DNA of 64,000 nt from Thermophilibacter mediterraneus (lineage in GTDB: Bacteria; Actinomycetota; Coriobacteriia; Coriobacteriales; Atopobiaceae), in assembly GCF_900119385.1 (NCBI RefSeq), contig NZ_FPKO01000009.1, positions 891,405 to 955,404 of the forward strand, in the 5' to 3' direction. How positions within the stretch are numbered: position 1 is the stretch's first letter; the number at the start of each line of letters is the position of its first letter. Below are positions 1 through 64,000 of this stretch, one piece after another. The position numbers and the translations under genes were made by a program. Under the pieces are notes generated by a model, which worked only from the letters and a program-made list of their open reading frames with translations, ran no database searches and had not been told where the DNA came from.

Positions 1-3000
1 CGCACCATCATGGACGACATCTACGACAAGATGCCCGCCGGCTGCACGATCGGCCACGTCACCACCACCGGCTACGGCGAGCAGATCCTCATCGAGGCCC
101 TGCGCGCCGACTCCGGCGAGATCGAGACCGTCGCCCACCTGCGCGGCGCCAAGGCGTTCGTCCCCGGCGTCGAGTTCATCCTCGACATCGGCGGGCAGGA
201 CATGAAGTGCCTGCAGGTGAAAGACGGCGTCATCGAGCACATCATGCTCAACGAGGCGTGCTCCTCGGGCTGCGGCTCGTTCATCGAGAGCTTCGCCGTG
301 TCCATGGACATGACCGTGCAGGAGTTCGCGCAGGCGGCCGTGCGCGCCACGAGCCCCGTCGACCTCGGCAGCCGCTGCACCGTCTTCATGAACTCCCGCG
401 TCAAGCAGGCGCAGAAGGAGGGCGCGACCATCGGCGACGTCGCGGCGGGCCTCAGCTACTCCGTTATCAAGAACGCCCTGTTCAAGGTCATCAAGCTGCG
501 CGACTTCGACGAGATCGGGAAGTACTGCGTGGTCCAGGGCGGCACCTTCATGTCCGACGCCACCCTGCGCGCCTTCGAGCTGCTCACCGGGCGCGACGTC
601 ATCCGCCCGGACATCGCGGGCACCATGGGCGCCTACGGCGCCGCCCTTCTCGCCCGCGACCGCGCCGGCGCGAGCGGTACCTCCACGCTGCTCAGCCGCG
701 AGGAGATCGACGGCCTCCAGGTCAGGCACACCAACGTCCACTGCGGCCGCTGCTCCAACAACTGCCTGCTCACGATCAACGACTTCGGCGGCGGCCGTCG
801 CTTCATCACCGGCAACCGCTGCGAGAAGGGCGCGGGCGGCTCCAAGGCGCGGAAGAACGACGCGCCCAACCTCTTCGACTTCAAGAACAAGCTGCTCTTC
901 GATCGCCCGGTGCTCTCGCCCGACGAGGCCCCGCGCGGCACGGTGGGCATCCCGCGCGCGCTCAACATGTACGAGAACTACCCGTTCTGGCACGCGTTCT
1001 TCACCAAGCTGGGCTTCTCGGTCGTGCTCTCCGACCAGACCTCCGCTGCCACCTATGACGCCGGCATCGAGTCCATGCCCTCCGAGTCGGTGTGCTACCC
1101 GGCGAAGCTCAGCCACGGCCACGTCATGAACCTGCTCGCCAAGGACCCGGACTTCATCTGGATGCCCTGCATCCGCTGGGAGCGCCAGGAGGACGACGGC
1201 GCCACCAACCACTACAACTGCCCGATCGTCATGAGCTACCCGCAGGCGCTCGGCCTCAACGTCGACGAGCTGGGGGAGGGCTCCAAGGTCGAGTACCTCT
1301 CGCCCTTCATTCCCTACGACAAGAAGAAGGAGCTCAAGCGCCGCCTCTACGAGGTACTCGTCGAGCAGCGCGAGAGGGACGCCAAGGCGGGCCGCGGCCG
1401 CGTGCGCGGCTCCCACGTCACCCGCGCCGAGATCGACGAGGCGGTCAACGTCGCCTGGGAGGCCGACCTCGCGTTCAAGGACGCCATGCACCGCGCCGGC
1501 GACGAGGCCCTGCGCTGGATCGAGGAGCACGACGCCCACGGCATCGTGCTCGCCGGGCGCCCCTACCACAACGACCCCGAGATCAACCACGCCATCCCCT
1601 CCCTCGTCCACTCCTTCGGCTTCGCCGTGCTCACCGAGGACTCCGTCGCGCACAAGATGAGGCCCGAGCGGCCGATCCGCGTGGTCGACCAGTGGATGTT
1701 CCACAGCCGCCTCTACCGCGCGGCCCGCTTCGTGGCAAGCCGCAACGACCTCGACCTCATCCAGCTCTTCTCGTTTGGCTGCGGGCTCGACGCCCTCACC
1801 ACCGACCAGGTCCAGGAGATCCTCGAGGCCTCCGGCAAGATCTACACCGTCCTCAAGATCGACCAGGTGTCCAACCTCGGCGCCGCCCGCATTCGCATTC
1901 GCTCCCTCATGGCCGCCCTCTCCGAGCAGCGCGAGGAGCTCCGCCGCGCCGCGAGCCAGGGCAGGGTCCACGAGGTCGAGCCCGTGGGCGTCCACGAGGC
2001 CGACGGCTCGCTCGAGCGCGCCCGCAAGACGCCCGAGGGCGCCGTGCCGGTCTATCGCGAGGCCGCCAGCGCCGCCTTCGAGAAGGTCCGCTACACCGAG
2101 GACATGCAGAAGGCCGGCTACACCATCCTCGTGCCGCAGATGGCCCCGATTCACTTTGACCTGCTCGAGGTCCTTCTCAAGTCCTCCGGCTACAACGTGG
2201 TGCTGCTGCCCTCCGTCGACCAGGGCGCCGTGGAGGCGGGCCTCAAGTACGTCAACAACGACATCTGCTACCCGTCCATCCTGGTGACGGGGCAGATCAT
2301 GGAGGCCGTGCTCTCCGGCAAGTACGACCTCTCGCGCACCGCGGTCATCATCACGCAGACCGGCGGCGGCTGCCGCGCCACCAACTACATCGCGCTCATC
2401 CGCAAGGCGCTGCGCGACTCCGGTCACCCCGAGGTCCCGGTGATCTCGCTCACCGCGGCGTCCGGCCTCGACGAGAAGAACCCGGGCTTCTCCATCCTCA
2501 AGCCCGAGCTCCTGGTCAAGGCGGTCTACGCCCTGCTCTACGGCGACCTCATCATGCAGCTCCTCTACCGCTGCCGCCCCTACGAGGCGCAGCCCGGCGC
2601 CGCCGACGAGCTCTACGACCGCATGATGGCCGAGGCAAAGGGCTTCATCGCCTCCTCCACGGCCTCGCGCGGGCGCTTCTATGAGCTCTGCCAGCGCACC
2701 ATCGACGCCTTCGAGGCGCTCCCGCTCGAGAACGACCGCTCCAAGCCGCGCGTGGGCGTGGTGGGCGAGATCCTCGTGAAGTTCCACCCCACGGCGAACA
2801 ACCAGGTGGTCAAGGTCATCGAGCAGGAGGGCTGCGAGGCCAACGTGCCGGGGCTCGTCGACTTCTTCCTCTTCGGCATGACCAACGCGATCAACACCAA
2901 CAGGGAGCTGGGCACCAAGGCGACGAGCCGGCTCACCCACATGGCGGGCATCAAGCTCATCGAGGGCTTCCGCGAGCCGATCAACCGCATGCTCAAGAAG

Positions 3001-3546
3001 ACCGAGCGCTTCCAGCCCTACCCGGACATCTTCGAGCTCGCCGCCAAGGCCGAGCAGGTGCTCTCGCTGTGCAACACGATGGGCGAGGGCTGGCTGCTCA
3101 CGGCCGAGATGGTGGACCTCATCGAGTGCGGCACGCCCAACATCGTCTGCTGCTCCCCGTTTGCGTGCCTGCCCAACCACGTGGTCGGCAAGTCCGTCAT
3201 CAAGCGCCTGCGGCAGATGCACCCCGAGAGCAACATCGTGGCCGTCGACTACGACCCCGGTGCGTCCGAGGTCAACCAGCTCAACCGCATCAAGCTCATG
3301 ATCTCCGTGGCGAAGGAGAACTACCGCGCCAACCGAGAGGGCGGCTTCCACCTCGAGAACCCGGCCGACCCGGTGACCAACGACGCCGTGGCGCCCTACA
3401 CGGGCAGCACGCGCTTCGATGACTCCGTGGCGACGGGCGGCGGCTCGGCCTGCGGCGTGCACGGTCACGGCGGCGGCATCGAGCTCACGCCCGAGCAGCT
3501 CGCCCAGATCGAGGAGGCCAAGCGAAGGGCTGGCGTCAGCAAGTAG
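1..3546 (+). CDS. 2-hydroxyacyl-CoA dehydratase activase-type fusion protein (5' partial)
   Basis: The frame is open from base 1, so the N-terminus lies outside the window; the first ATG inside is at 10. Numbering from that ATG, residues 1-215 are an ASKHA/BadF-type activase domain with DIGGQD (about 60) and NEACSSGCGSF (about 81), which carries cysteine positions expected to hold a [4Fe-4S] cluster. CGRCSNNC (about 243) and GNRCEKG follow. A DUF2229-like part (GIPRALNMYENYPFW, CYPAK at about 362) is next, then a region resembling the dehydratase D-subunit (TGGGCRATNY at about 783, CCSPFACLPNH at about 1047). The tail is Gly/His-rich with one Cys. In the family the activase uses ATP to inject an electron into a radical 2-hydroxyacyl-CoA dehydratase. 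Large single-chain fusions of this kind are common in anaerobes, but their substrate is mostly unknown. No dehydratase partner genes are visible. The family call is secure; the reaction is not. Confidence 0.88.
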   Translation, partial: RTIMDDIYDKMPAGCTIGHVTTTGYGEQILIEALRADSGEIETVAHLRGAKAFVPGVEFILDIGGQDMKCLQVKDGVIEHIMLNEACSSGCGSFIESFAVSMDMTVQEFAQAAVRATSPVDLGSRCTVFMNSRVKQAQKEGATIGDVAAGLSYSVIKNALFKVIKLRDFDEIGKYCVVQGGTFMSDATLRAFELLTGRDVIRPDIAGTMGAYGAALLARDRAGASGTSTLLSREEIDGLQVRHTNVHCGRCSNNCLLTINDFGGGRRFITGNRCEKGAGGSKARKNDAPNLFDFKNKLLFDRPVLSPDEAPRGTVGIPRALNMYENYPFWHAFFTKLGFSVVLSDQTSAATYDAGIESMPSESVCYPAKLSHGHVMNLLAKDPDFIWMPCIRWERQEDDGATNHYNCPIVMSYPQALGLNVDELGEGSKVEYLSPFIPYDKKKELKRRLYEVLVEQRERDAKAGRGRVRGSHVTRAEIDEAVNVAWEADLAFKDAMHRAGDEALRWIEEHDAHGIVLAGRPYHNDPEINHAIPSLVHSFGFAVLTEDSVAHKMRPERPIRVVDQWMFHSRLYRAARFVASRNDLDLIQLFSFGCGLDALTTDQVQEILEASGKIYTVLKIDQVSNLGAARIRIRSLMAALSEQREELRRAASQGRVHEVEPVGVHEADGSLERARKTPEGAVPVYREAASAAFEKVRYTEDMQKAGYTILVPQMAPIHFDLLEVLLKSSGYNVVLLPSVDQGAVEAGLKYVNNDICYPSILVTGQIMEAVLSGKYDLSRTAVIITQTGGGCRATNYIALIRKALRDSGHPEVPVISLTAASGLDEKNPGFSILKPELLVKAVYALLYGDLIMQLLYRCRPYEAQPGAADELYDRMMAEAKGFIASSTASRGRFYELCQRTIDAFEALPLENDRSKPRVGVVGEILVKFHPTANNQVVKVIEQEGCEANVPGLVDFFLFGMTNAINTNRELGTKATSRLTHMAGIKLIEGFREPINRMLKKTERFQPYPDIFELAAKAEQVLSLCNTMGEGWLLTAEMVDLIECGTPNIVCCSPFACLPNHVVGKSVIKRLRQMHPESNIVAVDYDPGASEVNQLNRIKLMISVAKENYRANREGGFHLENPADPVTNDAVAPYTGSTRFDDSVATGGGSACGVHGHGGGIELTPEQLAQIEEAKRRAGVSK

Positions 3547-3629
3547 GGGAGGGGCATCGGCCCGTCCGGTCTCGCCCGCGTCCCGGCATCGCCCGGGGCG
3601 CGGGCGTCGCTCGTTTGGGCCCCCGGGCA

Positions 3630-3927
3630 CGCGTGCGGGTTATGGACGCCTTCCGGCCCGAAACCGTCTGCAACCCGCACCAACCCGAAGCGCGTGCGTG
3701 CCGCGGACGCCTTCCGGCCCGAAACCGACTGCAACCCGCACCTTCCCGAAACGCGTGCGGGACGCGGACGCTTTCCGGCCCGAAACCGTCCATAACACGC
3801 ACCAACCCGAAACGCGTGCGGGACGCGGACGCCTTCCGGCCCGAAACCGTCTGCAACCCGCACCAACCCGAAACGCGTGCGTGCCGCGGACGCTTTCCGG
3901 CCCGAAACCGTCCATAACCCGCACGCG
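3630..3927. repeat. 61-bp tandem repeat array, about five copies
   Basis: The core TTCCGGCCCGAAACCG recurs at 3651, 3712, 3773, 3834 and 3895, an exact 61-bp period, with small substitutions between units. The array edges are inverted complements of each other: GTGCGGGTTATGGACG near 3633 and CGTCCATAACCCGCAC near 3910. It fills the gap between the activase-type gene and the next HAD gene. There are no unique spacers, so it is not a CRISPR array. The inverted segments could form hairpins; function unknown. Confidence 0.85.
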
Positions 3928-3928
3928 C

Positions 3929-3934
3929 TATCAT
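3929..3934 (+). promoter_or_regulatory. candidate -10 box for the HAD gene
   Basis: TATCAT lies immediately after the tandem array and 25 bases before the GTG start of the next gene. The matching -35 position would fall inside the last repeat unit and is poor (AACCGT), so this is a weak call. Confidence 0.35.
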
Positions 3935-3958
3935 GGGAGCCTGGAAGGAGGGGGCGCT

Positions 3959-4777
3959 GTGGTCAGACTGGTCTTCATCGACATGGACGACACGTTCGTG
4001 GGCCCCGACAAGACCATCCCGCGAGATAACCTCCGCATCCTCGACGTCGCCGCCGAGCGCGGGGTCCAGTTCGTCCCCTGCACCGGCCGCAGCCTGCGGG
4101 GCGTCCCCCGCGAGCTCGTCACCCACCCGTCCGTGCGCCACGCCGTCTGCGGCGGGGGAGCGCTCGTCTACGACGTCCGCTCGGGCGAGATCATCCGCGA
4201 GGTCCCCATTGCCAAGGAGCTCGTCCGCTCGCTCTACGAGGACGTCCGCGACCAGCGGGTCACCTTCGACCTCTTCACGCCCGAGGGGGTCTTCGCCTCG
4301 CGCGAGCACCTGCCGCTCTACAACCAGATCGAGATGACCGAGGCAACGCGTCGCATGGTGGTCTCCCAGCGCACCTTCGTCGAATGCGACACCGAGGAGC
4401 TCATCGAGCGCACCCCCACGATCTGCCGCGTCAACGTCCTGTTTGGGGACGAGCGCGGCCGCAGGGTGACGTGGGACGCCGTCGAGGCGCGCCCCGAGCT
4501 CTTCGGTGCCTCGTCGATCCCGATGAACGTCGAGGTCACGAGTGCGGAGGCGACCAAGGGGACGGCGCTCGTGTGGCTCTGCGAGCGCCTGGGCGTCGAC
4601 GTTGCCGACACCGTCGCCTTTGGCGACTCGGGAAACGACGTCGCCATGCTCGACGTTGCGGGCGACGCGGTTGCCATGGAGAACGCGTCGCCTGAGGTCA
4701 AGGCGCACGCCCGTCACGTGGCGCCGCGCTGCGAGCTGGCCGGCGTGGCACGCTATCTCGAGCCGCTTCTCGTCTGA
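3959..4777 (+). CDS. Cof-type HAD-IIB phosphatase
   Basis: Probable cytosolic sugar-phosphate or nucleotide phosphatase of 272 aa. HAD motif I is DMDDT (residues 8-12) with the nucleophilic first Asp; the motif III Lys lies in ATKGTALVWLC and motif IV is GDSGND. The GTG at 3959 is chosen because a GGAGGGGG ribosome site sits just upstream; an open frame reaching back to 3419 runs through the tandem repeat and is not credible. It is clearly a paralogue of the HAD gene at 11652: both share FVPCTGR, the RHAVCGGGA/RYAVCANGA region, TFDLF, WLC and the spacing between them. Substrate cannot be predicted. Confidence 0.85.
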   Translation: MVRLVFIDMDDTFVGPDKTIPRDNLRILDVAAERGVQFVPCTGRSLRGVPRELVTHPSVRHAVCGGGALVYDVRSGEIIREVPIAKELVRSLYEDVRDQRVTFDLFTPEGVFASREHLPLYNQIEMTEATRRMVVSQRTFVECDTEELIERTPTICRVNVLFGDERGRRVTWDAVEARPELFGASSIPMNVEVTSAEATKGTALVWLCERLGVDVADTVAFGDSGNDVAMLDVAGDAVAMENASPEVKAHARHVAPRCELAGVARYLEPLLV

Positions 4778-4795
4778 GGCCGCCCGCGGGCCAGC

Positions 4796-5401
4796 CTACA
4801 GCATCACCCAGGGCAGCCGCGACTCGGGCACGATGATGCCGAGAAGGACGATGAGCGTGACGGCGATGATCGCGCCGAGCACGAACTGCATGATGGTGTT
4901 GCCGGTGTTGCGGCCCGCCTTGCGCTTGAGGACGAAGGCGGTCTGCGAGCCGTCGGCGGCCTCGAGCGCGTCGCGGAACGCCTTGGCTCGCAGCGCGCGC
5001 GGGCTGCGGCGCTGCCAGACGAGGGCGAGCAGCCCGACGACGAGGATGGCCTCGGTGACGCGCACGGCGATCTCGAGCCCGCCGGGGTCGGTGTGGGAGA
5101 GGGCGACGAGCACGAGCGCGCATGCCGCGGTGACCACCGAGATGACGCCCATGACGGCCGTCTCGTAGGTGTCCGTGCCCTCGATGACCTTGACCATGAG
5201 CTCCTCGTCCCCCTCGATGAGGCGGCCGATCTTCACCTTGAGGGCCATGGCGAGCGCGAGGAGCTGCTCCTGGGCGGGGAACTCCCTGCCGCTCTCCCAC
5301 GCGGCGACGCTCTCCTGGCTCACGCCGGCCCTCTCGGCCAGCTTGGCTTGCGACCAGCCGCGTCCCTCGCGCAGCTTGGCGAGCGTGGACCCAAACTCCA
5401 T
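4796..5401 (-). CDS. XRE-family regulator with C-terminal membrane segments
   Basis: A 201-aa protein. Residues 1-65 form a Cro/C1-type helix-turn-helix (LAKLREGRGWSQAKLAERAG, then SQESVAAWESGREFP). After a short linker there are hydrophobic helices at about 85-105 (AVMGVISVVTAACALVLVAL), 112-130 and 170-195, so the DNA-binding domain is probably tethered to the membrane. The ATG at 5401 has a GGAGCAGAC ribosome site; the longer open frame upstream is AT-rich and lacks such a site. It is convergent with the HAD gene and divergent from the aldolase/PTS operon, which makes it a possible regulator of that operon, though only by position. Confidence 0.82.
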   Translation of the reverse strand: MEFGSTLAKLREGRGWSQAKLAERAGVSQESVAAWESGREFPAQEQLLALAMALKVKIGRLIEGDEELMVKVIEGTDTYETAVMGVISVVTAACALVLVALSHTDPGGLEIAVRVTEAILVVGLLALVWQRRSPRALRAKAFRDALEAADGSQTAFVLKRKAGRNTGNTIMQFVLGAIIAVTLIVLLGIIVPESRLPWVML

Positions 5402-5743
5402 GTCTGCTCCTGTCGTAGGCGCTCCCGATGGCGGCATTCTCGCGCAAAAGTATGGAGAAAATAAGGAGAATTGTTTCGTTAAAGCTAATAATATGCAAGA
5501 TAGCTGAAAAAATATCCAATTCAAAATGGAGAAGAACAACAGGAGGGTGCGTCGGGCCCTTATATGGGTCCTCCTCACCCATCATACCAAAGATTGCAAA
5601 CAACACAAATAATCTGCTGGTAACAGGCCTGAAAATGTGTTGCATTCTGAGCGAATTAACGAAAGAGGCGACATCTGAGGTTCTTCTCTGTGGTATTTCA
5701 GACGATGAGTCCATATGCAAAAAATGTGTAGAACGGCTCAATT
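5402..5743. other. AT-rich divergent intergenic region
   Basis: About 340 bases, markedly AT-richer than both sides, between the XRE gene and the operon promoter. I see no convincing gene, RNA or terminator. It presumably carries the XRE promoter, but no clear -35/-10 pair stands out on the minus strand. An open 118-codon frame on the plus strand has no ribosome site and no recognisable features. Confidence 0.5.
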
Positions 5744-5771
5744 TTGAAAGAAGAATATGCAGACATAGAAT
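5744..5771 (+). promoter_or_regulatory. candidate sigma70-type promoter of the aldolase/PTS operon
   Basis: TTGAAA (5744-5749), 16-base spacer, TAGAAT (5766-5771). The predicted start of transcription lies about 25 bases before the ATG at 5804. Both boxes match consensus well in otherwise GC-rich DNA. Confidence 0.6.
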
Positions 5772-5803
5772 CAGGGCGACGTAAGCGGACAGAGGAGGCA
5801 GGC

Positions 5804-6424
5804 ATGAGCGAGCTCGTTCTTCCCAAGGTGACCGTCATCCTTCGCGGCTACGAGACCAAGCAGGTCCTGAGCGTCGTGGAGCAGCTGGTGGGCACGAGGG
5901 TCAACTCCATTGAGGTGGCAAGCAACTCCCCGCACGCGATGGAGTCCATCGCGGCGGCGCGCAGGGAGTTCGGCACGGAGGTCCACGTGGGCGCCGGAAC
6001 GGTGAAGAACACCGAGATCGCCCGTCGCGCCATCGACGCGGGCGCCGAGTTCATGCTCTCGCCGATCATGTTCACTCCCGAGATCTTCTCGCTCGCCCGC
6101 GAGGCGGGCGTCATCACCGTCCCCGCCGCCTTCAGCCCCACCGAGATCCAGCAGATGATTGACATGGGCGCCGACATCGTGAAGGTCTTCCCCGCCGGCC
6201 AGCTCGGCCCCGACTACATCAAGGCCGTCCAGGCCCCGCTCGGGAAGCTCCCCCTCATGGTCGTGGGCGGCGTGAACGTCGACAACGTCCAGTCCTACTT
6301 CGACAAGGGCGCCACCTATGCCGGCATTGGCTCGGGCATATTCGACCCGGCTGACATCGAGGCATGCGACGCGGCCAACCTCGCCGCCTCCGTCAGGAGG
6401 CTCGAGGAGAGCGTCGTCTGGTAG
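5804..6424 (+). CDS. eda: KDPG/KHG aldolase (2-dehydro-3-deoxy-6-phosphogluconate aldolase family)
   Basis: A class I aldolase of 206 aa, the usual length, splitting 2-keto-3-deoxy-6-phosphogluconate-type substrates into pyruvate and glyceraldehyde 3-phosphate. The catalytic Glu is in the first part (NSIEVASNS region), the phosphate/substrate loop is VGAGTVKN, and the Schiff-base Lys is in the VKVFPAGQLGPDYIKA segment, followed by GGVNVDN. ATG 5804 is preceded by AGAGGAGG. It is the first gene of the operon with PTS IIA/IIB/IIC and an IlvD/Edd dehydratase. No KDG kinase is present, so phosphate is probably supplied by the PTS. Exact sugar unknown. Confidence 0.88.
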   Translation: MSELVLPKVTVILRGYETKQVLSVVEQLVGTRVNSIEVASNSPHAMESIAAARREFGTEVHVGAGTVKNTEIARRAIDAGAEFMLSPIMFTPEIFSLAREAGVITVPAAFSPTEIQQMIDMGADIVKVFPAGQLGPDYIKAVQAPLGKLPLMVVGGVNVDNVQSYFDKGATYAGIGSGIFDPADIEACDAANLAASVRRLEESVVW

Positions 6425-6472
6425 GCGGCCGCACCCGCGGTCGCGCAGCAAGCAAGAGAAGGAGAGAAGAGC

Positions 6473-6937
6473 ATGGCAGATCTGAGCTTCGATAGCTCGC
6501 TCGTCGTCCGCATCGACGAGGAGGGCCTTTCCTGCGAGGACGTCGAGCGCCGCCTGGCGGCCGTCCTCGAGGGCCAGGGTTACGTGAAGGACACCTACGC
6601 CCAGGCCATCGTGGACCGTGAGGCGAACTTTCCCACCGCGCTCGACATGGGCGGCCTGAACGTGGCCATCCCGCACTGCGACGTCGTGAACGTGAACAAG
6701 GCCGCCATGTGCATGGGCGTCCTCGCTCACCCCGTCGACTGGCACAAGATGGACGAGCCCGACGAGACGTGCAAGGTCTCCGTCGTGTGCATGCTCGCCC
6801 TCACCGAGGCCCACGCCCACCTCGAGATGCTCCAGAAGGTGATTGCCTTCGTCCAGGACCAGGAGCTCGTCGGCAAGGTCATCGCGGCCAAGGACGCCGA
6901 CGAGGTCTTCTCGCTCGCCGGGGCGCTGCTCGTCTAG
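6473..6937 (+). CDS. PTS EIIA component, fructose/galactitol type
   Basis: A 154-aa cytosolic EIIA domain that accepts phosphate from HPr and passes it to EIIB. The active-site His lies in NVAIPHCDVVNV (about residue 66), matching the GIAIPH motif of the fructose-mannitol/galactitol EIIA fold. The start has an AAGGAGAG site. It lies 48 bases after the aldolase and 72 before EIIB, in the same operon. Sequence alone does not separate galactitol from other substrates of this class. Confidence 0.87.
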   Translation: MADLSFDSSLVVRIDEEGLSCEDVERRLAAVLEGQGYVKDTYAQAIVDREANFPTALDMGGLNVAIPHCDVVNVNKAAMCMGVLAHPVDWHKMDEPDETCKVSVVCMLALTEAHAHLEMLQKVIAFVQDQELVGKVIAAKDADEVFSLAGALLV

Positions 6938-7009
6938 CACCCCTCCCACCATGGTCAGCGGCGCGCCGCAGGGGCGCGCTGAGAGCTCCTTAGAGAGGAA
7001 GGAACAAAA

Positions 7010-7294
7010 ATGGCAAAGCGTGTTCTCGTGGCCTGTGGAAACGGCGTCGCCACCTCCACCGTCGTGGCTGCCAAGATCAAGGACTACTGCGCCGATCACG
7101 GCGTGGCCATCCAGGTCACCCAGTGCAAGATGCTCGAGCTCCACGACAAGGCCAACGACTACGACCTCGTGGTCACCTCCGGCAAGTTCAAGGACGCCGA
7201 CGTCAAGACCCCGATCATCATGGCGATTGCGCTTTTGACCGGCATCAACGAGCAGGCGACGCTCGACAAGATCGTCGAGGCGCTCAAGGACTAG
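7010..7294 (+). CDS. PTS EIIB component, galactitol type
   Basis: A 94-aa EIIB with the phospho-cysteine loop VACGNGVATSTVV at residues 7-19, the signature of galactitol-family EIIB proteins. AGAGAGGAAGG serves as ribosome site. It carries phosphate from the upstream EIIA to the sugar bound by the downstream EIIC. Confidence 0.9.
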   Translation: MAKRVLVACGNGVATSTVVAAKIKDYCADHGVAIQVTQCKMLELHDKANDYDLVVTSGKFKDADVKTPIIMAIALLTGINEQATLDKIVEALKD

Positions 7295-7375
7295 CGGCTC
7301 CGCGGGCCGTCCGCCGGCGCGCCGCGGGCCTCGCGGCGCGTCTCTCGACCGTACCAAGCGTAAGAAAGGAAAGGC

Positions 7376-8758
7376 ATGGACGCATTCCTCGAGACAGTCA
7401 GCACTGTCTTCCAGGCGCTCATCAACGCGGGCGCCTACGTCATGCTGCCGATCATCATCACGATCATCGGCCTCGTGTTCCGCATGAACATCGGCAAGGC
7501 GTTCAAGAGCGGCATCACCATCACCTGCGGCTTCGTGGGCATCAACCTGCTCGTGAACCTGCTCAAGTCCGCGGTCTCTCCGGCCGCGAGCGCCATGGTC
7601 GCCAACTTCGGCCTCAACCTCGACGTCACCGACGTGGGCTGGGGCGCCATCTCGTCGGTCACCTGGGCCTCCCCGATCGTCGCCTTCCTGGTCTTCGAGA
7701 TCCTCGGCATCAACATCCTCATGCTGGTCCTCAAGCTCACCAAGACGATGGACGTCGACATCTGGAACTATCACCACATGATGATCGCCGGCATCCTGGT
7801 CTTCTTCGTGACCAACAACATCGTCTGGGCCCTCGTCGCCACGGCCTTCACCGCCGTCATGACGCTCAAGTTCGCCGACCGGACGTCTCCTTTGATCGAG
7901 CACTTCTTCGGCATCCCTGACGTCACGCTCCCGACGATCTCCTACACGTCCTCGATCATCGTCGCCGCCCCGCTCAACTGGGTGATCGACCGCATCCCCG
8001 GCCTCAACAAGGTCAACGTCTCGATCAAGGGCGTCCAGAAGTACCTCGGCATCTTCGGTGACCCGATGATGCTCGGCCTGATCCTGGGCTGCGCCATGGG
8101 TGCGCTCGCCCTCATGCCCATCGACCAGATCTTCCTCACGGGCGTCAACGTCGCCGCGGTCATGGTGCTCATGCCCAAGATGACCGCCATGTTCGTCGAG
8201 GGCCTCATGCCCATCTCCGACGGCGCCCAGAAGTTCACGACCAAGCACTTCGGCGGCCAGTCGCTCTCCATCGGCCTCGACGCCGCGGTCGTCGTGGGCA
8301 ACCCCGAGGTCATCACCACGGCCCTCATCATGATCCCGGTCACGATCCTGCTCGCCTTCGTCCTGCCGGGCAACCGCATGATGCCGCTCGCGGACCTCTC
8401 CGTCGTCACCTTCCGCGTGGCCCTCGTCGTGGCCCTGTGCCGCGGCAACGTGTTCCGCTCGATCCTCATCTCCATCCCCGTGATGGCCGCGATCCTGTAC
8501 GCCGGCACCTTCGCCGCCCCGTACCTCACGGACCTGGCCACCTCCACCGGCCTGACCTTCGACGGCCAGATCGCCTCCATGGCCGGCCCGTCGCTCACGC
8601 AGACCGCGATCGTCTTCTGGACCTGCATCTCCGAGAACGCGATCATCCTCGTTCCGGTTGCCGTCGTCATCTTCGTCGCCGTCTGGTTCCTCGTCGAGAA
8701 GAAGATCGGCATGGAGAAGATCGAGGCCTACGCCGCAGAGTACGAGGAGATGGAGTAG
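7376..8758 (+). CDS. PTS EIIC component, galactitol-type permease
   Basis: A 460-aa integral membrane protein with about ten to twelve hydrophobic segments, matching the length and layout of GatC-type EIIC proteins. Typical parts are the amphipathic start (FLETVSTVFQALINAGAYVM), the AAPLNWVIDRIPGLNKV stretch and the GLMPISDGAQKF loop; the C-terminus is acidic (EYEEME). It forms the sugar channel of the PTS complex. The operon context (dehydratase plus KDPG aldolase) argues for an aldonic acid or related sugar rather than galactitol itself, but this is inference. Confidence 0.9.
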   Translation: MDAFLETVSTVFQALINAGAYVMLPIIITIIGLVFRMNIGKAFKSGITITCGFVGINLLVNLLKSAVSPAASAMVANFGLNLDVTDVGWGAISSVTWASPIVAFLVFEILGINILMLVLKLTKTMDVDIWNYHHMMIAGILVFFVTNNIVWALVATAFTAVMTLKFADRTSPLIEHFFGIPDVTLPTISYTSSIIVAAPLNWVIDRIPGLNKVNVSIKGVQKYLGIFGDPMMLGLILGCAMGALALMPIDQIFLTGVNVAAVMVLMPKMTAMFVEGLMPISDGAQKFTTKHFGGQSLSIGLDAAVVVGNPEVITTALIMIPVTILLAFVLPGNRMMPLADLSVVTFRVALVVALCRGNVFRSILISIPVMAAILYAGTFAAPYLTDLATSTGLTFDGQIASMAGPSLTQTAIVFWTCISENAIILVPVAVVIFVAVWFLVEKKIGMEKIEAYAAEYEEME

Positions 8759-8829
8759 TCGCCCATCTCGTTTGAGGTGGCGGGTGCCGTCGACCGGCGG
8801 CGCCCGCCACATACCCAGAGGGGGAAACC

Positions 8830-10473
8830 ATGGAACGTGCAATCGACAAGCTGGAGCCCTTCCAGCGCGCTATCTCAAAGGCTCACCTCGCGGCCGCCGG
8901 CGTTGCCGTGGACTCGCTCGAGAACCCCGACAAGCCCCTCATCGCCATCGCCAACAGCTGGAACGAGGTCTGCCCGGGCCACGAGCCGCTCAAGAAGCTG
9001 GCCGAGGAGGTCAAGAAGGGCGTGCTCGAGGCCGGCGGAGAGCCGATCGAGTTCAACACCATCGGCATGTGCGACGGCATCGCGCAGGGCCACGCGGGCA
9101 TGCGCTACTGCCTGCCGCACCGCGAGATCATCGCGGACTCCTGCGAGGCCATGATCGTGGGCGAGGGCTGCTTCGACGGCGTGGTCTACCTCGGCAGCTG
9201 CGACAAGATCATCCCCGCCATGCTCATGGCCGCCGCCCGCATCGACCTGCCCGCGGCGCTGGTGACCTGCGGCCCGTGCTACGACGAGATCAAGCCCTCC
9301 GAGTCCAAGGCCCTCCGCGCCCGCTTCCTCGCCGGCGAGGCCACCGAGCGCGACGTCATCGAGGGGACCCTGCGCTACTACACCGGCCCGGGCGTCTGCC
9401 CGTTCCTGGGCACCGCGAACACCATGGGCTGCCTCACCGAGGGCCTCGGCATGATGCTGCCCAACGGCGCGCTGTGGCCCTCGTCCACGAGCCAGCGCCG
9501 CTTCTCCGCCCGCCAGACCGGCGCGGCGGTGGTCGACCTCGTGCGCCGCGGCATCAAGCCGTCCGACATCATGACCCAGGCCGCGATCGACAACACGGTC
9601 AAGCTGCTCGCCTCGATCGGCGGCTCGCTCAACGCGCTCATCCACCTTCCGGCGCTCGCCGCCGAGCTGGGGCTCGAGTGCACGTGGGCGCAGGTCGCGG
9701 AGATCACGTCAAAGACGCCCGTCATCTGCAACGTGGTGCCCAACGGCGACATCTCCTGCGTGAACCTGTACAAGGCCGGCGGCATCCCCGCCGTCCTCCA
9801 GACCATCTCGGGCGACCTGGACACCTCGGTCATGACGGTCACGGGCAAGACGCTCGCCGAGAACCTTGAGACCTCGGTGCTGCGCTGCGACCGCTCGGTC
9901 ATCCGCACCCAGGATGACCCCGCGTCGGTGGCCAACGGCATCCAGGTGCTCTACGGCAACCTGGCCCCCGAGGGCGCGCTCGTCAAGACGAGCGCCGTCC
10001 CCGCCGAGCAGCACGTCTGGAGCGGCACCGCGATGGTTTTCGACTCCGAGGAGGAGGCCTTCGAGGCCTACAACGCCCACGCCATCAAGCCGGGCACGGG
10101 CGTGATCATCCGCTACGAGGGCCCCAAGGGCGGCCCCGGCATGAAGGAGCTCCACCGCGTCACCGAGATCATGAAGGGCATCCCCGACTCCGCCGTCATC
10201 ACCGACGGGCGCTTCTCCGGCGCCTCGGGCGGCCTCTCGGTGGGCTACCTGTGCCCCGAGGCCTTCGACGGGGCGCCCATCGCCCTCGTCGAGAACGGCG
10301 ACAAGATCAACATCGACCTCACCAAGAACCTCATCGAGGTCGAGGTCAGCGACGAGGAGCTCGCCCGCCGCAAGCAGGGCTGGAAGCCCGTCATCCACGA
10401 GAACGGCGGCCACCTGCTGGCCCGCTATGCCAAGCAGGTGAGCTCGGCGAAGACGGGGGCGGTCATCGGGTAG
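8830..10473 (+). CDS. IlvD/Edd-family dehydratase
   Basis: A 547-aa Fe-S dehydratase of the family containing dihydroxy-acid dehydratase (IlvD), 6-phosphogluconate dehydratase (Edd) and aldonate dehydratases. Motifs seen: TIGMCDGIAQGHAGMRY, LGSCDKIIPAMLMAAARIDL with the cluster Cys and metal-binding Asp-Lys, GPGVCPFLGTANTMGCLTEG with another Cys, and the C-terminal ITDGRFSGASGGLSVGYL. Length is closer to IlvD than to 600-aa Edd. Its place directly after PTS EIIC, with the KDPG-type aldolase at the operon start, points to sugar-acid breakdown: dehydration to a 2-keto-3-deoxy acid that the aldolase cleaves. A role in branched-chain amino acid synthesis cannot be excluded, but no other ilv gene is near. 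Confidence 0.85.
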   Translation: MERAIDKLEPFQRAISKAHLAAAGVAVDSLENPDKPLIAIANSWNEVCPGHEPLKKLAEEVKKGVLEAGGEPIEFNTIGMCDGIAQGHAGMRYCLPHREIIADSCEAMIVGEGCFDGVVYLGSCDKIIPAMLMAAARIDLPAALVTCGPCYDEIKPSESKALRARFLAGEATERDVIEGTLRYYTGPGVCPFLGTANTMGCLTEGLGMMLPNGALWPSSTSQRRFSARQTGAAVVDLVRRGIKPSDIMTQAAIDNTVKLLASIGGSLNALIHLPALAAELGLECTWAQVAEITSKTPVICNVVPNGDISCVNLYKAGGIPAVLQTISGDLDTSVMTVTGKTLAENLETSVLRCDRSVIRTQDDPASVANGIQVLYGNLAPEGALVKTSAVPAEQHVWSGTAMVFDSEEEAFEAYNAHAIKPGTGVIIRYEGPKGGPGMKELHRVTEIMKGIPDSAVITDGRFSGASGGLSVGYLCPEAFDGAPIALVENGDKINIDLTKNLIEVEVSDEELARRKQGWKPVIHENGGHLLARYAKQVSSAKTGAVIG

Positions 10474-10492
10474 GCCGACCGTCGTCACCGTC

Positions 10493-10533
10493 CGGGCCGG
10501 GCGGCGCCCTGGGAGATGGCGTCGCCCGGCCCC
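10493..10533 (+). terminator. terminator hairpin after the dehydratase operon
   Basis: CGGGCCGGGCGGCGCC (10493-10508) pairs imperfectly with GGCGTCGCCCGGCCCC (10518-10533), followed by CGCCGTTTGTTTG. It sits 20 bases after the dehydratase stop codon. Confidence 0.6.
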
Positions 10534-10595
10534 GCCGTTTGTTTGCGCTGCCCGGACTCCGCCGCGTCCGCGGGCGCGCGGCGTCGGCCAAAGGG

Positions 10596-10601
10596 TAAAA
10601 T
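10596..10601 (+). promoter_or_regulatory. candidate -10 box inside GGGTAAAATACCC
   Basis: TAAAAT is centred in a short palindrome (GGGTAAAATACCC). A start of transcription near 10608 would make the GTG at 10614 implausible and favours the GTG at 10641. No good -35 is visible. Confidence 0.35.
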
Positions 10602-10640
10602 ACCCTCCGGACGGTGCGCATTATGGGAAAGGGACACGAC

Positions 10641-11621
10641 GTGTCGGATTCGTTTATTGTCGCGTCGTGTGCGGCGACGTTTGGCATCTTTGACACCGGC
10701 GCGGTCGAGCGGCTCGAGGCTGCGGGCTGCACGGTTCGCGTCAACCCGTACGGCCGCCCGCTCTCCGCCGACGAGATCGTCGAGCACGCGTACGACAGTG
10801 ACGCCATCGTGCTCGGCAACGACTACCTGGACGCCGCGACCATGGACAGGCTTCCCAGGCTGAGGCTCGTCGCGCGCCACGGCGCGGGCTTCGACGGCAT
10901 CGACTTCGCCGCCGCGGTGCGGCGCGGAATCACGATCACCAACACTCCCGGAGCCAACCGCGAGGAGACGGCGGACCTCACCTTCGCGCTCATCCTCGAC
11001 CTGGCGCGCATGATCACCCAGACCGTGACGCAGCTCAAGTCGGGGATGTGGAACAAGATTCCGGGGAGGAGCCTCTACGGCAAGACCATCGGGATCATCG
11101 GCGTGGGCGCCATCGGCATGGCCGTCGCGGCGCGCGCCATGGGCTTCGGGATGGACATCCTGGGCTACGACATCGTCCAGCGCCCCGAGGCCTCGCGCTA
11201 CGGGCTGCTCTACACGAGCCTCGACGAGCTGCTCGAGAAGTCGGACGTCGTGACCATCCACGCGCCCCTCACCTCCGCCACGCGCAACATGCTGGGCGCG
11301 CGCGAGTTCCGTCGCATGAAGGAGGGGGCGCTGCTCGTCAACACGGCGCGCGCCGGCATCGTGCGGGAGTCGGCGCTCGAGCGGGCGCTGCTCTCGGGCA
11401 GCCTGGGGGGCTACGCCGTCGACGTGTACGAGCGCGAGCCGCCGACGCTTCCCAAGGTCTACGAGATGCCCAACGTCCTCACTACCCCGCACATCGGCTC
11501 GGCGACGCTCGAGGCCAACCGGCGCATGGGCGACGTGGTGGCCGACAACATCATCGCCTTCAAGGACGGCAAGGAGCCGCCCAACCGCGTGACGTTTGCG
11601 GACCGGGTGCGCTTCTCGTGA
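10641..11621 (+). CDS. D-isomer-specific 2-hydroxyacid dehydrogenase
   Basis: A 326-aa NAD(P)-dependent dehydrogenase related to phosphoglycerate dehydrogenase and other 2-hydroxyacid dehydrogenases. The Rossmann fold is GIIGVGAIGMAVAARAMG; the catalytic residues are Arg in NTARAGIV, Glu in YEREPP and His in TTPHIGSAT. The GTG at 10641 is chosen because GGGAAAGGG lies seven bases upstream; starts at 10614 and 10623 are also open in frame. It lacks a C-terminal ACT domain, so it is not a long-form SerA. The HAD phosphatase 30 bases downstream is probably co-transcribed. Substrate unknown. Confidence 0.85.
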   Translation: MSDSFIVASCAATFGIFDTGAVERLEAAGCTVRVNPYGRPLSADEIVEHAYDSDAIVLGNDYLDAATMDRLPRLRLVARHGAGFDGIDFAAAVRRGITITNTPGANREETADLTFALILDLARMITQTVTQLKSGMWNKIPGRSLYGKTIGIIGVGAIGMAVAARAMGFGMDILGYDIVQRPEASRYGLLYTSLDELLEKSDVVTIHAPLTSATRNMLGAREFRRMKEGALLVNTARAGIVRESALERALLSGSLGGYAVDVYEREPPTLPKVYEMPNVLTTPHIGSATLEANRRMGDVVADNIIAFKDGKEPPNRVTFADRVRFS

Positions 11622-11651
11622 CCCAGGGGGCGAGCGACCTAAGGAGACGCA

Positions 11652-12503
11652 GTGGTTAAGCTCGTGTTCGTCGACATGGACGGGACCTTCCTCGACTCCG
11701 AGAAGGCCATCTCGCCCGAGAACGCGTCCGCGCTCGACGCGGCGGCCTCCCTGGGGGTCATGTTCGTCCCCTGCACCGGGCGCAACCTCGCGGGCCTGCC
11801 GGCCGAGCTGCTCCGCCACCCCAGCGTGCGCTACGCCGTCTGCGCAAACGGCGCCGTCGTGGCCGACGTCGCCACCGGGAGGACCCTGCGCGAGGTGACC
11901 ATCGAGAAGGACCTGGTGCTCGACCTCTACCAAAGGCTGCGCGACCGCCCGATCACCTTCGACCTCTTCGCCGACGGGACCGTCTACACGCAGCGCGAGC
12001 GCTACCCGCTGATCGACCGCCTCGAGCTCAGCGACGCCACCAAGGAGTTCGTCCGCGGGGTGCGGACCGTGTACGACGGGAGTCTCGAGGACCAGCTCGC
12101 GCGCATCGGGGACGTGTGCCGGCTGAACGTCTTCTACTGGCGCGACGAGGACCGCGACGCGGTCTGCGAGCTCGTCGACTCCGAGCCCGCCCTCAGGCGC
12201 GCCTCGTCGCTGCCCTGCAACATCGAGATCACCGACCGATCCGCGCACAAGGGCGCGGGGCTGCGCTGGCTCTGCGACCACCTGGGAGTCTCGGCGGGGG
12301 AGTGCATCGCCTTCGGCGACGGCGACAACGACCGCACGATGCTCGAGGCCGCGGGGGACGGCGTGGCCATGGGCAACGCGACCCCCGAGGTCAAGGCCGT
12401 CGCCGACCACCTGACCTCCTCCTGCGACGAGTCGGGCGTGGGGCGCTACCTCGCGCCGGTCTTCGCCGCGATCGCCGGGCAGGTCGCCTCGGGGCCGCGC
12501 TAG
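11652..12503 (+). CDS. Cof-type HAD-IIB phosphatase
   Basis: A 283-aa phosphatase with motif I DMDGTFLDS, the Lys in AHKGAGLRWLC and motif IV GDGDND. GTG start with an AAGGAGACGC ribosome site, 30 bases after the dehydrogenase, so likely in the same operon. It is a paralogue of the gene at 3959, with the same motif order and conserved blocks through the cap domain. Its last codons overlap those of the convergent argR by four bases. Substrate unknown. Confidence 0.86.
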   Translation: MVKLVFVDMDGTFLDSEKAISPENASALDAAASLGVMFVPCTGRNLAGLPAELLRHPSVRYAVCANGAVVADVATGRTLREVTIEKDLVLDLYQRLRDRPITFDLFADGTVYTQRERYPLIDRLELSDATKEFVRGVRTVYDGSLEDQLARIGDVCRLNVFYWRDEDRDAVCELVDSEPALRRASSLPCNIEITDRSAHKGAGLRWLCDHLGVSAGECIAFGDGDNDRTMLEAAGDGVAMGNATPEVKAVADHLTSSCDESGVGRYLAPVFAAIAGQVASGPR

Positions 12504-12937
12504 CCGCTCGCCGCGAGGGCGGTGACGAGGCCCCTGACCTCGTCCGCGCCGGCAGGGGAGTCGGTCGCCACGAACACGGTGTCGCTGCCGGCGACCGTGC
12601 CGAGCACGTGCGCGAGGCGCGCCTCGTCGACGGCGCGCGCCACGCTCGGGGCGGTGTCGGGCTGGGTGAGCACCACCACGAGGCTCTGCCCCGGGGCGCT
12701 TCTCGCCTCCACCACGAACTCCGAGAGCACGAGCTGCAGGTTGAGGTCCTCCTCGAGGACGTAGAGCCCGCCCGCGAGCTTCCGGAGGTGCATCTCGGAG
12801 ACGTCGCGCGAGACGGTGGACTGCGTGCAGGCGAACCCCCGCTCGGCGAGCGCCTCCACGAGCTCCCCCTGCGTGCGGACCGACTGCCCGCGCACGATCG
12901 AGCGAATCGCCTCCTGTCGTTCGTTGCTGCGCCTCAT
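12500..12937 (-). CDS. argR: Arginine repressor ArgR
   Basis: A 145-aa DNA-binding regulator of arginine metabolism. The N-terminal winged helix (residues 1-70) includes ACTQSTVSRDVSEMHLRKL, the ArgR recognition helix signature. The C-terminal half (about 80-145) is the hexamerisation and arginine-binding domain, with LGTVAGSDTVFVA. Length matches the family. It overlaps the convergent HAD gene by four bases at the stop codons. No arginine biosynthesis or deiminase genes are nearby, so its targets must be elsewhere. Confidence 0.88.
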   Translation of the reverse strand: MRRSNERQEAIRSIVRGQSVRTQGELVEALAERGFACTQSTVSRDVSEMHLRKLAGGLYVLEEDLNLQLVLSEFVVEARSAPGQSLVVVLTQPDTAPSVARAVDEARLAHVLGTVAGSDTVFVATDSPAGADEVRGLVTALAASG

Positions 12938-13087
12938 GCTCGCCTCCCGTCGCCCTGCACAGAAGCATACGCAAAACGGCCGCCGCCCGGGGCGGGGTCG
13001 GCGTGAAGTTACGGCGCGCTGACGCGGCGCGGGCGCCCCTGCGCTAGACTAGCAGGCGTGAAAAGCCGCGACCTCCTGGGAGAACCC

Positions 13088-14347
13088 ATGTCAGACGTCC
13101 TCGAGCGCTTCATGCGCTACGTTCAGGTTGACTCTCCGTCCGACCCCGGCAACGACGGGGTCACGCCCTCGACGCCCTGCCAGCACGACATGGCGCGCGT
13201 GCTCGCGGACGACCTCGCCGCCATCGGGTGCCGGGACGTGACGGCGGACGAGCACGCCTACGTCACGGGCGTCCTGGACGCCTCCGCCGGCGCCGAGGGG
13301 CTCCCCGCGCTCGTGCTCTGCGCCCACATCGACTCGTCGCCCGACGCGCCCGCCCATGGGGTTCGCCCGCACGTGGTCCGCTACGAGGGCGGCCCGCTCG
13401 TCGCGGGCGTCGTGGACGGCGAGCCGGTCGAGACCACGCCCGACCAGGTCCCCGACCTCGCGGGGCTCGTCGGCCAGGACATCGTCTGCTCCGACGGCAC
13501 CACGCTGCTCTCCGCCGACGACAAGGCGGGCGTCGCCGAGATCATGGCCCTTCTCGCCCGCCTCGCCGCGAACCCGGACCTGCCGCACCCGCGGCTCGTC
13601 GCGGCGTTCGTCCCCGACGAGGAGATCGGGCACGGCGCGAGCCTGCTCGACGTCGAGGCGCTCGGCGCGTGCGGCGGCTACACCGTGGACGGCGGCGCCC
13701 TCGGCGAGATCAACTACGAGTGCTTCTCGGCGAGCGAGGCCACCGTCACCGTGCGCGGCGTCATGGTGCACCCCGGGTCGGCGAAGGGCGTCATGGTCAA
13801 CGCCATCACCGTGGCGTCCGAGTTCCAGCAGATGATTCCCGCGGCGGAGCGCCCCGAGCACACCTCCGGCCGCGAGGGCTTCTACCACCCGACCGACATC
13901 GAGGGCACCGCGGCCGAGCTCACGCTGACCTACATCCTGCGCGACTTCGACGCCTCGTCCTTCTCGCGTCGCGAGCGGACCATGCTCGACGTTGCCTCCT
14001 TCCTCAACGACCGCTACGGCGAGGGCACCGTCAGCGTGTCTTTGCGCCCGCAGTACCGCAACATGGCCGAGAGGTTCGGCCCCGACGACCGTCGCCTCAT
14101 CGACTTTGCGCTCGAGGCCAACCGCGAGGCGGGCATCGAGCCGGTGGCGGTCCCGGCGCGCGGCGGCACGGACGGCGCGCAGCTGACGTTTCGCGGGCTG
14201 CCCTGTCCCAACCTCGCGACGGGGGCCTACAACGCGCACTCCGTCCGCGAGTTCGTGCCCGTCTCGGGCCTCGAGCGGATGGTGGACGTGCTCGAGCGGC
14301 TCGTCGCCAAGTTCGCCGAGCCGGCGGCGGGCGAGAAGGACGAGTAG
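13088..14347 (+). CDS. pepT: Peptidase T (tripeptide aminopeptidase)
   Basis: A 419-aa M20 metallopeptidase releasing N-terminal residues from tripeptides in the cytosol. Zinc ligands and catalytic residues are visible: HIDSSPDA (HxD), SADDKAG, the Glu pair in PDEEIGHG, Asp in YTVDGGALGEINYE, and the C-terminal His in YNAHSVREFVP. HPGSAKGVMVNA marks the dimerisation lid. ATG 13088 has GGGAGAA upstream; a GTG at 13058 would add ten residues. TAGACT at 13043-13048 is a possible -10. The downstream gene starts three bases after its stop. Confidence 0.9.
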   Translation: MSDVLERFMRYVQVDSPSDPGNDGVTPSTPCQHDMARVLADDLAAIGCRDVTADEHAYVTGVLDASAGAEGLPALVLCAHIDSSPDAPAHGVRPHVVRYEGGPLVAGVVDGEPVETTPDQVPDLAGLVGQDIVCSDGTTLLSADDKAGVAEIMALLARLAANPDLPHPRLVAAFVPDEEIGHGASLLDVEALGACGGYTVDGGALGEINYECFSASEATVTVRGVMVHPGSAKGVMVNAITVASEFQQMIPAAERPEHTSGREGFYHPTDIEGTAAELTLTYILRDFDASSFSRRERTMLDVASFLNDRYGEGTVSVSLRPQYRNMAERFGPDDRRLIDFALEANREAGIEPVAVPARGGTDGAQLTFRGLPCPNLATGAYNAHSVREFVPVSGLERMVDVLERLVAKFAEPAAGEKDE

Positions 14348-14350
14348 GCC

Positions 14351-14905
14351 GTGGCACACCCCCTCCTCCTGGTCATCCCCGCCGTCGCGCTGCCCGCGCT
14401 CGCCCTCTTCGTCGAGCGCGCGGGCAGGGTGCGCATCTCGGAGCGGCACCACAGCCACCACGACACCTACGTGGTGCCGGTGTCCTTCACGCGCTCGCTG
14501 GTCATCGCCATGGCGTTCATGGGGTGCCTCGGCATCGTGCTCGCCGTCGCCTGCGCCATGGTGGAGTTCTTCCCCACCCCCGACGACGTGCTCGTCTTCT
14601 TTGACTCGTTCATCGCCACGGCGTTTCTGATGTGGTGGGTCATCCGTCGCTACAAGGTCTCCGTGTTCAGCGACCACCTGGTCGTCACCCCGTTCTTCGG
14701 CTCGCACGTGCTCGTGCTCTACGACGAGATCGACCTGCTCGAGTGGGCGGGCACGCGCAAGGGGTCGGGCTACCGCGACCTCGTGATCTGGGCCGGGGGG
14801 CACGGCACCGTGCGCATCTCGGGCATGGTGGACGTGGAGCAGATTCTCATGGCAATCGATCGCTTCGACGCGCTGCCGCGCGTGAAGGGAGGCATCCTCT
14901 CGTGA
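14351..14905 (+). CDS. Small membrane protein with PH-like C-terminal domain
   Basis: A 184-aa protein not assigned to a named gene. Three hydrophobic helices (about 3-20, 50-75, 82-100) are followed by a beta-rich soluble part (YKVSVFSDHLVVTPFF, then DEIDLLEWAGTRKG and VRISGMVDVEQI) that resembles bacterial PH-type domains in layout. GTG start three bases after pepT; its TGA overlaps the next gene's GTG (GTGA), so translation is probably coupled. Function unknown. Confidence 0.7.
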   Translation: MAHPLLLVIPAVALPALALFVERAGRVRISERHHSHHDTYVVPVSFTRSLVIAMAFMGCLGIVLAVACAMVEFFPTPDDVLVFFDSFIATAFLMWWVIRRYKVSVFSDHLVVTPFFGSHVLVLYDEIDLLEWAGTRKGSGYRDLVIWAGGHGTVRISGMVDVEQILMAIDRFDALPRVKGGILS

Positions 14906-15738
14906 TAAAGCTCGTCCTCTCGGACATGGACAACACCCTCATCCCCATGGGCAACGCGCGCGTGGGGGAGCGCACCGTCGCGGCCATCCACGAGCTGATG
15001 GACGCGGGCGTGCGCTTCGGGCCCGCCACCGGGCGCGACTACTTCGAGCTGCTGCGCTTCTTCGGGATGGACGACAGCTGCCTGCAGACGGGCATCCTCT
15101 CCAACGGCAAGCGCGTGCGCGTCGACGGCACCTACGTGCGCACCGTCCTCATCCCGCGCGACGCGCTCGTCAAGATCGACGAGGCGCTCCGTCCCGAGCC
15201 GGGGATGTTCCTCGTGTGCTACCCCGAGGACACCAACCTGCTCAACCCCGCCTACGGCGTGGGCACCACCGCGGAGGAGCTCGCCGTCTTCGAGAAGCGC
15301 ACGCGCTTCACGGGCGCGGTCGTCGACGAGGTGCCCGACGAGCCCTTCATCGCGGCGACGATCGCCTGCCCCGGCCCGCCCGAGCGCATGGACCGCTGCC
15401 GCGCCATCGTCTCGGAGGCGGCGCCCGAGCTGCGCATCGTCTCCCCGGTGCCGGAGTGGTTCGACATCATGCCGCAGGGCGTCTCCAAGGCCTCGGGCCT
15501 GGAGCCCCTGCTCGAGGCGCTCGGCATCACGCTCGACGAGGTGGCGGTCTTCGGGGACGCGGAGAACGACCTCGAGATCCTGCGCATGGTCCGCCACTCC
15601 GTCGCCGTCGCGAACGCGACCGACGAGGTGCTCGAGACCGCCAGGTACCGCGTGGGGCCCGTCTCGGAGGAGGGCGTCGCCGACGCGCTGCTCGAGATTG
15701 CCCGCACCGGCGAACTTGACATTGGTGTCAGGGCATAG
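14902..15738 (+). CDS. Cof-type HAD-IIB phosphatase
   Basis: A 278-aa phosphatase: motif I DMDNTLIP, motif II-like GPATGRDYFELL, Lys in GVSKASGLEPLL, motif IV GDAENDLEIL. The GTG at 14902 overlaps the preceding stop by four bases and has GGGAGGC upstream. The last residues (ELDIGVRA) and the stop codon are encoded by the first copy of a 30-bp repeat, so the C-terminus has apparently been altered by repeat insertion. Confidence 0.84.
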   Translation: MIKLVLSDMDNTLIPMGNARVGERTVAAIHELMDAGVRFGPATGRDYFELLRFFGMDDSCLQTGILSNGKRVRVDGTYVRTVLIPRDALVKIDEALRPEPGMFLVCYPEDTNLLNPAYGVGTTAEELAVFEKRTRFTGAVVDEVPDEPFIAATIACPGPPERMDRCRAIVSEAAPELRIVSPVPEWFDIMPQGVSKASGLEPLLEALGITLDEVAVFGDAENDLEILRMVRHSVAVANATDEVLETARYRVGPVSEEGVADALLEIARTGELDIGVRA

Positions 15739-15775
15739 TGTCAACTTGACATTGGTGTCAGGGCAAAGTGTCAAC
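15713..15775. repeat. two tandem copies of a ~30-bp dispersed repeat
   Basis: TTGACATTGGTGTCAGGGCA followed by tAGTGTCAAC occurs twice with a 30-base period; the second copy has one change. Each unit begins TTGACA and ends TGTCAA, so it is a degenerate palindrome. Related copies are at 17604-17680, 18545-18574 and 22100-22159. The first copy covers the stop codon of the upstream HAD gene. Confidence 0.8.
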
Positions 15776-15819
15776 CGCGCCAGCCGCACGGTCGGCTCCG
15801 ACAGTCTCAGGAGGCCAGC

Positions 15820-16614
15820 ATGATCAAGCTCATCGCATCTGACATGGACGGGACGCTGCTCGACGACGACTCGAGGGTCCCCGAGGAGACCTTCGAGCTC
15901 ATCCACGCCCTGCACGAGAGGGGCGTGCGCTTCGTGGCGAGCTCTGGGCGGCGCTACGAGACGCTGCGCTGGTTCTTCGGGCCGGTCGCCGACGAGATGG
16001 ACTACGTCGCCTCGCTCGGGACGCAGGTCTACGCTGACGGGCGCCTGCTCGACCGCGAGGTCTTCTCGACCCTCTCGGTGCAGAGGCTCTTCGAGACCAC
16101 GCAGATGTTCGACTGCATCCACCTGGCGCTCTACGACGCCACCCACACCTACCTCCTCAACGACCAGAGCTCCTACCTGCGCGAGCTCGACAAGGACCTC
16201 CCCAACGCCGAGCGCGTCTTCGACCCGCCCTCGCCCGACGTGAGCATCATCAAGGCGGCCGTGTGCTGCGAGCTGCCCGAGCAGATCATGGACATGGCCT
16301 ACGTGCTCGAGCGCGAGCTCTCCGACTGGTTCACGTTCCTGCCGAGCGGCTCGCGCTGGATCGACGTGGTGCCGCGCCACGTGAACAAGGCCACGGGCCT
16401 CGAGCAGGTGCTGCGCTACTGGGGCATCGACCGCAGCGAGGTCGTCGCCTTCGGCGACTCGATGAACGACTACGCCATGCTGCGCTACGTGGGGCACCCC
16501 TACGTCATGGAGAACGCGCGCTACGCCGTGCGCCAGATCGGCCAGCGCGTCATCGGTCGCAACTCCGACCACGCCGTGCAGCGCGCCATGCGCGAGATCC
16601 TGGAGGGCCTGTAG
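15820..16614 (+). CDS. Cof-type HAD-IIB phosphatase
   Basis: A 264-aa phosphatase: motif I DMDGTLLDDD, SSGRRYETLRWF after the first strand, Lys in HVNKATGLEQVL, motif IV GDSMNDYAML. ATG 15820 has CAGGAGGCC as ribosome site. It is the fourth HAD-IIB gene in 13 kb and is closer to the typical Cof/YbjI type than to the 3959/11652 pair. It ends ten bases before the convergent ROK gene. Confidence 0.88.
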   Translation: MIKLIASDMDGTLLDDDSRVPEETFELIHALHERGVRFVASSGRRYETLRWFFGPVADEMDYVASLGTQVYADGRLLDREVFSTLSVQRLFETTQMFDCIHLALYDATHTYLLNDQSSYLRELDKDLPNAERVFDPPSPDVSIIKAAVCCELPEQIMDMAYVLERELSDWFTFLPSGSRWIDVVPRHVNKATGLEQVLRYWGIDRSEVVAFGDSMNDYAMLRYVGHPYVMENARYAVRQIGQRVIGRNSDHAVQRAMREILEGL

Positions 16615-16624
16615 GGGAGGGCGG

Positions 16625-17536
16625 CTACGCCCCGCGCTTCTCGCGCATGCGAAGGAAGTGCTGGTAGGCGCCGATGAGGTTCGCCTCGTTGAAGAACCGG
16701 CAGGTCACGATCTCGGCCTCGGGGAAGGCGTAGTTGAGCTCGGCGTTGAAGCGTCGGTGCGCGTCGCGCACGCCCTCGACGAAGAGCGGGTTTCTGCTGA
16801 TGCCGCCTCCCAGGCAGATGCGCTCGGGGTCGAGCCAGCACTGGATGTTGTGGATCTGGATGGCGATGTCGTCGCACACCTCGCCGAACACGCGCGCCGT
16901 CTCCTCGTCGCCCTGCTCAAGCCACGCGAAGAGCTCGCGACCGTTGCACTCCTCGATTCCCTTCGCCTCCGCGAGGCGGCGGCACATGCCCGTCGTGGAG
17001 CAGGCGGTCGACCACGCCCCGTCTTCGCGCAGCTCGCTGTCCCTTCGGGGCGTCGAGAAGTACATCATCGACGCCTCGCCGGAGTAGAGGTGGGACCCCT
17101 TGAAGAGCTCCCCGTTCACGACGGCCCCGCCGCCGATGCCCGTGCCAAAGGTGAGCACGACGCCGTTTCGCACGCCGCTCAGGTTGCCGACGGCGAGCTC
17201 GGCCATGGTGGAGCAGCGCGCGTCGTTCTCCACCTCGACGGGAAGGCCGAAGCGGCGCTCCCACTCGGTGACGTCGGCGTCGTAGTTGTACATGAGCGCC
17301 CCGCCGGTGTGGAGGTAGCGCGCGTCGACGTCCACGACTCCCGGGACGGAGAGCGCCACGCCCTCGACGGGTCCGAGCTCCGCGATGACGCGCTCGAGCG
17401 TGGCGAGGAAGGGCTCCCGGTCGAGCGACTCGGTGTCCGGCGTGGGCACCTCGCCCTGGAGCTGGAGCTCGGTCCCCTCCATGGCGCAGTACTTGATCGC
17501 GGTTCCGCCCACGTCAAAAACGGCGAGCCTGGTCAT
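16625..17536 (-). CDS. ROK-family sugar kinase-like protein
   Basis: A 303-aa protein with the ROK ATP-binding start AVFDVGGTAIKYCAM, ENDARCSTMAELAVGN with the catalytic Asp, the phosphate loop TFGTGIGGGAVVNG and a C-terminal LGGGISRNPLF. The usual zinc motif of ROK kinases (a GHM-type His plus a CxCGxxGC cluster) is not seen: the equivalent area reads YSGEASMMYF and STACSTTGMC. No helix-turn-helix is present, so it is a kinase-type rather than repressor-type member. ATG at 17536 with GGGAAGGAGCG upstream. Substrate unknown, possibly a hexose or N-acetyl sugar. Confidence 0.85.
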   Translation of the reverse strand: MTRLAVFDVGGTAIKYCAMEGTELQLQGEVPTPDTESLDREPFLATLERVIAELGPVEGVALSVPGVVDVDARYLHTGGALMYNYDADVTEWERRFGLPVEVENDARCSTMAELAVGNLSGVRNGVVLTFGTGIGGGAVVNGELFKGSHLYSGEASMMYFSTPRRDSELREDGAWSTACSTTGMCRRLAEAKGIEECNGRELFAWLEQGDEETARVFGEVCDDIAIQIHNIQCWLDPERICLGGGISRNPLFVEGVRDAHRRFNAELNYAFPEAEIVTCRFFNEANLIGAYQHFLRMREKRGA

Positions 17537-17603
17537 GTGCGCTCCTTCCCGAGCGGGTGTTGACTGCTGCACCTGCCATCCTAGCGCAGCCGACGACGGT
17601 TGA

Positions 17604-17680
17604 TGACAATGGTGCCTAGGTCTTTTGTCATGATGACAATGGTGCCTCATGATGACAATGGTGCCAGGGCATTTTGTCAT
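17604..17680. repeat. degenerate copies of the ~30-bp dispersed repeat
   Basis: TGACAATGGTGCC occurs at 17604, 17634 and 17653; the first and third units run to TTTTGTCAT (28 bases), the middle one is cut short. They lie between the ROK start and rlmH, in the region that should hold the ROK promoter. Confidence 0.7.
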
Positions 17681-17810
17681 GTGGTTCCGTCGGCGGATGC
17701 GTCGACGCCGCGGGCGCGCGCCGCGCCGCCGCTTGACAGCGAGCTCGGGTGTTTGCAACCCTGTGGTCGCTGGGGGAGGCGCGGCCGGGAGGGGCTTCGT
17801 GGGTGCTGGC

Positions 17811-18281
17811 ATGAACTATTCCATCGTTGCCGTGGGCAAGCTCAAGGAGCGCTTCTGGGCAGAGGCCTGCGCGGAGTACGTCAAGCGGCTGGGAGCCTAC
17901 GCAAAGGTCCGCGTCACCGAGGTGGCGGACGTCGACCCGGCGCGCGCGGGCGGCGTCGAGGGCTCGCGCGGCAGGGAGGGCAGGTCGATCCTCTCGGCCG
18001 TCTCCCCGCGCTCGCACGTGATCCTCCTCGCGATCGAGGGGACGGAGCGCTCGAGCGAGGGCCTCTCGCGCCGCCTCGACGAGCTCGCGCTCCACGGCAG
18101 GGGCGACGTCACGTTTGTCATCGGCGGCTCCGACGGCGTCTCCGACGAGGTCCGCGCCCGGGCGGACGAGACGCTCTCGTTTGGCCCCATCACCCTGCCG
18201 CACAACCTTGCGCGCGTGGTCCTGCTGGAGCAGCTCTACCGGGCCTGCAAGATCTCGCGCGGCGAGAAGTACCACAAGTGA
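17811..18281 (+). CDS. rlmH: 23S rRNA pseudouridine-1915 N3-methyltransferase RlmH
   Basis: A 156-aa SPOUT-fold methyltransferase acting on pseudouridine 1915 of 23S rRNA using S-adenosylmethionine. Typical features are VGKLKERFWAEACAEYVKRL at the N-terminus, the LLAIEGTERSSEGLS strand-loop, the SAM-binding knot FVIGGSDGVSDEVR and the family-specific C-terminus LLEQLYRACKISRGEKYHK. Full length. ATG 17811 was chosen by alignment to the family start; the ribosome site is weak. Confidence 0.95.
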   Translation: MNYSIVAVGKLKERFWAEACAEYVKRLGAYAKVRVTEVADVDPARAGGVEGSRGREGRSILSAVSPRSHVILLAIEGTERSSEGLSRRLDELALHGRGDVTFVIGGSDGVSDEVRARADETLSFGPITLPHNLARVVLLEQLYRACKISRGEKYHK

Positions 18282-18425
18282 CCGACTGAAACTGGCGTCG
18301 GTTGACGCGAGCGCGGCCCGTCGGCCCGAGCGGGCCGCGTCCGAGCCCGCGGCCCAGCCGACCAGGCCGGGTGCGGACCCTCCCCGTTCGCGCCGCCGCA
18401 GGCCGACGGTTGCGCCTCACCCTCG

Positions 18426-18497
18426 CGCCGAAACGGAGCGTCTAGCAAAAAAACGCCCTCAACGGGGCGACGTTTCGCAAGTTGCTCCGTTTCGGCG
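18426..18497 (-). terminator. nested inverted repeat, probable SNF2 terminator
   Basis: CGCCGAAACGGAGC (18426-18439) and GCTCCGTTTCGGCG (18484-18497) are perfect inverted repeats. Inside, on the minus strand, CGCCCCGTTGAGGGCG is followed by seven T residues (18469 down to 18447), a good intrinsic terminator for the SNF2 gene ending at 18570. The outer arms are a separate 14-bp palindrome of unknown role. Confidence 0.65.
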
Positions 18498-18544
18498 ACC
18501 ATGCCGTCCTCGCCAGCCGGCCCCGGGGCGGCCGCCCCGCGGGC

Positions 18545-18574
18545 TTGACACTATGACCTGACACCAGCGTCACG
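18545..18574. repeat. single inverted copy of the ~30-bp dispersed repeat
   Basis: CTTGACACTATGACCTGACA then CCAGCGTCAC is the reverse complement of the repeat seen at 15713 and 22100. It overlaps the SNF2 stop codon (18570), so the helicase gene has copies at both ends in opposite orientation. Confidence 0.7.
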
Positions 18575-21500
18575 TTCGCAGCAGCGCGAGGATGTCGTCG
18601 CGCGTGAGCGACGCGGAGCGGACGCCCTCGCCGGAGAGCAGCCCCTCGGCGAGCTCTCGCTTGGACTCCTGCATGGCGACGATGCGCTCCTCGATGGTGT
18701 CCGCGCAGATGAGCTTGTAGACGGTGACGTCGCGCTCCTGCCCGATGCGATGTGCGCGGTCGGTGGCCTGGTTCTGCGCGGCGAGGTTCCACCACGGGTC
18801 GTAGTGGATCACCACGTCGGCCGCGGTGAGGTTGAGGCCCACGCCGCCGGCGCGCAGCGAGACGAGAAACACCGGGGCCTCGTGCGACTGGAAGCGCGCG
18901 ACCAGGCGCCGCCGCTCCTCCCTGCTGGTGGAGCCGGTGAGCGTGAGGTGGTCGACCCCGAGCGCCCGAAGCCGTCGCGAGATGATCTCGAGCATGGAGG
19001 TGAACTGCGAGAACAGCAGGACGCGGTGCCCTCCGTCCAGCGCCCCGCTCACGAGCTCGAGGCACGTCTCGAGCTTGGCGCTTCCGCCGCCGTAGTCCTC
19101 GAAGCAGAGGGCCGGGTCGCAGCAGATCTGCCGCAGCCGGGTGAGCTCCGAGAGCACCTGGAGCTTCGTGCGCCTGAACTCGTCGGGCTCCTCGCGTGCG
19201 ATCTGCCGCGCCAGCCGGTCCTGCGTTGCGCCATAGAGCTTCTCCTGCTCCCCGGACATGCGCGCCACCACCACGCTCTCGGTTTTCTCCGGCAGGTCGC
19301 TCAGGACGTCCGTCTTGAGGCGCCGCAGGATGAACGGGGAGACCAGGAGGCGGAGCCGCTCGGTCGCGCGCCGCTCGCCCGCCTCGACGGGACCCTCGTA
19401 CTCCTTGGCAAACGCGTCGCGCCCGCCGAGCAGGCCGGGCATGAGGAAGTCGAAGATGCTCCAGAGCTCGGAGGTGCGGTTCTCGATGGGGGTGCCGGTG
19501 AGCGCCAGGCGCACGTCCGACGGAAGCCTCTTGGCGGCGCGCGCCACCTGCGTGAGCGGATTCTTGATGTACTGGGCCTCGTCGAGGACGACGCGCGCGA
19601 ACCGCAGGCGCTCGTACTCCTCAACGTCGCGGCGCATGAGGTCGTAGGAGGTCACGAGGACGTCGTGGCCGGGCGCGGAGGCTATGGTCGCGCGCCGCGC
19701 CGCCTTGGTGCCGAGCACGGCGACGGTGTCGAGGTCCGGAGCAAAGCGGTCGAGCTCGCTCATCCAGTTGTAGACGAGCGACGCGGGGCAGACCACGAGC
19801 GTGGTGCCGCTGCCCGTGCCGTCGCCGCCCGGGCCGCCGTCTGACCCGCGGACGCCCGAACCGTCGCGACCCGCCGGTCCTTCTCTGCGGGGCGCGCCCT
19901 CCTTGAGGGCAAGCAGGTGCGCGATCACCTGGAGCGTCTTGCCGAGGCCCATGTCGTCCGCGAGGATGCCGCCGAACCCGAACCGCTCGAGCGTCTGCAG
20001 CCAGCGGAACCCGTCGCGCTGATAGGGGCGCAGCACCCCGGCCAGGCGCTCGGGCACCTCGAAGTCCGCGTCGGCAAAGGTGTCGAAGTCGCGCACGATG
20101 GCGCGAACCCCGTCGTTTCTGCGCAGGTCCAGCCCGGCCGAGCGCTTGGCGAGCGCGTCGACGAAGAGCGCGCGGCTGGCCGGCAGCCCGCTCACGCCCT
20201 CCGCGAGCTCGGCGTCGCCCACGCCCAGCCCCTCGGCGAGGTCGACCGCGGCCGACGCGCTTTCCCCCATGCGCATGATGTCGCCGCTGGACAGTCGCAC
20301 GAAGCGCTGGCGCCGCCGGTAGGCCGCGAGGTACGCCTCGATGTCGCGCGTCGAGAGCCCGCTCGCGTCGAGGCGCACGTCGAGCAGCCCGCTTCTTGCC
20401 GTCGCGCGCACGGAGAGCTGCGGGCTCGCGTGCACCCTGACCGACCTGAGCCGCTCGGAGAGAAGAACCTCGCCCAGCTCGCCCAGCCGCGCGAGCCCGC
20501 GCGTGAGGAGGTCGAAGAGCAGCTCGTCGTCCGCCTCGTCAAAGCACGGGAGGTCGCCTGCGCCCGGGTCGCCCCCGGGGAAGAGCTCCTCCACGACGTC
20601 CATGACGTGGTACTCCGCGACGAGGTCGCGCGTGGGCTCGTCCGGCGCGGGGCCCGCGATGGCGGACGGGCCGTAGAGCGCGTGCTCCCACGTGCCGTAC
20701 GCGACGGTCGCGTCGCAGCTCACGAGCCCGTCCTCGCAGCCGACCCTGAAGGAGAACGCCGCCTCGGGGGGCGTCAGCTCGTCGAGGCCCTCGGGCGCCG
20801 AGAGCTCGCTCACATCGCGCAGCGTCGGGAGCACGTCGCGGCAGAATGCCGGCATGTCCGCGGAAGAGACGTGCATGGGCCTCTCGGAGGAAAGGATCTG
20901 GGCGAGCAGGGCGCCTCCCCGAGCGGCGAGGTCCCCCGAACAGCGCACGGCACGGCTCTCGTCGAGGACGTAGAGGCCGCGCTCGGACGAAAACGGGTAC
21001 CACCGCCCCAGGACGCGCAGGTCAAAGCCCCCGTCCGACGCGGTTTCGAGCGCGGTGCGGATCTGCGGGTCGTCAGTCGTCACCTCGAGGTGCCGTATGG
21101 CCCCACGCGTGCCGTACGGCCCGTCGTTTGCCTGGAACAGCACCGTGCGCCCCTGGAGCGCGTCGAGCACCGCGACGACGTCCCCGTCCGCGAGCGGGAG
21201 CTCCTTGATCTCGGCGCCCCTGCCCGCCTCGCGATACCTCCAGCGGGAGCGGTAGAGCGCCCGCTGGCTGGCCACCACGCGGGAGAGGACCTCGAGGACG
21301 GCGCGCGACGACTCCGTGAACGCGCTCGGGACGTGCGCGAAGGAGAGGCGCTTGCCGTAGCCCACCGTCTCGCCCCGCTGATAGGCGTCGACGAGCGAGG
21401 CGATGTTCTTGACCACGTAGGCGACGGCGCCGCGGCGCACGCGCAGCTTGACGCACCAGGTGGTGCCCTCGAGGTAGAGGCCGTCCTGCGCGGGAAGGAT

Positions 21501-22079
21501 GGTCACCTCGAGCTCGACGGGCCCCTCGTCCGCCCCCTCGGCGAGCTCGCGGCGCAGGCGAGCCTCCTCGGCGTCGCGGATGCGCCGGGTCGTGACGTCC
21601 TGCATGAGGCTGAGGATTTGCGGGCTCGTGGGGAGGCCGCGGGCTCGGTCGCGCGCGGGACCGGCGGCGCCGTCCCGAGGGCCTGGGAGGGGTGCCGCCC
21701 AAGCCGGGGCGCCCGGGGAGCGGCCACCCGTGGCGAGCGCCGGCCCGCCTGACGCCGGGCCCTCTCCCCTGCGGGAGAGGTAGTCGAGCACGGCGGCGAT
21801 CTCGTGCTTGCACATGCCCGGATAGCCCTGCGCCGCCGGGCACGTGCACCCGTAGTCGAGTATCTCCGCGTCGTTGAGGTCAAGAAGAACGCGGACGCGG
21901 TAGGCGTCCCCGCGAGAGCCGCGGACCACGGCGGAGAGCGAGAGCGTCGCCCCCAGCGCACCGGTGTCCTCGTCGGCGTCGGCGACGGAGCCGTTGCGCG
22001 CGAGCGCGAGTCCGCGCTCGTACGTCGACGAGAGGGCCGCCTCCTCCTGGAGGCGCTCGACCAGTAGCTCCGTGCCCAT
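18570..22079 (-). CDS. SWIM-domain SNF2/Rad54-type helicase
   Basis: A 1169-aa DNA-dependent ATPase/helicase. A SWIM zinc finger (CTCPAAQGYPGMCKH) lies near residue 75. A SNF2-associated middle region follows, then the helicase core: Walker A DDMGLGKTLQ at about 711, motif II LDEAQYIKNP at about 831, TGTPIENRTSELWS, and the C-terminal motifs VSLRAGGVGLNLTAADVV and DRAHRIGQ. Two Gly/Pro/Arg-rich insertions are unusual: about residues 105-155 after the SWIM finger, and about 726-762 between motif I and the next core strand. The ATG at 22079 has GGGAGGTGGGG directly upstream; the longer open frame runs through repeats. Likely involved in chromosome maintenance; targets unknown. Confidence 0.9.
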   Translation of the reverse strand: MGTELLVERLQEEAALSSTYERGLALARNGSVADADEDTGALGATLSLSAVVRGSRGDAYRVRVLLDLNDAEILDYGCTCPAAQGYPGMCKHEIAAVLDYLSRRGEGPASGGPALATGGRSPGAPAWAAPLPGPRDGAAGPARDRARGLPTSPQILSLMQDVTTRRIRDAEEARLRRELAEGADEGPVELEVTILPAQDGLYLEGTTWCVKLRVRRGAVAYVVKNIASLVDAYQRGETVGYGKRLSFAHVPSAFTESSRAVLEVLSRVVASQRALYRSRWRYREAGRGAEIKELPLADGDVVAVLDALQGRTVLFQANDGPYGTRGAIRHLEVTTDDPQIRTALETASDGGFDLRVLGRWYPFSSERGLYVLDESRAVRCSGDLAARGGALLAQILSSERPMHVSSADMPAFCRDVLPTLRDVSELSAPEGLDELTPPEAAFSFRVGCEDGLVSCDATVAYGTWEHALYGPSAIAGPAPDEPTRDLVAEYHVMDVVEELFPGGDPGAGDLPCFDEADDELLFDLLTRGLARLGELGEVLLSERLRSVRVHASPQLSVRATARSGLLDVRLDASGLSTRDIEAYLAAYRRRQRFVRLSSGDIMRMGESASAAVDLAEGLGVGDAELAEGVSGLPASRALFVDALAKRSAGLDLRRNDGVRAIVRDFDTFADADFEVPERLAGVLRPYQRDGFRWLQTLERFGFGGILADDMGLGKTLQVIAHLLALKEGAPRREGPAGRDGSGVRGSDGGPGGDGTGSGTTLVVCPASLVYNWMSELDRFAPDLDTVAVLGTKAARRATIASAPGHDVLVTSYDLMRRDVEEYERLRFARVVLDEAQYIKNPLTQVARAAKRLPSDVRLALTGTPIENRTSELWSIFDFLMPGLLGGRDAFAKEYEGPVEAGERRATERLRLLVSPFILRRLKTDVLSDLPEKTESVVVARMSGEQEKLYGATQDRLARQIAREEPDEFRRTKLQVLSELTRLRQICCDPALCFEDYGGGSAKLETCLELVSGALDGGHRVLLFSQFTSMLEIISRRLRALGVDHLTLTGSTSREERRRLVARFQSHEAPVFLVSLRAGGVGLNLTAADVVIHYDPWWNLAAQNQATDRAHRIGQERDVTVYKLICADTIEERIVAMQESKRELAEGLLSGEGVRSASLTRDDILALLRT

Positions 22080-22099
22080 CCCCACCTCCCTGCCAATTG

Positions 22100-22159
22100 T
22101 GACAATGGTGCCAGGGTATAGTGTCAACCTGACAATGGTGACAGGGTATAGTGTCAACC
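22100..22159. repeat. two tandem copies of the ~30-bp dispersed repeat
   Basis: TGACAATGGTGCCAGGGTAT then aGTGTCAACC at 22100 and a near copy at 22130, exactly 30 bases apart. They lie 21 bases upstream of the SNF2 start codon in the divergent promoter region shared with the next gene. Confidence 0.8.
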
Positions 22160-22290
22160 TCGCCGCTCCCGTTGTCCATTGCCGACGCGCCTCCCATTCC
22201 CACGCGCTCCGCCGCGCCCGCGGTATACTCGCCGAGAAGAGCGCGAGAAGCGCGCGGGAACCACCGCCAGTCTCGAGAAGGGAGCCCCCT

Positions 22291-22989
22291 ATGAGATTTG
22301 TTCTGACCGGCGACTCCGACTGCCCGATCGCGCGCATCGCCCTCTCGCAGGGCGAGTCGGTGCGGACCGAGAGCGGGAGCATGGTGTACTCGCGCGGGGT
22401 CGAGATCTCCGGCGGGCTCAACTCCAGGAAGAAGGGGCTCGGCGGCGTCCTGGGCGCCATCGGTCGCAGCATCACGAGCGGGGAGTCGATGTTTGTCACC
22501 ACGGCGACCGGCACCGCCTCGGGCGCGGAGATCGCCGTGGCGCCGTCGATTCCGGGAAAGATCGTCGAGCTCGCGGTCGACGGGGCGCATCAGTACCGTC
22601 TGAACACCGGGGCGTTTCTCGCCTGCGACGAGGGCGTCGACTACACGATGGTGAGCCAGGGCATCTCCAGGGCGCTCTTCGGGAACACCGGTGGCCTGTT
22701 CGTGATGGAGGTGCACGGCGAGGGGTCGCTTCTGGTCTCCGCGTTCGGCGACGTGCTGCCACTGGACGTCGTGCCCGCAGAGCCGCTGGTCGTGGACAAC
22801 GAGCACGTGGTCGCGTGGGACAGCGACCTCGAGTACCACATCGAGGTCGCGAGCGGCATGTTCGGCTTCACGACGGGGGAGGGCCTGGTCAACACCTTCA
22901 CCGGCAGCGGTCGCGTGTACGTTCAGACCCGCAGCCTGGCAAACCTCGCGCAGGCGATGCACCCGTACCTGCCGTCGGCGTCGAACTAG
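22291..22989 (+). CDS. AIM24/TIGR00266-family protein
   Basis: A 232-aa protein of the widespread AIM24 (TIGR00266) family: beta-rich with many glycines and no clear catalytic residues. Family hallmarks are QGESVRTESGSMVYSRG near the N-terminus, LGAIGRSITSGESMFVTTAT, PSIPGKIVELAV and VVDNEHVVAWDSDLEY. The biochemical role of the family is not established. ATG 22291 follows AGAAGGGAGCC. Divergent from the SNF2 gene. Confidence 0.88.
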   Translation: MRFVLTGDSDCPIARIALSQGESVRTESGSMVYSRGVEISGGLNSRKKGLGGVLGAIGRSITSGESMFVTTATGTASGAEIAVAPSIPGKIVELAVDGAHQYRLNTGAFLACDEGVDYTMVSQGISRALFGNTGGLFVMEVHGEGSLLVSAFGDVLPLDVVPAEPLVVDNEHVVAWDSDLEYHIEVASGMFGFTTGEGLVNTFTGSGRVYVQTRSLANLAQAMHPYLPSASN

Positions 22990-23066
22990 CTTTTGTGCGC
23001 CCATAGTTTGTTTACGCCGACCATTCGGCCGATTGTCGGTGACGCTCGACCTGTTTCCGGGTAAAG

Positions 23067-23158
23067 AAAAGCCCGGAGGCCACATGACCTCCGGGCTGCA
23101 AGTTTATGGTCGCGGGGGCAGGATTTGAAGCTACGACCTTCGGGTTATGAGCCCGACG
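23067..23158. repeat. partial tRNA-fMet 3' copy plus terminator (left attachment-like repeat)
   Basis: This 92-base segment is almost identical to 25111-25202. It holds the terminator hairpin (GCCCGGAGG...CCTCCGGGC) and the 3' 52 nt of the initiator tRNA gene (23107-23158 on the minus strand, including CCA and the CAT anticodon), then identity stops abruptly. The tRNA 5' part is missing. The few differences are in the hairpin loop and one base of the T-arm. This is the pattern left by site-specific integration into a tRNA 3' end. Confidence 0.88.
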
Positions 23159-23269
23159 CGACAGTGCCTGATTTGAAGATTCGACAAGTGGATAGCGGAC
23201 TCTGCGCTACGGTGCAAGCTTTAGGCCTCTTCTGTTCCTCGTCCGCCTGAGCTTTTTCAAGATGTAGAA

Positions 23270-23338
23270 TACTGTGGAAGTTACTCAAGATACTTGGGAA
23301 GTTACTGTGTAAGTCCGACTTCCTAAGTTCCACAGTAG
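23270..23338. promoter_or_regulatory. palindromic GTGGAAGTTACT region upstream of AlbA_2 gene
   Basis: TACTGTGGAA at 23270 is mirrored by TTCCACAGTA near 23328, with internal direct copies of GGAAGTTACT (23276 and 23297). The same words form a perfect palindrome after the gene (24930-24979). Either an operator for the AlbA_2 protein or an element end. Confidence 0.5.
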
Positions 23339-23393
23339 CTCAAGTTGAGTCATCTGGCTGGAACAGTGTTCGCGAAGCCATTGGAGATGAGAT

Positions 23394-24908
23394 ATGCCGG
23401 CTATAACAAGTGACGAGGAGCTGGCCCGCGCAATAGACCGCATGAGGGCGGCGGGCACAGACGTCGCAGAGTACGAGCTCAAGGCATCAGTTGACGATCT
23501 GCCCAAAAGTACCGCGGAGACAATGTCGGCGTTCGCAAACACTGCAGGCGGGACGATAATCTTGGGCGTGCGCGAGTCTCGCGGGTTCCACCCGGCAAAG
23601 GGGTTCGTTCCAAAGACCATTCAAGCCAAGTGCGCGCAGACGGCTCGCGAAGAGGTTTCACCGTCCATTGCGTCCGATATTCGCGTCCTGATGTTTGAGG
23701 ACGCGCCCGTGGTCGTTGCGAACATCCCTGAGGCATCCGCCAGACAGAAACCCTGCTACGTCCGAAGGCTAGGTCAGCGCAACGGCTCGTACATCCGCAC
23801 CGGAGACGGTGACCATAAGATGACGCCGTACGAGATAGACCGCTTTATCGAAAATCAGCTCAGGAGCGCACGAAACGACGTTGCGATAGTGCACGAGGCA
23901 ACTATTGACGACCTCGACGCCGAGCTTCTCTCCAGCTGGCTGGCAGCGGAACGCAGCTCCTCGTTTGGGAGGGCGGATGCGGTCGACGATTGCACGCTGC
24001 TTGCCAACCGTCGGGTGATTGCCGTCGATGAGGACGGGACGCTTCGGCCTACGCTCGCGGGACTCATGGCGCTCGGAAACTATCCCCAAAAGTACTTCCC
24101 AAGGCTGAACGTAGTGTTCTCATGCTACCCGCAAAGCGAGAAGGGCACCCTGTCGCCGCAGGGGAAACGGTTCGAAGACATCGCCAATCTCGATGGACCC
24201 ATACCCCAGATGATCGTTGACGCTCTGCGGGCGGTCTCTCGCAACATCAAGCACGGGGCCATCGTCAAGGGCGCTCTCAGGGAGGACGTTCCCGATTATC
24301 CGCTCGATGCCGTACGTGAGGCCGTGGCGAACGCGCTCATGCATCGGGACTACTCTTTCGATGGCCAGGGCGAGCCCGTTATGATTGACCTTTACCCGGA
24401 CCGTCTTGAGATAAGCAACCCGGGCGGGCTCTATGGATCGCTCACGGTTGACCAGCTCGGACAACGGGGCGGGACTGCGTCGCGAAACCAGGCCTTGTCG
24501 CGAATACTCGAAGAGGTCCCGTACACCGACATAGATGGTCGGCGCGGGCACGTCGTCGAGAACCGGGGTACGGGGTATCCCATCATCCGCAATGCGCTCG
24601 CCGATGCCCTCATGGACAAGCCCATCATAGACAACGGGCTCGATGGGTTCCGAATCATCTTCCGACACCGCAGCATGACAGAGCAGGAGAGTACGAGTTA
24701 CACCAGGGGCAACGTCCGTGAGGCGGTCCTCGACTTCATCTCGGAGAGGGAGAGCGTGAGCACCTCCGAGATTGCACGTGCGGCCGGAGTTTCTAACAAG
24801 ACGGCGCGCGGCTACATCAACGAACTCATTAACGAGGGCATCGTGGAAGGTCTTGGCTCTCAGAACAGTCCCAAGAGGAGATATCGCCTGGCGGGCAAAA
24901 GGGGCTGA
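23394..24908 (+). CDS. AlbA_2 (Schlafen-type) ATP-binding transcriptional regulator-like protein
   Basis: A 504-aa protein. Residues 15-130 are an AlbA_2/Schlafen-type domain (AEYELKASVDDLPKS, SAFANTAGGTIILGVRE). Residues about 300-420 are a GHKL-ATPase-like domain (AVREAVANALMHRDYS, PDRLEISNPGGLYG, ENRGTGYP). The C-terminal 60 residues are a winged helix (SEIARAAGVSNKTARGYINE). Such proteins are common on mobile elements and act as putative regulators or defence factors; the exact role is unknown. It is the only gene between the two tRNA-derived repeats and its GC content is visibly lower than its neighbours, consistent with acquisition. The start lacks a strong ribosome site. Confidence 0.83.
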   Translation: MPAITSDEELARAIDRMRAAGTDVAEYELKASVDDLPKSTAETMSAFANTAGGTIILGVRESRGFHPAKGFVPKTIQAKCAQTAREEVSPSIASDIRVLMFEDAPVVVANIPEASARQKPCYVRRLGQRNGSYIRTGDGDHKMTPYEIDRFIENQLRSARNDVAIVHEATIDDLDAELLSSWLAAERSSSFGRADAVDDCTLLANRRVIAVDEDGTLRPTLAGLMALGNYPQKYFPRLNVVFSCYPQSEKGTLSPQGKRFEDIANLDGPIPQMIVDALRAVSRNIKHGAIVKGALREDVPDYPLDAVREAVANALMHRDYSFDGQGEPVMIDLYPDRLEISNPGGLYGSLTVDQLGQRGGTASRNQALSRILEEVPYTDIDGRRGHVVENRGTGYPIIRNALADALMDKPIIDNGLDGFRIIFRHRSMTEQESTSYTRGNVREAVLDFISERESVSTSEIARAAGVSNKTARGYINELINEGIVEGLGSQNSPKRRYRLAGKRG

Positions 24909-24929
24909 CCATAACGGTTGAGGGCGGCG

Positions 24930-24979
24930 GCTACTGTGGAAGTTACTTAGGAAGTCCGCTTCCACACTTCCACAGTAGC
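24930..24979. promoter_or_regulatory. perfect 14-bp inverted repeat downstream of AlbA_2 gene
   Basis: GCTACTGTGGAAGT (24930-24943) and ACTTCCACAGTAGC (24966-24979) are exact inverted complements with a 22-base loop holding further half-copies (GGAAGTCC, GCTTCCAC). It could act as terminator, operator or element end; the shared words with 23270-23338 favour a protein-binding site or element boundary. Confidence 0.55.
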
Positions 24980-25110
24980 CCCGACATTCCCCCTGCGGCC
25001 GAACTGCGTGTCAAGCCGCTTGCCGCGTGGTTGCCCTCGGTTTACACGGTCTACAAAACAAACCGGGCGAGAATTCACCCGCAATTCGCCCGCAAAACCG
25101 CTCGACACGA

Positions 25111-25141
25111 AAAAGCCCGGAGGCCGTACGACCTCCGGGCT
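25111..25141 (-). terminator. tRNA-fMet terminator
   Basis: On the minus strand AGCCCGGAGGTCGTAC is followed by the complementary GGCCTCCGGGCT and TTTTCG, about 10 bases after the tRNA CCA end. Strong stem with a T-run. Confidence 0.85.
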
Positions 25142-25150
25142 GCAAGTTTA

Positions 25151-25227
<77 letters not shown>

Positions 25228-25956
25228 ATGGGTGCACCTCGTGCGTGCAAGAAGTAACTATAGCGAGAAGAACCTCCCCATGCAACTCCTTCCTCACGTT
25301 GTGAACGCGTCTCCACATTTCCGTCCCCGCATTTTCCGCATTTCCGCCCCCACGCTCCTTCCCGCGCCGCCGTGAAACGCTGATCGACCCTGGAGCTCGG
25401 CAGCAGGCCTGCGACAGACCTGCGGCAGGCCTGCAAGAAATACGTGGTTGTGAGTATTTCGGAATCTCGTGCAGCCCGAGACGGCAGAATCCGCAACGAA
25501 CCCGCAATTGTGTGCAAAGGGCGTCCCGTGGTCAACGCCGCTGGAGGCGTTTCCCCCGTCTCGGGCAACATGCACACGCGTTCCCTGCGAGTTTTACCTG
25601 CTTGTGTGCAGCATTCCTAGCGTGCCCCGCTCTCGCTCTGCCTCCCAACATCAAACTTGTTGCACACAATCGGCGTTTTGATTTTCGTCCGACAATGGTG
25701 ACCCCCAATCCAATCATCGGCCCCGGCGCGCGCGATGACCGCGCGCCCGTCCTCCCGTCTCCGCGCGCCCCGCACCCCGCGCGCCCTGCGCCCCGCACCC
25801 AGGACGCCGCCCAGTCCCGGACCTCACGCCCGCCCGACCCCTCGCCCGGCCCACACCAACCGCTCGCTGATTCCCCCGACCTCGCAAAACACTTGCGAAA
25901 ACCCTCACACCTACCATGAGCCTAAGGTCCCTGAAAACCAGAGATGGGGTGGTCAC
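25228..25956. other. intergenic region without recognised gene
   Basis: About 730 bases between tRNA-fMet and the first CAP/SLH gene. It contains overlapping GCAGGCCTGC-type palindromes near 25395-25435, and ATTGTGTGCAA (25507) mirrored at 25660-25670. A -10-like TACCAT (25912-25917) begins a ~45-base leader that is conserved before the paralogous gene at 28319. Open frames here are GC-driven and unsupported. Confidence 0.5.
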
Positions 25957-27771
25957 ATGAACCAAAGCGTCATGTTCACCGCGCACACGCAGCGCCGTAT
26001 CACCGCGCGCACGCAGCGCCACGTCGCTACGCGCACAACGCTCATGACCCGGGGTGGGGGAGCGCTCACCGTCCTGGCGGCGCTCCTCATGTCGCTCGCG
26101 CTCGTCCTCGCGCCCGTGACGCCCGCCCACGCAACTCCCGCCACAGCTCCGGCCGACACCGACGTCACCACCCTCGCGCCAACCACCAATACCGACGTCA
26201 CCACCCTCGCCGAGCCCGGCACCTACGCCGAAGGCTCCGCCGGCTTCTTCCGCAGCATCGGCGCCACCGCTGCCGCCAACGCAATCGCCGCCGCGCCCAA
26301 CAACTCGATCGTCGGCCCCTACCAGAACATCGACCCCGCGGACGACCAGAGCGCCTTCAACCTCGACAACATGCTTGCCTCCCTCAGCATCATCGAGCGC
26401 TGCAACCAGATCCGCGCCGAGGAGGGCCTCCCCGCGCTGCTCGTCGACCCCTACCTCATGGCGGTCGGCCAGATCAACGCCAACTACTCGAGCGTCGTGA
26501 CGGGCCACTCCCAGGCCTACAACGTCGGCGAGAACGTCGCCTGGGGCTACCCCAACGGCGCCTCCGCCTTCGAAGGCTGGTACACCGCCGAGAAGAACCT
26601 CTGGCTCTCCGACTCCTGCGCCGAGCCGCGCGCCTGGTTCAACCAGCAGCTCGCCTCCGGCCAGTCGTTCAACTCCGTCCTGAATGCGCTCTCGAGGGCC
26701 TACCCTAGCGTCTACCACGAGGTCGGCCATTACCTCAACATCATCAACCCCGAATACGGGGTGACCGGCGCTGCCCAGACGGAGCGCAAGAACACCTACG
26801 AGCAGGCCTTCTACTTCAGCGGCTCCACTGACGACGCCTATGACCTTGCCTACTTCCAGCAGCTCTTCAACGACTACTACACCCAGGTGACGGGCAAGGA
26901 GCCCGGCACCGACGACCCGGACGCTTCGGCCCACCTCGTCTCCATCGTGCAGCCCGAGCACGCGCGCATCGAGGTCTACAACAACGTTGGCGCTGACTTC
27001 GACGGCACCTTCCCGCCCGGCCACACGGTTGCCGGCGAGGTCGCCGTCGACGAGGGCTACGAGCTCAAGGACCTCGTCATCGAGGGCCCCATGGAGTACG
27101 TCTACGCTCCCTACGACAACGTGCCCAACACCTGGGTCTTCCGCTTTGCGATGCCCGCCAATGCGGTCACCATCTCCGCCGAGATTGTCCCCGCCGGCCA
27201 GGGCGGCCTGGACCCCGATCCCGACCCCGTGCCCGGCACGTTCTCTGACGTCCTGTCCAATGCCTGGTACTACGACGCCGTCGAATACGTTGCCGAGCAG
27301 GGCATCATGAACGGCCAGGGCACCGGCGAGACCTTCGGCCCCCTCGATCCGCTCGGACGCTCCGCGCTCGCGCAGCTCCTCTACAACATGGCGGACAACC
27401 CCGAGGGCGCGCCCAACCCGGGCTACGCTGACTCACGCCCCACTGACTGGTACTACAAGGCCGTCTCCTGGGCCGCCGAGACCGGATCCATGATCGGCTA
27501 CAACGCAACGACCTTCGGTCCCTCCGATGCCGTCACGCGCGAGCAGCTCGTCACCGTGATCTGGCGCCTCGAGGGTCAGCCCGCCTCAACCACGAGCCTC
27601 GACTCCTACCCCGACGCCGGCTCCGTCTCCACGTACGCGGCCGACGCCATGGCCTGGGCCGTCGGCGAGGGCATCATCTCCGGCTCCGGCGGCCACCTCG
27701 ATCCCGGCAAAGCCGTCGACCGCTGCACCGCCGCCACCATCATCGCCCGCTGGCATGGCGGCGTCGAGTAA
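25957..27771 (+). CDS. Secreted CAP-domain protein with C-terminal SLH repeats
   Basis: A 604-aa cell-surface protein. A long basic n-region precedes a signal helix (LTVLAALLMSLALVLAPVTP) and an AHA cleavage site near residue 60. Residues about 130-310 form a CAP/SCP-like domain (MLASLSIIERCNQIRAEEGL, GHSQAYNVGENVAWGYPNG, YHEVGHYLNIINPEYG). A beta-rich segment follows, then three SLH motifs from about 425 (FSDVLSNAWYYDAVEYVAEQ, DWYYKAVSWAAETG, YAADAMAWAVGEG), which bind secondary cell-wall polymer. ATG 25957 has GGGGTGG upstream; the region in front to 25912 is conserved with the next paralogue. CAP domains have varied or unknown activity in bacteria. Confidence 0.88.
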   Translation: MNQSVMFTAHTQRRITARTQRHVATRTTLMTRGGGALTVLAALLMSLALVLAPVTPAHATPATAPADTDVTTLAPTTNTDVTTLAEPGTYAEGSAGFFRSIGATAAANAIAAAPNNSIVGPYQNIDPADDQSAFNLDNMLASLSIIERCNQIRAEEGLPALLVDPYLMAVGQINANYSSVVTGHSQAYNVGENVAWGYPNGASAFEGWYTAEKNLWLSDSCAEPRAWFNQQLASGQSFNSVLNALSRAYPSVYHEVGHYLNIINPEYGVTGAAQTERKNTYEQAFYFSGSTDDAYDLAYFQQLFNDYYTQVTGKEPGTDDPDASAHLVSIVQPEHARIEVYNNVGADFDGTFPPGHTVAGEVAVDEGYELKDLVIEGPMEYVYAPYDNVPNTWVFRFAMPANAVTISAEIVPAGQGGLDPDPDPVPGTFSDVLSNAWYYDAVEYVAEQGIMNGQGTGETFGPLDPLGRSALAQLLYNMADNPEGAPNPGYADSRPTDWYYKAVSWAAETGSMIGYNATTFGPSDAVTREQLVTVIWRLEGQPASTTSLDSYPDAGSVSTYAADAMAWAVGEGIISGSGGHLDPGKAVDRCTAATIIARWHGGVE

Positions 27772-27833
27772 TCGAGAGCCGGGCCAGCCAGTCTCAACGT
27801 ATCAGGCCCCAGAACAACCTGCCCCGAACACCC

Positions 27834-27861
27834 GCGCCCGTCGCACCCAAGCGGCGGGCGC
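27834..27861 (+). terminator. hairpin after first CAP/SLH gene
   Basis: GCGCCCGTCGC (27834-27844) pairs with GCGGCGGGCGC (27851-27861). A matching hairpin with similar sequence follows the paralogue at 30504-30537. No strong T-run. Confidence 0.5.
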
Positions 27862-27945
27862 ACCCATCTCGCGCCGGCGCCCGCCCCCGACCGACGAGCG
27901 CCCGCGACGGCCCTCCGGCCCGTTAGGGCGATCCAGCTGGTGCGG

Positions 27946-28101
27946 TGTACCACTTTCAGACAGGTCTGGGTAGCAAACGACCTTCCCCAAGCCCAGCAGT
28001 TCGCCCGGCGAGCACAAAGCCGCAGGAAACGCTCCGACGAAGGATGGTCGCACGCGTGGTTTCCGACGGGATGCTACCCAGACCTGCCACAAAACGGTAC
28101 A
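27946..28101. mobile_element. MITE-like element with 29-bp imperfect terminal inverted repeats
   Basis: The left end TGTACCACTTTCAGACAGGT then CTGGGTAGC (27946-27974) matches the reverse complement of the right end (28073-28101) at about 22 of 29 positions; the inner CAGGTCTGGGTAGC is exact. It is 156 bases long with no gene, between two paralogous surface-protein genes. A target duplication is not evident, so the mobile nature is inferred. Confidence 0.5.
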
Positions 28102-28272
28102 GCCCCCGCCCCGGGGTGTCCCAAGCCTTGCGAGGCACGCCCTCTCCGCCCGACCCCCTCACGGCCAAAGCGAGAAGAACCTCGCGCCGGCGGCCGCCCA
28201 CCCCGCTGCACGACCTGCCGACCGCTCGCGGACCACATCGCATTTGCGCAAAGAATTCCGAGGTCACGAACC

Positions 28273-28278
28273 TATCAT
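28273..28278 (+). promoter_or_regulatory. candidate -10 box and conserved leader of CAP/SLH paralogue
   Basis: TATCAT at 28273 corresponds to TACCAT at 25912. The ~45 bases from there to the start codon are conserved between both genes (CCCTGAAAAC, GAGATGGGGTGGT). No common -35 is seen, so the promoter call rests on conservation only. Confidence 0.4.
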
Positions 28279-28318
28279 GGCGCCAAAGTTCCCTGAAAAC
28301 AGGAGATGGGGTGGTTCC

Positions 28319-30451
28319 ATGAACGGAAGCGTCACGCTCGCCACGCGCACGTCGCGCAGGACCCGGGGCGGGGGAGCGCTCGCCCTGATCGCGGCGATCT
28401 TCATGTCGCTCGCGGTCGTCCTCGCGCCCGCGGCTCCCGCCTATGCCGCAGGGCTCGGGGTGAGCACGGTCTCGCAGCAGAGCATCATGAGCTACGCGGA
28501 TGCCCATGGCATAGACAAGGACCTGCTCGGCTGGAAAAGCGCAACCTACGCCGTGGAGCCAAATTACACTACGGCTCCTTATTCCCTCGGCTCCCTGTCC
28601 CAGCAGTCGCTCAATGACGCGCTTGAGGTCGTGAACTTCGCGCGCTACGTCGCTGGAATCCCCTCAAACGTGACGCTTGATGCGCACTATAACGAGCTCT
28701 GCCAGGCGGCCTCCTTGGTCAACTGTCTCAACGGATCGCTTTCGCACGCGCCCGAAAAGCCAGCGGACCTAAGCGACGCGCTCTACAATATGGGCGCGCA
28801 GGGCGCCAGTAGCTCCAACATCGCCATGGGCTATCCGAGCCCCGCCGCTGCCGTTCTGGGGTTCCTTTCTGACAGCGATGCGTCGAACATCGATCGCGTT
28901 GGCCACCGTAGGTGGGTTCTCAACCCGTCTATGGACAAGACGGGCTTCGGCATGGTGGGAAGGTACTCGGCGATGTACGCCTTCGGACGAGGAGCATCCT
29001 CCGACTCGTACTCCAACGTCTCGTGGCCGGCGCAGAACATGCCCGTTGAGCTCTTTGATTCCGGAGATGCGTGGAGCCTCTCAACGGGCGATACTATTTC
29101 CAACGACAGCTCGGTCTCTGTTGTCCTCACCCGCCAGAGCGACGGAAGAACGTGGCGGATGGGCGCCGGAGGAAGTGACGGCGTTCTCTACGTCGACAAT
29201 GGCAACTACGGCTCGCCCGGGTGCATCATCTTCCGTCCAAATGATCTGTCCGGATATAACGCGGGAGACAAGTTCTCCGTGAGCGTCAACGTCGGCAACG
29301 GTCAGACGGTCGAGTACGAGGTCAGTTTCTTCTCACTCTTCTCTCAGCCCTCGGAGCCCACGCAGCCCCAGAAGCAGACCCAGACCATCAGCGGCCAGAG
29401 CTCCTATCGCGTCACGCTCAACGAGCAGCCCGGCTTCCAGCTGGATGCCCAGGCGCTCGGCGGTGCGCAGCTGAGTTATGCGTCAAGCAACCAGAACGTC
29501 GCCACCGTAGACGCAAGGGGCTACGTCACCGTTCGCGGTGCGGGTAGCGCAACCATCACCATCACTGCGGCGGAGACCGAGGAGTACGCCTCTGCCACCA
29601 AGACCGTGCAGGTCACCGTTGCCGAGGACGATGCCCATCACCAGATCAGCCTCTCCAACCAGACCCCTCGCTATGGCAGCGCCAGGATTGAGGGCGGAAA
29701 CACCGACGTGCCCGCGGGCGAAAGGGTCTACATCATCGTCGAGCCAAACGACGGATACAAGCTCGATCGCATCTATGCGGTAAACCAGAAGAACAACACG
29801 CTTGTGTACGTGTGGACGCACAGCGACACACGCTACTCGGTGATAATGTCCGCCGCTGATGTCGTCGTGACAGTCTCGTTTGCCCCCACGGGCGAGGATC
29901 CGGACGACCAGGCTCCCTCCTTCACCGACATCGCCCCCGGAACCTGGTACTACGACGCCGTCATGTGGGTCGCCGAGCAGGGCATCATGAACGGCCAGGG
30001 CAGCGGCGAGTCCTTTGGCCCCACCGACACCCTCGTCCGCGGCGCGCTCGCGCAGCTCCTCTACAACATGGAGGGTCGCCCCGCGGGCGCCCCCGACCCG
30101 GGCTACGCCGACGCGCACCCTGGCGACTGGTGGTACGACGCCGTGGCGTGGTGCGCCGAGGCCGGCGCCATGACCGGCTACAACGACGCCGCGTTCGGCC
30201 CCTCCGACGCCGTCACGCGCGAGCAGCTCGTCACCGTGATCTGGCGCCTCGAGGGCCAGCCCGCGTCCACGACGAGCCTTGACGTCTACCCCGACGCCTC
30301 CTCCGTCAGCCCCTACGCCCGCGAGGCCATGGCCTGGGCCGTCGGCGAGGGCATCATCTCCGGCTCCGGCGGCCACCTCGATCCCGGCAAAGCCGTAAAC
30401 CGTGCCACCGCCGCGACCATCATCGCCCGCTGGCAGGGCGGCGTCGACTGA
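28319..30451 (+). CDS. Secreted CAP-domain protein with Ig-like domain and SLH repeats
   Basis: A 710-aa surface protein, paralogue of the upstream gene. The signal peptide (ALIAAIFMSLAVVLAPAAP, cleavage near AYAAG) is followed by a CAP-type domain at about 90-330 (LNDALEVVNFARYVAG, SSNIAMGYPSPAAAVLGFL, VGHRRWVLNPSMDKTGFGMV). Next is a BIG_2-like Ig domain (about 375-445; LSYASSNQNVATVDARGYVT), a further beta segment, then three SLH motifs from about 535 (FTDIAPGTWYYDAVMWVAEQ). The SLH part is nearly identical to that of the upstream gene, including at nucleotide level, while the CAP parts differ. ATG 28319 is preceded by AGGAGATGGGGTGG. Likely anchored to pyruvylated cell-wall polymer. Confidence 0.88.
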   Translation: MNGSVTLATRTSRRTRGGGALALIAAIFMSLAVVLAPAAPAYAAGLGVSTVSQQSIMSYADAHGIDKDLLGWKSATYAVEPNYTTAPYSLGSLSQQSLNDALEVVNFARYVAGIPSNVTLDAHYNELCQAASLVNCLNGSLSHAPEKPADLSDALYNMGAQGASSSNIAMGYPSPAAAVLGFLSDSDASNIDRVGHRRWVLNPSMDKTGFGMVGRYSAMYAFGRGASSDSYSNVSWPAQNMPVELFDSGDAWSLSTGDTISNDSSVSVVLTRQSDGRTWRMGAGGSDGVLYVDNGNYGSPGCIIFRPNDLSGYNAGDKFSVSVNVGNGQTVEYEVSFFSLFSQPSEPTQPQKQTQTISGQSSYRVTLNEQPGFQLDAQALGGAQLSYASSNQNVATVDARGYVTVRGAGSATITITAAETEEYASATKTVQVTVAEDDAHHQISLSNQTPRYGSARIEGGNTDVPAGERVYIIVEPNDGYKLDRIYAVNQKNNTLVYVWTHSDTRYSVIMSAADVVVTVSFAPTGEDPDDQAPSFTDIAPGTWYYDAVMWVAEQGIMNGQGSGESFGPTDTLVRGALAQLLYNMEGRPAGAPDPGYADAHPGDWWYDAVAWCAEAGAMTGYNDAAFGPSDAVTREQLVTVIWRLEGQPASTTSLDVYPDASSVSPYAREAMAWAVGEGIISGSGGHLDPGKAVNRATAATIIARWQGGVD

Positions 30452-30503
30452 TCCGGCCGACCCGGTGACCCGTTAGTCCGCACAGAGTATTGGGACAGCC
30501 CCC

Positions 30504-30537
30504 TGCGCCCGCCGCTTCCCCCCAAGCGGCGGGCGCA
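30504..30537 (+). terminator. terminator hairpin after second CAP/SLH gene
   Basis: TGCGCCCGCCGCTT and AAGCGGCGGGCGCA form a perfect 14-bp stem with a six-C loop, followed by CCCCTTTC, 53 bases after the stop codon. Confidence 0.7.
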
Positions 30538-30678
30538 CCCCTTTCAGCCTGATTCAAGAAGAGCCCCACGTCACCTCCACGCATCCCGCCGCCTGCCGAC
30601 CCATTCGCGGACTCCGCCTGCCCCCTCGGCCGCGCCCCTACGCTATCCGCATGCGCAGTCACAGAGAAAGGAGCGCAC

Positions 30679-31458
30679 ATGGATCTGAAGCTCAAGGACA
30701 AGGTCGTTCTCATCACCGGCTCGACGGGCGGCATCGGCGCGGCCATAACGAGGGCCTTCGCGGCGGAGGGCGCCAAGCTCGCCATCTCGTCGACGCGCCA
30801 GGAGAAGCTCGACGCGCTCATCCCCACCCTCGGGGTCGACGAGGACCACGTCTGGGGCTTCGTGATGGACGCCACCCAGGAGGACCAGGTCAAGGCCTTC
30901 GTGGAGGGTGCCGCGGAGCACTACGGGACCATCGACGTCGCCATTCCCAACGCTGGCTACGAGGGCAAGGTCGCCCCGATCCAGGACGTCGACTTCGAGG
31001 AGGTCCAGAAGGTCTACTCCCTGAACGTCTTTAGCCCCATGTTCGTCATGAAGTACGCGGTGCCCTACATGCTCAGGCAGAAGTCGGGGTCGATCGTGGT
31101 CATCGCGTCCGCAGGCTCCTACACCCCCGCGGCGACCATGAGCACGTACTGCTCCTCCAAGTACGCGGTGGCGGGCCTCACCAAGTGCGTGGCCAACGAG
31201 GTCGGCGCCGAGGGCGTCCACGTCAACTACATCTGCCCCGGTCCGGTGGCCACGGACATGATGCTGCGCATCGAGCGGGACACCTTCGGTCCCGACATGC
31301 CCCACGAGGAGGCCGAGAAGCTCATGGCGGCCACGGCGCTCGACAAGCGCTACTGCAGGCCCGAGGAGGTGGCCTACGCGGCGCTCTACCTCGCCTCCGA
31401 GGTCTCGGCGCACACCACCGGAATGCCGCTGCACCTCGACTCCATCGTGATGGGCTAG
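30679..31458 (+). CDS. Short-chain dehydrogenase/reductase
   Basis: A 259-aa classical SDR oxidoreductase. Cofactor loop TGSTGGIGAAI (residues 14-24), NAG motif in PNAGYEG, catalytic Ser in IASAGSYTP, and Tyr-Lys in STYCSSKYAVAG. The C-terminus (EEVAYAALYLASEVSAHTTG) is typical. Arg/Ser residues after the first strand (SSTRQEK) hint at NADP(H). The ATG has an AGAAAGGAG site. Single gene between the CAP/SLH pair and the insertion sequence; substrate unknown. Confidence 0.87.
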   Translation: MDLKLKDKVVLITGSTGGIGAAITRAFAAEGAKLAISSTRQEKLDALIPTLGVDEDHVWGFVMDATQEDQVKAFVEGAAEHYGTIDVAIPNAGYEGKVAPIQDVDFEEVQKVYSLNVFSPMFVMKYAVPYMLRQKSGSIVVIASAGSYTPAATMSTYCSSKYAVAGLTKCVANEVGAEGVHVNYICPGPVATDMMLRIERDTFGPDMPHEEAEKLMAATALDKRYCRPEEVAYAALYLASEVSAHTTGMPLHLDSIVMG

Positions 31459-31548
31459 GGGAGAGCTGACCCCACGATCCGAGTCGAGCCAGGCGAAGCG
31501 ATGCGGCGGGCGCCACGCGGCGTCCGCCGCATTACATATATATAAAGA

Positions 31549-32721
31549 TGTGGCCCCTAACGAGCGGCATAGTTAGCCATCCGCTCCTTCGCCGCCTCGG
31601 CGATCGCCGCCGCGACCCACTCCTCGTTCTCGCGGCGCTCCCGCCCCGCGTTCCTGAACCTCCTGCCCGGGCCCTGCGCCGAGAACGTCGAGGAGAGCAG
31701 GTCGGCCCTCGGCACGTGACCGCGCGCGGCCTCCCCCAGCAGCTCCGAGGCGATCCCGGGCCCTCCCGGGGCGCGGTGCGAGTACCTCCAGCAGAACTCG
31801 TCCACGAAGCCCTGCGTCCGCGTCCTCGAGAGCCCGTGGTAGGTCCCCTGGGCGTAAGCGCGCAGGTTGGAGATCACCTTGTGCGCCAGGCGCAGCCACG
31901 TCCCCGGCGCCCCGCCCGAGGGCGACCTGCCGGCCTCGGCGCGCGGCCACGACGCGACCGCGCAGCCTATGGGCAGGAAGCCGTCGAAGCGCACGCGGGC
32001 GAGCACGCTGACGCGGGCGCGGAGGAACTCCCGGTAGGAGCCCGCCGTCACGTCGGAGGCGACCCTGACCGAGCAGCGGCCCGGGCCGCGCGGGCCGGGG
32101 GCCTCGACGGCGACGAGCAGGGGCACCTTCTCGCAGCCGCGGCCCACCCTCCCGGCGACCGTCGCCCCGAGGTACATCTCGTCGACCTCGACGGTGCCGT
32201 CAAGCCGCTTGAACGGACTCCGATCTGGCCATGGCGCCGCGGAGGCGCAGCAGCACGTAGCCGGCGGTGCGCTCGGAGACCCCGAGGTGCCTCGCGAGCT
32301 CGATCGCGGAGACCCCGCGCTTGGAGTGCGTCATCAGGTAGGCGGCGAGGAACCACTTGACCAGCGGCAGCTTGGTGCCCCTCATCGCGGTGCCCGCCGT
32401 GACGGAGAACTGCCTGGAGCAGCGCGTGCACTGCCACTTGCGCGCCCGGCCCCTGACCCGGGCGCACCTGGCGTGCCCGCAGGAGGGGCAGCGGAACCCC
32501 TCCGGGAACATCCTGCGCAGCAGCTCCTCCTCGCAGGCCTCCTCGGTGCCGAAGCGCGCCATCCAGTCGACCAGCGTCCCGTCCCCGCCGTTCGCCGCCG
32601 CCACGTCCCTGCCCGTCATGCTCGCCATCGCGACCTCCCCACGCCGTCGTGCCCTGCGCCGCGAGCGTACTCCGGCGACCGGACAGAAACCCTGGGACTA
32701 TGCTTCTCGTTAGGGGCCACA
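31549..32721 (-). mobile_element. IS1595-family insertion sequence (complete, with 8-bp target duplication)
   Basis: The 1,173-bp element is bounded by inverted repeats: left TGTGGCCCCTAACGAGCGGC then ATAGT, right its complement with two changes (TGTGGCCCCTAACGAGAAGC read inward). It is flanked by an exact 8-bp direct repeat, TATAAAGA, at 31541-31548 and 32722-32729. An 8-bp duplication and a single ISXO2-type transposase fit IS1595. The duplications are unmutated, so insertion may be recent, yet the transposase is frameshifted. Confidence 0.93.
31557..32628 (-). pseudogene. IS1595 (ISXO2-like) transposase, frameshifted
   Basis: The first frame (start 32628) holds a zinc ribbon (CPSCGHARC ... 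CTRCSRQFS), then the family signature (FSVTAGTAMRGTKLPLVKWF, AAYLMTHSKRGVSAIELARH) and stops at 32200. The frame shifted by one base continues with GTVEVDEMYLGA (catalytic Asp), RFDGFLPIG (second Asp), AHKVISNLRAYAQGTYHGLS and VDEFCWRYSHR, ending at 31557. Together the two parts make a full-length transposase of about 355 residues. The shift falls near 32195 and no obvious slippery run of A or T is there, so a mutation is more likely than programmed frameshifting. Confidence 0.88.
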
Positions 32722-32729
32722 TATAAAGA

Positions 32730-33118
32730 TTCAGAAACACAAGACGCACAGGTAGGCGAGAAGGACCCGGGGCGGAAAGCCTCAGCTTGTGTTCAGCGAT
32801 GGGGGGAACCTGAGGAGGCGGCCTCCCATACCGACCCCCTGAATGGATGCGAGAGCACGGGGTAAAAGCAGGTGACAGAGAAGAACCTCGGCCCGGTGAC
32901 AAAATCGACAGGCACAGCTTGGCCGATAGATGTGCTAGATTGGGTTTGCGCAAAAACCTGAATATCGTGGGATCGAATGGGCTTGTGGGGAGACGCAGAG
33001 CGCCCCAAAGTTTCCAATCTCCTAGAAAAATTGGATTTGCGCGTGACTCGCTTAGATACAAGTGATAGTATGCCTCAAGGATGCAGACTCATTGCCTGCG
33101 CGCTTTGCCGTCTCAAAG
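32730..33118. other. intergenic region upstream of SLH gene A
   Basis: About 390 bases between the insertion sequence and the promoter of SLH gene A. No gene or RNA recognised. Composition is less GC-rich towards the promoter. Confidence 0.5.
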
Positions 33119-33147
33119 TTGCGAGCAAGGCGGCAAAGTAGGATAAT
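33119..33147 (+). promoter_or_regulatory. near-consensus promoter of SLH gene A
   Basis: TTGCGA (33119-33124), 17-base spacer, GATAAT (33142-33147), about 50 bases before the ATG at 33197. Of the seven SLH genes in the window this is the only one with a clear -35/-10 pair immediately upstream. Confidence 0.65.
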
Positions 33148-33183
33148 GTCGCCTGTGTCCAAGGTTTCTAGATTGTCTTTTGA

Positions 33184-33328
33184 AAGGAGACAACACATGA
33201 CAGCTTGCACCAACAACGGGGGGAGCAGGGCCCGTCGCGCCGTCACCGCGGCGCTCGTCGGCGTCCTCTCCGTCGGCGCGGCCCCCATGGTCGCGCTGGC
33301 GACCGGCGCCGCCCCGGCGTCCGGCGAC
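33184..33328 (+). repeat. shared 5' block of the SLH gene family (copy A)
   Basis: A nearly identical segment spans the ribosome site AAAGGAGACAACAC, the start codon and the first ~40 codons. Other copies: B about 39230-39090 (minus), C 46206-46360 (plus), D about 52035-51877 (minus), E 55911-56070 (plus), F about 61715-61570 (minus), G 63944 to the window end (plus). Over the signal-peptide codons only scattered single-base differences are seen. A, C, D and E share an exit sequence encoding GAAPASGDV; B and F share one encoding GAPSGEVQLQA. Pair members are in opposite orientation, so the blocks act as long inverted repeats around each convergent pair. Confidence 0.9.
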
Positions 33329-35854
33329 GTCACGACGATGTCGGTGTCCCCTAAGAGCGCCTGGGAAAACGGCAAGGTGACCTACGCCTACGACAACGAC
33401 GGCTACGTCATCACCGACCCCGAGGGCTACGAGTTCGAGTACGACGGCCGCGAGCACCACATCCTGCCGCAGCTCGTCATGCCCGAGGGCGCCACCAACC
33501 CTGTCGCCGTCGATGACTCCAAGGTGTACTTTACCGATGCCGACGGGGATCCTGTTGCCAAGGAGCTCATCGAGAACGTCGGGACCTATCATGTAGTCAT
33601 CCCCGCAAACGCCATTATGGACAGCGACGCCAATTACGAGGGCAACCTCGTGATGGAGTTCAGCATCGTCGGCAAGTCCCTCGAGGGCGCGACGATCTAC
33701 GAGGGCGACGACGTGACCGACTCCTCCTTCACCTACACCGGTGAGGCACTCGATTTCGGCTTCGCTGTTGATGGCGTGCGTTACGGCGCTGACGGTAGAA
33801 GCCTTTCGGGTCTGCATGCCCAGGCGTTTGAGGTCATTTGGGTTGACGCAGCGACTGGAGCGGTTCTCCCGGCTGCTCCCCAGAACGCCGGTTCATATCA
33901 GGCTGTCCTCAGGGGCACCGGCGACTATGCGGGATCCAAGGAGACCATCGACTTTACCATCGCGCAGCTCGACCTCTCCTCCGCCGATATCTTCATCCCT
34001 GACGTCAGCCAGTGGGGCGAGTCTTGGACCGGGCTTCCGGACGAGGCTTACGTCAACGGCGTCATGATGGGCAATGACAAGATTGCTATCAACTGGCCTG
34101 ACGGCGAGTCTGGCAACATCATGGAGCACAACACGTATGAAGTTGCGGTGTCTCCTGCTGAGGGTAACGAGAATATCACCGGGCTCGGAACCGCGAGCTT
34201 CAGGACCGTCGACACCGTTGTTGACGCCAATCAGATTATGTACGGCACTGATGTGCTCGATGGCAAGGAGCTTGAGGTTGTCAGAACCAAGACAAACTCC
34301 TATTTCGATTTTGCTAAGATCTCCTGCCTTGTTCCCGGAGCTTACGACCACGCTGACATCACCATCACCGACGCCGACGGCAACGAGGTCGCGCCCCAGG
34401 ATGTCAACTCTAAGGCTGGTACATACACCCTCGTGTTCGATTTCGTGGATGACTATGCTTTTGGCCTCAAGGAGCCCGTCAGCATGACCATCAAGGTCAT
34501 GGAGGACGACCTCTGGACCGCCGCCGACCTCACCTACACCTGGAACGGCGACGTGGTCGCGGGCACCATCCACCCGACCTACGACGGCGAGGACGTCCTT
34601 CCCGAGATCGGCATCGACGTCAAGTCGCACGACAAGACGCTCGTGCAGGGCGAGGACTACGACGTCGTCGTGAAGAACTCCCTCGACCAGGAGGTCGACC
34701 AGATCGTCGACGCCGGCACCTACACCGTGACCGTCGTGAGCGACACCTATGACATCCGCGTCAGCCACGGAGACTGGAGCGGCACCACGCTGCGCGTCGA
34801 CGTCCAGCCCATGCAGCTCGATAACCTGAAGATCGGCTCCGAGCAGATGGCCGACTTCGGCGACAAGGGCTCCTACATCCCCTACACCGGCGAGGACGCG
34901 AGCTACTACTTCTACTACACCGATGACAAGGGCAACGAGGTCAGGCTCCCCGAGGGCGTTGTCGAGGTCGACCACTTCTTCTACGATGCCGACTTCACTG
35001 ACCTCTCCCTCATCGGGACTTGGTGGGGCGACTGGAAGTCTGCGGGCTGGGAGGACGTCGACTCGATCAACGCCGTCGGCCAGTACGTGCCGTCCGTGAA
35101 GATCGTGAACGACAACTACCTGTGGGTTCCCGACATCACCGGCACCGTCGTTGACCACAACTGGTTCCGTGACTTCTCCGTCGCCAAGATCGACGTCCGC
35201 TCCGAGCGCGTCTTCACCGACGTGTCCGACACCGACTGGTTCGCCCAGGAGGTCTTCCAGGCCAACGAGCAGGGCTACATCGGCGGCGTCGGCGGCACCA
35301 CGATGTTCGCGCCGCTCTCCAACCTCACCCGCGCCGACATGGCGTGCGTGCTCTACCGCATGGCCGGCGGCGAGATCAACACCGACCAGGAGGGCATGAC
35401 CAACGAGGAGCTCGGCTACATCTCCAGCTTCTCCGACGTCGACCAGAACGCCTACTACGCCAAGGCCGTCGCCTGGGCGACCAAGATGGGCATCACCAGG
35501 GGCTACGGCGACACCTTCGGCTCCGCCCGCTACATCACCACCGAGGAGTTCGTGACCATGCTCGCCCGCTACGCGGCGATCTGCGGCACCGACACCTCCG
35601 TCGACACCGACGAGGTCCTCTCCGGCGTCGCCGACGGCGACCAGGTCAGCTCCTACGCCCGCGACGCCGTCGCCTGGGCCGTCTCCGAGGGCTACATCGC
35701 CAAGGACGGCAACCTGATCGACCCGCAGGGCACCGTGTACCGCGCCCGCGCCGTCGTCATCGCCGTCCGCTACCAGCCCGAGCAGCTCAGCGGGGACGAC
35801 GTCCTCGTTGACAACCCCGGTCTGACCGACCAGGACGCGAACCGCGACAACTAG
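33197..35854 (+). CDS. SLH-anchored variable surface protein A
   Basis: An 885-aa secreted protein. The signal peptide (MTACTNNGGSRARRAV, hydrophobic core, cleavage near ALA-TG at about 36) is shared by all family members. Residues about 45-665 are a beta-rich, Ig-like repeat region with many Asp, Gly and Thr. It contains the recurring pattern GEDYDVVVKNS...DAGTYTVTVVSDTYD near 490-530, which occurs in equivalent form in every paralogue. The C-terminus holds three SLH motifs: about 671-725 (VFTDVSDTDWFAQEV, GYIGGVGGTTMFAP), 745-800 (DVDQNAYYAKAVAWA, GYGDTFGSARYITTEEF) and 810-862 (YARDAVAWAVSEGYIAKDGN). SLH motifs bind secondary wall polymer, so this is probably an S-layer-like or adhesin protein. 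The longer frame upstream of 33197 runs through the promoter and is rejected. Confidence 0.9.
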   Translation: MTACTNNGGSRARRAVTAALVGVLSVGAAPMVALATGAAPASGDVTTMSVSPKSAWENGKVTYAYDNDGYVITDPEGYEFEYDGREHHILPQLVMPEGATNPVAVDDSKVYFTDADGDPVAKELIENVGTYHVVIPANAIMDSDANYEGNLVMEFSIVGKSLEGATIYEGDDVTDSSFTYTGEALDFGFAVDGVRYGADGRSLSGLHAQAFEVIWVDAATGAVLPAAPQNAGSYQAVLRGTGDYAGSKETIDFTIAQLDLSSADIFIPDVSQWGESWTGLPDEAYVNGVMMGNDKIAINWPDGESGNIMEHNTYEVAVSPAEGNENITGLGTASFRTVDTVVDANQIMYGTDVLDGKELEVVRTKTNSYFDFAKISCLVPGAYDHADITITDADGNEVAPQDVNSKAGTYTLVFDFVDDYAFGLKEPVSMTIKVMEDDLWTAADLTYTWNGDVVAGTIHPTYDGEDVLPEIGIDVKSHDKTLVQGEDYDVVVKNSLDQEVDQIVDAGTYTVTVVSDTYDIRVSHGDWSGTTLRVDVQPMQLDNLKIGSEQMADFGDKGSYIPYTGEDASYYFYYTDDKGNEVRLPEGVVEVDHFFYDADFTDLSLIGTWWGDWKSAGWEDVDSINAVGQYVPSVKIVNDNYLWVPDITGTVVDHNWFRDFSVAKIDVRSERVFTDVSDTDWFAQEVFQANEQGYIGGVGGTTMFAPLSNLTRADMACVLYRMAGGEINTDQEGMTNEELGYISSFSDVDQNAYYAKAVAWATKMGITRGYGDTFGSARYITTEEFVTMLARYAAICGTDTSVDTDEVLSGVADGDQVSSYARDAVAWAVSEGYIAKDGNLIDPQGTVYRARAVVIAVRYQPEQLSGDDVLVDNPGLTDQDANRDN

Positions 35855-35877
35855 TCGCGGCCGCTCGTTCGCGAAAG

Positions 35878-35943
35878 GCGGGCCGCCACTCGGCGGCCCG
35901 CACGATGTGAGCGCCTCATTTCCGGCGGGGGCTCCGGCCCCCG
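35878..35943 (+). terminator. two hairpins after SLH gene A
   Basis: GCGGGCCGCC/GGCGGCCCGC (35878-35901) and GCGGGGG-CTCC-GGCCCCCGC (35925-35943) follow the stop codon of gene A. No long T-run, but stems are strong. Confidence 0.6.
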
Positions 35944-35992
35944 CCCTCCCCGGCAGCAGGCCTGCCGGACCGCACCCGGCTGGGCGCCGTCC

Positions 35993-36345
35993 GACGAGCC
36001 TTTGGGCAGAGCAAGCTGTCGTGCGTGAAGGCGAAGTGGCGAGGCTGGGCCCTCCCCCGGGGCTCGCAACGGAGGGGGAGGGCGAGCCGTTCGGGCCGCC
36101 AAACAACCGGATTAAGACAGGTCGAGGCCCCCGGGGAATCCCCCGGGGGCCTCGATTCGTTGCGTCTCTATTCTCTCTGCGCAAATCGGCGCCGCATTCT
36201 AGGCATTGCCTCAGGAGTACCGTCTACGGGGCCTTGTCAAATCAACTCAAAGCGCCGCTCGGCCTCCCCCTCTCGTTGCGAGCCCCAGGGGGAGGCCTCG
36301 CGCCTCGCCGATCAGCCTTCTCGCACGACAGCTTGCATTACCAGG
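35993..36345. repeat. inverted REP-like arms around central hairpin, A/B junction
   Basis: The left arm 35993-36088 (GACGAGCC, GCAAGCTGTC, GCGAGGC, CCCTCCCCCGGGG, CGCAACGGAGGGGGAGGG) and the right arm 36257-36345 (its degenerate inverse, ending near GACAGCTTGC) flank a central stem at 36123-36154 (CGAGGCCCCCGGGG / CCCCGGGGGCCTCG). The central hairpin can terminate transcription from either side. The same architecture is at the C/D and E/F junctions. The 10-base word GACAGCTTGC inside the arms also occurs just after the start codon of every SLH gene. Confidence 0.75.
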
Positions 36346-36394
36346 AAGGCCTGTGGGGGACGGCTCAACAAGTCATCCCCGGCTGACCCTCCCG

Positions 36395-36420
36395 GGCGCC
36401 CCGGCCGCTGCCGGGGCGCC
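36395..36420 (-). terminator. terminator after SLH gene B
   Basis: GGCGCCCCGGC and GCCGGGGCGCC form a perfect 11-bp stem with a 4-base loop, 32 bases beyond the stop codon of gene B on the minus strand. Confidence 0.65.
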
Positions 36421-36452
36421 ACGGAAAAGCGTTAGCGAGATTACGACAATCT

Positions 36453-39212
36453 TTACTCGACAGAGCCGACGATGGTCGCCTTCTCGGGCTGGTAGCGCAC
36501 GGCGATGGTCACCGCGCGGCCGCGGGAGACGGAGCCCTGCGGGACGAGCGAGTTGCCGTCCTTGCCCACGTACTCGCTCTCGACGGCCCAGGCCATCGCC
36601 TCGCGGGCGTAGCCGGAGACCTGGTCGCCGTCGGGCGTGCCGGCGAGCACCGCGTCGACGTCGTCGACGGAGGTGTCGGTGCCGCAGATCGCCGCGTAGC
36701 GGGCGAGCATGGTCACGAACTCCTCGGTGGACACGGCGCGCTCGGTGCCGAAGGTGTCGCCGTAGCCGTTCGCGACGCCGGCCTTGACGGCCCAGGCGAC
36801 GGCCTTGGCGTAGTAGGCGTTCGGGTCGACGTCCTCGAAGTCGGAGATGTACGCCTTGTCGGCGTTGCTCACGCCCTCGGAGTCGACCGAGCCGCCGGCC
36901 ATGCGGTAGAGCACGCAGACCATGTCGGCACGGGAGATCGACTGGTCGGGCCCGAACATGTTGGACCCGCCGAGGCCGACGATGTAGCCCTCGCTCACCG
37001 CGGTGTAGATGGGCTGCGCGTAGTAGGAGGTGTTCGGGACGTCGACGAAGACCTTGACCTTGTCGGTGACGGTGAAGCCCTTGGAGTCGTTGTTGTCCCA
37101 CACGAGAGCGCTGGTGAACACGTTCTTCGTGTCGGCCGGGTCAATCTGGAAGGCGACGCTGTAGCGGCCGACCTTGTTGATGGTCTCGGGGCGAGAGGAG
37201 CTGCCGTTGAAGGCGCCCTCGAGGTCAGCGTCGTAGCCGAAGGTCAGGTCATAGAGTGCTGCGTCGAGGGTGCTCCAGACGGGCTTGCCGTCCTCGTCGG
37301 TCGTGTAGGCAACCTCGATGACAGGGGTGATGTCCTGCCCCGTGTAGGGGATGAACATGTGCTCGACCTCGTACGCGCCGCTGCCGGTCGTGTAGGTGAT
37401 TGCCGTCGGGAACGTGACCCTCGTGTTGGCAGAGGTCAGCTCGAGAGGATCAATCCGGATGTCGATGGACTCAACGCCGTTCACGCTGCCACCGAGCTCG
37501 TAGGTGTCGCTGGAGACGGTCACGGTGTAGGTATCGACGTCGACTGCGGATTCCACAACGTCGCCCTTGGAGTTCTTGATGGTGACCTTGTAGTCGGTGC
37601 CCTCCTTGAGCGCGTTGCCCTTGGAGTCGGTGACCTGAATGCCGAGACGGGAGGCGTAGTCAGCAGCATCGTAGTTGACGTTAACAGAACCCTGCTTGAC
37701 GTCGCCGTCATACGTGAAGATGACGTTGGCGCTCCCGATCGTGCCCTGCTTGACCGTGACGTTGAAGATGAGCGCGGAGCGGTCGACGTTCCAGCCGAGC
37801 TTGCTGGGGACCGCCTCGACGACGACCTTGTAGGTGCCCTTGGCGCCGAAGGCGGACACCTCCTTGCCCTCGGCGTCGTAGATCTTGTAGGAGATCTGGT
37901 CGGCCGCGAGCTCGCCGGTGGTGCCGGGGTCGGTGATGTCGGCGTAGGTGCCACCGAACTTCGAGAAGTCGAGGGACTTCAGGGTGCCGTTCGCGAGGTC
38001 GTCCTTCGCGGCGCTGGCGTCGACGGTGATGTTGCCGCCGGTGAACGACTTGCCGTCATAGGTCCAGGTGACGCTGGACGCGCTGGCGTTGATGCGGTTG
38101 AACTTGATGGTGGCAGTGCCCTCGACAAGGTCGGAGACCTTGAAGTTGTTCTGCCCGTTCACGCCGTTGACGGTTGCGCCGTCCTTGACGGAGAGGGTGT
38201 AGGTGTACTCGCCGAGGCCGGAGGTCTCCCACGTCGTGCCGGAGATGGCGAAGTCGAGGATGGCGTCGGTAGCCACGCCGCCGAGCTTGTCGTCCATGAC
38301 AATCTGGTTCTGGTTGTAGAGGTCGCTGAAGGTGGGGGCGGTGTTGCCCTTGACGTCAGCGATGGTGAGGCCGAGCGTGGAGAGGTTCAGCTTGCCGACG
38401 GTGACGTCGTACTTGACCTGCTCGCCGTCATAGGCGTTGGCACCCGTGATGACGACCTCATACGTGCCCGGGAGGATCTCGGAGTGCTTAAGGTCTCCGG
38501 TGGCCTGGTTCTTGGCGTAGACGGCGAAGTCGGCGCTGGTGACGACCTTGTCGTTGAGGACGATCTTGAGGTCGTCCCAATCCTGGCCGGACTCCCAGGT
38601 AAGCTCGTCGGAGTAGCCGATGACGTTGCCCATAAGGTCCTTGAGCTCCTTCATGACCTTGGCGCCGTCGAGCGCGTCGGCGGTGACGGAGAACTTGACC
38701 GCGGGGACGTTGTAGGACTCGCCGGCGTCGTAGCTCACGCCAGTGAGGTTCTGGATCACGGCGATGTAGTCACCAGTGGTAAGGTTGGCGAACGTCTGGT
38801 CGGTGAGCCACTGGTACCACTCGCCGTTGAACTTGACGCTAGTCGTCTCGTCAACCGCGCCGGTGACCTTCTTGTAGTAATAGGTCGAGCCGCTGTACGC
38901 AGCGGAGTCGGTGTCGACGCCGCCGGGCTTGACAGAGGTGATGACGATGGTGCTGTTGTGGGACTGCACGTCGCTCATGGAGAGGGAGACGGGGCCGTTG
39001 CCCTTGTAGTCCCTGATGCCGACCTTGTAGCCGTCAACCGTGCCCGCCATGATGGCTTCGTTGGTGCTGGCGGCCTGGAGCTGGACCTCGCCAGAGGGCG
39101 CGCCGGTGGCCAGCGCGACCATCGGGGCCGCGCCGACGGAGAGGACGCCGACGAGCGCCGCGGTGACGGCGCGACGGGCCCTGCTCCCCCCGTTGTTGGT
39201 GCAAGCTGTCAT
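36453..39212 (-). CDS. SLH-anchored variable surface protein B
   Basis: A 919-aa paralogue of A, convergent with it. It has the same signal peptide, then the exit sequence GAPSGEVQLQA shared only with F. The variable region runs to about residue 715 and includes the conserved pattern GTDYKVTIKNSKGDVVESAV followed by DTYTVTVSSDTYEL. Three SLH motifs from about 718: VFVDVPNTSYYAQPIY with GYIVGLGGSNMFGPDQ, DVDPNAYYAKAVAWAVKAG with GYGDTFGTERAVSTEEF, and YAREAMAWAVESEYVGKDGN. It follows the DUF4869/ATPase genes in the same direction with a 90-base gap and no clear promoter of its own. Confidence 0.9.
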   Translation of the reverse strand: MTACTNNGGSRARRAVTAALVGVLSVGAAPMVALATGAPSGEVQLQAASTNEAIMAGTVDGYKVGIRDYKGNGPVSLSMSDVQSHNSTIVITSVKPGGVDTDSAAYSGSTYYYKKVTGAVDETTSVKFNGEWYQWLTDQTFANLTTGDYIAVIQNLTGVSYDAGESYNVPAVKFSVTADALDGAKVMKELKDLMGNVIGYSDELTWESGQDWDDLKIVLNDKVVTSADFAVYAKNQATGDLKHSEILPGTYEVVITGANAYDGEQVKYDVTVGKLNLSTLGLTIADVKGNTAPTFSDLYNQNQIVMDDKLGGVATDAILDFAISGTTWETSGLGEYTYTLSVKDGATVNGVNGQNNFKVSDLVEGTATIKFNRINASASSVTWTYDGKSFTGGNITVDASAAKDDLANGTLKSLDFSKFGGTYADITDPGTTGELAADQISYKIYDAEGKEVSAFGAKGTYKVVVEAVPSKLGWNVDRSALIFNVTVKQGTIGSANVIFTYDGDVKQGSVNVNYDAADYASRLGIQVTDSKGNALKEGTDYKVTIKNSKGDVVESAVDVDTYTVTVSSDTYELGGSVNGVESIDIRIDPLELTSANTRVTFPTAITYTTGSGAYEVEHMFIPYTGQDITPVIEVAYTTDEDGKPVWSTLDAALYDLTFGYDADLEGAFNGSSSRPETINKVGRYSVAFQIDPADTKNVFTSALVWDNNDSKGFTVTDKVKVFVDVPNTSYYAQPIYTAVSEGYIVGLGGSNMFGPDQSISRADMVCVLYRMAGGSVDSEGVSNADKAYISDFEDVDPNAYYAKAVAWAVKAGVANGYGDTFGTERAVSTEEFVTMLARYAAICGTDTSVDDVDAVLAGTPDGDQVSGYAREAMAWAVESEYVGKDGNSLVPQGSVSRGRAVTIAVRYQPEKATIVGSVE

Positions 39213-39302
39213 GTGTTGTCTCCTTTTAAGTGGGGATGGGGAGACGATGGAGAATCGCAGCAGCTTGCGCCCACATGTCGCGTGCTGGGGTTTCGAGCCA
39301 GC

Positions 39303-40280
39303 CTAAAGCCCGGTTCGTGGCATTGCAGAACTAACGGCGGAGAGCGAGCGCTCCTCAAGCCAAGAGTCCGAAAGAGAACCCTTCGCGTAGCGCAGATAGG
39401 TTCCTGCCGTCATGCGGACGAGCGTTGCCGCGAAGAATCTCTCCCAGCTCAGGTACTCGCGGCTGTCGACGAAGTCCTCCGGGGACCTCATGATTGCCGG
39501 GAGCTCGTCATCTCTTACGAGCCCAGAACTCAGGAGCAGCCACTCAAAAGACTCAGGTAGGTAAAGCTGTACGCTGCGCTCGCGGCATACGTGGTGAACA
39601 CGCTCCATCTCGGACCCAAAGGCGGCGCCGTCCGCTATGACGAGGAGGTGCTCCACATGCGATTCCATGATCTTGCGGTAGACGTTGCCCCTGCCACCAG
39701 CGGAAACGCATCTAGCACCCGATCGCTTGGAAAGGGCCGAAAAGAACCTGAAGCCTGAGCCCGAGTCCTCCACAATGACCTCCTCGGGGATGGGTGCGTC
39801 GTTGGTGGGAATGGTGCTGTAGATTCTCTTAGCGGAGGTGAAGTAACGCTTTGCGTCTCGGTAGCGCTGGGAGCTCCGCACGCTCGTCGTGTTTTTGAGG
39901 CGATATACCTCCTCGACGCTGTACGGCAGGCAATCAAGGCGCTCACGCGTGGCGATGACGTAGTAGTTGTCGCTCCCCTCAATGGCGTCCCTGAAGTCCC
40001 TCGAGGATACCCATTCATTGCCTTCGTCGATGAAAACAACGTACCCGGAGATACCCTCGAGGTCCCTTTTCCACCTCGCCCCCGAGAGAACCGTGCACGG
40101 AACGTCACACCTGAGCTCAACGCCGCTCGCCGTGCCCTGGGCCTCGAAGTCTGAGATCATTTCGATGAGGGTAGTCTTGCCCGTTGCACTATCCCCGCGG
40201 AGTATCGTAATGTTGCGCCTCACGGACAGCGTGAACTGGACGCGGTTGTTGCGCACAACGATATCGTGCCGCCCCCTCAC
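39303..40280 (-). CDS. P-loop ATPase-like protein of unknown role
   Basis: A 325-aa protein with an N-terminal beta-rich start and a Walker A loop GDSATGKTTLIEMI at about residues 29-42. YVVFIDEGNEW is a Walker B-like strand and VIATRERL may be sensor-like. No further domain recognised. The GTG start overlaps the stop of the upstream DUF4869 gene (GTGA), so the two are translationally coupled. The P-loop is incompatible with a structural role, but no pathway can be named. Confidence 0.7.
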   Translation of the reverse strand: MRGRHDIVVRNNRVQFTLSVRRNITILRGDSATGKTTLIEMISDFEAQGTASGVELRCDVPCTVLSGARWKRDLEGISGYVVFIDEGNEWVSSRDFRDAIEGSDNYYVIATRERLDCLPYSVEEVYRLKNTTSVRSSQRYRDAKRYFTSAKRIYSTIPTNDAPIPEEVIVEDSGSGFRFFSALSKRSGARCVSAGGRGNVYRKIMESHVEHLLVIADGAAFGSEMERVHHVCRERSVQLYLPESFEWLLLSSGLVRDDELPAIMRSPEDFVDSREYLSWERFFAATLVRMTAGTYLRYAKGSLSDSWLEERSLSAVSSAMPRTGL

Positions 40281-40729
40281 GACATGCCTCCGTCAAGGAG
40301 GGGGGCGGCCTCCAGTGCGAGTTCTCTCATGGTGTGGACCACCGCGCCGGTGTTGAGCACCTTTACCGTGAACTTCCTGCCCCCAAAGTCCATGATGTGG
40401 CGGAGGTTCACGGTGACGTCCCCCTCGCGTCCCATCTTGAGAATCCAGCGAGCACAGTTGTCCCCGCAGGTCGAGGCGTTGAAGACCAGCTCTGGGAAGT
40501 TGCGTATGAGCAGGAGCGTCTTCACGCCGCCCGAGAGCTCGTATGGCGAGACCGGTCCGAGGACGCGGGAGACGACCAGGCGCCCGGAGAGCACCTCGGC
40601 GCGGTCCACCCCCTTGATCATCTCCTTGGCGAGCGGGTCATCGAGCCAGCCCTCCTGGAAGGTGTTCCTGAAGTACATCGCCGTATTGTAGATGGCGCCC
40701 TCCATGGGGCCAAACCAGACGCTGAGCAC
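40277..40729 (-). CDS. DUF4869-family protein
   Basis: A 150-aa protein matching the DUF4869 pattern, notably FNASTCGDNCARWILKMGR near residue 95 and the start VWFGPMEGAIYNTAMYF. The GTG at 40729 is preceded by GGGGGAGG; a TACAAT box lies at 40768-40763 on the minus strand. It is coupled to the P-loop gene downstream. DUF4869 has no known function; pairing with an ATPase suggests a two-gene module. Confidence 0.65.
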   Translation of the reverse strand: MLSVWFGPMEGAIYNTAMYFRNTFQEGWLDDPLAKEMIKGVDRAEVLSGRLVVSRVLGPVSPYELSGGVKTLLLIRNFPELVFNASTCGDNCARWILKMGREGDVTVNLRHIMDFGGRKFTVKVLNTGAVVHTMRELALEAAPLLDGGMS

Positions 40730-40803
40730 GAGTGAACCTCCCCCACGGCATCCCTGTCGGAAATTGTAGCCCACTCTGAGGGGAATCACCCCGCGCCCCG
40801 CCC

Positions 40804-42201
40804 CTAGTGCTGCATCAGCGTGACGTCAACGCCCGTCCAGCCGCAGTCTATCGAGGCGCACGCAAGAATCGCGAGGCCCGCCACGGCAAAGGCCGCGAGC
40901 AGACACGCGCACGCAACCCTACCCGCGCGCGAGCCCTCCTCGCGCGGCGCGGCGCCGAGCGCCATAGCCATGGCGAGCGGCGGCAGCAGGTAGATCACGT
41001 AGCGCCCCTGCGGCTGGTAGTCCGTCGCCAGCGAGTAGTAGAGGGAGAGCGCAACGGTCACCACGCACCCCAGCGCCACGGCGCCGGTGAGCACGCGGCC
41101 GCCCCAGCCGGAAAGCGCACGCTCCCGCGCCCCGCGCGCCAGAAAGGCGCCGGCCAGCGTGCACGCGAGCACGGTGTAGGAGAGGTAGGCCAAAAACGGC
41201 AGCAGGTAGCTCATGTACCCAAAGACGCCGATGAACGATCTCCACGTGCTCGTCACGTACTCGGTCTCCAGCAGCATCGAGGCAAGGCCCTCCGTATAGG
41301 GCTGCTGCAGGACCTGGCCCCCGGCGTCGAGCCACTGCTGGTAGCGCTCGTGGAAGGTGGACATGCCCAGCAGGTCTCCGTAGCGCACGACGTTCAGGGC
41401 AAAGAACGGCAGCACGCAGACGGCGGCCGGGATGGCGGCGGTGAGGAAGAGCCGCGCCTTCTCACGCCCGGGCGCCCTCATGCGCACGAGGCTCCAGACA
41501 AAGGTCCCCACGCCCGCGAGGATGAAGCCGTAGGCGTTCCAGTACCCCAGCGCCGCCACGATGACGCCTGCGGAGAGCGCAGCCCTGGCGCCCGCCCCCC
41601 AGCCGTCCATGAGGCCGGAGACCAGGGAGTAGATGATGAGGCAGACGCCCGCCAGCGCCACGATCTCGTTGTTCATGTAGGCGCTCAGGAACGCGTACTG
41701 CGGCCACAGGCCCATGAGCACGATGGCGCCCGCCCCGGCAAGGCGCACGTCCAGGCGCATCCTGCGAGCCACGCGCTCCGCCGCGAGCGAGGCAAACGTC
41801 AGCGCCACCACGCTCAGGCACACGCTCGCCATTCTCCCCGCCTCAAAGCACGCGTTCTCCGAGAATCCCAGCAGCTCCGCCACCTTCATGAAGAACGCGC
41901 TCAGGTAGGCGCCCAGCGCCTGCGGGTAGAAGGCGTAGGACCAGTTGCCCAGGAAGTAGATGACCTCGGGGTCGTAGCCAGAGGGGAAGAGGTTGCCCGC
42001 GGCTATTGCCCGGGGCACGAGCGAGCGCATGCTCTCGTCGGGGCCGCCCGCCATCGTGCCCACGCCCAGGTGCGCGGCCATCCACGTGTAGAGGAGCGCC
42101 AGGCACGCCAGCAGCGCCACGCGCGCCTGCCAGGGGAGCCCCCTGCCCATGTCCCCTCTCTCCGTGCCGGCCGTCGCGACCGCAGCGTGCCTTGCCGCCA
42201 T
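40804..42201 (-). CDS. DUF2142-like polytopic membrane protein (GT-C type)
   Basis: A 465-aa membrane protein with about eleven hydrophobic helices. It shows DUF2142/GT-C features: an acidic pair in the first large loop (GGPDESMRSLVPRAI ... YDPEVIYFLGNW), YMNNEIVALAG, and the late motif QGRYVIYLLPPLAMAM. Such proteins are presumed to transfer lipid-linked sugars to wall polymers or proteins. ATG at 42201 with GGGAGG. It follows the DUF6020-like gene in the same direction and both may serve surface glycosylation; that is inference. Confidence 0.75.
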   Translation of the reverse strand: MAARHAAVATAGTERGDMGRGLPWQARVALLACLALLYTWMAAHLGVGTMAGGPDESMRSLVPRAIAAGNLFPSGYDPEVIYFLGNWSYAFYPQALGAYLSAFFMKVAELLGFSENACFEAGRMASVCLSVVALTFASLAAERVARRMRLDVRLAGAGAIVLMGLWPQYAFLSAYMNNEIVALAGVCLIIYSLVSGLMDGWGAGARAALSAGVIVAALGYWNAYGFILAGVGTFVWSLVRMRAPGREKARLFLTAAIPAAVCVLPFFALNVVRYGDLLGMSTFHERYQQWLDAGGQVLQQPYTEGLASMLLETEYVTSTWRSFIGVFGYMSYLLPFLAYLSYTVLACTLAGAFLARGARERALSGWGGRVLTGAVALGCVVTVALSLYYSLATDYQPQGRYVIYLLPPLAMAMALGAAPREEGSRAGRVACACLLAAFAVAGLAILACASIDCGWTGVDVTLMQH

Positions 42202-42283
42202 GCAGAACCTCCCGTAGCTCGCGCCAGAAGCGGCGCGCTCGTCTCCTTCAGGAAGAGTATAGCCGCCCCCTCGGGCAAGCCCG

Positions 42284-43999
42284 CTAGGCCCTCCTGGCGT
42301 GCCTCCCGCGGACGTTGAGCCTCGGAGCCGGGTCCACGGCCGCCGCGTGGGCGGAGAACCACAGCGTGAGCGGCACCTCCGCCATGATGGGCAGCATGTA
42401 GCGCAGGTACCCGTTCACCGGGGAGACAAAGCAGATCGCGAGCATCACCAGCGAGGGAGCCGCCACCACGAGCTGGCGCGCCCTGCCGGAGCGCAGGGTG
42501 TGGACGCACGCCAGCAGCAGCGCCCAGGTGTAGACACCGCAGTGGCCCAGCCACCCGAGCACGGGGATCCCCTGGAAGGCGTTGCACGCGGAAATCACCA
42601 CAGCGCGGGCGCCCTCGGGCATGACGTAGGCGACCTCAAAGTCGTCGGGCACGCCGGGCAGGGGGCCGTAGGCGTAGAAGCGGTAGTCCCACGTGTCGTG
42701 CGGGCAGGACGTGTCCACGTGGAGGTAGCCGTAGAGGCCGTTCAGGAAGGCGTCGAGGTAGACCCCCGGGTGGCGAAGGCCCATCGACGCCCAGGCGGCA
42801 AGGTACGCCCCCAGGTCGTCGTCCGTCCCGTGGTAGGTGACCTTCACGGCGTCGCTCTTGTTGCCGTCGTAGGACTCCGCTATGGCGTCGTAGTCCAGCA
42901 CGGCCGATATGGCGTCGCGCTCCCACGGCTCCACGTCGGTCGGCGCCTCCCTGAGGTAGCGTGCCGTCATCTGGAAGAGCGCCCCGAGCGACTCCTGCCT
43001 GCCGGCCGGCGCCACGCCCATCGCGGGCAGCAGGGCGGCCGACACCGCGAGGTAGACCGCGAGCGCCCCCGCCGCCGCGCCGGCAACGAGCGCGCGGGAG
43101 CGCCAGCCGCGCATGGCCACCACCACGACCGGCAGGCAGAGCGCCACCACGAAGGCGCCGTTGTGCCGCGTCACGCAGAGGGCGACCCCCAGTGCCAGGA
43201 GCCCCGCCGCCTGGGCGGGCGAGACCTCCCCCTCGCGCCGGCAGCGCTCCCACGACTCCGCGAGCAGCGTCACGTACAGGCACAGCAGCGACGCAAAGAG
43301 CGTGTCCTTGAGGAAGGCCTGCGCGTAGGCGCCCCACGCCGGCGTCAGGGCAAAGAAGGCGGTGGCCGCAACGAGCGCCGCCCTCGGGGCGCCCATCCGG
43401 CGCATGGAGCGCACGGAGAGCGAGAGCGCCGCCGCCTGCACGAGCGTCTGCAGCGCCACCCATAGGAAGATCCCGAGGTTGTCCGACCCCAGGCGCCGCC
43501 CCACGTCGAAGACCGAGCCCATGAGGAGGGTCATGAGGTAGGGGTGGTGGTTGGTCTTGGGGAGGAACCCGTAGAAGACGTCCATCTGGTTGGTACCGTC
43601 AAAGGTGAACGACCCCGGCAGGAACGTGACCAGGTACGGCAGCCACGCAACCACGAGCAGGGCCATGACCGCGGGGGTCGGAAGGAAGCGCGCCTCGGAG
43701 GGAGCGTCGCCCTCGCGCAGCCGCGGGGCCGGGCGGTCCATGAGCCAGAATGCGAGCCGCACGAGCAGCGCCAGCGCAATGGCCCCAACAACAAGAAGGA
43801 CGACGTTCAGCGCGAGGTCCGCCGGGGACGCGTAGATTGCGCGGAACGTCCCGTGGTCGCGGTAGGCGCGACCCAGCACCTGGAAGGCGGAGAGGAGGGC
43901 GCCCAGGCCCAGGGACCACCCGTCCGGCCCCACCTCGAGCCTGCGGCAGAGCAGTACCCCCGCCGCGGCGATAAGGACGTATGCCACCAGATCCGCCAT
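42284..43999 (-). CDS. DUF6020-like polytopic membrane protein
   Basis: A 571-aa protein with about twelve membrane helices. The loop after the fourth helix reads TFLPGSFTFDGTNQMDVFYG and NHHPYLMTLLMG, the pattern typical of DUF6020 and related GT-C glycosyltransferase-like proteins (an Asp plus HHP). The ATG at 43999 has GGGGGTGCGA upstream; a GTG at 44005 is the alternative. It lies between the AbiE pair and the DUF2142-like gene, all on the minus strand. Probably acts in envelope polysaccharide or glycoprotein assembly. Confidence 0.72.
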   Translation of the reverse strand: MADLVAYVLIAAAGVLLCRRLEVGPDGWSLGLGALLSAFQVLGRAYRDHGTFRAIYASPADLALNVVLLVVGAIALALLVRLAFWLMDRPAPRLREGDAPSEARFLPTPAVMALLVVAWLPYLVTFLPGSFTFDGTNQMDVFYGFLPKTNHHPYLMTLLMGSVFDVGRRLGSDNLGIFLWVALQTLVQAAALSLSVRSMRRMGAPRAALVAATAFFALTPAWGAYAQAFLKDTLFASLLCLYVTLLAESWERCRREGEVSPAQAAGLLALGVALCVTRHNGAFVVALCLPVVVVAMRGWRSRALVAGAAAGALAVYLAVSAALLPAMGVAPAGRQESLGALFQMTARYLREAPTDVEPWERDAISAVLDYDAIAESYDGNKSDAVKVTYHGTDDDLGAYLAAWASMGLRHPGVYLDAFLNGLYGYLHVDTSCPHDTWDYRFYAYGPLPGVPDDFEVAYVMPEGARAVVISACNAFQGIPVLGWLGHCGVYTWALLLACVHTLRSGRARQLVVAAPSLVMLAICFVSPVNGYLRYMLPIMAEVPLTLWFSAHAAAVDPAPRLNVRGRHARRA

Positions 44000-44034
44000 T
44001 CGCACCCCCAGAGCAATCGTTCACACGCGCACGA

Positions 44035-44970
44035 TTATCTCACGGGCGGAATCGAACACGTGGGTTCGGAAGCCATGCCAGAACACCAAGCCTTCTTTTC
44101 ATGGTCCCACCTGAGACCTAATGCGGTGCGGTCAAGAACAGGAGCAATCCATTCGGCGATCGCCTGTTCGGCGCCGGAGACATCGCATAGCCCCTCCGGA
44201 AATCCGCATTCTCTAGCCATGGAATTAAAGGCCTCGAAGCCGGACGTCTTCCAGCTGTCAGGAACTCTGAAAAGATTTATCTCTCCCATGTGACGAAGAA
44301 GGATCTCCCGAGAAAGCCTCTCGGAAAGGATGCTCGCATCAATCTCATCCCAGAGCATTGAGGCAACTAGATCAACGAGATCCTTTACGCGGGAGGAGGG
44401 GCGTCCTCCGTACATCTGCATTGTTGCGCAGACCTTGTCCGCCACCCTCTCCTCGATAAGCTGAACGGCATAGTCGAATGTTATTAGCCCGTCTATATCG
44501 AGCCTGCTCGCCGGTGAGACAAGTTCATAGCTCTCCGGAGGAGTCTCATCGACAACAAGGTCAACGTTTATCCGATTAAGCGGTCTTACGCCGCCAAGGA
44601 TCGGGATGAATTCGACTGCGTAGCCCGTGCGGTACTCCTGAGAGACTGGAATGGGCGTAGCGCCAGCAAAGCGGAATTCTATGAAGTCATGCAAGTCCTT
44701 CGACGCGAGGCGCTTCAACTCCTCAAGGGCCTCGTCGACTTGAGTCATCCTGCCAACAAGATCGATGTCACGGCTTTCGCGGGACACAAGTCGCCTTGCT
44801 AGTTGACTTTGCCCTCCCTTCAAGACGAAAGACGGCTCGTCCTCGCTAAACACCCTGCAAAGTAGCCTGTCGAGATAGAAGCTTTCAACCGCCCTCCCGG
44901 TATCGCGCTGGGACTTCCTGGCAGCGGCATTAACCCTTTGGGTCAAGGATCTGTAGCCTGTTGCTATCAA
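44035..44970 (-). CDS. abiEii: AbiEii-type nucleotidyltransferase toxin
   Basis: A 311-aa member of the AbiEii/AbiGii toxin family. Nucleotidyltransferase motifs: FVLKGGQSQLARRL and ESRDIDLVGR (the D-x-D metal pair), then INVDLVVDETPP, and ERVADKVCATMQMYGGRPSSRVKDLVDL with the catalytic Lys and Asp. Such toxins block growth, by tRNA or nucleotide modification, upon phage infection. It lies 18 bases after the AbiEi-like gene in the same direction, the standard antitoxin-toxin order. Lower GC than the flanking genes suggests acquisition. Confidence 0.87.
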   Translation of the reverse strand: MIATGYRSLTQRVNAAARKSQRDTGRAVESFYLDRLLCRVFSEDEPSFVLKGGQSQLARRLVSRESRDIDLVGRMTQVDEALEELKRLASKDLHDFIEFRFAGATPIPVSQEYRTGYAVEFIPILGGVRPLNRINVDLVVDETPPESYELVSPASRLDIDGLITFDYAVQLIEERVADKVCATMQMYGGRPSSRVKDLVDLVASMLWDEIDASILSERLSREILLRHMGEINLFRVPDSWKTSGFEAFNSMARECGFPEGLCDVSGAEQAIAEWIAPVLDRTALGLRWDHEKKAWCSGMASEPTCSIPPVR

Positions 44971-44988
44971 GAGCCTTCGCCTCCATCC

Positions 44989-46080
44989 TCATTTTCTATC
45001 AGCGCTCGCACCGCTCTCCCGAACGGCGCTAATTACGGGTCCTATCGTCTTCAGGACTTCGTTCATCCTCTCGATCACCCCGGAATCAAAAAGAGGGGCG
45101 ATCGTTTTTTGACAGCTCTCAATCACCTGCAGCATTGCCGGAGATATACACGCAGCTTCCTTCCACTCGTCCAGGCGCTCACCATCAACGGCCCTCATCG
45201 ACGAGACGAGAGACTGCGCGCTACCAAAGAGATGTTCGTCGATGCCCGCCCGTGGAATTGCTTGCACGGCGGCGCTCAGATTGTCGATCATCTCTGAACT
45301 GGGAAGGCTGCGGGAAGCTTCTTGGGCAGCTGAAATGACCGAAAGATTCTCCGAAACAATACTCGTCAGGCGCCTCCACTCCTCAGAGGATTCCAGCGCA
45401 GCCGTAAGGTTACTTAGTGATTTGCTCACGAGAGGCACGGTGGCGTTGCGGTCTATGAGGCTGGACGCCATGATGTCACCCGAATCGTACCCATGCCGCT
45501 TGGAAAGAGGCTCAAGCAGGATAGCCAGCCTCCTTCTGTCGAGCACATGACCCTTCGAAGCCATATCAGCAATGGCATCGTCCACCAGGCTCGGATCCTC
45601 GTTCGTTCTCAGGAGATCGGCAATCATTCGCTCCGGTCGAACGACGGGAATTCCCATCTCGAACGAAACGTCCGAAACATTTATTGTGTCGCGAACAAGC
45701 TCCATGTCACGCCTTGTCGATCGCTTGCCGCTCATCACAACAAAGCAGTACGGAGACTCGTAAAGGTCTCCGTACCCGTAGAGCCTCGCAGCTGTCCGAC
45801 CGGTTGCAACTGCGTCAAGGCGGTTCTCTACAACCCGCTCCCTTACGTACTTCTTGGGGTATAGCGACATCCATGCCGCCTTGAGCATGGCGTGGTCCGT
45901 TTCGCTACCAGAAGTGACTTGGTAGACGCCGTAGCACATGGGCTCCAGCCTTCCATCGGACACCATTCGGCTAAGCTGTGTCCTGCTGCTGCCCACGCGA
46001 ATTGCCTGGGCAGCAGTAATCAGCCCCCACTGCTCCGATGCGAGCTCCTCGAGTCTACGTATGTTGCCAAGTCTACTCAT
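44989..46080 (-). CDS. abiEi: AbiEi-type antitoxin/repressor
   Basis: A 363-aa protein. Residues 1-60 are an AbiEi_4-like winged helix (EELASEQWGLITAAQAIRVG, SRTQLSRMVSDGRLEPMCYGVYQV), followed by the antitoxin domain to about 190 (VSFEMGIPVVRPERMIADLL). The C-terminal half (about 195-363) is an extra helical region longer than most AbiEi proteins. The ATG at 46080 sits six bases after a TACAAT -10 box, so the mRNA is probably leaderless. Expected to repress its own operon and neutralise AbiEii. Confidence 0.85.
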   Translation of the reverse strand: MSRLGNIRRLEELASEQWGLITAAQAIRVGSSRTQLSRMVSDGRLEPMCYGVYQVTSGSETDHAMLKAAWMSLYPKKYVRERVVENRLDAVATGRTAARLYGYGDLYESPYCFVVMSGKRSTRRDMELVRDTINVSDVSFEMGIPVVRPERMIADLLRTNEDPSLVDDAIADMASKGHVLDRRRLAILLEPLSKRHGYDSGDIMASSLIDRNATVPLVSKSLSNLTAALESSEEWRRLTSIVSENLSVISAAQEASRSLPSSEMIDNLSAAVQAIPRAGIDEHLFGSAQSLVSSMRAVDGERLDEWKEAACISPAMLQVIESCQKTIAPLFDSGVIERMNEVLKTIGPVISAVRESGASADRK

Positions 46081-46086
46081 GGCATA

Positions 46087-46092
46087 ATTGTA
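46087..46092 (-). promoter_or_regulatory. -10 box of the abiE operon, leaderless start
   Basis: TACAAT (46092 down to 46087 on the minus strand) ends six bases before the abiEi ATG. Surrounding repeats TTGTACA and TTGTAAA are plausible AbiEi operator half-sites. No strong -35 seen. Confidence 0.5.
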
Positions 46093-46222
46093 CACATATT
46101 TGTAAATAAATTCGCCTCAACATCAGAACATAGGAAATACTCGAAAGTGCCCCAACGTCAAAACCGGCTCTGCCGCCTCTCTCAACCTCCCAAATTAGGA
46201 CTCTTTTAAAAGGAGACAACAC

Positions 46223-48889
46223 ATGACAGCTTGCACCAACAACGGGGGGAGCAGGGTCCGTCGCGCCGTCACCGCGGCGCTCGTCGGCGTCCTCTCCGTC
46301 GGCGCGGCCCCCATGGTCGCGCTGGCGACCGGCGCCGCCCCGGCGTCCGGCGACGTGATCCTCCAGGCCGACACCAGCAACACGGTCTGGAACGGCACCG
46401 TAACCTATGAGGGCGAGGACACCTACGTCTACAACGGAGACCCCCAGGGTATGGTGGCGGTCAGCATCAAGCCCTTCGGCGGGGCTGAGCCGGAGGACCT
46501 CGAGTACCATCCCGCCGGCGCTGCAACCGAGAACGGGTCGTACTACTACTTCTACGTGAAGATCGACACCTCGAGCTCGACCGTGTGGGAGAGCCTTGAC
46601 GGCGAGCCGGTCAAGTACGAGAACGCCGACGGTCGTCAGGTCAACCTGAAGGGCGAGTGCGTTAACAAGCCGACCGATCCCGGCGAGTACGCCGTGGTCG
46701 TCGGCCTTAAGAACGGCGGATGGGAGCTCAACAAGAGCGCCGAGCGCTTCGTCATCACCTCGCGCTCGCTCGAGGGCGCCCAGATCGTCGAGGACGAGAA
46801 CGTGGACGACACCGAGTTCATGTGGAACGGCACCCTGAACGGCAGGACCGTCTCCGAGCTCAAGAAGCACATGAACGTCTCGCTCGACGGCGTCATCCTC
46901 GACGAGGGGGAGGACTACGACGACATCGAGTTCTACGAGAAGGGCGCCACTACCCCCCTCAGCAGGACTGACCAGCTCGAGCCCGGCGTCACCTACACCG
47001 CAAAGATTGTCGGCAAGGGCGCTTACGATTGGGGCAACGCGGAGACCCTCGATTTCACGCTCCAGCCGCTCGACCTCGATGAGGCAACCGTCACCGGCAA
47101 GGTTGGGACCGTCGTTCTCAGCAACGCCAGCGAGATTTTCGACGTCGTGGACTCCATCAACGGCGTGACGGTCCAGGACGGCGGCGGCGACGGCGTCATC
47201 GGCGACAAGTACTTCGGTGTCTCCTTCGAGAAGAGCCCCTCGGATGACGGCATCGCAGGAGATACCGGCCGCTACACCTTCACGGTCGTTCCGACAAAGG
47301 AGGCCACAGACAAGGGCTGGGTCACCGGCTCCAAGACGGTCGAGGCCATCTACGCGGACCACGTCGTGAACATCGTGAACGCCTCGGACGCTGACGGTGA
47401 TGGCGTCTACTACTACGACCTCACCAACGAGGATGCCGAGCCGTTTGATGTTGAGGATGTCACCGCGACCACCGATAACGGATACAGCGTTGACGAGGAT
47501 GACGTGAGCCATGTCGTCACGGCGGAGGATGGTTCGGTTGCCACCGACGCCGACCTTGCCAAGGGCGGCACCTGGTATGTGACCTACAGCGTCTATTACC
47601 GTGACAGCAACGGCAGCCTCATCGCCGGCAACAAGACCTACAAGGTCGTGAACTCCTACGACGACATCACCGATGAGCACGTCTACGTCACCCTCGACGG
47701 AAAGAACGTCGAGGGCTCTACCGAGGTGACCTACGACGGGTCCGACTGGGCGGACAAGCTCAAGGTCATGGTTGCCAAGAACGACGTGACCCTTGCCGAG
47801 GGCACCGACTACACGGTCGCCATCAAGGACGAGGACGGCAAGACCGTCGACTCCGTCGTCGACGCCGGGGAGTACACCGTCGTCGTGAAGGGTATCACCT
47901 TCACGAACTCCATCAGCTTCACCATCGAGGTCAAGCCCGCCGTTGTCGAGTGGCTCTTCCCGAACTACAACGTCGTGACCGACGACACCCTTGAGAGCGG
48001 CAAGTACGCCGGCTTCTTCGCCTACACGGGCGACGTCATCGACGCCACCTACACCTGCGTCGACGACAAGGGCAAGGTCATCGAGGTCCCCGCGAGCGCC
48101 TTCACCATCACCTACACCCTCGACGGCAAGAAGGCCGAGCTCAAGGAGGCTGGCGAGTACCTCGGGACCATCAAGGACACCACCGTCAACGACAACTGGC
48201 AGGTCGGCAACAAGTTCGGTGTCCAGAAGATTGTCGTCTCCAAGGACAAGGTCTTCGCCGACGTCAAGAGCAGCGACTTCTTCGCGCAGGCCATCTACAC
48301 CGCGAGCGCACAGGGCTACATCGGCGGCATCGGCGGCACCAACCTCTTCGCCCCGATGAACCAGCTCACCCGCGCCGACATGGCGTGCGTCCTCTACCGC
48401 ATGGCCGGCGGCGAGATCAGCGCCTCCCTTGAGGACCTGACCAACGAGAACATCGCGACGATCTCGCAGTTCTCCGACGTCGACCCGCACGCCTACTACG
48501 CCAAGGCGGTCGCCTGGTGCGTCGAGATGGGCGTCGCCAACGGCTACGGCGACACCTTCGGCTCCGCCCGCAGCATCTCCACCGAGGAGTTCGTGACCAT
48601 GCTCGCCCGCTACGCGGCCAAGATGGGCGACGACACCTCCGTCGACACCGACGCGGTGCTCGCAGCCACGCCCGACGGCGACCAGGTCTCCGGCTACGCC
48701 CGCGACGCCGTCGCCTGGGCCGTGGAGAACGGCTACATCGCCAAGGGCGGCAACCTCATCGCCCCGCAGGAGAGCGTCGCCCGCTGGCGCACGGTCATGA
48801 TCGCCGTGGACTACCAGCCCGAGCAGCTCCACGTCATCGGCAACCCCGACGCCACCAAGCCCGGCACCGGGGAGGATGCCAGCAAGTAG
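46223..48889 (+). CDS. SLH-anchored variable surface protein C
   Basis: An 888-aa paralogue with the shared signal peptide (one change, SRVRRAV instead of SRARRAV) and the GAAPASGDV exit. The variable beta-rich region to about residue 670 contains the recurring pattern GTDYTVAIKDEDGKTVDSVV then DAGEYTVVVKG. Three SLH motifs from about 676: VFADVKSSDFFAQAIY with GYIGGIGGTNLFAPMN, DVDPHAYYAKAVAWCVEMG with GYGDTFGSARSISTEEF, and YARDAVAWAVENGYIAKGGN. Divergent from the abiE operon; its own promoter is not clear (AATACT near 46136 is a weak candidate). The pair partner is D. Confidence 0.9.
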   Translation: MTACTNNGGSRVRRAVTAALVGVLSVGAAPMVALATGAAPASGDVILQADTSNTVWNGTVTYEGEDTYVYNGDPQGMVAVSIKPFGGAEPEDLEYHPAGAATENGSYYYFYVKIDTSSSTVWESLDGEPVKYENADGRQVNLKGECVNKPTDPGEYAVVVGLKNGGWELNKSAERFVITSRSLEGAQIVEDENVDDTEFMWNGTLNGRTVSELKKHMNVSLDGVILDEGEDYDDIEFYEKGATTPLSRTDQLEPGVTYTAKIVGKGAYDWGNAETLDFTLQPLDLDEATVTGKVGTVVLSNASEIFDVVDSINGVTVQDGGGDGVIGDKYFGVSFEKSPSDDGIAGDTGRYTFTVVPTKEATDKGWVTGSKTVEAIYADHVVNIVNASDADGDGVYYYDLTNEDAEPFDVEDVTATTDNGYSVDEDDVSHVVTAEDGSVATDADLAKGGTWYVTYSVYYRDSNGSLIAGNKTYKVVNSYDDITDEHVYVTLDGKNVEGSTEVTYDGSDWADKLKVMVAKNDVTLAEGTDYTVAIKDEDGKTVDSVVDAGEYTVVVKGITFTNSISFTIEVKPAVVEWLFPNYNVVTDDTLESGKYAGFFAYTGDVIDATYTCVDDKGKVIEVPASAFTITYTLDGKKAELKEAGEYLGTIKDTTVNDNWQVGNKFGVQKIVVSKDKVFADVKSSDFFAQAIYTASAQGYIGGIGGTNLFAPMNQLTRADMACVLYRMAGGEISASLEDLTNENIATISQFSDVDPHAYYAKAVAWCVEMGVANGYGDTFGSARSISTEEFVTMLARYAAKMGDDTSVDTDAVLAATPDGDQVSGYARDAVAWAVENGYIAKGGNLIAPQESVARWRTVMIAVDYQPEQLHVIGNPDATKPGTGEDASK

Positions 48890-49355
48890 GCATCTAGCGT
48901 CGACCCGCTAGGGGCGGGGGCCTCGGCCCCCGCCCCCTCAGAGGGCCCGCCGGTGCCCGCTCGGCAGAGCGGTCACCGACGAGCCTTACTGGCAGGGCAA
49001 GCTGTCGAGAGCGAAGGCGAAGTGGCGAGGCTGGGCCCTCCCCCGGGGCTCGCAACGGAGGGGGAGGGCGAGCCGTTCGGGCTGCGGAAAATCGGATTGA
49101 GATGCAGCGAGTCCCCCGGGGGATCCCCCGGGGGACTCGCTTCGTTGCGCCAGCTGATCGGCGGCGGATACGACGCCGCCCCCTCCCCCGCTGCGAGCCG
49201 GGGGAGGGGGCGGCCGCCTCGCCACTCGGCCCGTTCCTCACCTTGACAGCTTGCTCTCGGGTGGGCCCGCGGGGGAGCTCTCGTGGAGAGCGCCCCGGCG
49301 GGGCCGCCCGCCCGGGCGGGGGCCGGAGCCCCCGCCGCGGGTCGCGCGGGCAAGA
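48890..49355. terminator. C/D convergent junction: terminators and inverted REP-like arms
   Basis: For C: GGGGCGGGGGCC/GGCCCCCGCCCC (48911-48936). Centre: GCGAGTCCCCCGGGG/CCCCGGGGGACTCGC (about 49107-49140). For D: GCGGGGGCCGGAGCCCCCGC (49317-49336). Arms: left 48978-49074, right about 49177-49265, inverted relative to each other and homologous to those at the A/B and E/F junctions. The left half up to GCAAGCTGTC (48997-49006) is nearly identical to the E/F junction. No gene is present. Confidence 0.75.
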
Positions 49356-52019
49356 CTACTTGTCCTCGGCGTTGTTGCCCTGGTCGAGGATGGTGTCGAG
49401 CTGCTCGGGCTGGTAGTCGACGGCGATCTTGATCGCGCGGGCGCGGTAGATGGTGCCCTGCGGGTCGATCAGGTTGCCGTCCTTGGCGATGTAGCCCTCG
49501 GAGACGGCCCACGCCACGGCGTCGCGGGCGTAGGAGCTGACCTCGTCGCCGTCGGCGACCGCGCCGAGCACGGCGTCGGTGTCGGCGGAGGTGTCGGTGC
49601 CCATCTTGGCCGCGTAGCGGGCGAGCATCGTCACGAACTCCTCGGTGGAGATGGCGCGCTCGGTTCCGAAGGTGTCGCCGTAGCCGCGCACGATGCCCAT
49701 CTTGGTCGCCCAGGCGACGGCCTTGGCGTAGTAGGCGTTCGGGTCGACGTCCTCGAACTGGGAGATGTAGGAGATCTCCTCGTTGGTCATGCCCTCCTGG
49801 ACGGTGCCGATGGAGCCGCCGGCCATGCGGTAGAGCACGCAGGCGAAGTCGGCGCGGGTGATGTTGTTCATCGGGGCGAAGAAGTTGGTGCCGCCCACGC
49901 CGCCGATGTAGCCCTGCTGCTTGGCGATGCCGACCTCCTCGGCGTACCACGCGTCGTTGGGCACGTCGACGAAGGAGGAGGCATCGGTGACCTCGATGAT
50001 GCCTGCGAACGAGGGGCCACCGGTAAAGTTGTCGGCGTCAAGGGAGATGCCGGTGATGGCGTACTGGCCCTTGGCCTCCAGGGCGACGCCGGCCGCGAGC
50101 CCGTCGCCCTGCTTGTCGTAGGTGACCTCGAACTGGTCGGCCGGGACCGTGTAGGTCTCGCCGTCGTCGCCGATGAACTCAAACTCGGGGGCAATAACGT
50201 CGTCCGTGAAGGAGTAGTAGTACGTGGTGCCCTGGACGGCGAAGGCGTTGGAGGGCGTGGCGGTCTTGAGCTCGCGCTTGCCAATCTCGATGAAGTACTG
50301 CCCGACCTCGTCGAAGGTGACGCCCTTGACGGTCACGCGGTAGTCGCCGGCGTCAACGATCTCGTCGGTCTCGACCCACTTGCCGGTGACGTCCTGCTTG
50401 GCGATGGAGACGGTGTAGTCGGTGCCCTCCTCGAAGGTCTTGCCGCCGCGGGTCACCTTGACGGAGAGCTTGGACGAGAGGTCCGTGCCGTTGTAGTCGG
50501 TGCCCGTGTTCTTTGCACCCTGCTCGATGTTGCGGCCGTCGAAGGAGACCTGCATGTCGTCGGCCTCGACGACGCCGTTGGTGTTGTAGACGGTGAAGGA
50601 GTAGAGGTAGACGTAGCGCTGGCCGTCAACCTTCTTGTTCACGGTCACGGTGACGTCCCACCTGCCGGCCTTGGTGAGGTCCTCGACGGTGCCGCCCTCG
50701 ACGGAGACGTCGAAATCGACATCCTCCCCGTTGGCCTTCGCCTCGAGCTCGTCGACGTCGAAGTACGCGGGCTTCGCCTCGGTCAGGTCGACCACGTAGG
50801 CGCTCGTGCCGTCGGCAAGGAGCTCGCTCTCTGCCGTGAACCAGCTCTTGAGGTCAGGATTGCCATCATACCCGACCGTCGCGAAATCGTCGCCGACGAG
50901 CACGGTCACGGTCGCCTCGCCGGTGACGTAGTCGCCGTACTGGTCGTCGTGGTCGCTCGAGGAGATGGTGTAGGTGTAGACGCCGTCCTCGGGGCTGCTC
51001 ACCTTGGCGGAGAGACGCGTCCAGTCAAGGGAGGTAACCCCGTTGATAGAGCTGATGATTGCACTGAGGTTGTTAGTCAGGGGGGCGGTTCCGGTGTCGA
51101 TGGCCCCAACGCTCACGATGGACGCGCCGGTAAGGTTGAGCTGGCCGAAGGTGAAGCTGAGGGTCTTCTTGACGCCCGCGTAGGCGTTCTCGCCGACGAC
51201 CTCGACGTTGTAGGTCTTCCCGGGGACAAGAGCGGTGCCATGCCCGGCAATGTCAACGTTCGAGCCCTCCTCGGTGACCTTCCCAAAGCTGTAGTCCCAC
51301 TCCGTGGAAAGGTGGTCGGAGTCGCCGTGCTTGACGAGGGCAACGCCGTCAATCGAGACGCCCATCTTAGAGAGGATGTCATCAACGCTGGCGGTCGCTC
51401 CGTCGTACGCGAAGGTGGTGTCCTCGACGTCGCCGTTGTCGAACAGCTGCGCCTCGTCGAACGAGCCGTTCACGACGGTGAAGGTGTCGGCCTTGGAGAC
51501 GTAGTAGTCGAAGCCGCTGGTAGCAGCGCTGTAGTGGCCGACGACGACGGCGTAGAGGCCGGTCTGCTGGGTCGGGTCCGCGACGACGGTTCCCCTGACG
51601 ATGACGTCGTCGCCGTCGTCGTCATCATAGGTGACCTCGCCGTTGACGACGTCAGTCCCATTGTTGTCGATGAGTACGTAAGCGTAGTAGTAGTGATCGT
51701 CCTGGAGGCTGATCGAGCCGTCGTTCTGCTCCAGGTCGGTGATGGGGTCGACGTTGTTGTCGGGGACGACCTTGGTCGGCACGAGGTAGTCGCCGCTCTT
51801 GTAGAGGAAGCTGTCGCCGGGCTCGCCGCCCTTGTACTCGACCTTGGCGTTCTCGAACGGAACGTTCTCGCCGGCCTGGAGGCTCACGTCGCCGGACGCC
51901 GGGGCGGCGCCGGTCGCCAGCGCGACCATGGGGGCCGCGCCGACGGAGAGGACGCCGACGAGCGCCGCGGTGACGGCGCGACGGGCCCTGCTCCCCCCGT
52001 TGTTGGTGCAAGCTGTCAT
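49356..52019 (-). CDS. SLH-anchored variable surface protein D
   Basis: An 887-aa paralogue, convergent with C. Its first ~48 codons are almost the same as those of E (GAAPASGDVSLQ exit). The variable region contains GTDYTVSIAKQDVTGKWVET then DAGDYRVTVKGVTF. SLH motifs from about 681: FVDVPNDAWYAEEVGIAKQQ with GYIGGVGGTNFFAPMN, DVDPNAYYAKAVAWATKMG with GYGDTFGTERAISTEEF, and YARDAVAWAVSEGYIAKDGN. Just upstream of its shared 5' block is a truncated winged-helix fragment (52064-52262) rather than a normal promoter region. Confidence 0.9.
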   Translation of the reverse strand: MTACTNNGGSRARRAVTAALVGVLSVGAAPMVALATGAAPASGDVSLQAGENVPFENAKVEYKGGEPGDSFLYKSGDYLVPTKVVPDNNVDPITDLEQNDGSISLQDDHYYYAYVLIDNNGTDVVNGEVTYDDDDGDDVIVRGTVVADPTQQTGLYAVVVGHYSAATSGFDYYVSKADTFTVVNGSFDEAQLFDNGDVEDTTFAYDGATASVDDILSKMGVSIDGVALVKHGDSDHLSTEWDYSFGKVTEEGSNVDIAGHGTALVPGKTYNVEVVGENAYAGVKKTLSFTFGQLNLTGASIVSVGAIDTGTAPLTNNLSAIISSINGVTSLDWTRLSAKVSSPEDGVYTYTISSSDHDDQYGDYVTGEATVTVLVGDDFATVGYDGNPDLKSWFTAESELLADGTSAYVVDLTEAKPAYFDVDELEAKANGEDVDFDVSVEGGTVEDLTKAGRWDVTVTVNKKVDGQRYVYLYSFTVYNTNGVVEADDMQVSFDGRNIEQGAKNTGTDYNGTDLSSKLSVKVTRGGKTFEEGTDYTVSIAKQDVTGKWVETDEIVDAGDYRVTVKGVTFDEVGQYFIEIGKRELKTATPSNAFAVQGTTYYYSFTDDVIAPEFEFIGDDGETYTVPADQFEVTYDKQGDGLAAGVALEAKGQYAITGISLDADNFTGGPSFAGIIEVTDASSFVDVPNDAWYAEEVGIAKQQGYIGGVGGTNFFAPMNNITRADFACVLYRMAGGSIGTVQEGMTNEEISYISQFEDVDPNAYYAKAVAWATKMGIVRGYGDTFGTERAISTEEFVTMLARYAAKMGTDTSADTDAVLGAVADGDEVSSYARDAVAWAVSEGYIAKDGNLIDPQGTIYRARAIKIAVDYQPEQLDTILDQGNNAEDK

Positions 52020-52063
52020 GTGTTGTCTCCTTTATGGGGGAAGGGGGAGGAGACACGGCGCGT

Positions 52064-52262
52064 GTGTGTCCTCCTGTCCTCCTCGGACCTGCTCCGCCTC
52101 CTGGAGTCCACGCCCCAGGGGCTGACGTCGGCCGACGTCATGGGCCTGTTCGGCGTCTCGGAGAGGGTCGCCCAGGGCAGGCTCCGCAAGCTCCTCGCGC
52201 CCGGCACGGGGGTCGAGAGGACCCGGGAGGGACGGTCCTTCAGGTGCCGCCTGACATGCTGA
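52064..52262 (+). pseudogene. C-terminal fragment of an AlbA_2-type protein
   Basis: The frame encodes LLRLLESTPQGLTSADV, FGVSERVAQGRLRKLL and a final RSFRCRLTC. This aligns closely with the C-terminal winged helix of the complete AlbA_2 gene at 61861-63306 (LLRLLEETPGGLTSADV, LGVSERVAQARLREL, SLRYRLGD). Everything upstream of this domain is missing and the break lies about 30 bases from the 5' block of SLH gene D. It reads away from gene D, just as the intact homologue reads away from gene F. Confidence 0.8.
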
Positions 52263-52351
52263 CGCCGAACGCTTCGCCGAATGCCCGAACGATTCGCTCG
52301 AGCGCCGAACGGCTGCGCCCGGCCCGAAGCCCGCCCGGCCCCGCCTCGCGT

Positions 52352-52459
52352 CATGTGAAAAAGATGCACCCCGTGCAAATCTTTCACATGTTGCGCCGGC
52401 AGGGCGGCTGCTTCGCTTATCATGTGAAAAACTCGCACCATATGCAGATCTTTCACATT
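52352..52459. promoter_or_regulatory. two 39-bp palindromes upstream of the DUF4143 ATPase
   Basis: CATGTGAAA ... GCACCCCGTGC ... TTTCACATG (52352-52390) and CATGTGAAA ... GCACCATATGC ... TTTCACATT (52421-52459) are two dyads with the same half-site CATGTGAAA, 69 bases apart. A TATCAT -10-like box (52419-52424) overlaps the second. They probably bind a dimeric regulator of the downstream gene. Confidence 0.7.
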
Positions 52460-52469
52460 GGGGGGCACC

Positions 52470-53747
52470 GTGATCGTCAGGCAGAAGTACCTCGACCAGC
52501 TCCTGCGGTTCCGCGACCGCGACCTCGTCAAGGTGGTCACTGGGGTGCGCCGCTGCGGCAAGTCCACGCTGCTGGACATGGCCCGCGAGGCGCTCGCGGC
52601 GGAGGGCGTGCCCCGGGAGAGGCTGCTCACCTTCAGGATGGAGTCGATGGAGTTCGACGGCATCGGCGACTACCGCGACCTCTACGCCATCGTCCGGGAG
52701 CGCGCCGAGGGGGTGGAGCGCCCCTACCTGTTCTTCGACGAGCTCCAGCAGGTCGAGGGCTGGGAGCGCGCGATCAACTCCCTCAGGGTGGACATGCCCT
52801 GTGACATCTACGTCACCGGCTCGAACGCGTTCCTGCTCTCGAGCGAGCTGGCGACCTACCTGTCGGGCCGCTACGTGGAGGTGGGGATGCTGCCGCTCAC
52901 CTTCGCAGAGTACCTGGACTTCCGCGGGGCGGAGTGGTTCGGGGCGGACGGGCCGCGCGCGGACCTGGTCGCGCTCCCGGACGGGGGGTACGGGTCGCTC
53001 CAGGCCATGCTCGACCAGTACCGCCGCTTCGGGGGCATGCCGTTCCTCGCGCTCTCGGAGCCGGACGTCGCGTCCCACCGCGCCTACATGTCCTCGCTCT
53101 ACGACACCGTGATCGTGCGCGACATCCTCGAGCGCGACCGCAGGCGCGGCAGGCGACAGGTCACCAACGCCGACCTGCTGCGCCGCCTGTGCGCCTTCCT
53201 CGCGGACAACGTGGGCAACGAGAGCTCCGTGAACTCCATCGCGGGGACCATCCGGGCGGAGGGGTCGCGCGTCGCGAACGACACGGTGGACGCCTACATG
53301 GGGGCGCTGCGCGAGGCCTACCTCTTCTACCGCGCCAAGCGCTACGACATACGCGGAAGGGAGCTGCTCAAGACGGGGGGCAAGCACTACCTCGTGGACG
53401 TAGGCCTGAGGAGCTTCCTGCAGGGCTACCGGGACGCCGACCAGGGGCGCGTCTTCGAGAACGTGGTCTACCTCCAGCTGCTCTACGACGGCTACTCCGT
53501 GTCCGTGGGCAGGCTCCGCGCCGGCGAGGTCGACTTCGTGGCGACGAGGGGCGACGAGCGCCTCTACCTCCAGGTCACCGAGGACATGACCGACCCCGCG
53601 ACCATGGAGCGCGAGCTGGCGCCGCTCAGGGCGGTGCGCGACTCCTACCCCAAGGCCGTCGTCGTCATGCGCGGGAGCTACCCGACCGACGTCGACGGCA
53701 TCAGGATCGTCCCCGCGGCGGACTTCCTGCTCCATCGCAGACGGTAG
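52470..53747 (+). CDS. AAA_14/DUF4143 ATP-binding protein
   Basis: A 425-aa protein of the widespread AAA_14 plus DUF4143 family. Walker A is TGVRRCGKSTLLDM (residues 29-42), Walker B YLFFDELQQVEGWE, sensor-like VTGSNAFLLSSELATYLSGR. The C-terminal DUF4143 (about 200-425) ends in a nuclease-like fold element (GEVDFVATRGDERLYLQV resembles the E...D...Q/K pattern of PD-(D/E)XK-like domains). Function unknown for the family. GTG at 52470 follows GGGGGGCACC; two palindromes lie directly upstream. It is convergent with the RloB-type gene. Confidence 0.85.
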   Translation: MIVRQKYLDQLLRFRDRDLVKVVTGVRRCGKSTLLDMAREALAAEGVPRERLLTFRMESMEFDGIGDYRDLYAIVRERAEGVERPYLFFDELQQVEGWERAINSLRVDMPCDIYVTGSNAFLLSSELATYLSGRYVEVGMLPLTFAEYLDFRGAEWFGADGPRADLVALPDGGYGSLQAMLDQYRRFGGMPFLALSEPDVASHRAYMSSLYDTVIVRDILERDRRRGRRQVTNADLLRRLCAFLADNVGNESSVNSIAGTIRAEGSRVANDTVDAYMGALREAYLFYRAKRYDIRGRELLKTGGKHYLVDVGLRSFLQGYRDADQGRVFENVVYLQLLYDGYSVSVGRLRAGEVDFVATRGDERLYLQVTEDMTDPATMERELAPLRAVRDSYPKAVVVMRGSYPTDVDGIRIVPAADFLLHRRR

Positions 53748-53767
53748 CGGGGGGCCGACAGCGAGGC

Positions 53768-54403
53768 CTAGTCCCCCGGAGGCAGCCCGAGGGCAGATCT
53801 GACGAAGAGGTCGACGTCGGTCATGGGAGACGTCGTCCCGTCCCTCCGGTTGCGATCCCTCACCCTGCCCGCGTTCCTCAGCGCGGCGTCGAGCCTGTCC
53901 GCGAGCCCGGGGCCGACGGGCCTCTTGTTGTCCCGGCTGTACGACGGCATGAACTCCCTCAGGTCCCTTATGACCTCCTCGGCGCTTCCGTACTCGCGAG
54001 TGGTGTACCGATAGTGGAGGAGCAGCCAGTACTCGAAGCACGGGTCGCTCATCGCCACCCGTATCCCCTCCTTCCGAGCGAGGGCGATCGCCTCCCCGAT
54101 GCCGGCCTGAGGATGCACCGCCCCCTCGGTGTCGAAGAGGACCCACCATTCGTCCACCAAGGGCTGGCTGCCGCTTCTGGCGGCGCGCGCGTTCTCGCAC
54201 CGCTCCCTTACCGCCGCCCTGACGAGCCCGAGCGGGTTGGATTTTCCCGCCCTGACGTACCTCAGCGCCCCGGACGGCACCCCGCGCATCAGGCGAACCC
54301 GCTCAACGTACTCCGGCTCCGTGACCGTACCCTCGGAGACGAAGGCGACGACTCTCCCCGGGCTTCTGCGCGCGGCTCGGCGTCGAAGGCTCGACCTCGC
54401 CAT
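53768..54403 (-). CDS. RloB-domain protein (AbiLii-like)
   Basis: A 211-aa RloB-family protein: VAFVSEGTVTEPEYVERV at residues 19-36 and SDPCFEYWLLLHYRYTT near 125 are the hallmark motifs of this Toprim-like family. It follows the AAA ATPase with one base between stop and start, and its ribosome site (GGGAGGGGAAG) lies in the end of the ATPase gene. AAA ATPase plus RloB pairs occur in restriction-linked and abortive-infection loci (AbiL-like). Role here: probable nuclease or effector subunit. Confidence 0.8.
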   Translation of the reverse strand: MARSSLRRRAARRSPGRVVAFVSEGTVTEPEYVERVRLMRGVPSGALRYVRAGKSNPLGLVRAAVRERCENARAARSGSQPLVDEWWVLFDTEGAVHPQAGIGEAIALARKEGIRVAMSDPCFEYWLLLHYRYTTREYGSAEEVIRDLREFMPSYSRDNKRPVGPGLADRLDAALRNAGRVRDRNRRDGTTSPMTDVDLFVRSALGLPPGD

Positions 54404-54404
54404 C

Positions 54405-55688
54405 CTACTTCCCCTCCCGCGCGGGCGCGAAGCGCCGCGGGACCACGGGGACGGCGGAGTACCGGCCAGCAAGATAGCCCTGCTCAAGCGCCTCCCCCTT
54501 GCGGGGACCATAGTCGGTGAGCGGGACCACCTCCGTGGACCCATCGCGCTTGTCGACGAGCCACACCTGGTCGCGCCTCAGGAGGTCGTCGCTCAGGGGG
54601 CGCGTGTTGTGGGCGCTGAACAGGAGCTGGGCGTCGTTCGGGTTCGAGTCGGGGTCCTGGAAGCTCCGGATGAGGGCTGACAGGAGGGTGGGGTGCAGGG
54701 AGGCGTCAAGCTCGTCGACCACCATCGTCGCCCCGCCCTCGAGGGCGACGGCGACGAAGCCGCTCAGGTCGAAGATCCGATTGGTGCCGTCCGACTCCCT
54801 CCCCATGTCAAATGTCGCCATGTCGCCCCGTGGCCCCCTGTGGCCGAACACAACCGACTTCATCGTGTCGGGCACCATGTCGACAGGGATGCTTGCCGAC
54901 CGCGCTATGGCGACCCTGTCGTCCTCCCCGATCTCCCTTCTCTCGACGGAGACGTCGGAGATGCCCAGGTCCGCCGACCTCACCATCTCGCGGATGAACG
55001 ATCTGGCGAAGTCGGACCCCCTGTTCCCGTCGATTATTTCCCCGGAGAACGGGAAGTCGTTGCTCCCGCTCGGCCCCCTGTTCAGGTACACGAGCCCGTC
55101 CCTGAACCATTCGTGCACGGGAGCGATGGCGTCGTGCGACCTGAGGTTCTGGTAGTTCGCCAGGAAGGAGAGAAGCGGGACGTTGTCGTTGAGGAGCTGG
55201 AGGGCGGCCTTGGGGACGGAGACGTGCGTCGACCCCTGAACCCCCCTCGGGCCGCGCCGGAACCAGAGCTGCTCCTTTCCCTTGGGATATGCGCGGAGGT
55301 CCTCCCCGGTGATCGCGTAGGCGGTGTGGGAGAGCTCGTAGCGGTAGCGGACCCCCCGCGCGACGAACTCGACGAGGTAGCGAGTCGGCCTCTTGGGGCT
55401 GTCGCGGTCGAGGGCGAACGGGGCGTGGGGCAGGGGCGCGCTGGGCCCCTTGCCGTAGGAGCCGAGGATGAGCTCCCGGAGGTTGCGAATGGCGCCCAGC
55501 AGCGTCGACTTACCCGCGGCGTTTGGGCCGTACACGGCGAGGCACCTCAGATAGCTTAGCCCGGAGAGGCCGGGGAGGGACCTCTCGATCAGCCCTCCGT
55601 CCCCGTCCTTGAGGCGAGAAGCAACGAAGGATATCTCCTGATAGTCCCTTATGGACCCGTAGTTCTCCACCCCAAATCGTATGAGCAT
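54405..55688 (-). CDS. AAA15-type ATPase (RloA/AbiLi-like)
   Basis: A 427-aa ATPase of the ABC-like AAA_15/AAA_21 class. Start FGVENYGSIRDYQEISFVAS (matches the FrRNFrSI-type beginning of this group), Walker A VYGPNAAGKSTLLGAIRN, ABC-type Walker B AVALEGGATMVVDELDASLHPTLL, and switch His in LLFSAHNTRPLSDDLLRRDQ. ATG at 55688 has GGAGGCAGCG; an upstream start at 55718 adds ten residues. Forms a two-gene operon with the RloB-type gene, a layout found in putative phage-defence systems. SLH gene E starts divergently 240 bases away. Confidence 0.86.
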   Translation of the reverse strand: MLIRFGVENYGSIRDYQEISFVASRLKDGDGGLIERSLPGLSGLSYLRCLAVYGPNAAGKSTLLGAIRNLRELILGSYGKGPSAPLPHAPFALDRDSPKRPTRYLVEFVARGVRYRYELSHTAYAITGEDLRAYPKGKEQLWFRRGPRGVQGSTHVSVPKAALQLLNDNVPLLSFLANYQNLRSHDAIAPVHEWFRDGLVYLNRGPSGSNDFPFSGEIIDGNRGSDFARSFIREMVRSADLGISDVSVERREIGEDDRVAIARSASIPVDMVPDTMKSVVFGHRGPRGDMATFDMGRESDGTNRIFDLSGFVAVALEGGATMVVDELDASLHPTLLSALIRSFQDPDSNPNDAQLLFSAHNTRPLSDDLLRRDQVWLVDKRDGSTEVVPLTDYGPRKGEALEQGYLAGRYSAVPVVPRRFAPAREGK

Positions 55689-55927
55689 CGCTGCCTCCTT
55701 CGCATCCATCTCATTCAATCTTAGTTCGATATTCGCGAGAATTGTTCGAAAAGTGACTTGAGTGGAGCAATTATTCGCGCAATCGGAACATGCTCATCCA
55801 TTCCCCGGGATGCGGAGCTTGTTCGATCCGGCGGTTGCGCCCAGTCGACCAACGTGCATGGGCTCCGCCGGCTGGGGCGCCTCGTCGCGCCGCCCCAGTC
55901 CCCTTCCCCCTTAAAAGGAGACAACAC

Positions 55928-58660
55928 ATGACAGCTTGCACCAACAACGGGGGGAGCAGGGCCCGTCGCGCCGTCACCGCGGCGCTCGTCGGCGTCCTCT
56001 CCGTCGGCGCGGCCCCCATGGTCGCGCTGGCGACCGGCGCCGCCCCGGCGTCCGGCGACGTGAGCCTCCAGGTCGCCACCGACCCCTCCTCCGTCGAGGA
56101 CGGCACCATCGTCAGGTTCGAGGGCTCCCGCCAGGAGGGCGACACCTTCGTCGCCAACGGCAAGGGCCAGGGCCTTATCCCGACCAAGGTCCAGCCCTTC
56201 GGCACCACCGACATCAACTCCCGTGTTAACGTTGTCGACTGGGTCGTCTACAAGCTCTCCGACTCCACCGGCAACCTCTCGACCAGCGCAACCGACGCCA
56301 CCAAGGGCCGCACGATCGACGGCAAGGCGTTCTACTACGAGACGAAGCTCAGCGCTGAGACCCTTCCTACTGAGGTCGGCGAGTACGCGGTCTTCGCTAA
56401 CGTGATGGTCGGCTCCACCAAGGTCTATGTCAGCGAGGGCGCCACGTTCTCCATCGAGGCTGCCAAGCTCTCCGATGCGACCCTCTACCAGGTGAACGCG
56501 TCCGACACCGACGACCTCTCGGACACCACCTACACCTTCAACACGGGTAACTGGCAGCTCACCAACAGGGCTACCTCTGACCTTGGCAACGTTGCGGGCT
56601 TCAACCGCCTCGCCCTCAAGGTCGGCAACACCCAGCTCGACATGAGCCAGTTCACCTTCGACTACTACACGAAGGCCGGCAAGCAGGTTGCGGGCAACGA
56701 CATCGTGAACGCCGGCGACTACTACGTCATCGTCTCCGGTATCTCCACCGGTGACTACAAGACCCAGAAGCAGCGCTTCGACTTCACCATCGCCCCGTAC
56801 GACGTCGCGCAGGCGAACATCGTGGCAGAGGACAAGGTGTGGAGCGTCACTGGCGGCGACACCACCAAGACCACGCTCGCGACCATCGATGGCGTGCCGT
56901 ACGGCAGCAGCTGGCTGAGCCCCTTCATCTCGCTCGACTACCCGAACGTCGCGACGACGACCGGCCCCGCCTCCGTCACCGTCAACGTGAACGCTTCCGC
57001 GCTCAAGGATCCGTCCGGCAGGTTTGACTACACGGGCTCCATCATCAACTCCCAGGTGGTCAATTACAACGTCGTCAGCGCCATCGCGACTACGGATGCC
57101 TTCTACGGCACGACCAACTTCTCAGCCAAGACGATCGCGACGGACTACTCCGACGAGGAGACCGAGGTCTTCGACGCTTCCAAGGTGTCGGTGTCCTACA
57201 CCAACCCGAAGGACGGCAAGAAGGTCGACACCGACGCCTACACCCTGCGCGTCGTCAACACCGTGACCAACGAGGTCGGCGGCGTCGAGATGCTCGCCAA
57301 CTCCGGCTCCTACACGGTGGAGGCCGTCCTCGACTCCGAGGCCCTCGACTACGCAGTCGCCGGTCGCAGCGCCCAGATGAAGGTCACCGTCACCAAGGGC
57401 GCCATCGCCTCCACAGACGTCGCGTTCGCCTGGAACGATGACATCGTGACCACGGGCGCCATCTCCGACCAGTACGTCCCCGGCCGCGACCTTCTCGACG
57501 AGATCACCGTCACCGTCAGGACCGACAACGGTGTCGTGCCCTCCTCCGACTACGAGGTCGTCGTCACCGACGCCAAGGGCGACCAGGTCGACGAGATCGT
57601 CGAGCCCGGCACCTACCGCGTCCAGGTCGTCGCCGACGGCTACACCATCAGCGAGACCGACAGCCGCCTGAGCGTCACCGTCGCCAAGCGCAACCTCGCC
57701 GCCACGGGCCTCCAGGTCCGCGCCAAGAACACCCTCAACTGGGAGTCCGACGACAACAACAACGGCAACATCGACAGCTCCGAGATTCACCGCGCCCTCG
57801 TCTACACAGGCGATGTCCTCACCCCGTCCTACGAGTGGTCGCTCGACGGCAAGACCTGGTACGACCTGCCCGCCGACGAGGTTACCCTCACCTACTTCAA
57901 GAAGGGCGACACCAAGGAGGTCGACCTCAAGAACGTCGGGTACTACGACGTCCTCGTCGAGGCCAAGGGCGGCTCCGCTCACTACACCAACGAGAAGAGC
58001 GGCGTCGAGGTCGAGGTGACCGACCGCAGGGTCTTCGCCGACGTCCCGAGCGACGCCTTCTACGCGCAGAGCGTGTACCAGGCCGCCGACCAGGGCTACA
58101 TCGGCGGCATCGGCGGCACCAACCTCTTCGCCCCGATGAACAGCATCACCCGCGCCGACGTGGCGTGCGTGCTCTACCGCATGGCCGGCGGCTCGATTGA
58201 GTCCAGCAAGGAAGACCTGACCAACGAGCAAATTGCCACGATCTCCAGGTTCATCGACGTCGACAAGAACGCGTACTATGCCCGCGCCGTCGCGTGGGGC
58301 GTCGAGATGGGCATCATGAACGGCTACGGCGACACGTTCGGCTCCGCCCGCAACATCACGACCGAGGAGTTCGTGACCATGCTCGCCCGCTACGCGGAGA
58401 AGATGGGCACCGACACCGCCGTCGACACCGACGCCGTGCTCGCCTCCGTCTCCGACGGCGACGAGGTCTCCGGCTACGCCCGCGATGCCGTCGCCTGGGC
58501 CGTCTCCGAGGGCTACATCGCCAAGGGCGGCAACTCCATCGCCCCGCAGGAGAACGTGGCCCGCTGGCGCACGGTCATGATCGCCGTGGACTTCCAGCCG
58601 ACCCAGCTGGACGTCATCACCGACAACCCCAACGCGGACACTCCCGGCACCACTGAGTAA
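55928..58660 (+). CDS. SLH-anchored variable surface protein E
   Basis: A 910-aa paralogue with the family signal peptide and GAAPASGDVSLQ exit. The variable region to about residue 695 includes SSDYEVVVTDAKGDQVDEIV then EPGTYRVQVVADGYTI. SLH motifs from about 701: VFADVPSDAFYAQSVYQAAD with GYIGGIGGTNLFAPMN, DVDKNAYYARAVAWGVEMG with GYGDTFGSARNITTEEF, and YARDAVAWAVSEGYIAKGGN. The end (YIAKGGN, QENVARWRTVMIAVDFQP) is nearly the same as in C, suggesting gene conversion. The frame extending back to 55790 lacks a ribosome site and signal-peptide logic and is rejected. Confidence 0.9.
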   Translation: MTACTNNGGSRARRAVTAALVGVLSVGAAPMVALATGAAPASGDVSLQVATDPSSVEDGTIVRFEGSRQEGDTFVANGKGQGLIPTKVQPFGTTDINSRVNVVDWVVYKLSDSTGNLSTSATDATKGRTIDGKAFYYETKLSAETLPTEVGEYAVFANVMVGSTKVYVSEGATFSIEAAKLSDATLYQVNASDTDDLSDTTYTFNTGNWQLTNRATSDLGNVAGFNRLALKVGNTQLDMSQFTFDYYTKAGKQVAGNDIVNAGDYYVIVSGISTGDYKTQKQRFDFTIAPYDVAQANIVAEDKVWSVTGGDTTKTTLATIDGVPYGSSWLSPFISLDYPNVATTTGPASVTVNVNASALKDPSGRFDYTGSIINSQVVNYNVVSAIATTDAFYGTTNFSAKTIATDYSDEETEVFDASKVSVSYTNPKDGKKVDTDAYTLRVVNTVTNEVGGVEMLANSGSYTVEAVLDSEALDYAVAGRSAQMKVTVTKGAIASTDVAFAWNDDIVTTGAISDQYVPGRDLLDEITVTVRTDNGVVPSSDYEVVVTDAKGDQVDEIVEPGTYRVQVVADGYTISETDSRLSVTVAKRNLAATGLQVRAKNTLNWESDDNNNGNIDSSEIHRALVYTGDVLTPSYEWSLDGKTWYDLPADEVTLTYFKKGDTKEVDLKNVGYYDVLVEAKGGSAHYTNEKSGVEVEVTDRRVFADVPSDAFYAQSVYQAADQGYIGGIGGTNLFAPMNSITRADVACVLYRMAGGSIESSKEDLTNEQIATISRFIDVDKNAYYARAVAWGVEMGIMNGYGDTFGSARNITTEEFVTMLARYAEKMGTDTAVDTDAVLASVSDGDEVSGYARDAVAWAVSEGYIAKGGNSIAPQENVARWRTVMIAVDFQPTQLDVITDNPNADTPGTTE

Positions 58661-59123
58661 GTTTTAGCTAGGACCCGCTAGGGGCGGGGGCCTCGCGCCC
58701 CCGCCCCCTCAGAGGGCCCGCCGGTGCCCGCTCGACGCCGAGCGGTCACCGACGAGCCTTACTGGCAGAGCAAGCTGTCGCGTGAGAAGGCTGATCGGCG
58801 AGGCGCGAGGCCTCCCCCTGGGGCTCGCAACGAGAGGGGGAGGCCGAGCCGCGCGAGCTCCGACATCTAAAGACGAAGGCCCGGAGACAAGGTCTCCGGG
58901 CCTTCTTGCACTCTCTGAACACGACGCCGCCCCCTCCCCCCGTTGCGAGCCCCGGGGAGGGGGCGGCCGCCTCGCCACTCGGCCAATCCGCACCTTCGAC
59001 AGCTTGCTTGCAGGTAGGCCTGTCGGAGCGTTCTTGTTAAAGAGCGCTCCGGCAGAGCCGCCCGCGTGCCCGGGGGCGGGGGTACCGCCCCCGGGCGACT
59101 GGAGCTAGGAGCTGGGCCGCAGC
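58661..59123. terminator. E/F convergent junction: terminators and inverted REP-like arms
   Basis: For E: GGGGCGGGGGC ... GCCCCCGCCCC (58681-58707). Centre: GAAGGCCCGGAGAC/GTCTCCGGGCCTTC (58875-58905) followed by TTG. For F: CCCGGGGGCGGG-GGTA-CCGCCCCCGGG (59070-59095). Arms: left 58751-58850 and right about 58925-59020, inverted; GCAAGCTGTC at 58770 and GACAGCTTGC at 58998. The centre stem differs from those of the other junctions while the arms are conserved. No gene present. Confidence 0.75.
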
Positions 59124-61697
59124 CTACTTCTTCTCGGGGTCGAGGTTCGGGTTGTCGGCGAGGTCGCCGTCCAGCTGCTCGGGCTGGAAGTCGACGACCA
59201 CCTTGACGGCGCGGGCGCGGTAGATGGTGCCCTGCGGGTCGATCAGGTTGCCGCCCTTGGCGAGGTACTCGTTCTCCACGGCCCAGGCGACGGCGTCGCG
59301 GGCGTAGGAGCTGACCTTGTCGCCGTCGGCGACGCCGGCCAGGACCTCGTCGGTGTCGACGGAGGTGTCGACGCCGGTCAGCTTGGCGTAGCGGGCGAGC
59401 ATGGTGGCGAACTCCTCGGTCGTGATGGTGCGCGCGGAGCCGAAGGTGTCGCCGTAGCCGCGGGTGATGCCCATCTCGGTCGCCCACGCGACGGCCTTGG
59501 CGTAGTAGGCGTTCTTGTCGACGTCGGTGAACTGGGAGATGGTCTCCACGTTCTCGTCGGTCAGGTCCTCCTGGCTAGCGGTGATCTTGCCGCCGACCAT
59601 GCGGTAGAGGACGCAGGCGAAGTCGGCGCGGGTGAGGTCGTTCATCGGGGCGAAGAGGTTGGTGCCGCCGATGCCGCCGATGTAGCCCTGCTGGTTGGCG
59701 ACGTAGACCTCCTCGGCGTACCAGGCGTCGGCCGGGACGTCGGCGAAGACGGTGGCCTTGCGCACCTCGATGTTGCTCTTGGTGACGGTGGTCGGCTCGA
59801 AGTTGCCCTTCGCGTCGGACACGATCATGGTGACAGTGTAGGTGCCGGGCTCCTTGAGCTCCGCATCCTTGCCGTCAAGGGTGTAGGAGACGGTGTAGAC
59901 GTCGGTCGGGAGCGTGGCCCAGACGTCATCCTTGGTGTTGGCCTTGCCGTCCTTACCGGTGGAGACCATCCACTCGTAGCCGGGGTTCTGGATGTCGCCG
60001 GTGTAGGGCAGGAAGACGTGCTCGTCGTTGAACGTGCCGAGGACGCGTACCGTGTTCGGGAGAAGCGTCACAGGGTCAACCTTGAAGGTCGCGACAGCGC
60101 CCTTGTTGATCTTGTAGGTGTCGCTCTCGACGGAGATCGTGTAGATCCCCTGGTCGACGATGGAGTCGACAGCCTTGCCGTCCTTGGTCACGATGACGGT
60201 GTAGTCCTCGCCCTCGGTGAGCAGGTTCTTGTTGGAGTCGTAAACGGTGACCTTGATGTCGTCGAGGAAGTCCTCACCGTTGTACTGGTTGCCGGTGAAG
60301 GAGTTCGCGGTGACGCCGTTGTAGGTGACGAGCATGGTCGCGTTCTGGACGACGCCGGAGACAACGGTGTAGGTCACGGTGTTGGAAGAGCCGCCATAGA
60401 CGTGCTCGGCAGCCTCGGCGTCGACCTTAACGGTAACCACCCAAGTGCCGGGGGTGTTGATAAGGGAGGTGTCGTTGGAGACCACGCCGGTCGCCTTGTT
60501 CATGACCTCGACGGTCAGGTACTCGGCAGGCACCTTCTTGCCGTCGTTGGTGGTCGCGTTGAGCTTGGAGGCATCGAACACGAAGTGGTTCTCGTTGGAC
60601 AGGTTGATGGTCCTGTCGGCGAGCGCCTGGTTGCCGTACTTGAAGCCGGTAGCGTCAACGACGTGGTCGACGACGTCGATGGTCGCCTTCGCCTCGTTGG
60701 CGATGGAGGCCTTGACCTTGTCAGAGACAGCCTCGCTGTCGGTCACCTTAACGGTGTAGTTGTAGGTGCCCTTCTCGAGGGCGACGCCGTCCTCGGCAAC
60801 AACGTCAAACGCAGAGAAATCAGCGCCGTCCCAGCCCTCGACGGAGCTGATGGTCGCCTCGTGACCGTTGTTATCGAACTTAATGGCGCTGCCGTTGAGC
60901 TTGACGACGGTCTTGGAGAGGTCGAACTGCTCAATCTTGAAGGAGACCTTCGCGCTGGAGTTGGCATAGGTGCTCACGCCGGTGATGACGGCGGTGTAGT
61001 CGCCGGCGAACTCGGGAGTCACCTCCTGGCCCTTGGCGTCGTAGCACTTGACGGTGTAGTCGGTGCCATAGGTAAGGGGCTTGCCGTCGAGAGCCACGCC
61101 GAGGTCGTTCTCGTAGAACGTCTGGCGCGAGCCGGTGTAGTTGAAGGTCGTGTCGGAGACGTCGTTTGCATCGCTGGCGTTCACGTCAAAGATGGTGGCG
61201 TCCTTGAGGGAGCCGTTGACGATCTTGACAGGGAGGTAAATCTTACCGCCCGCATAGGCGGGATCGGTAGAGCTGATGACGGCGGCATAGTTGTCCGCGG
61301 AAGCGGTAGTGATGTCAACGGTGCCGCTGACCTCGTTTGCGGTGACCTTGCCGTCCTCGTTAGAGTCACTCCAGTTGGCGAAGCTGACGGTGAGGCCAGA
61401 GGTGACAGGGGTACCGGAGCCGGTCACGACGCGCGTAACCTTGAGCTGGTTCTCAGCGTTGCCCGCGACGAACTCGATGTTGTCGAGGTCGAGCTTGACG
61501 TTGTTCTGGTCGTACGCGTCGACGACGTGGCCGAGGCTGAAGTCCTGGCCCGCAGTCGCCTGGAGCTGGACCTCGCCAGAAGGCGCGCCGGTCGCCAGCG
61601 CGACCATGGGGGCCGCGCCGACGGAGAGGACGCCGACGAGCGCCGCGGTGACGGCGCGACGGGCCCTGCTCCCCCCGTTGTTGGTGCAAGCTGTCAT
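59124..61697 (-). CDS. SLH-anchored variable surface protein F
   Basis: An 857-aa paralogue, convergent with E, with the GAPSGEVQLQA exit shared with B. The variable region includes GEDYTVIVTKDGKAVDSIV then DQGIYTISVESDTYKI. SLH motifs from about 649: VFADVPADAWYAEEVYVANQ with GYIGGIGGTNLFAPMN, DVDKNAYYAKAVAWATEMG with GYGDTFGSARTITTEEF, and YARDAVAWAVENEYLAKGGN. The start at 61697 is the shared family start; the open frame up to 62204 overlaps the divergent AlbA_2 gene and is spurious. Confidence 0.9.
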   Translation of the reverse strand: MTACTNNGGSRARRAVTAALVGVLSVGAAPMVALATGAPSGEVQLQATAGQDFSLGHVVDAYDQNNVKLDLDNIEFVAGNAENQLKVTRVVTGSGTPVTSGLTVSFANWSDSNEDGKVTANEVSGTVDITTASADNYAAVISSTDPAYAGGKIYLPVKIVNGSLKDATIFDVNASDANDVSDTTFNYTGSRQTFYENDLGVALDGKPLTYGTDYTVKCYDAKGQEVTPEFAGDYTAVITGVSTYANSSAKVSFKIEQFDLSKTVVKLNGSAIKFDNNGHEATISSVEGWDGADFSAFDVVAEDGVALEKGTYNYTVKVTDSEAVSDKVKASIANEAKATIDVVDHVVDATGFKYGNQALADRTINLSNENHFVFDASKLNATTNDGKKVPAEYLTVEVMNKATGVVSNDTSLINTPGTWVVTVKVDAEAAEHVYGGSSNTVTYTVVSGVVQNATMLVTYNGVTANSFTGNQYNGEDFLDDIKVTVYDSNKNLLTEGEDYTVIVTKDGKAVDSIVDQGIYTISVESDTYKINKGAVATFKVDPVTLLPNTVRVLGTFNDEHVFLPYTGDIQNPGYEWMVSTGKDGKANTKDDVWATLPTDVYTVSYTLDGKDAELKEPGTYTVTMIVSDAKGNFEPTTVTKSNIEVRKATVFADVPADAWYAEEVYVANQQGYIGGIGGTNLFAPMNDLTRADFACVLYRMVGGKITASQEDLTDENVETISQFTDVDKNAYYAKAVAWATEMGITRGYGDTFGSARTITTEEFATMLARYAKLTGVDTSVDTDEVLAGVADGDKVSSYARDAVAWAVENEYLAKGGNLIDPQGTIYRARAVKVVVDFQPEQLDGDLADNPNLDPEKK

Positions 61698-61860
61698 GTG
61701 TTGTCTCCTTTTAAGGGGGATGCAGTTCAGTCTCGTTGCAGTCCCCCTTTGGTGAAATCGTTGCCGTCTGGCTCTGCCGCCCGTGCGGTCATTCGACACG
61801 CCGTCACATTGGGCTAGGATTGTCCAATGGATGGTCTTCATCGTCGAGAGTGAGCAAGAG

Positions 61861-63306
61861 ATGCCGTTTCTGGATGAGCTGGGCGAACTCCGCGAGTCCC
61901 AACGCCTCGAGTTCAAGGAGGCCTCGTCTGGGCTTCCGGAGGACATCTGGGAGACATACTCCGCCTTCGCAAACACCGAGGGCGGCAGGATAGTCCTCGG
62001 CATCGCCGAGGACCGCTCGACTGGAGAGTTCTCCCCCGTCGGGGTGCCCGACGGCGCTTCGCTCGTCTCCGACTTCTGGAACACCGCCCGAAACGAAACT
62101 CGCGTCGAGCGCGACGTCATGCTTCCCGATGGGGCCGGCGTCGAGCGGGACGCGGGGATGGAGTTCGTAGTCATCGACGTCCCGCGCGCCGAGAGGGGCG
62201 ACAAGCCCGTCAGGGTGCGCGACCGCCGGAGGAAGGCCTTCCTCGCCTGGGTCCGCAGGGGTTCGGGGGACTTCGAGGCGTCCGACGCCGACCTCAGGCA
62301 GATGTCCTACGACAGCCAGCCGAGGGCGGACCGGAGCCCGCTCGAGGAGTTCGGCCTTGACGCCCTGTGCGCCGAGACGGTGAAGAGGTACCGCGCCATC
62401 TTTGCGGAGAGGAAGAGGCGGAGCCCCTGGATCGCGGAGAGCAACGATGACTTCCTCTATCACGTCGGCGCCGTGGCGAGGGGAAGGGACGGGGAGCTGC
62501 ACCCGACGATGGCGGGGCTGCTCGCCTTCGGGCACGAGTACGAGATTACCAACCTCATCCCGCAGTACCTCCTCGACTATCGGGAGGAGAGGTCCGAGGA
62601 CCTCAGGTGGGACGACAGGGTGGTGTCCCAGAGCGGCGACTGGAGCGGGAACCTCGTCGACTTCTACCTCACGGTGACCGGCAGGCTCCTGAACCGCCTC
62701 GACGCCCCGTTCTCTACCGATCGCACCGGGACGCGGCACGGCTCCGAGAACCCCGTCACAGAGTCGGCGAACGAGGCCCTCGCCAACGCGCTCGTCCACG
62801 CGTACTACGGTTCCTCGGCCTCGGTCCGCGTCGTTCTTCGCCCCGGCTCCCTCGAGGTCTCCAACACGGGGTCGTTCCTGGTGGACAAGGACGTCGCCAT
62901 AGCGGGCGGGACCTCCGAGACGCGCAACCCCACCCTCATGAGAATCTTCAGCTTCATCGGCGCGAGCGACCGCGCGGGAAGTGGCATGCAGGAGATCTGG
63001 GAGACTTGGGCGCGGAGCTTCGGCACGGAGCCCCAGCTCGAGGAGACGCACTCCCCGTCCTCCGTCAGGGTCACCCTTCCCCTTGTCATCCCCGCCCGAC
63101 CCGCGACGACCGCGGCATCATCGCCCGAGAAACTGCTCCGCCTGCTCGAGGAGACGCCCGGGGGCCTGACGTCCGCAGACGTTCAGAGGCTGCTCGGGGT
63201 GTCGGAGAGGGTCGCCCAGGCCAGGCTCAGGGAGCTGCTCTCTCTCGACGGGAGGGTCACCAGGTCAAGGGACGGCCACTCCCTCAGATATCGGCTGGGG
63301 GACTAG
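61861..63306 (+). CDS. AlbA_2 (Schlafen-type) ATP-binding protein
   Basis: A 481-aa protein: AlbA_2 domain at residues 1-130 (ESQRLEFKEASSGLPEDIWE, YSAFANTEGGRIVLGIAED), a middle GHKL-ATPase-like part at about 300-390 (ESANEALANALVHAYYG, GSLEVSNTGSFLV, GASDRAGSGMQEIW), and a C-terminal winged helix at about 420-481 (GGLTSADVQRLLGVSERVAQ). The start could also be 61831 (ten residues longer); neither has a strong ribosome site. TAGGAT at 61815-61820 is a possible -10. Same family as the gene at 23394 but only distantly similar; the C-terminal domain is duplicated as a fragment at 52064-52262. Confidence 0.84.
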   Translation: MPFLDELGELRESQRLEFKEASSGLPEDIWETYSAFANTEGGRIVLGIAEDRSTGEFSPVGVPDGASLVSDFWNTARNETRVERDVMLPDGAGVERDAGMEFVVIDVPRAERGDKPVRVRDRRRKAFLAWVRRGSGDFEASDADLRQMSYDSQPRADRSPLEEFGLDALCAETVKRYRAIFAERKRRSPWIAESNDDFLYHVGAVARGRDGELHPTMAGLLAFGHEYEITNLIPQYLLDYREERSEDLRWDDRVVSQSGDWSGNLVDFYLTVTGRLLNRLDAPFSTDRTGTRHGSENPVTESANEALANALVHAYYGSSASVRVVLRPGSLEVSNTGSFLVDKDVAIAGGTSETRNPTLMRIFSFIGASDRAGSGMQEIWETWARSFGTEPQLEETHSPSSVRVTLPLVIPARPATTAASSPEKLLRLLEETPGGLTSADVQRLLGVSERVAQARLRELLSLDGRVTRSRDGHSLRYRLGD

Positions 63307-63313
63307 CCCCGGG

Positions 63314-63433
63314 GCGTTCGCGAAAATCGCGAAGCGTTCGCGAAAAGCCCGAAGGTTTCGCGAAAAACGCGAAGCGTTCGCGAAAGGCCCGAAGGTTTCG
63401 CGAAAAACGCGAAGCGTTCGCGAAAACCGCGAC
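63314..63433. repeat. six tandem 20-bp repeats with TTCGCGAA core
   Basis: Units alternate between GCGTTCGCGAAAATCGCGAA-type and GGTTTCGCGAAAAACGCGAA-type sequences, each exactly 20 bases and each centred on the palindrome TTCGCGAA. It begins eight bases after the AlbA_2 stop codon. It resembles an iteron array; binding partner unknown. Confidence 0.85.
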
Positions 63434-63504
63434 GCGGCACTGGGCGGCATCGTCTTGGCAGTGGTCCGTCAACTCCCCCTCCGCCGTTGCTTGATGGGGT
63501 GATG

Positions 63505-63610
63505 TCAGCGAAAACTTACACGTCGGGCGCAATGAGGAAATGCCAACTGGCCTTTTCTCGTCTCCGCGGACTCTGATGTAAGTTTTCGATGGTCAAAAGT
63601 TACACGAGCG
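63505..63610. mobile_element. possible insertion-sequence end remnant
   Basis: CGAAAACTTACACG (63509-63522), TGTAAGTTTTCG near 63577 and CAAAAGTTACACG near 63594 form inverted and direct copies of a TGTAACTTTTG-like word. Such clustered motifs are typical of IS21-type ends. No transposase is present, so this is at best a remnant. Confidence 0.35.
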
Positions 63611-63639
63611 CTCAGGGGCGAGGTCGTCGGAACCCTTCG

Positions 63640-63940
63640 CTACCGATCGGGCCAAATCGTTGCGTCTATGGCTCCGAAGGGAATGGGCGAGCGAGAGGCA
63701 ATGAGCCCCATGTCGAGAGATCTGATCAGGGGCCTCGCCTTCGAGCCCTCGTGATAGGCGTTGCGGACGGAGACCATCCTGTGGAGCGCCTTCATCTTGG
63801 ATTTCCCCTTGCCACCCGAGGGGACAGTCATGTCGGGAGAGAGCCTGAGGAGGGCGAGGACTCCATCGGCTGTGTTTGACCGTCTCCGCTTTGCGGGTTT
63901 GAGCGCGGCGGAGTTTCGGGAATGAGGGCTGCTCCATCCC
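63640..63940 (-). pseudogene. C-terminal fragment of an unrecognised protein
   Basis: A continuous frame on the minus strand runs from the 5' block of SLH gene G to a stop at 63640, reading KRRRSNTADGVLALL, SPDMTVPSGGKGKSKM and ending FGAIDATIWPDR. An internal ATG is at 63831, but composition and continuity suggest a longer protein cut by the SLH 5' block. Family not recognised. Same topology as the AlbA_2 fragment beside gene D. Confidence 0.4.
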
Positions 63941-63959
63941 CCTTAAAAGGAGACAACAC

Positions 63960-64000
63960 ATGACAGCTTGCACCAACAACGGGGGGAGCAGGGCCCGTCG
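63960..64000 (+). CDS. SLH-family surface protein G (3' partial, start only)
   Basis: The ribosome site TTAAAAGGAGACAACAC and the first 13 codons (MTACTNNGGSRAR) are identical to those of A and E. The gene runs off the window end. By analogy it should be the first member of a fourth convergent pair. Confidence 0.85.
   Translation, partial: MTACTNNGGSRAR

Follow-up and report, generated by a model that had tools for sequence, protein, structure and literature searches.

Probable deletion and decay of an AlbA_2-type gene beside an SLH gene in a putative S-layer switch array of Thermophilibacter mediterraneus

The sap genes of Campylobacter fetus share 5' regions that occur in both orientations, and the slpA/slpB system of Lactobacillus acidophilus consists of two genes. 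An account of the C. fetus sap locus describes one conserved promoter for several S-layer genes, transcription limited to the sap gene directly behind that promoter, and, in one strain, a prophage inside the locus (PMC3887049). For Mycoplasma agalactiae, a report on vpma describes a family of surface-protein genes switched by Xer1-driven inversions, with the dedicated recombinase gene xer1 adjacent (PMC2268961). Active and silent slpA/slpB genes of L. acidophilus are interchanged by inversion, according to a title cited in PMC4902306. In titles and abstract openings, taken mostly from outside subscription journals, we found nothing that describes inversion of S-layer genes for Olsenella or Actinobacteria. 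Here we analyzed 64,000 nt of DNA (the window) from Thermophilibacter mediterraneus, which we take to be a gut bacterium of the Olsenella group. We conclude that a gene fragment beside SLH gene D probably arose by deletion and decay of an old AlbA_2 paralogue, within a putative S-layer switch array whose intervals would turn over genes.

In the T. mediterraneus genome, eight copies of a shared 5' block, alternating in strand, lie within a 37-kb stretch. Seven of these lie in the window, the seventh being cut by the window end (Table 1), and an additional weak match of 36 nt lies on another contig. The SLH cassettes are arranged as tail-to-tail pairs with head-to-head intervals between the pairs. 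The shared block is 122-134 nt long, and the copies in this genome have a mean pairwise identity of 98.3% (range 95.9-100; 98-100% when compared to block F). Among 25 blocks from five genomes, identity averages 97.1-99.5% within a genome versus 83% between genomes. Upstream flanks within one genome are unrelated (means of 8-19% by global alignment in the five genomes), and the SLH genes 160-460 nt in are strongly diverged (within-genome means of 32-38%, highest pair 65.5%). A block match of some kind is present in 20 of 40 genomes and a near-full-length match in seven; we treated these seven as block-bearing and set the short weak matches aside. One of them, G018, showed a single near-full-length block and lacks a promoter match. 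In T. mediterraneus (G000) and G016, the terminal block farther from the promoter is bordered on its outer side by a subtilase-SLH gene; in Olsenella sp. An293 (G009) such a gene adjoins a silent block. It may mark a fixed far end of the array.

Table 1. Features of the SLH array, in window positions unless a contig or extended coordinate is given
Feature	Position	Strand	Basis or remark
Promoter/leader of SLH gene A	33085..33196	+	TTGCGA-17-GATAAT at 33119-33147; single copy in each genome that has it
5' block, SLH gene A (promoter-linked cassette)	33180..33309	+	block search
5' block, SLH gene B	39100..39234	-	block search
AbiEi/AbiEii toxin-antitoxin pair	44035..46095	-	Pfam and PADLOC; B-C interval
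5' block, SLH gene C	46206..46335	+	block search
SLH gene D, taken as silent cassette	49356..52019	-	no promoter-like match upstream
5' block, SLH gene D (ribosome-binding site, start, signal peptide)	51907..52041	-	block search
Junction, block D to remnant	52042..52076		no match elsewhere on array contigs
C-terminal remnant (putative winged helix) of AlbA_2/HATPase-type gene	52077..52262	+	residues 421-479 of intact relative, then stop codon
3' non-coding DNA aligning with An285 (G008) remnant	52263..52361	+	sequence comparison
AAA_14/DUF4143 ATPase cassette (gene 52458-53747)	52418..53747	+	Pfam, PADLOC, DNA homology
RloB/AbiLii-like gene	53768..54544	-	Pfam and PADLOC; D-E interval
AAA_21/AbiLi-like ATPase	54405..55718	-	Pfam and PADLOC; D-E interval
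5' block, SLH gene E	55905..56040	+	block search
SLH gene F, taken as silent cassette	59124..61697	-	no promoter-like match upstream
5' block, SLH gene F	61585..61720	-	block search
Intact SLFN_AlbA_2 + HATPase_c_4 + C-terminal winged-helix gene, divergent from SLH gene F	61861..63306	+	Pfam, protein search, model
20-nt-spaced repeats (GTTCGCGAAA type) after AlbA_2 stop	63305..63432	+	sequence
Second remnant, last 76 residues of 222-aa gene	63643..63870	-	whole in An285 (88% aa identity); truncated end 66 nt from block G
5' block, SLH gene G, continuing past window end	63937..64000	+	block search
Eighth block copy	69678-69804 (extended coordinate, beyond window)		block search
Subtilase-SLH genes (G000, G016, G009 as group)	L013:6413-8536, L074:3425-5455, L077:8760-10709	-, -, +	

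Only gene A, of the eight SLH genes in this genome, has a sigma-70-type match within 250 nt before its start. The A promoter/leader has one match in each of 6 of the 31 genus genomes and none in the other 25, and the six promoter-bearing genomes are all among the seven with near-full-length blocks. Between five genomes the promoter flank is 82-98% identical, and the SLH bodies linked to the promoter are 25-32% identical to each other. In these five genomes, the best match of a promoter-linked body is never another promoter-linked body: that of Olsenella sp. An285 (G008) has its best match in a silent gene of G016 (48%) and that of An293 in a silent gene of An293 itself (65%), with G016 entered as the open body frame of its promoter-linked gene. 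In this G016 gene (L078:8111-10697, minus strand), the reading frame is broken directly behind the signal peptide; the break may reflect either an assembly error or an off state.

Taken together, the single promoter, the conserved promoter flank, the unmatched bodies and the near-identical blocks are good evidence that promoter and SLH bodies have been shuffled at the block, much as in sap. Loss of orthology through fast body evolution, instead of shuffling, is a weaker alternative. The first-pass annotation had proposed that flanks were exchanged at the 5' blocks, and the joining of a single promoter to unmatched SLH bodies suggests that they were. Inversion between blocks would be the switching step, and by analogy with sap only the promoter-linked SLH gene would be expressed. 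A dedicated recombinase at the array was sought in this genome and on the array contigs of four relatives, and none was found. The nearest tyrosine recombinase (PF00589) lies about 61 kb and the nearest serine recombinase (PF00239) about 194 kb from the array; neither type matched on the array contigs of G006, G008, G009 and G016, and An293 has no serine recombinase match. Because no recombinase matched at or near the arrays, we propose that homologous recombination over the block, not a dedicated enzyme, would carry out the exchange.

Many genes of the head-to-head intervals belong to toxin-antitoxin or candidate defense families, but some do not. Besides the AbiE pair, the B-C interval encodes DUF4869, DUF6020 and two proteins that matched no Pfam family. 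The AAA_14/DUF4143 gene between D and E matches PADLOC PDC-S01 (478 bits) and has 83-86% identical relatives in G008, G009 and G016, each with a different 5' neighbor; with each of the three, DNA homology of the cassette begins at 52418. A pair of palindromes that resemble each other (CATGTGAAA...TTTCACATG type) lies 5' of this gene at 52350-52455, and similar DNA is present in the G009 and G006 arrays. Intervals of the relatives contain AAA_14/DUF4143, AlbA_2, AbiE, AAA_21, RelA/SpoT with Panacea, and IS110 elements, and those of An285 additionally contain two further SLH genes. Four of the relatives' interval proteins that were scanned had no Pfam match.

Of the 26 visible silent blocks, 8 have a divergent AlbA_2 gene or remnant no more than 300 nt away, and a ninth silent flank holds the tail of an already counted AlbA_2 gene on the block's own strand. 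The 26 flanks leave out two G009 blocks with flanks beyond the contig end, the five promoter blocks, and four of the six strong G015 copies, which are on contigs outside those searched. Across seven genomes, 8 of 23 PF04326 matches fall in array intervals, none of them from G016, G008 or G018. The array makes up 1.5% of the T. mediterraneus genome; at an assumed share of 5%, the AlbA_2 enrichment has a binomial P of at most 1e-5, with the caveat that the matches are not independent. DUF4143 is commoner outside the arrays (12 of 70 matches in array intervals). From these comparisons we infer that interval genes are gained and lost and may have a role in defense.

The intact AlbA_2 gene begins 140 nt outside block F and encodes SLFN_AlbA_2 (PF04326, 42.1 bits; curated cut-off 25.3) and HATPase_c_4 (PF13749, 39.9 bits; curated cut-off 26) domains. 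Its AF2 model is weak overall (mean pLDDT 59.9, pTM 0.45), and we used the C-terminal domain alone: residues 422-479 are modeled as helix-helix-helix-strand-strand with pLDDT of about 77-86, after a linker (residues 410-419) with pLDDT below 50. The gene matches no PADLOC family at near full length. Since its PADLOC matches are partial and weak, to Argonaute-associated models at 37.4, 28 and 22.2 bits, a defense role for this gene is a guess. Fourteen phage records matched the protein; the eight listed are 29-35% identical, and six of the eight are Streptococcus satellite phages. With such relatives, a mobile accessory role is plausible. The repeats after the stop codon could be binding sites or a terminator, and a related GTTCG/CGAAC-type sequence lies 3' of the D, An285 and An293 copies.

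The first-pass annotation had assigned 52064-52262 to the C-terminal domain of this protein and placed fragment and intact gene divergently beside SLH genes D and F. Coordinates and orientations confirmed the placement, and the searches bore out the assignment. In a whole-genome protein search with the intact gene as query, window 52077-52253 (G000:C1:943481-943657), a frame without internal stop, matched residues 421-479 at 64% amino acid identity (E = 7e-14). A tblastn search of the array contigs matched residues 432-479 to the remnant (E = 2.9e-10), and 52089-52253 aligns to 63133-63297 without gaps at 73% DNA identity. These E values and the ungapped DNA match rule out chance similarity. 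Recognizable homology starts at 52077 (protein) or 52089 (DNA), not at 52064. Because it covers residues 421-479 and the stop codon, a region modeled as a winged helix, the remnant would be the whole last domain with its stop codon. In an in-frame Pfam search with E up to 1, all matches listed were PF22168 (DIP2311-like C-terminal domain; 20.0 bits, cut-off 27) and PF08279 (HTH_11), both below cut-off, with no AlbA_2 or HATPase_c_4 domain. Plasmid records gave no DNA match to 52020-52420. By itself, the D fragment is an ordinary gene remnant.

Similarity between block D and the other copies stops, on the outward side, at 52033-52048 according to the copy compared, and at 52040-52041 for block F. 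The true break is somewhere within about 52042-52077, at most about 50 nt from block D, in keeping with the original description of a break close to the shared block. Because homology fades in the linker, its position can be bounded at best, and the alignment of D with F gave the ungapped match and this range but not the exact breakpoint. Nothing longer than 12 nt in the junction DNA (52042-52092) matches elsewhere on the array contigs; 52042-52076 is possibly decayed, poorly conserved linker-coding DNA. A chimeric flank at D was also considered, and comparison of junction pieces with the array contigs found no source.

The D remnant and the F gene have the same position and orientation beside their blocks, and related repeats lie 3' of both, as would be expected if the F flank had recently been duplicated and the copy had then suffered deletion and rapid decay. 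However, over 57 codons their identity is 71% in DNA and 65% in protein, and this 29% DNA divergence stands beside blocks D and F that are 98% identical; it rules out D as a recent copy of the F gene. Over the 39 codons comparable in four sequences, DNA identity is 68% for D-F, 77% for D-An285, 78% for F-An285 and 65% for F-An293. The An285 remnant is nearer to the intact F gene than the D remnant is, an order of divergence that is not firm given the short region compared (39-57 codons). The D and An285 remnants also have 3' non-coding DNA in common, which further argues against recent duplication, a reading we consider very improbable. Based on the D-F identity, the An285 similarity and the common 3' DNA, the D remnant is, as judged by divergence, an old AlbA_2 paralogue. 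Its frame of 66 codons has an in-frame GTG at 52062, nine nt after GGAGGAG (52046-52052). This open frame with its plausible ribosome-binding site, together with the weak match to the DIP2311-like C-terminal domain, could indicate a live winged-helix mini-gene that regulates D or its neighbors. That is improbable: in the An285 remnant, the stretch from the preceding stop codon to the start of homology lacks any ATG, GTG or TTG, the changes seen in D alone are not enriched at third positions, and no promoter-like match lies nearby. By codon position, D-unique changes number 8/5/4 and F-unique changes 4/3/9, a difference that is not significant (Fisher P = 0.08) and is at most suggestive of weaker coding constraint on the D remnant, the pattern that a loss of such constraint would produce.

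The first-pass annotation had taken the truncation as the direct scar of a flank exchange between block D and block F or another block. A break within about 50 nt of block D fits this, as do the support for flank exchange at the blocks itself and the second truncation that faces a block, beside block G; the lost end faces the block in 2 of the 7 silent flanks of this genome (D and G). The intact 222-aa counterpart of this second remnant comes after an AAA_21 ATPase gene in An285. However, a crossover at the block should, by reasoning and not by test, swap the outside DNA as a unit and leave the neighbors whole. It would not remove 420 codons and the 140-nt spacer, so a deletion is required. 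The D and F flanks are, moreover, old paralogues, and among the flanks on the array contigs none matches the junction DNA. Remnants in the relatives also speak against a scar. The C-terminal remnant of An285 is about 4.7 kb from the nearest block, and a decayed N-terminal AlbA_2 piece with a TAG stop in G006 (L080:12135-12365, minus strand) retains the opposite end; a block lies 61 nt from this piece, and an intact copy roughly 8 kb distant shares 70% identity with it. We therefore regard the exchange scar as unlikely. Another block-adjacent AlbA_2 gene of G006 is divided over the ends of two contigs, the L079 end and the L080 start (C23/C17), where partly matching inverted sequences can be seen by eye, as if a repeated mobile element lay inside; a relative on G015 contig C220 runs through the split point. 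Insertion of the S-layer pair into an AlbA_2 gene, splitting it, was rejected: the 98.6-kb region of this genome contains no N-terminal partner piece, nor does the whole genome, in which the intact protein gives three matches only.

Deletion and decay of an old AlbA_2 paralogue is thus the likeliest origin of the D fragment. We propose that an AlbA_2/HATPase/winged-helix gene once stood divergently beside SLH gene D, as its paralogue stands beside F today. A search of the 31 genus genomes with the fragment found no undisrupted D locus, so the intact ancestral gene at D, which we infer, has no surviving counterpart among them; matches came from four genomes: T. mediterraneus itself, G009 (an intact gene of a different interval), An285 (the remnant) and, weakly, G005. 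A deletion would have removed roughly the first 420 codons and ended before the 5' block; the SLH cassette needs this block, and selection would therefore keep it. Other SLH cassettes would come behind the single promoter through recombination between inverted blocks, and the head-to-head intervals would form a bay in which toxin-antitoxin or defense-type and other genes arrive, decay and leave. The D remnant would be one product of this turnover. In our reading, interval deletions run up to, not into, blocks under selection. The second block-facing truncation, beside block G, makes it possible that the block itself promotes such deletions. The distance of the An285 remnant from any block and the N-terminal end kept in G006 suggest that decay is not tied to the block.

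The setting of the D fragment matters more than the fragment. With defense-type genes lying between the cassettes, a connection of coat variation to phage defense suggests itself and can be tested. More tentatively, the S-layer array could double as a defense and toxin-antitoxin island in which AlbA_2-type, AbiE, AbiL-like, AAA_14/DUF4143 and RelA/SpoT-Panacea genes are gained and lost; they would tie coat change to internal phage defense, or penalize loss of the array through deletions between blocks on the same strand. We consider this extension possible and rather doubtful.

Several known systems offer points of comparison. Compared to proteins with SLFN_AlbA_2 and HATPase_c_4, the intact gene has both Pfam domains, whereas the fragment retains only the putative C-terminal winged helix. 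Like vpma, the array comprises a family of surface-protein genes, but no tyrosine or serine recombinase match lies within about 60 kb of it or on the array contigs of four relatives. It has eight SLH genes, in contrast to the two of slpA/slpB. Compared to C. fetus sap, the array comes from an unrelated bacterium, encodes SLH-anchored proteins, has a shared block of only about 122-134 nt, and is arranged in tail-to-tail pairs with defense-type genes between them. If switching is confirmed, the Olsenella group (Actinomycetota) would have an S-layer switch with a single promoter. As in sap, several S-layer genes carry 5' blocks that are nearly identical and point in both directions, and there is a single promoter copy; by this analogy, with no claim of homology, the Olsenella-group array may work like the C. 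fetus sap switch.
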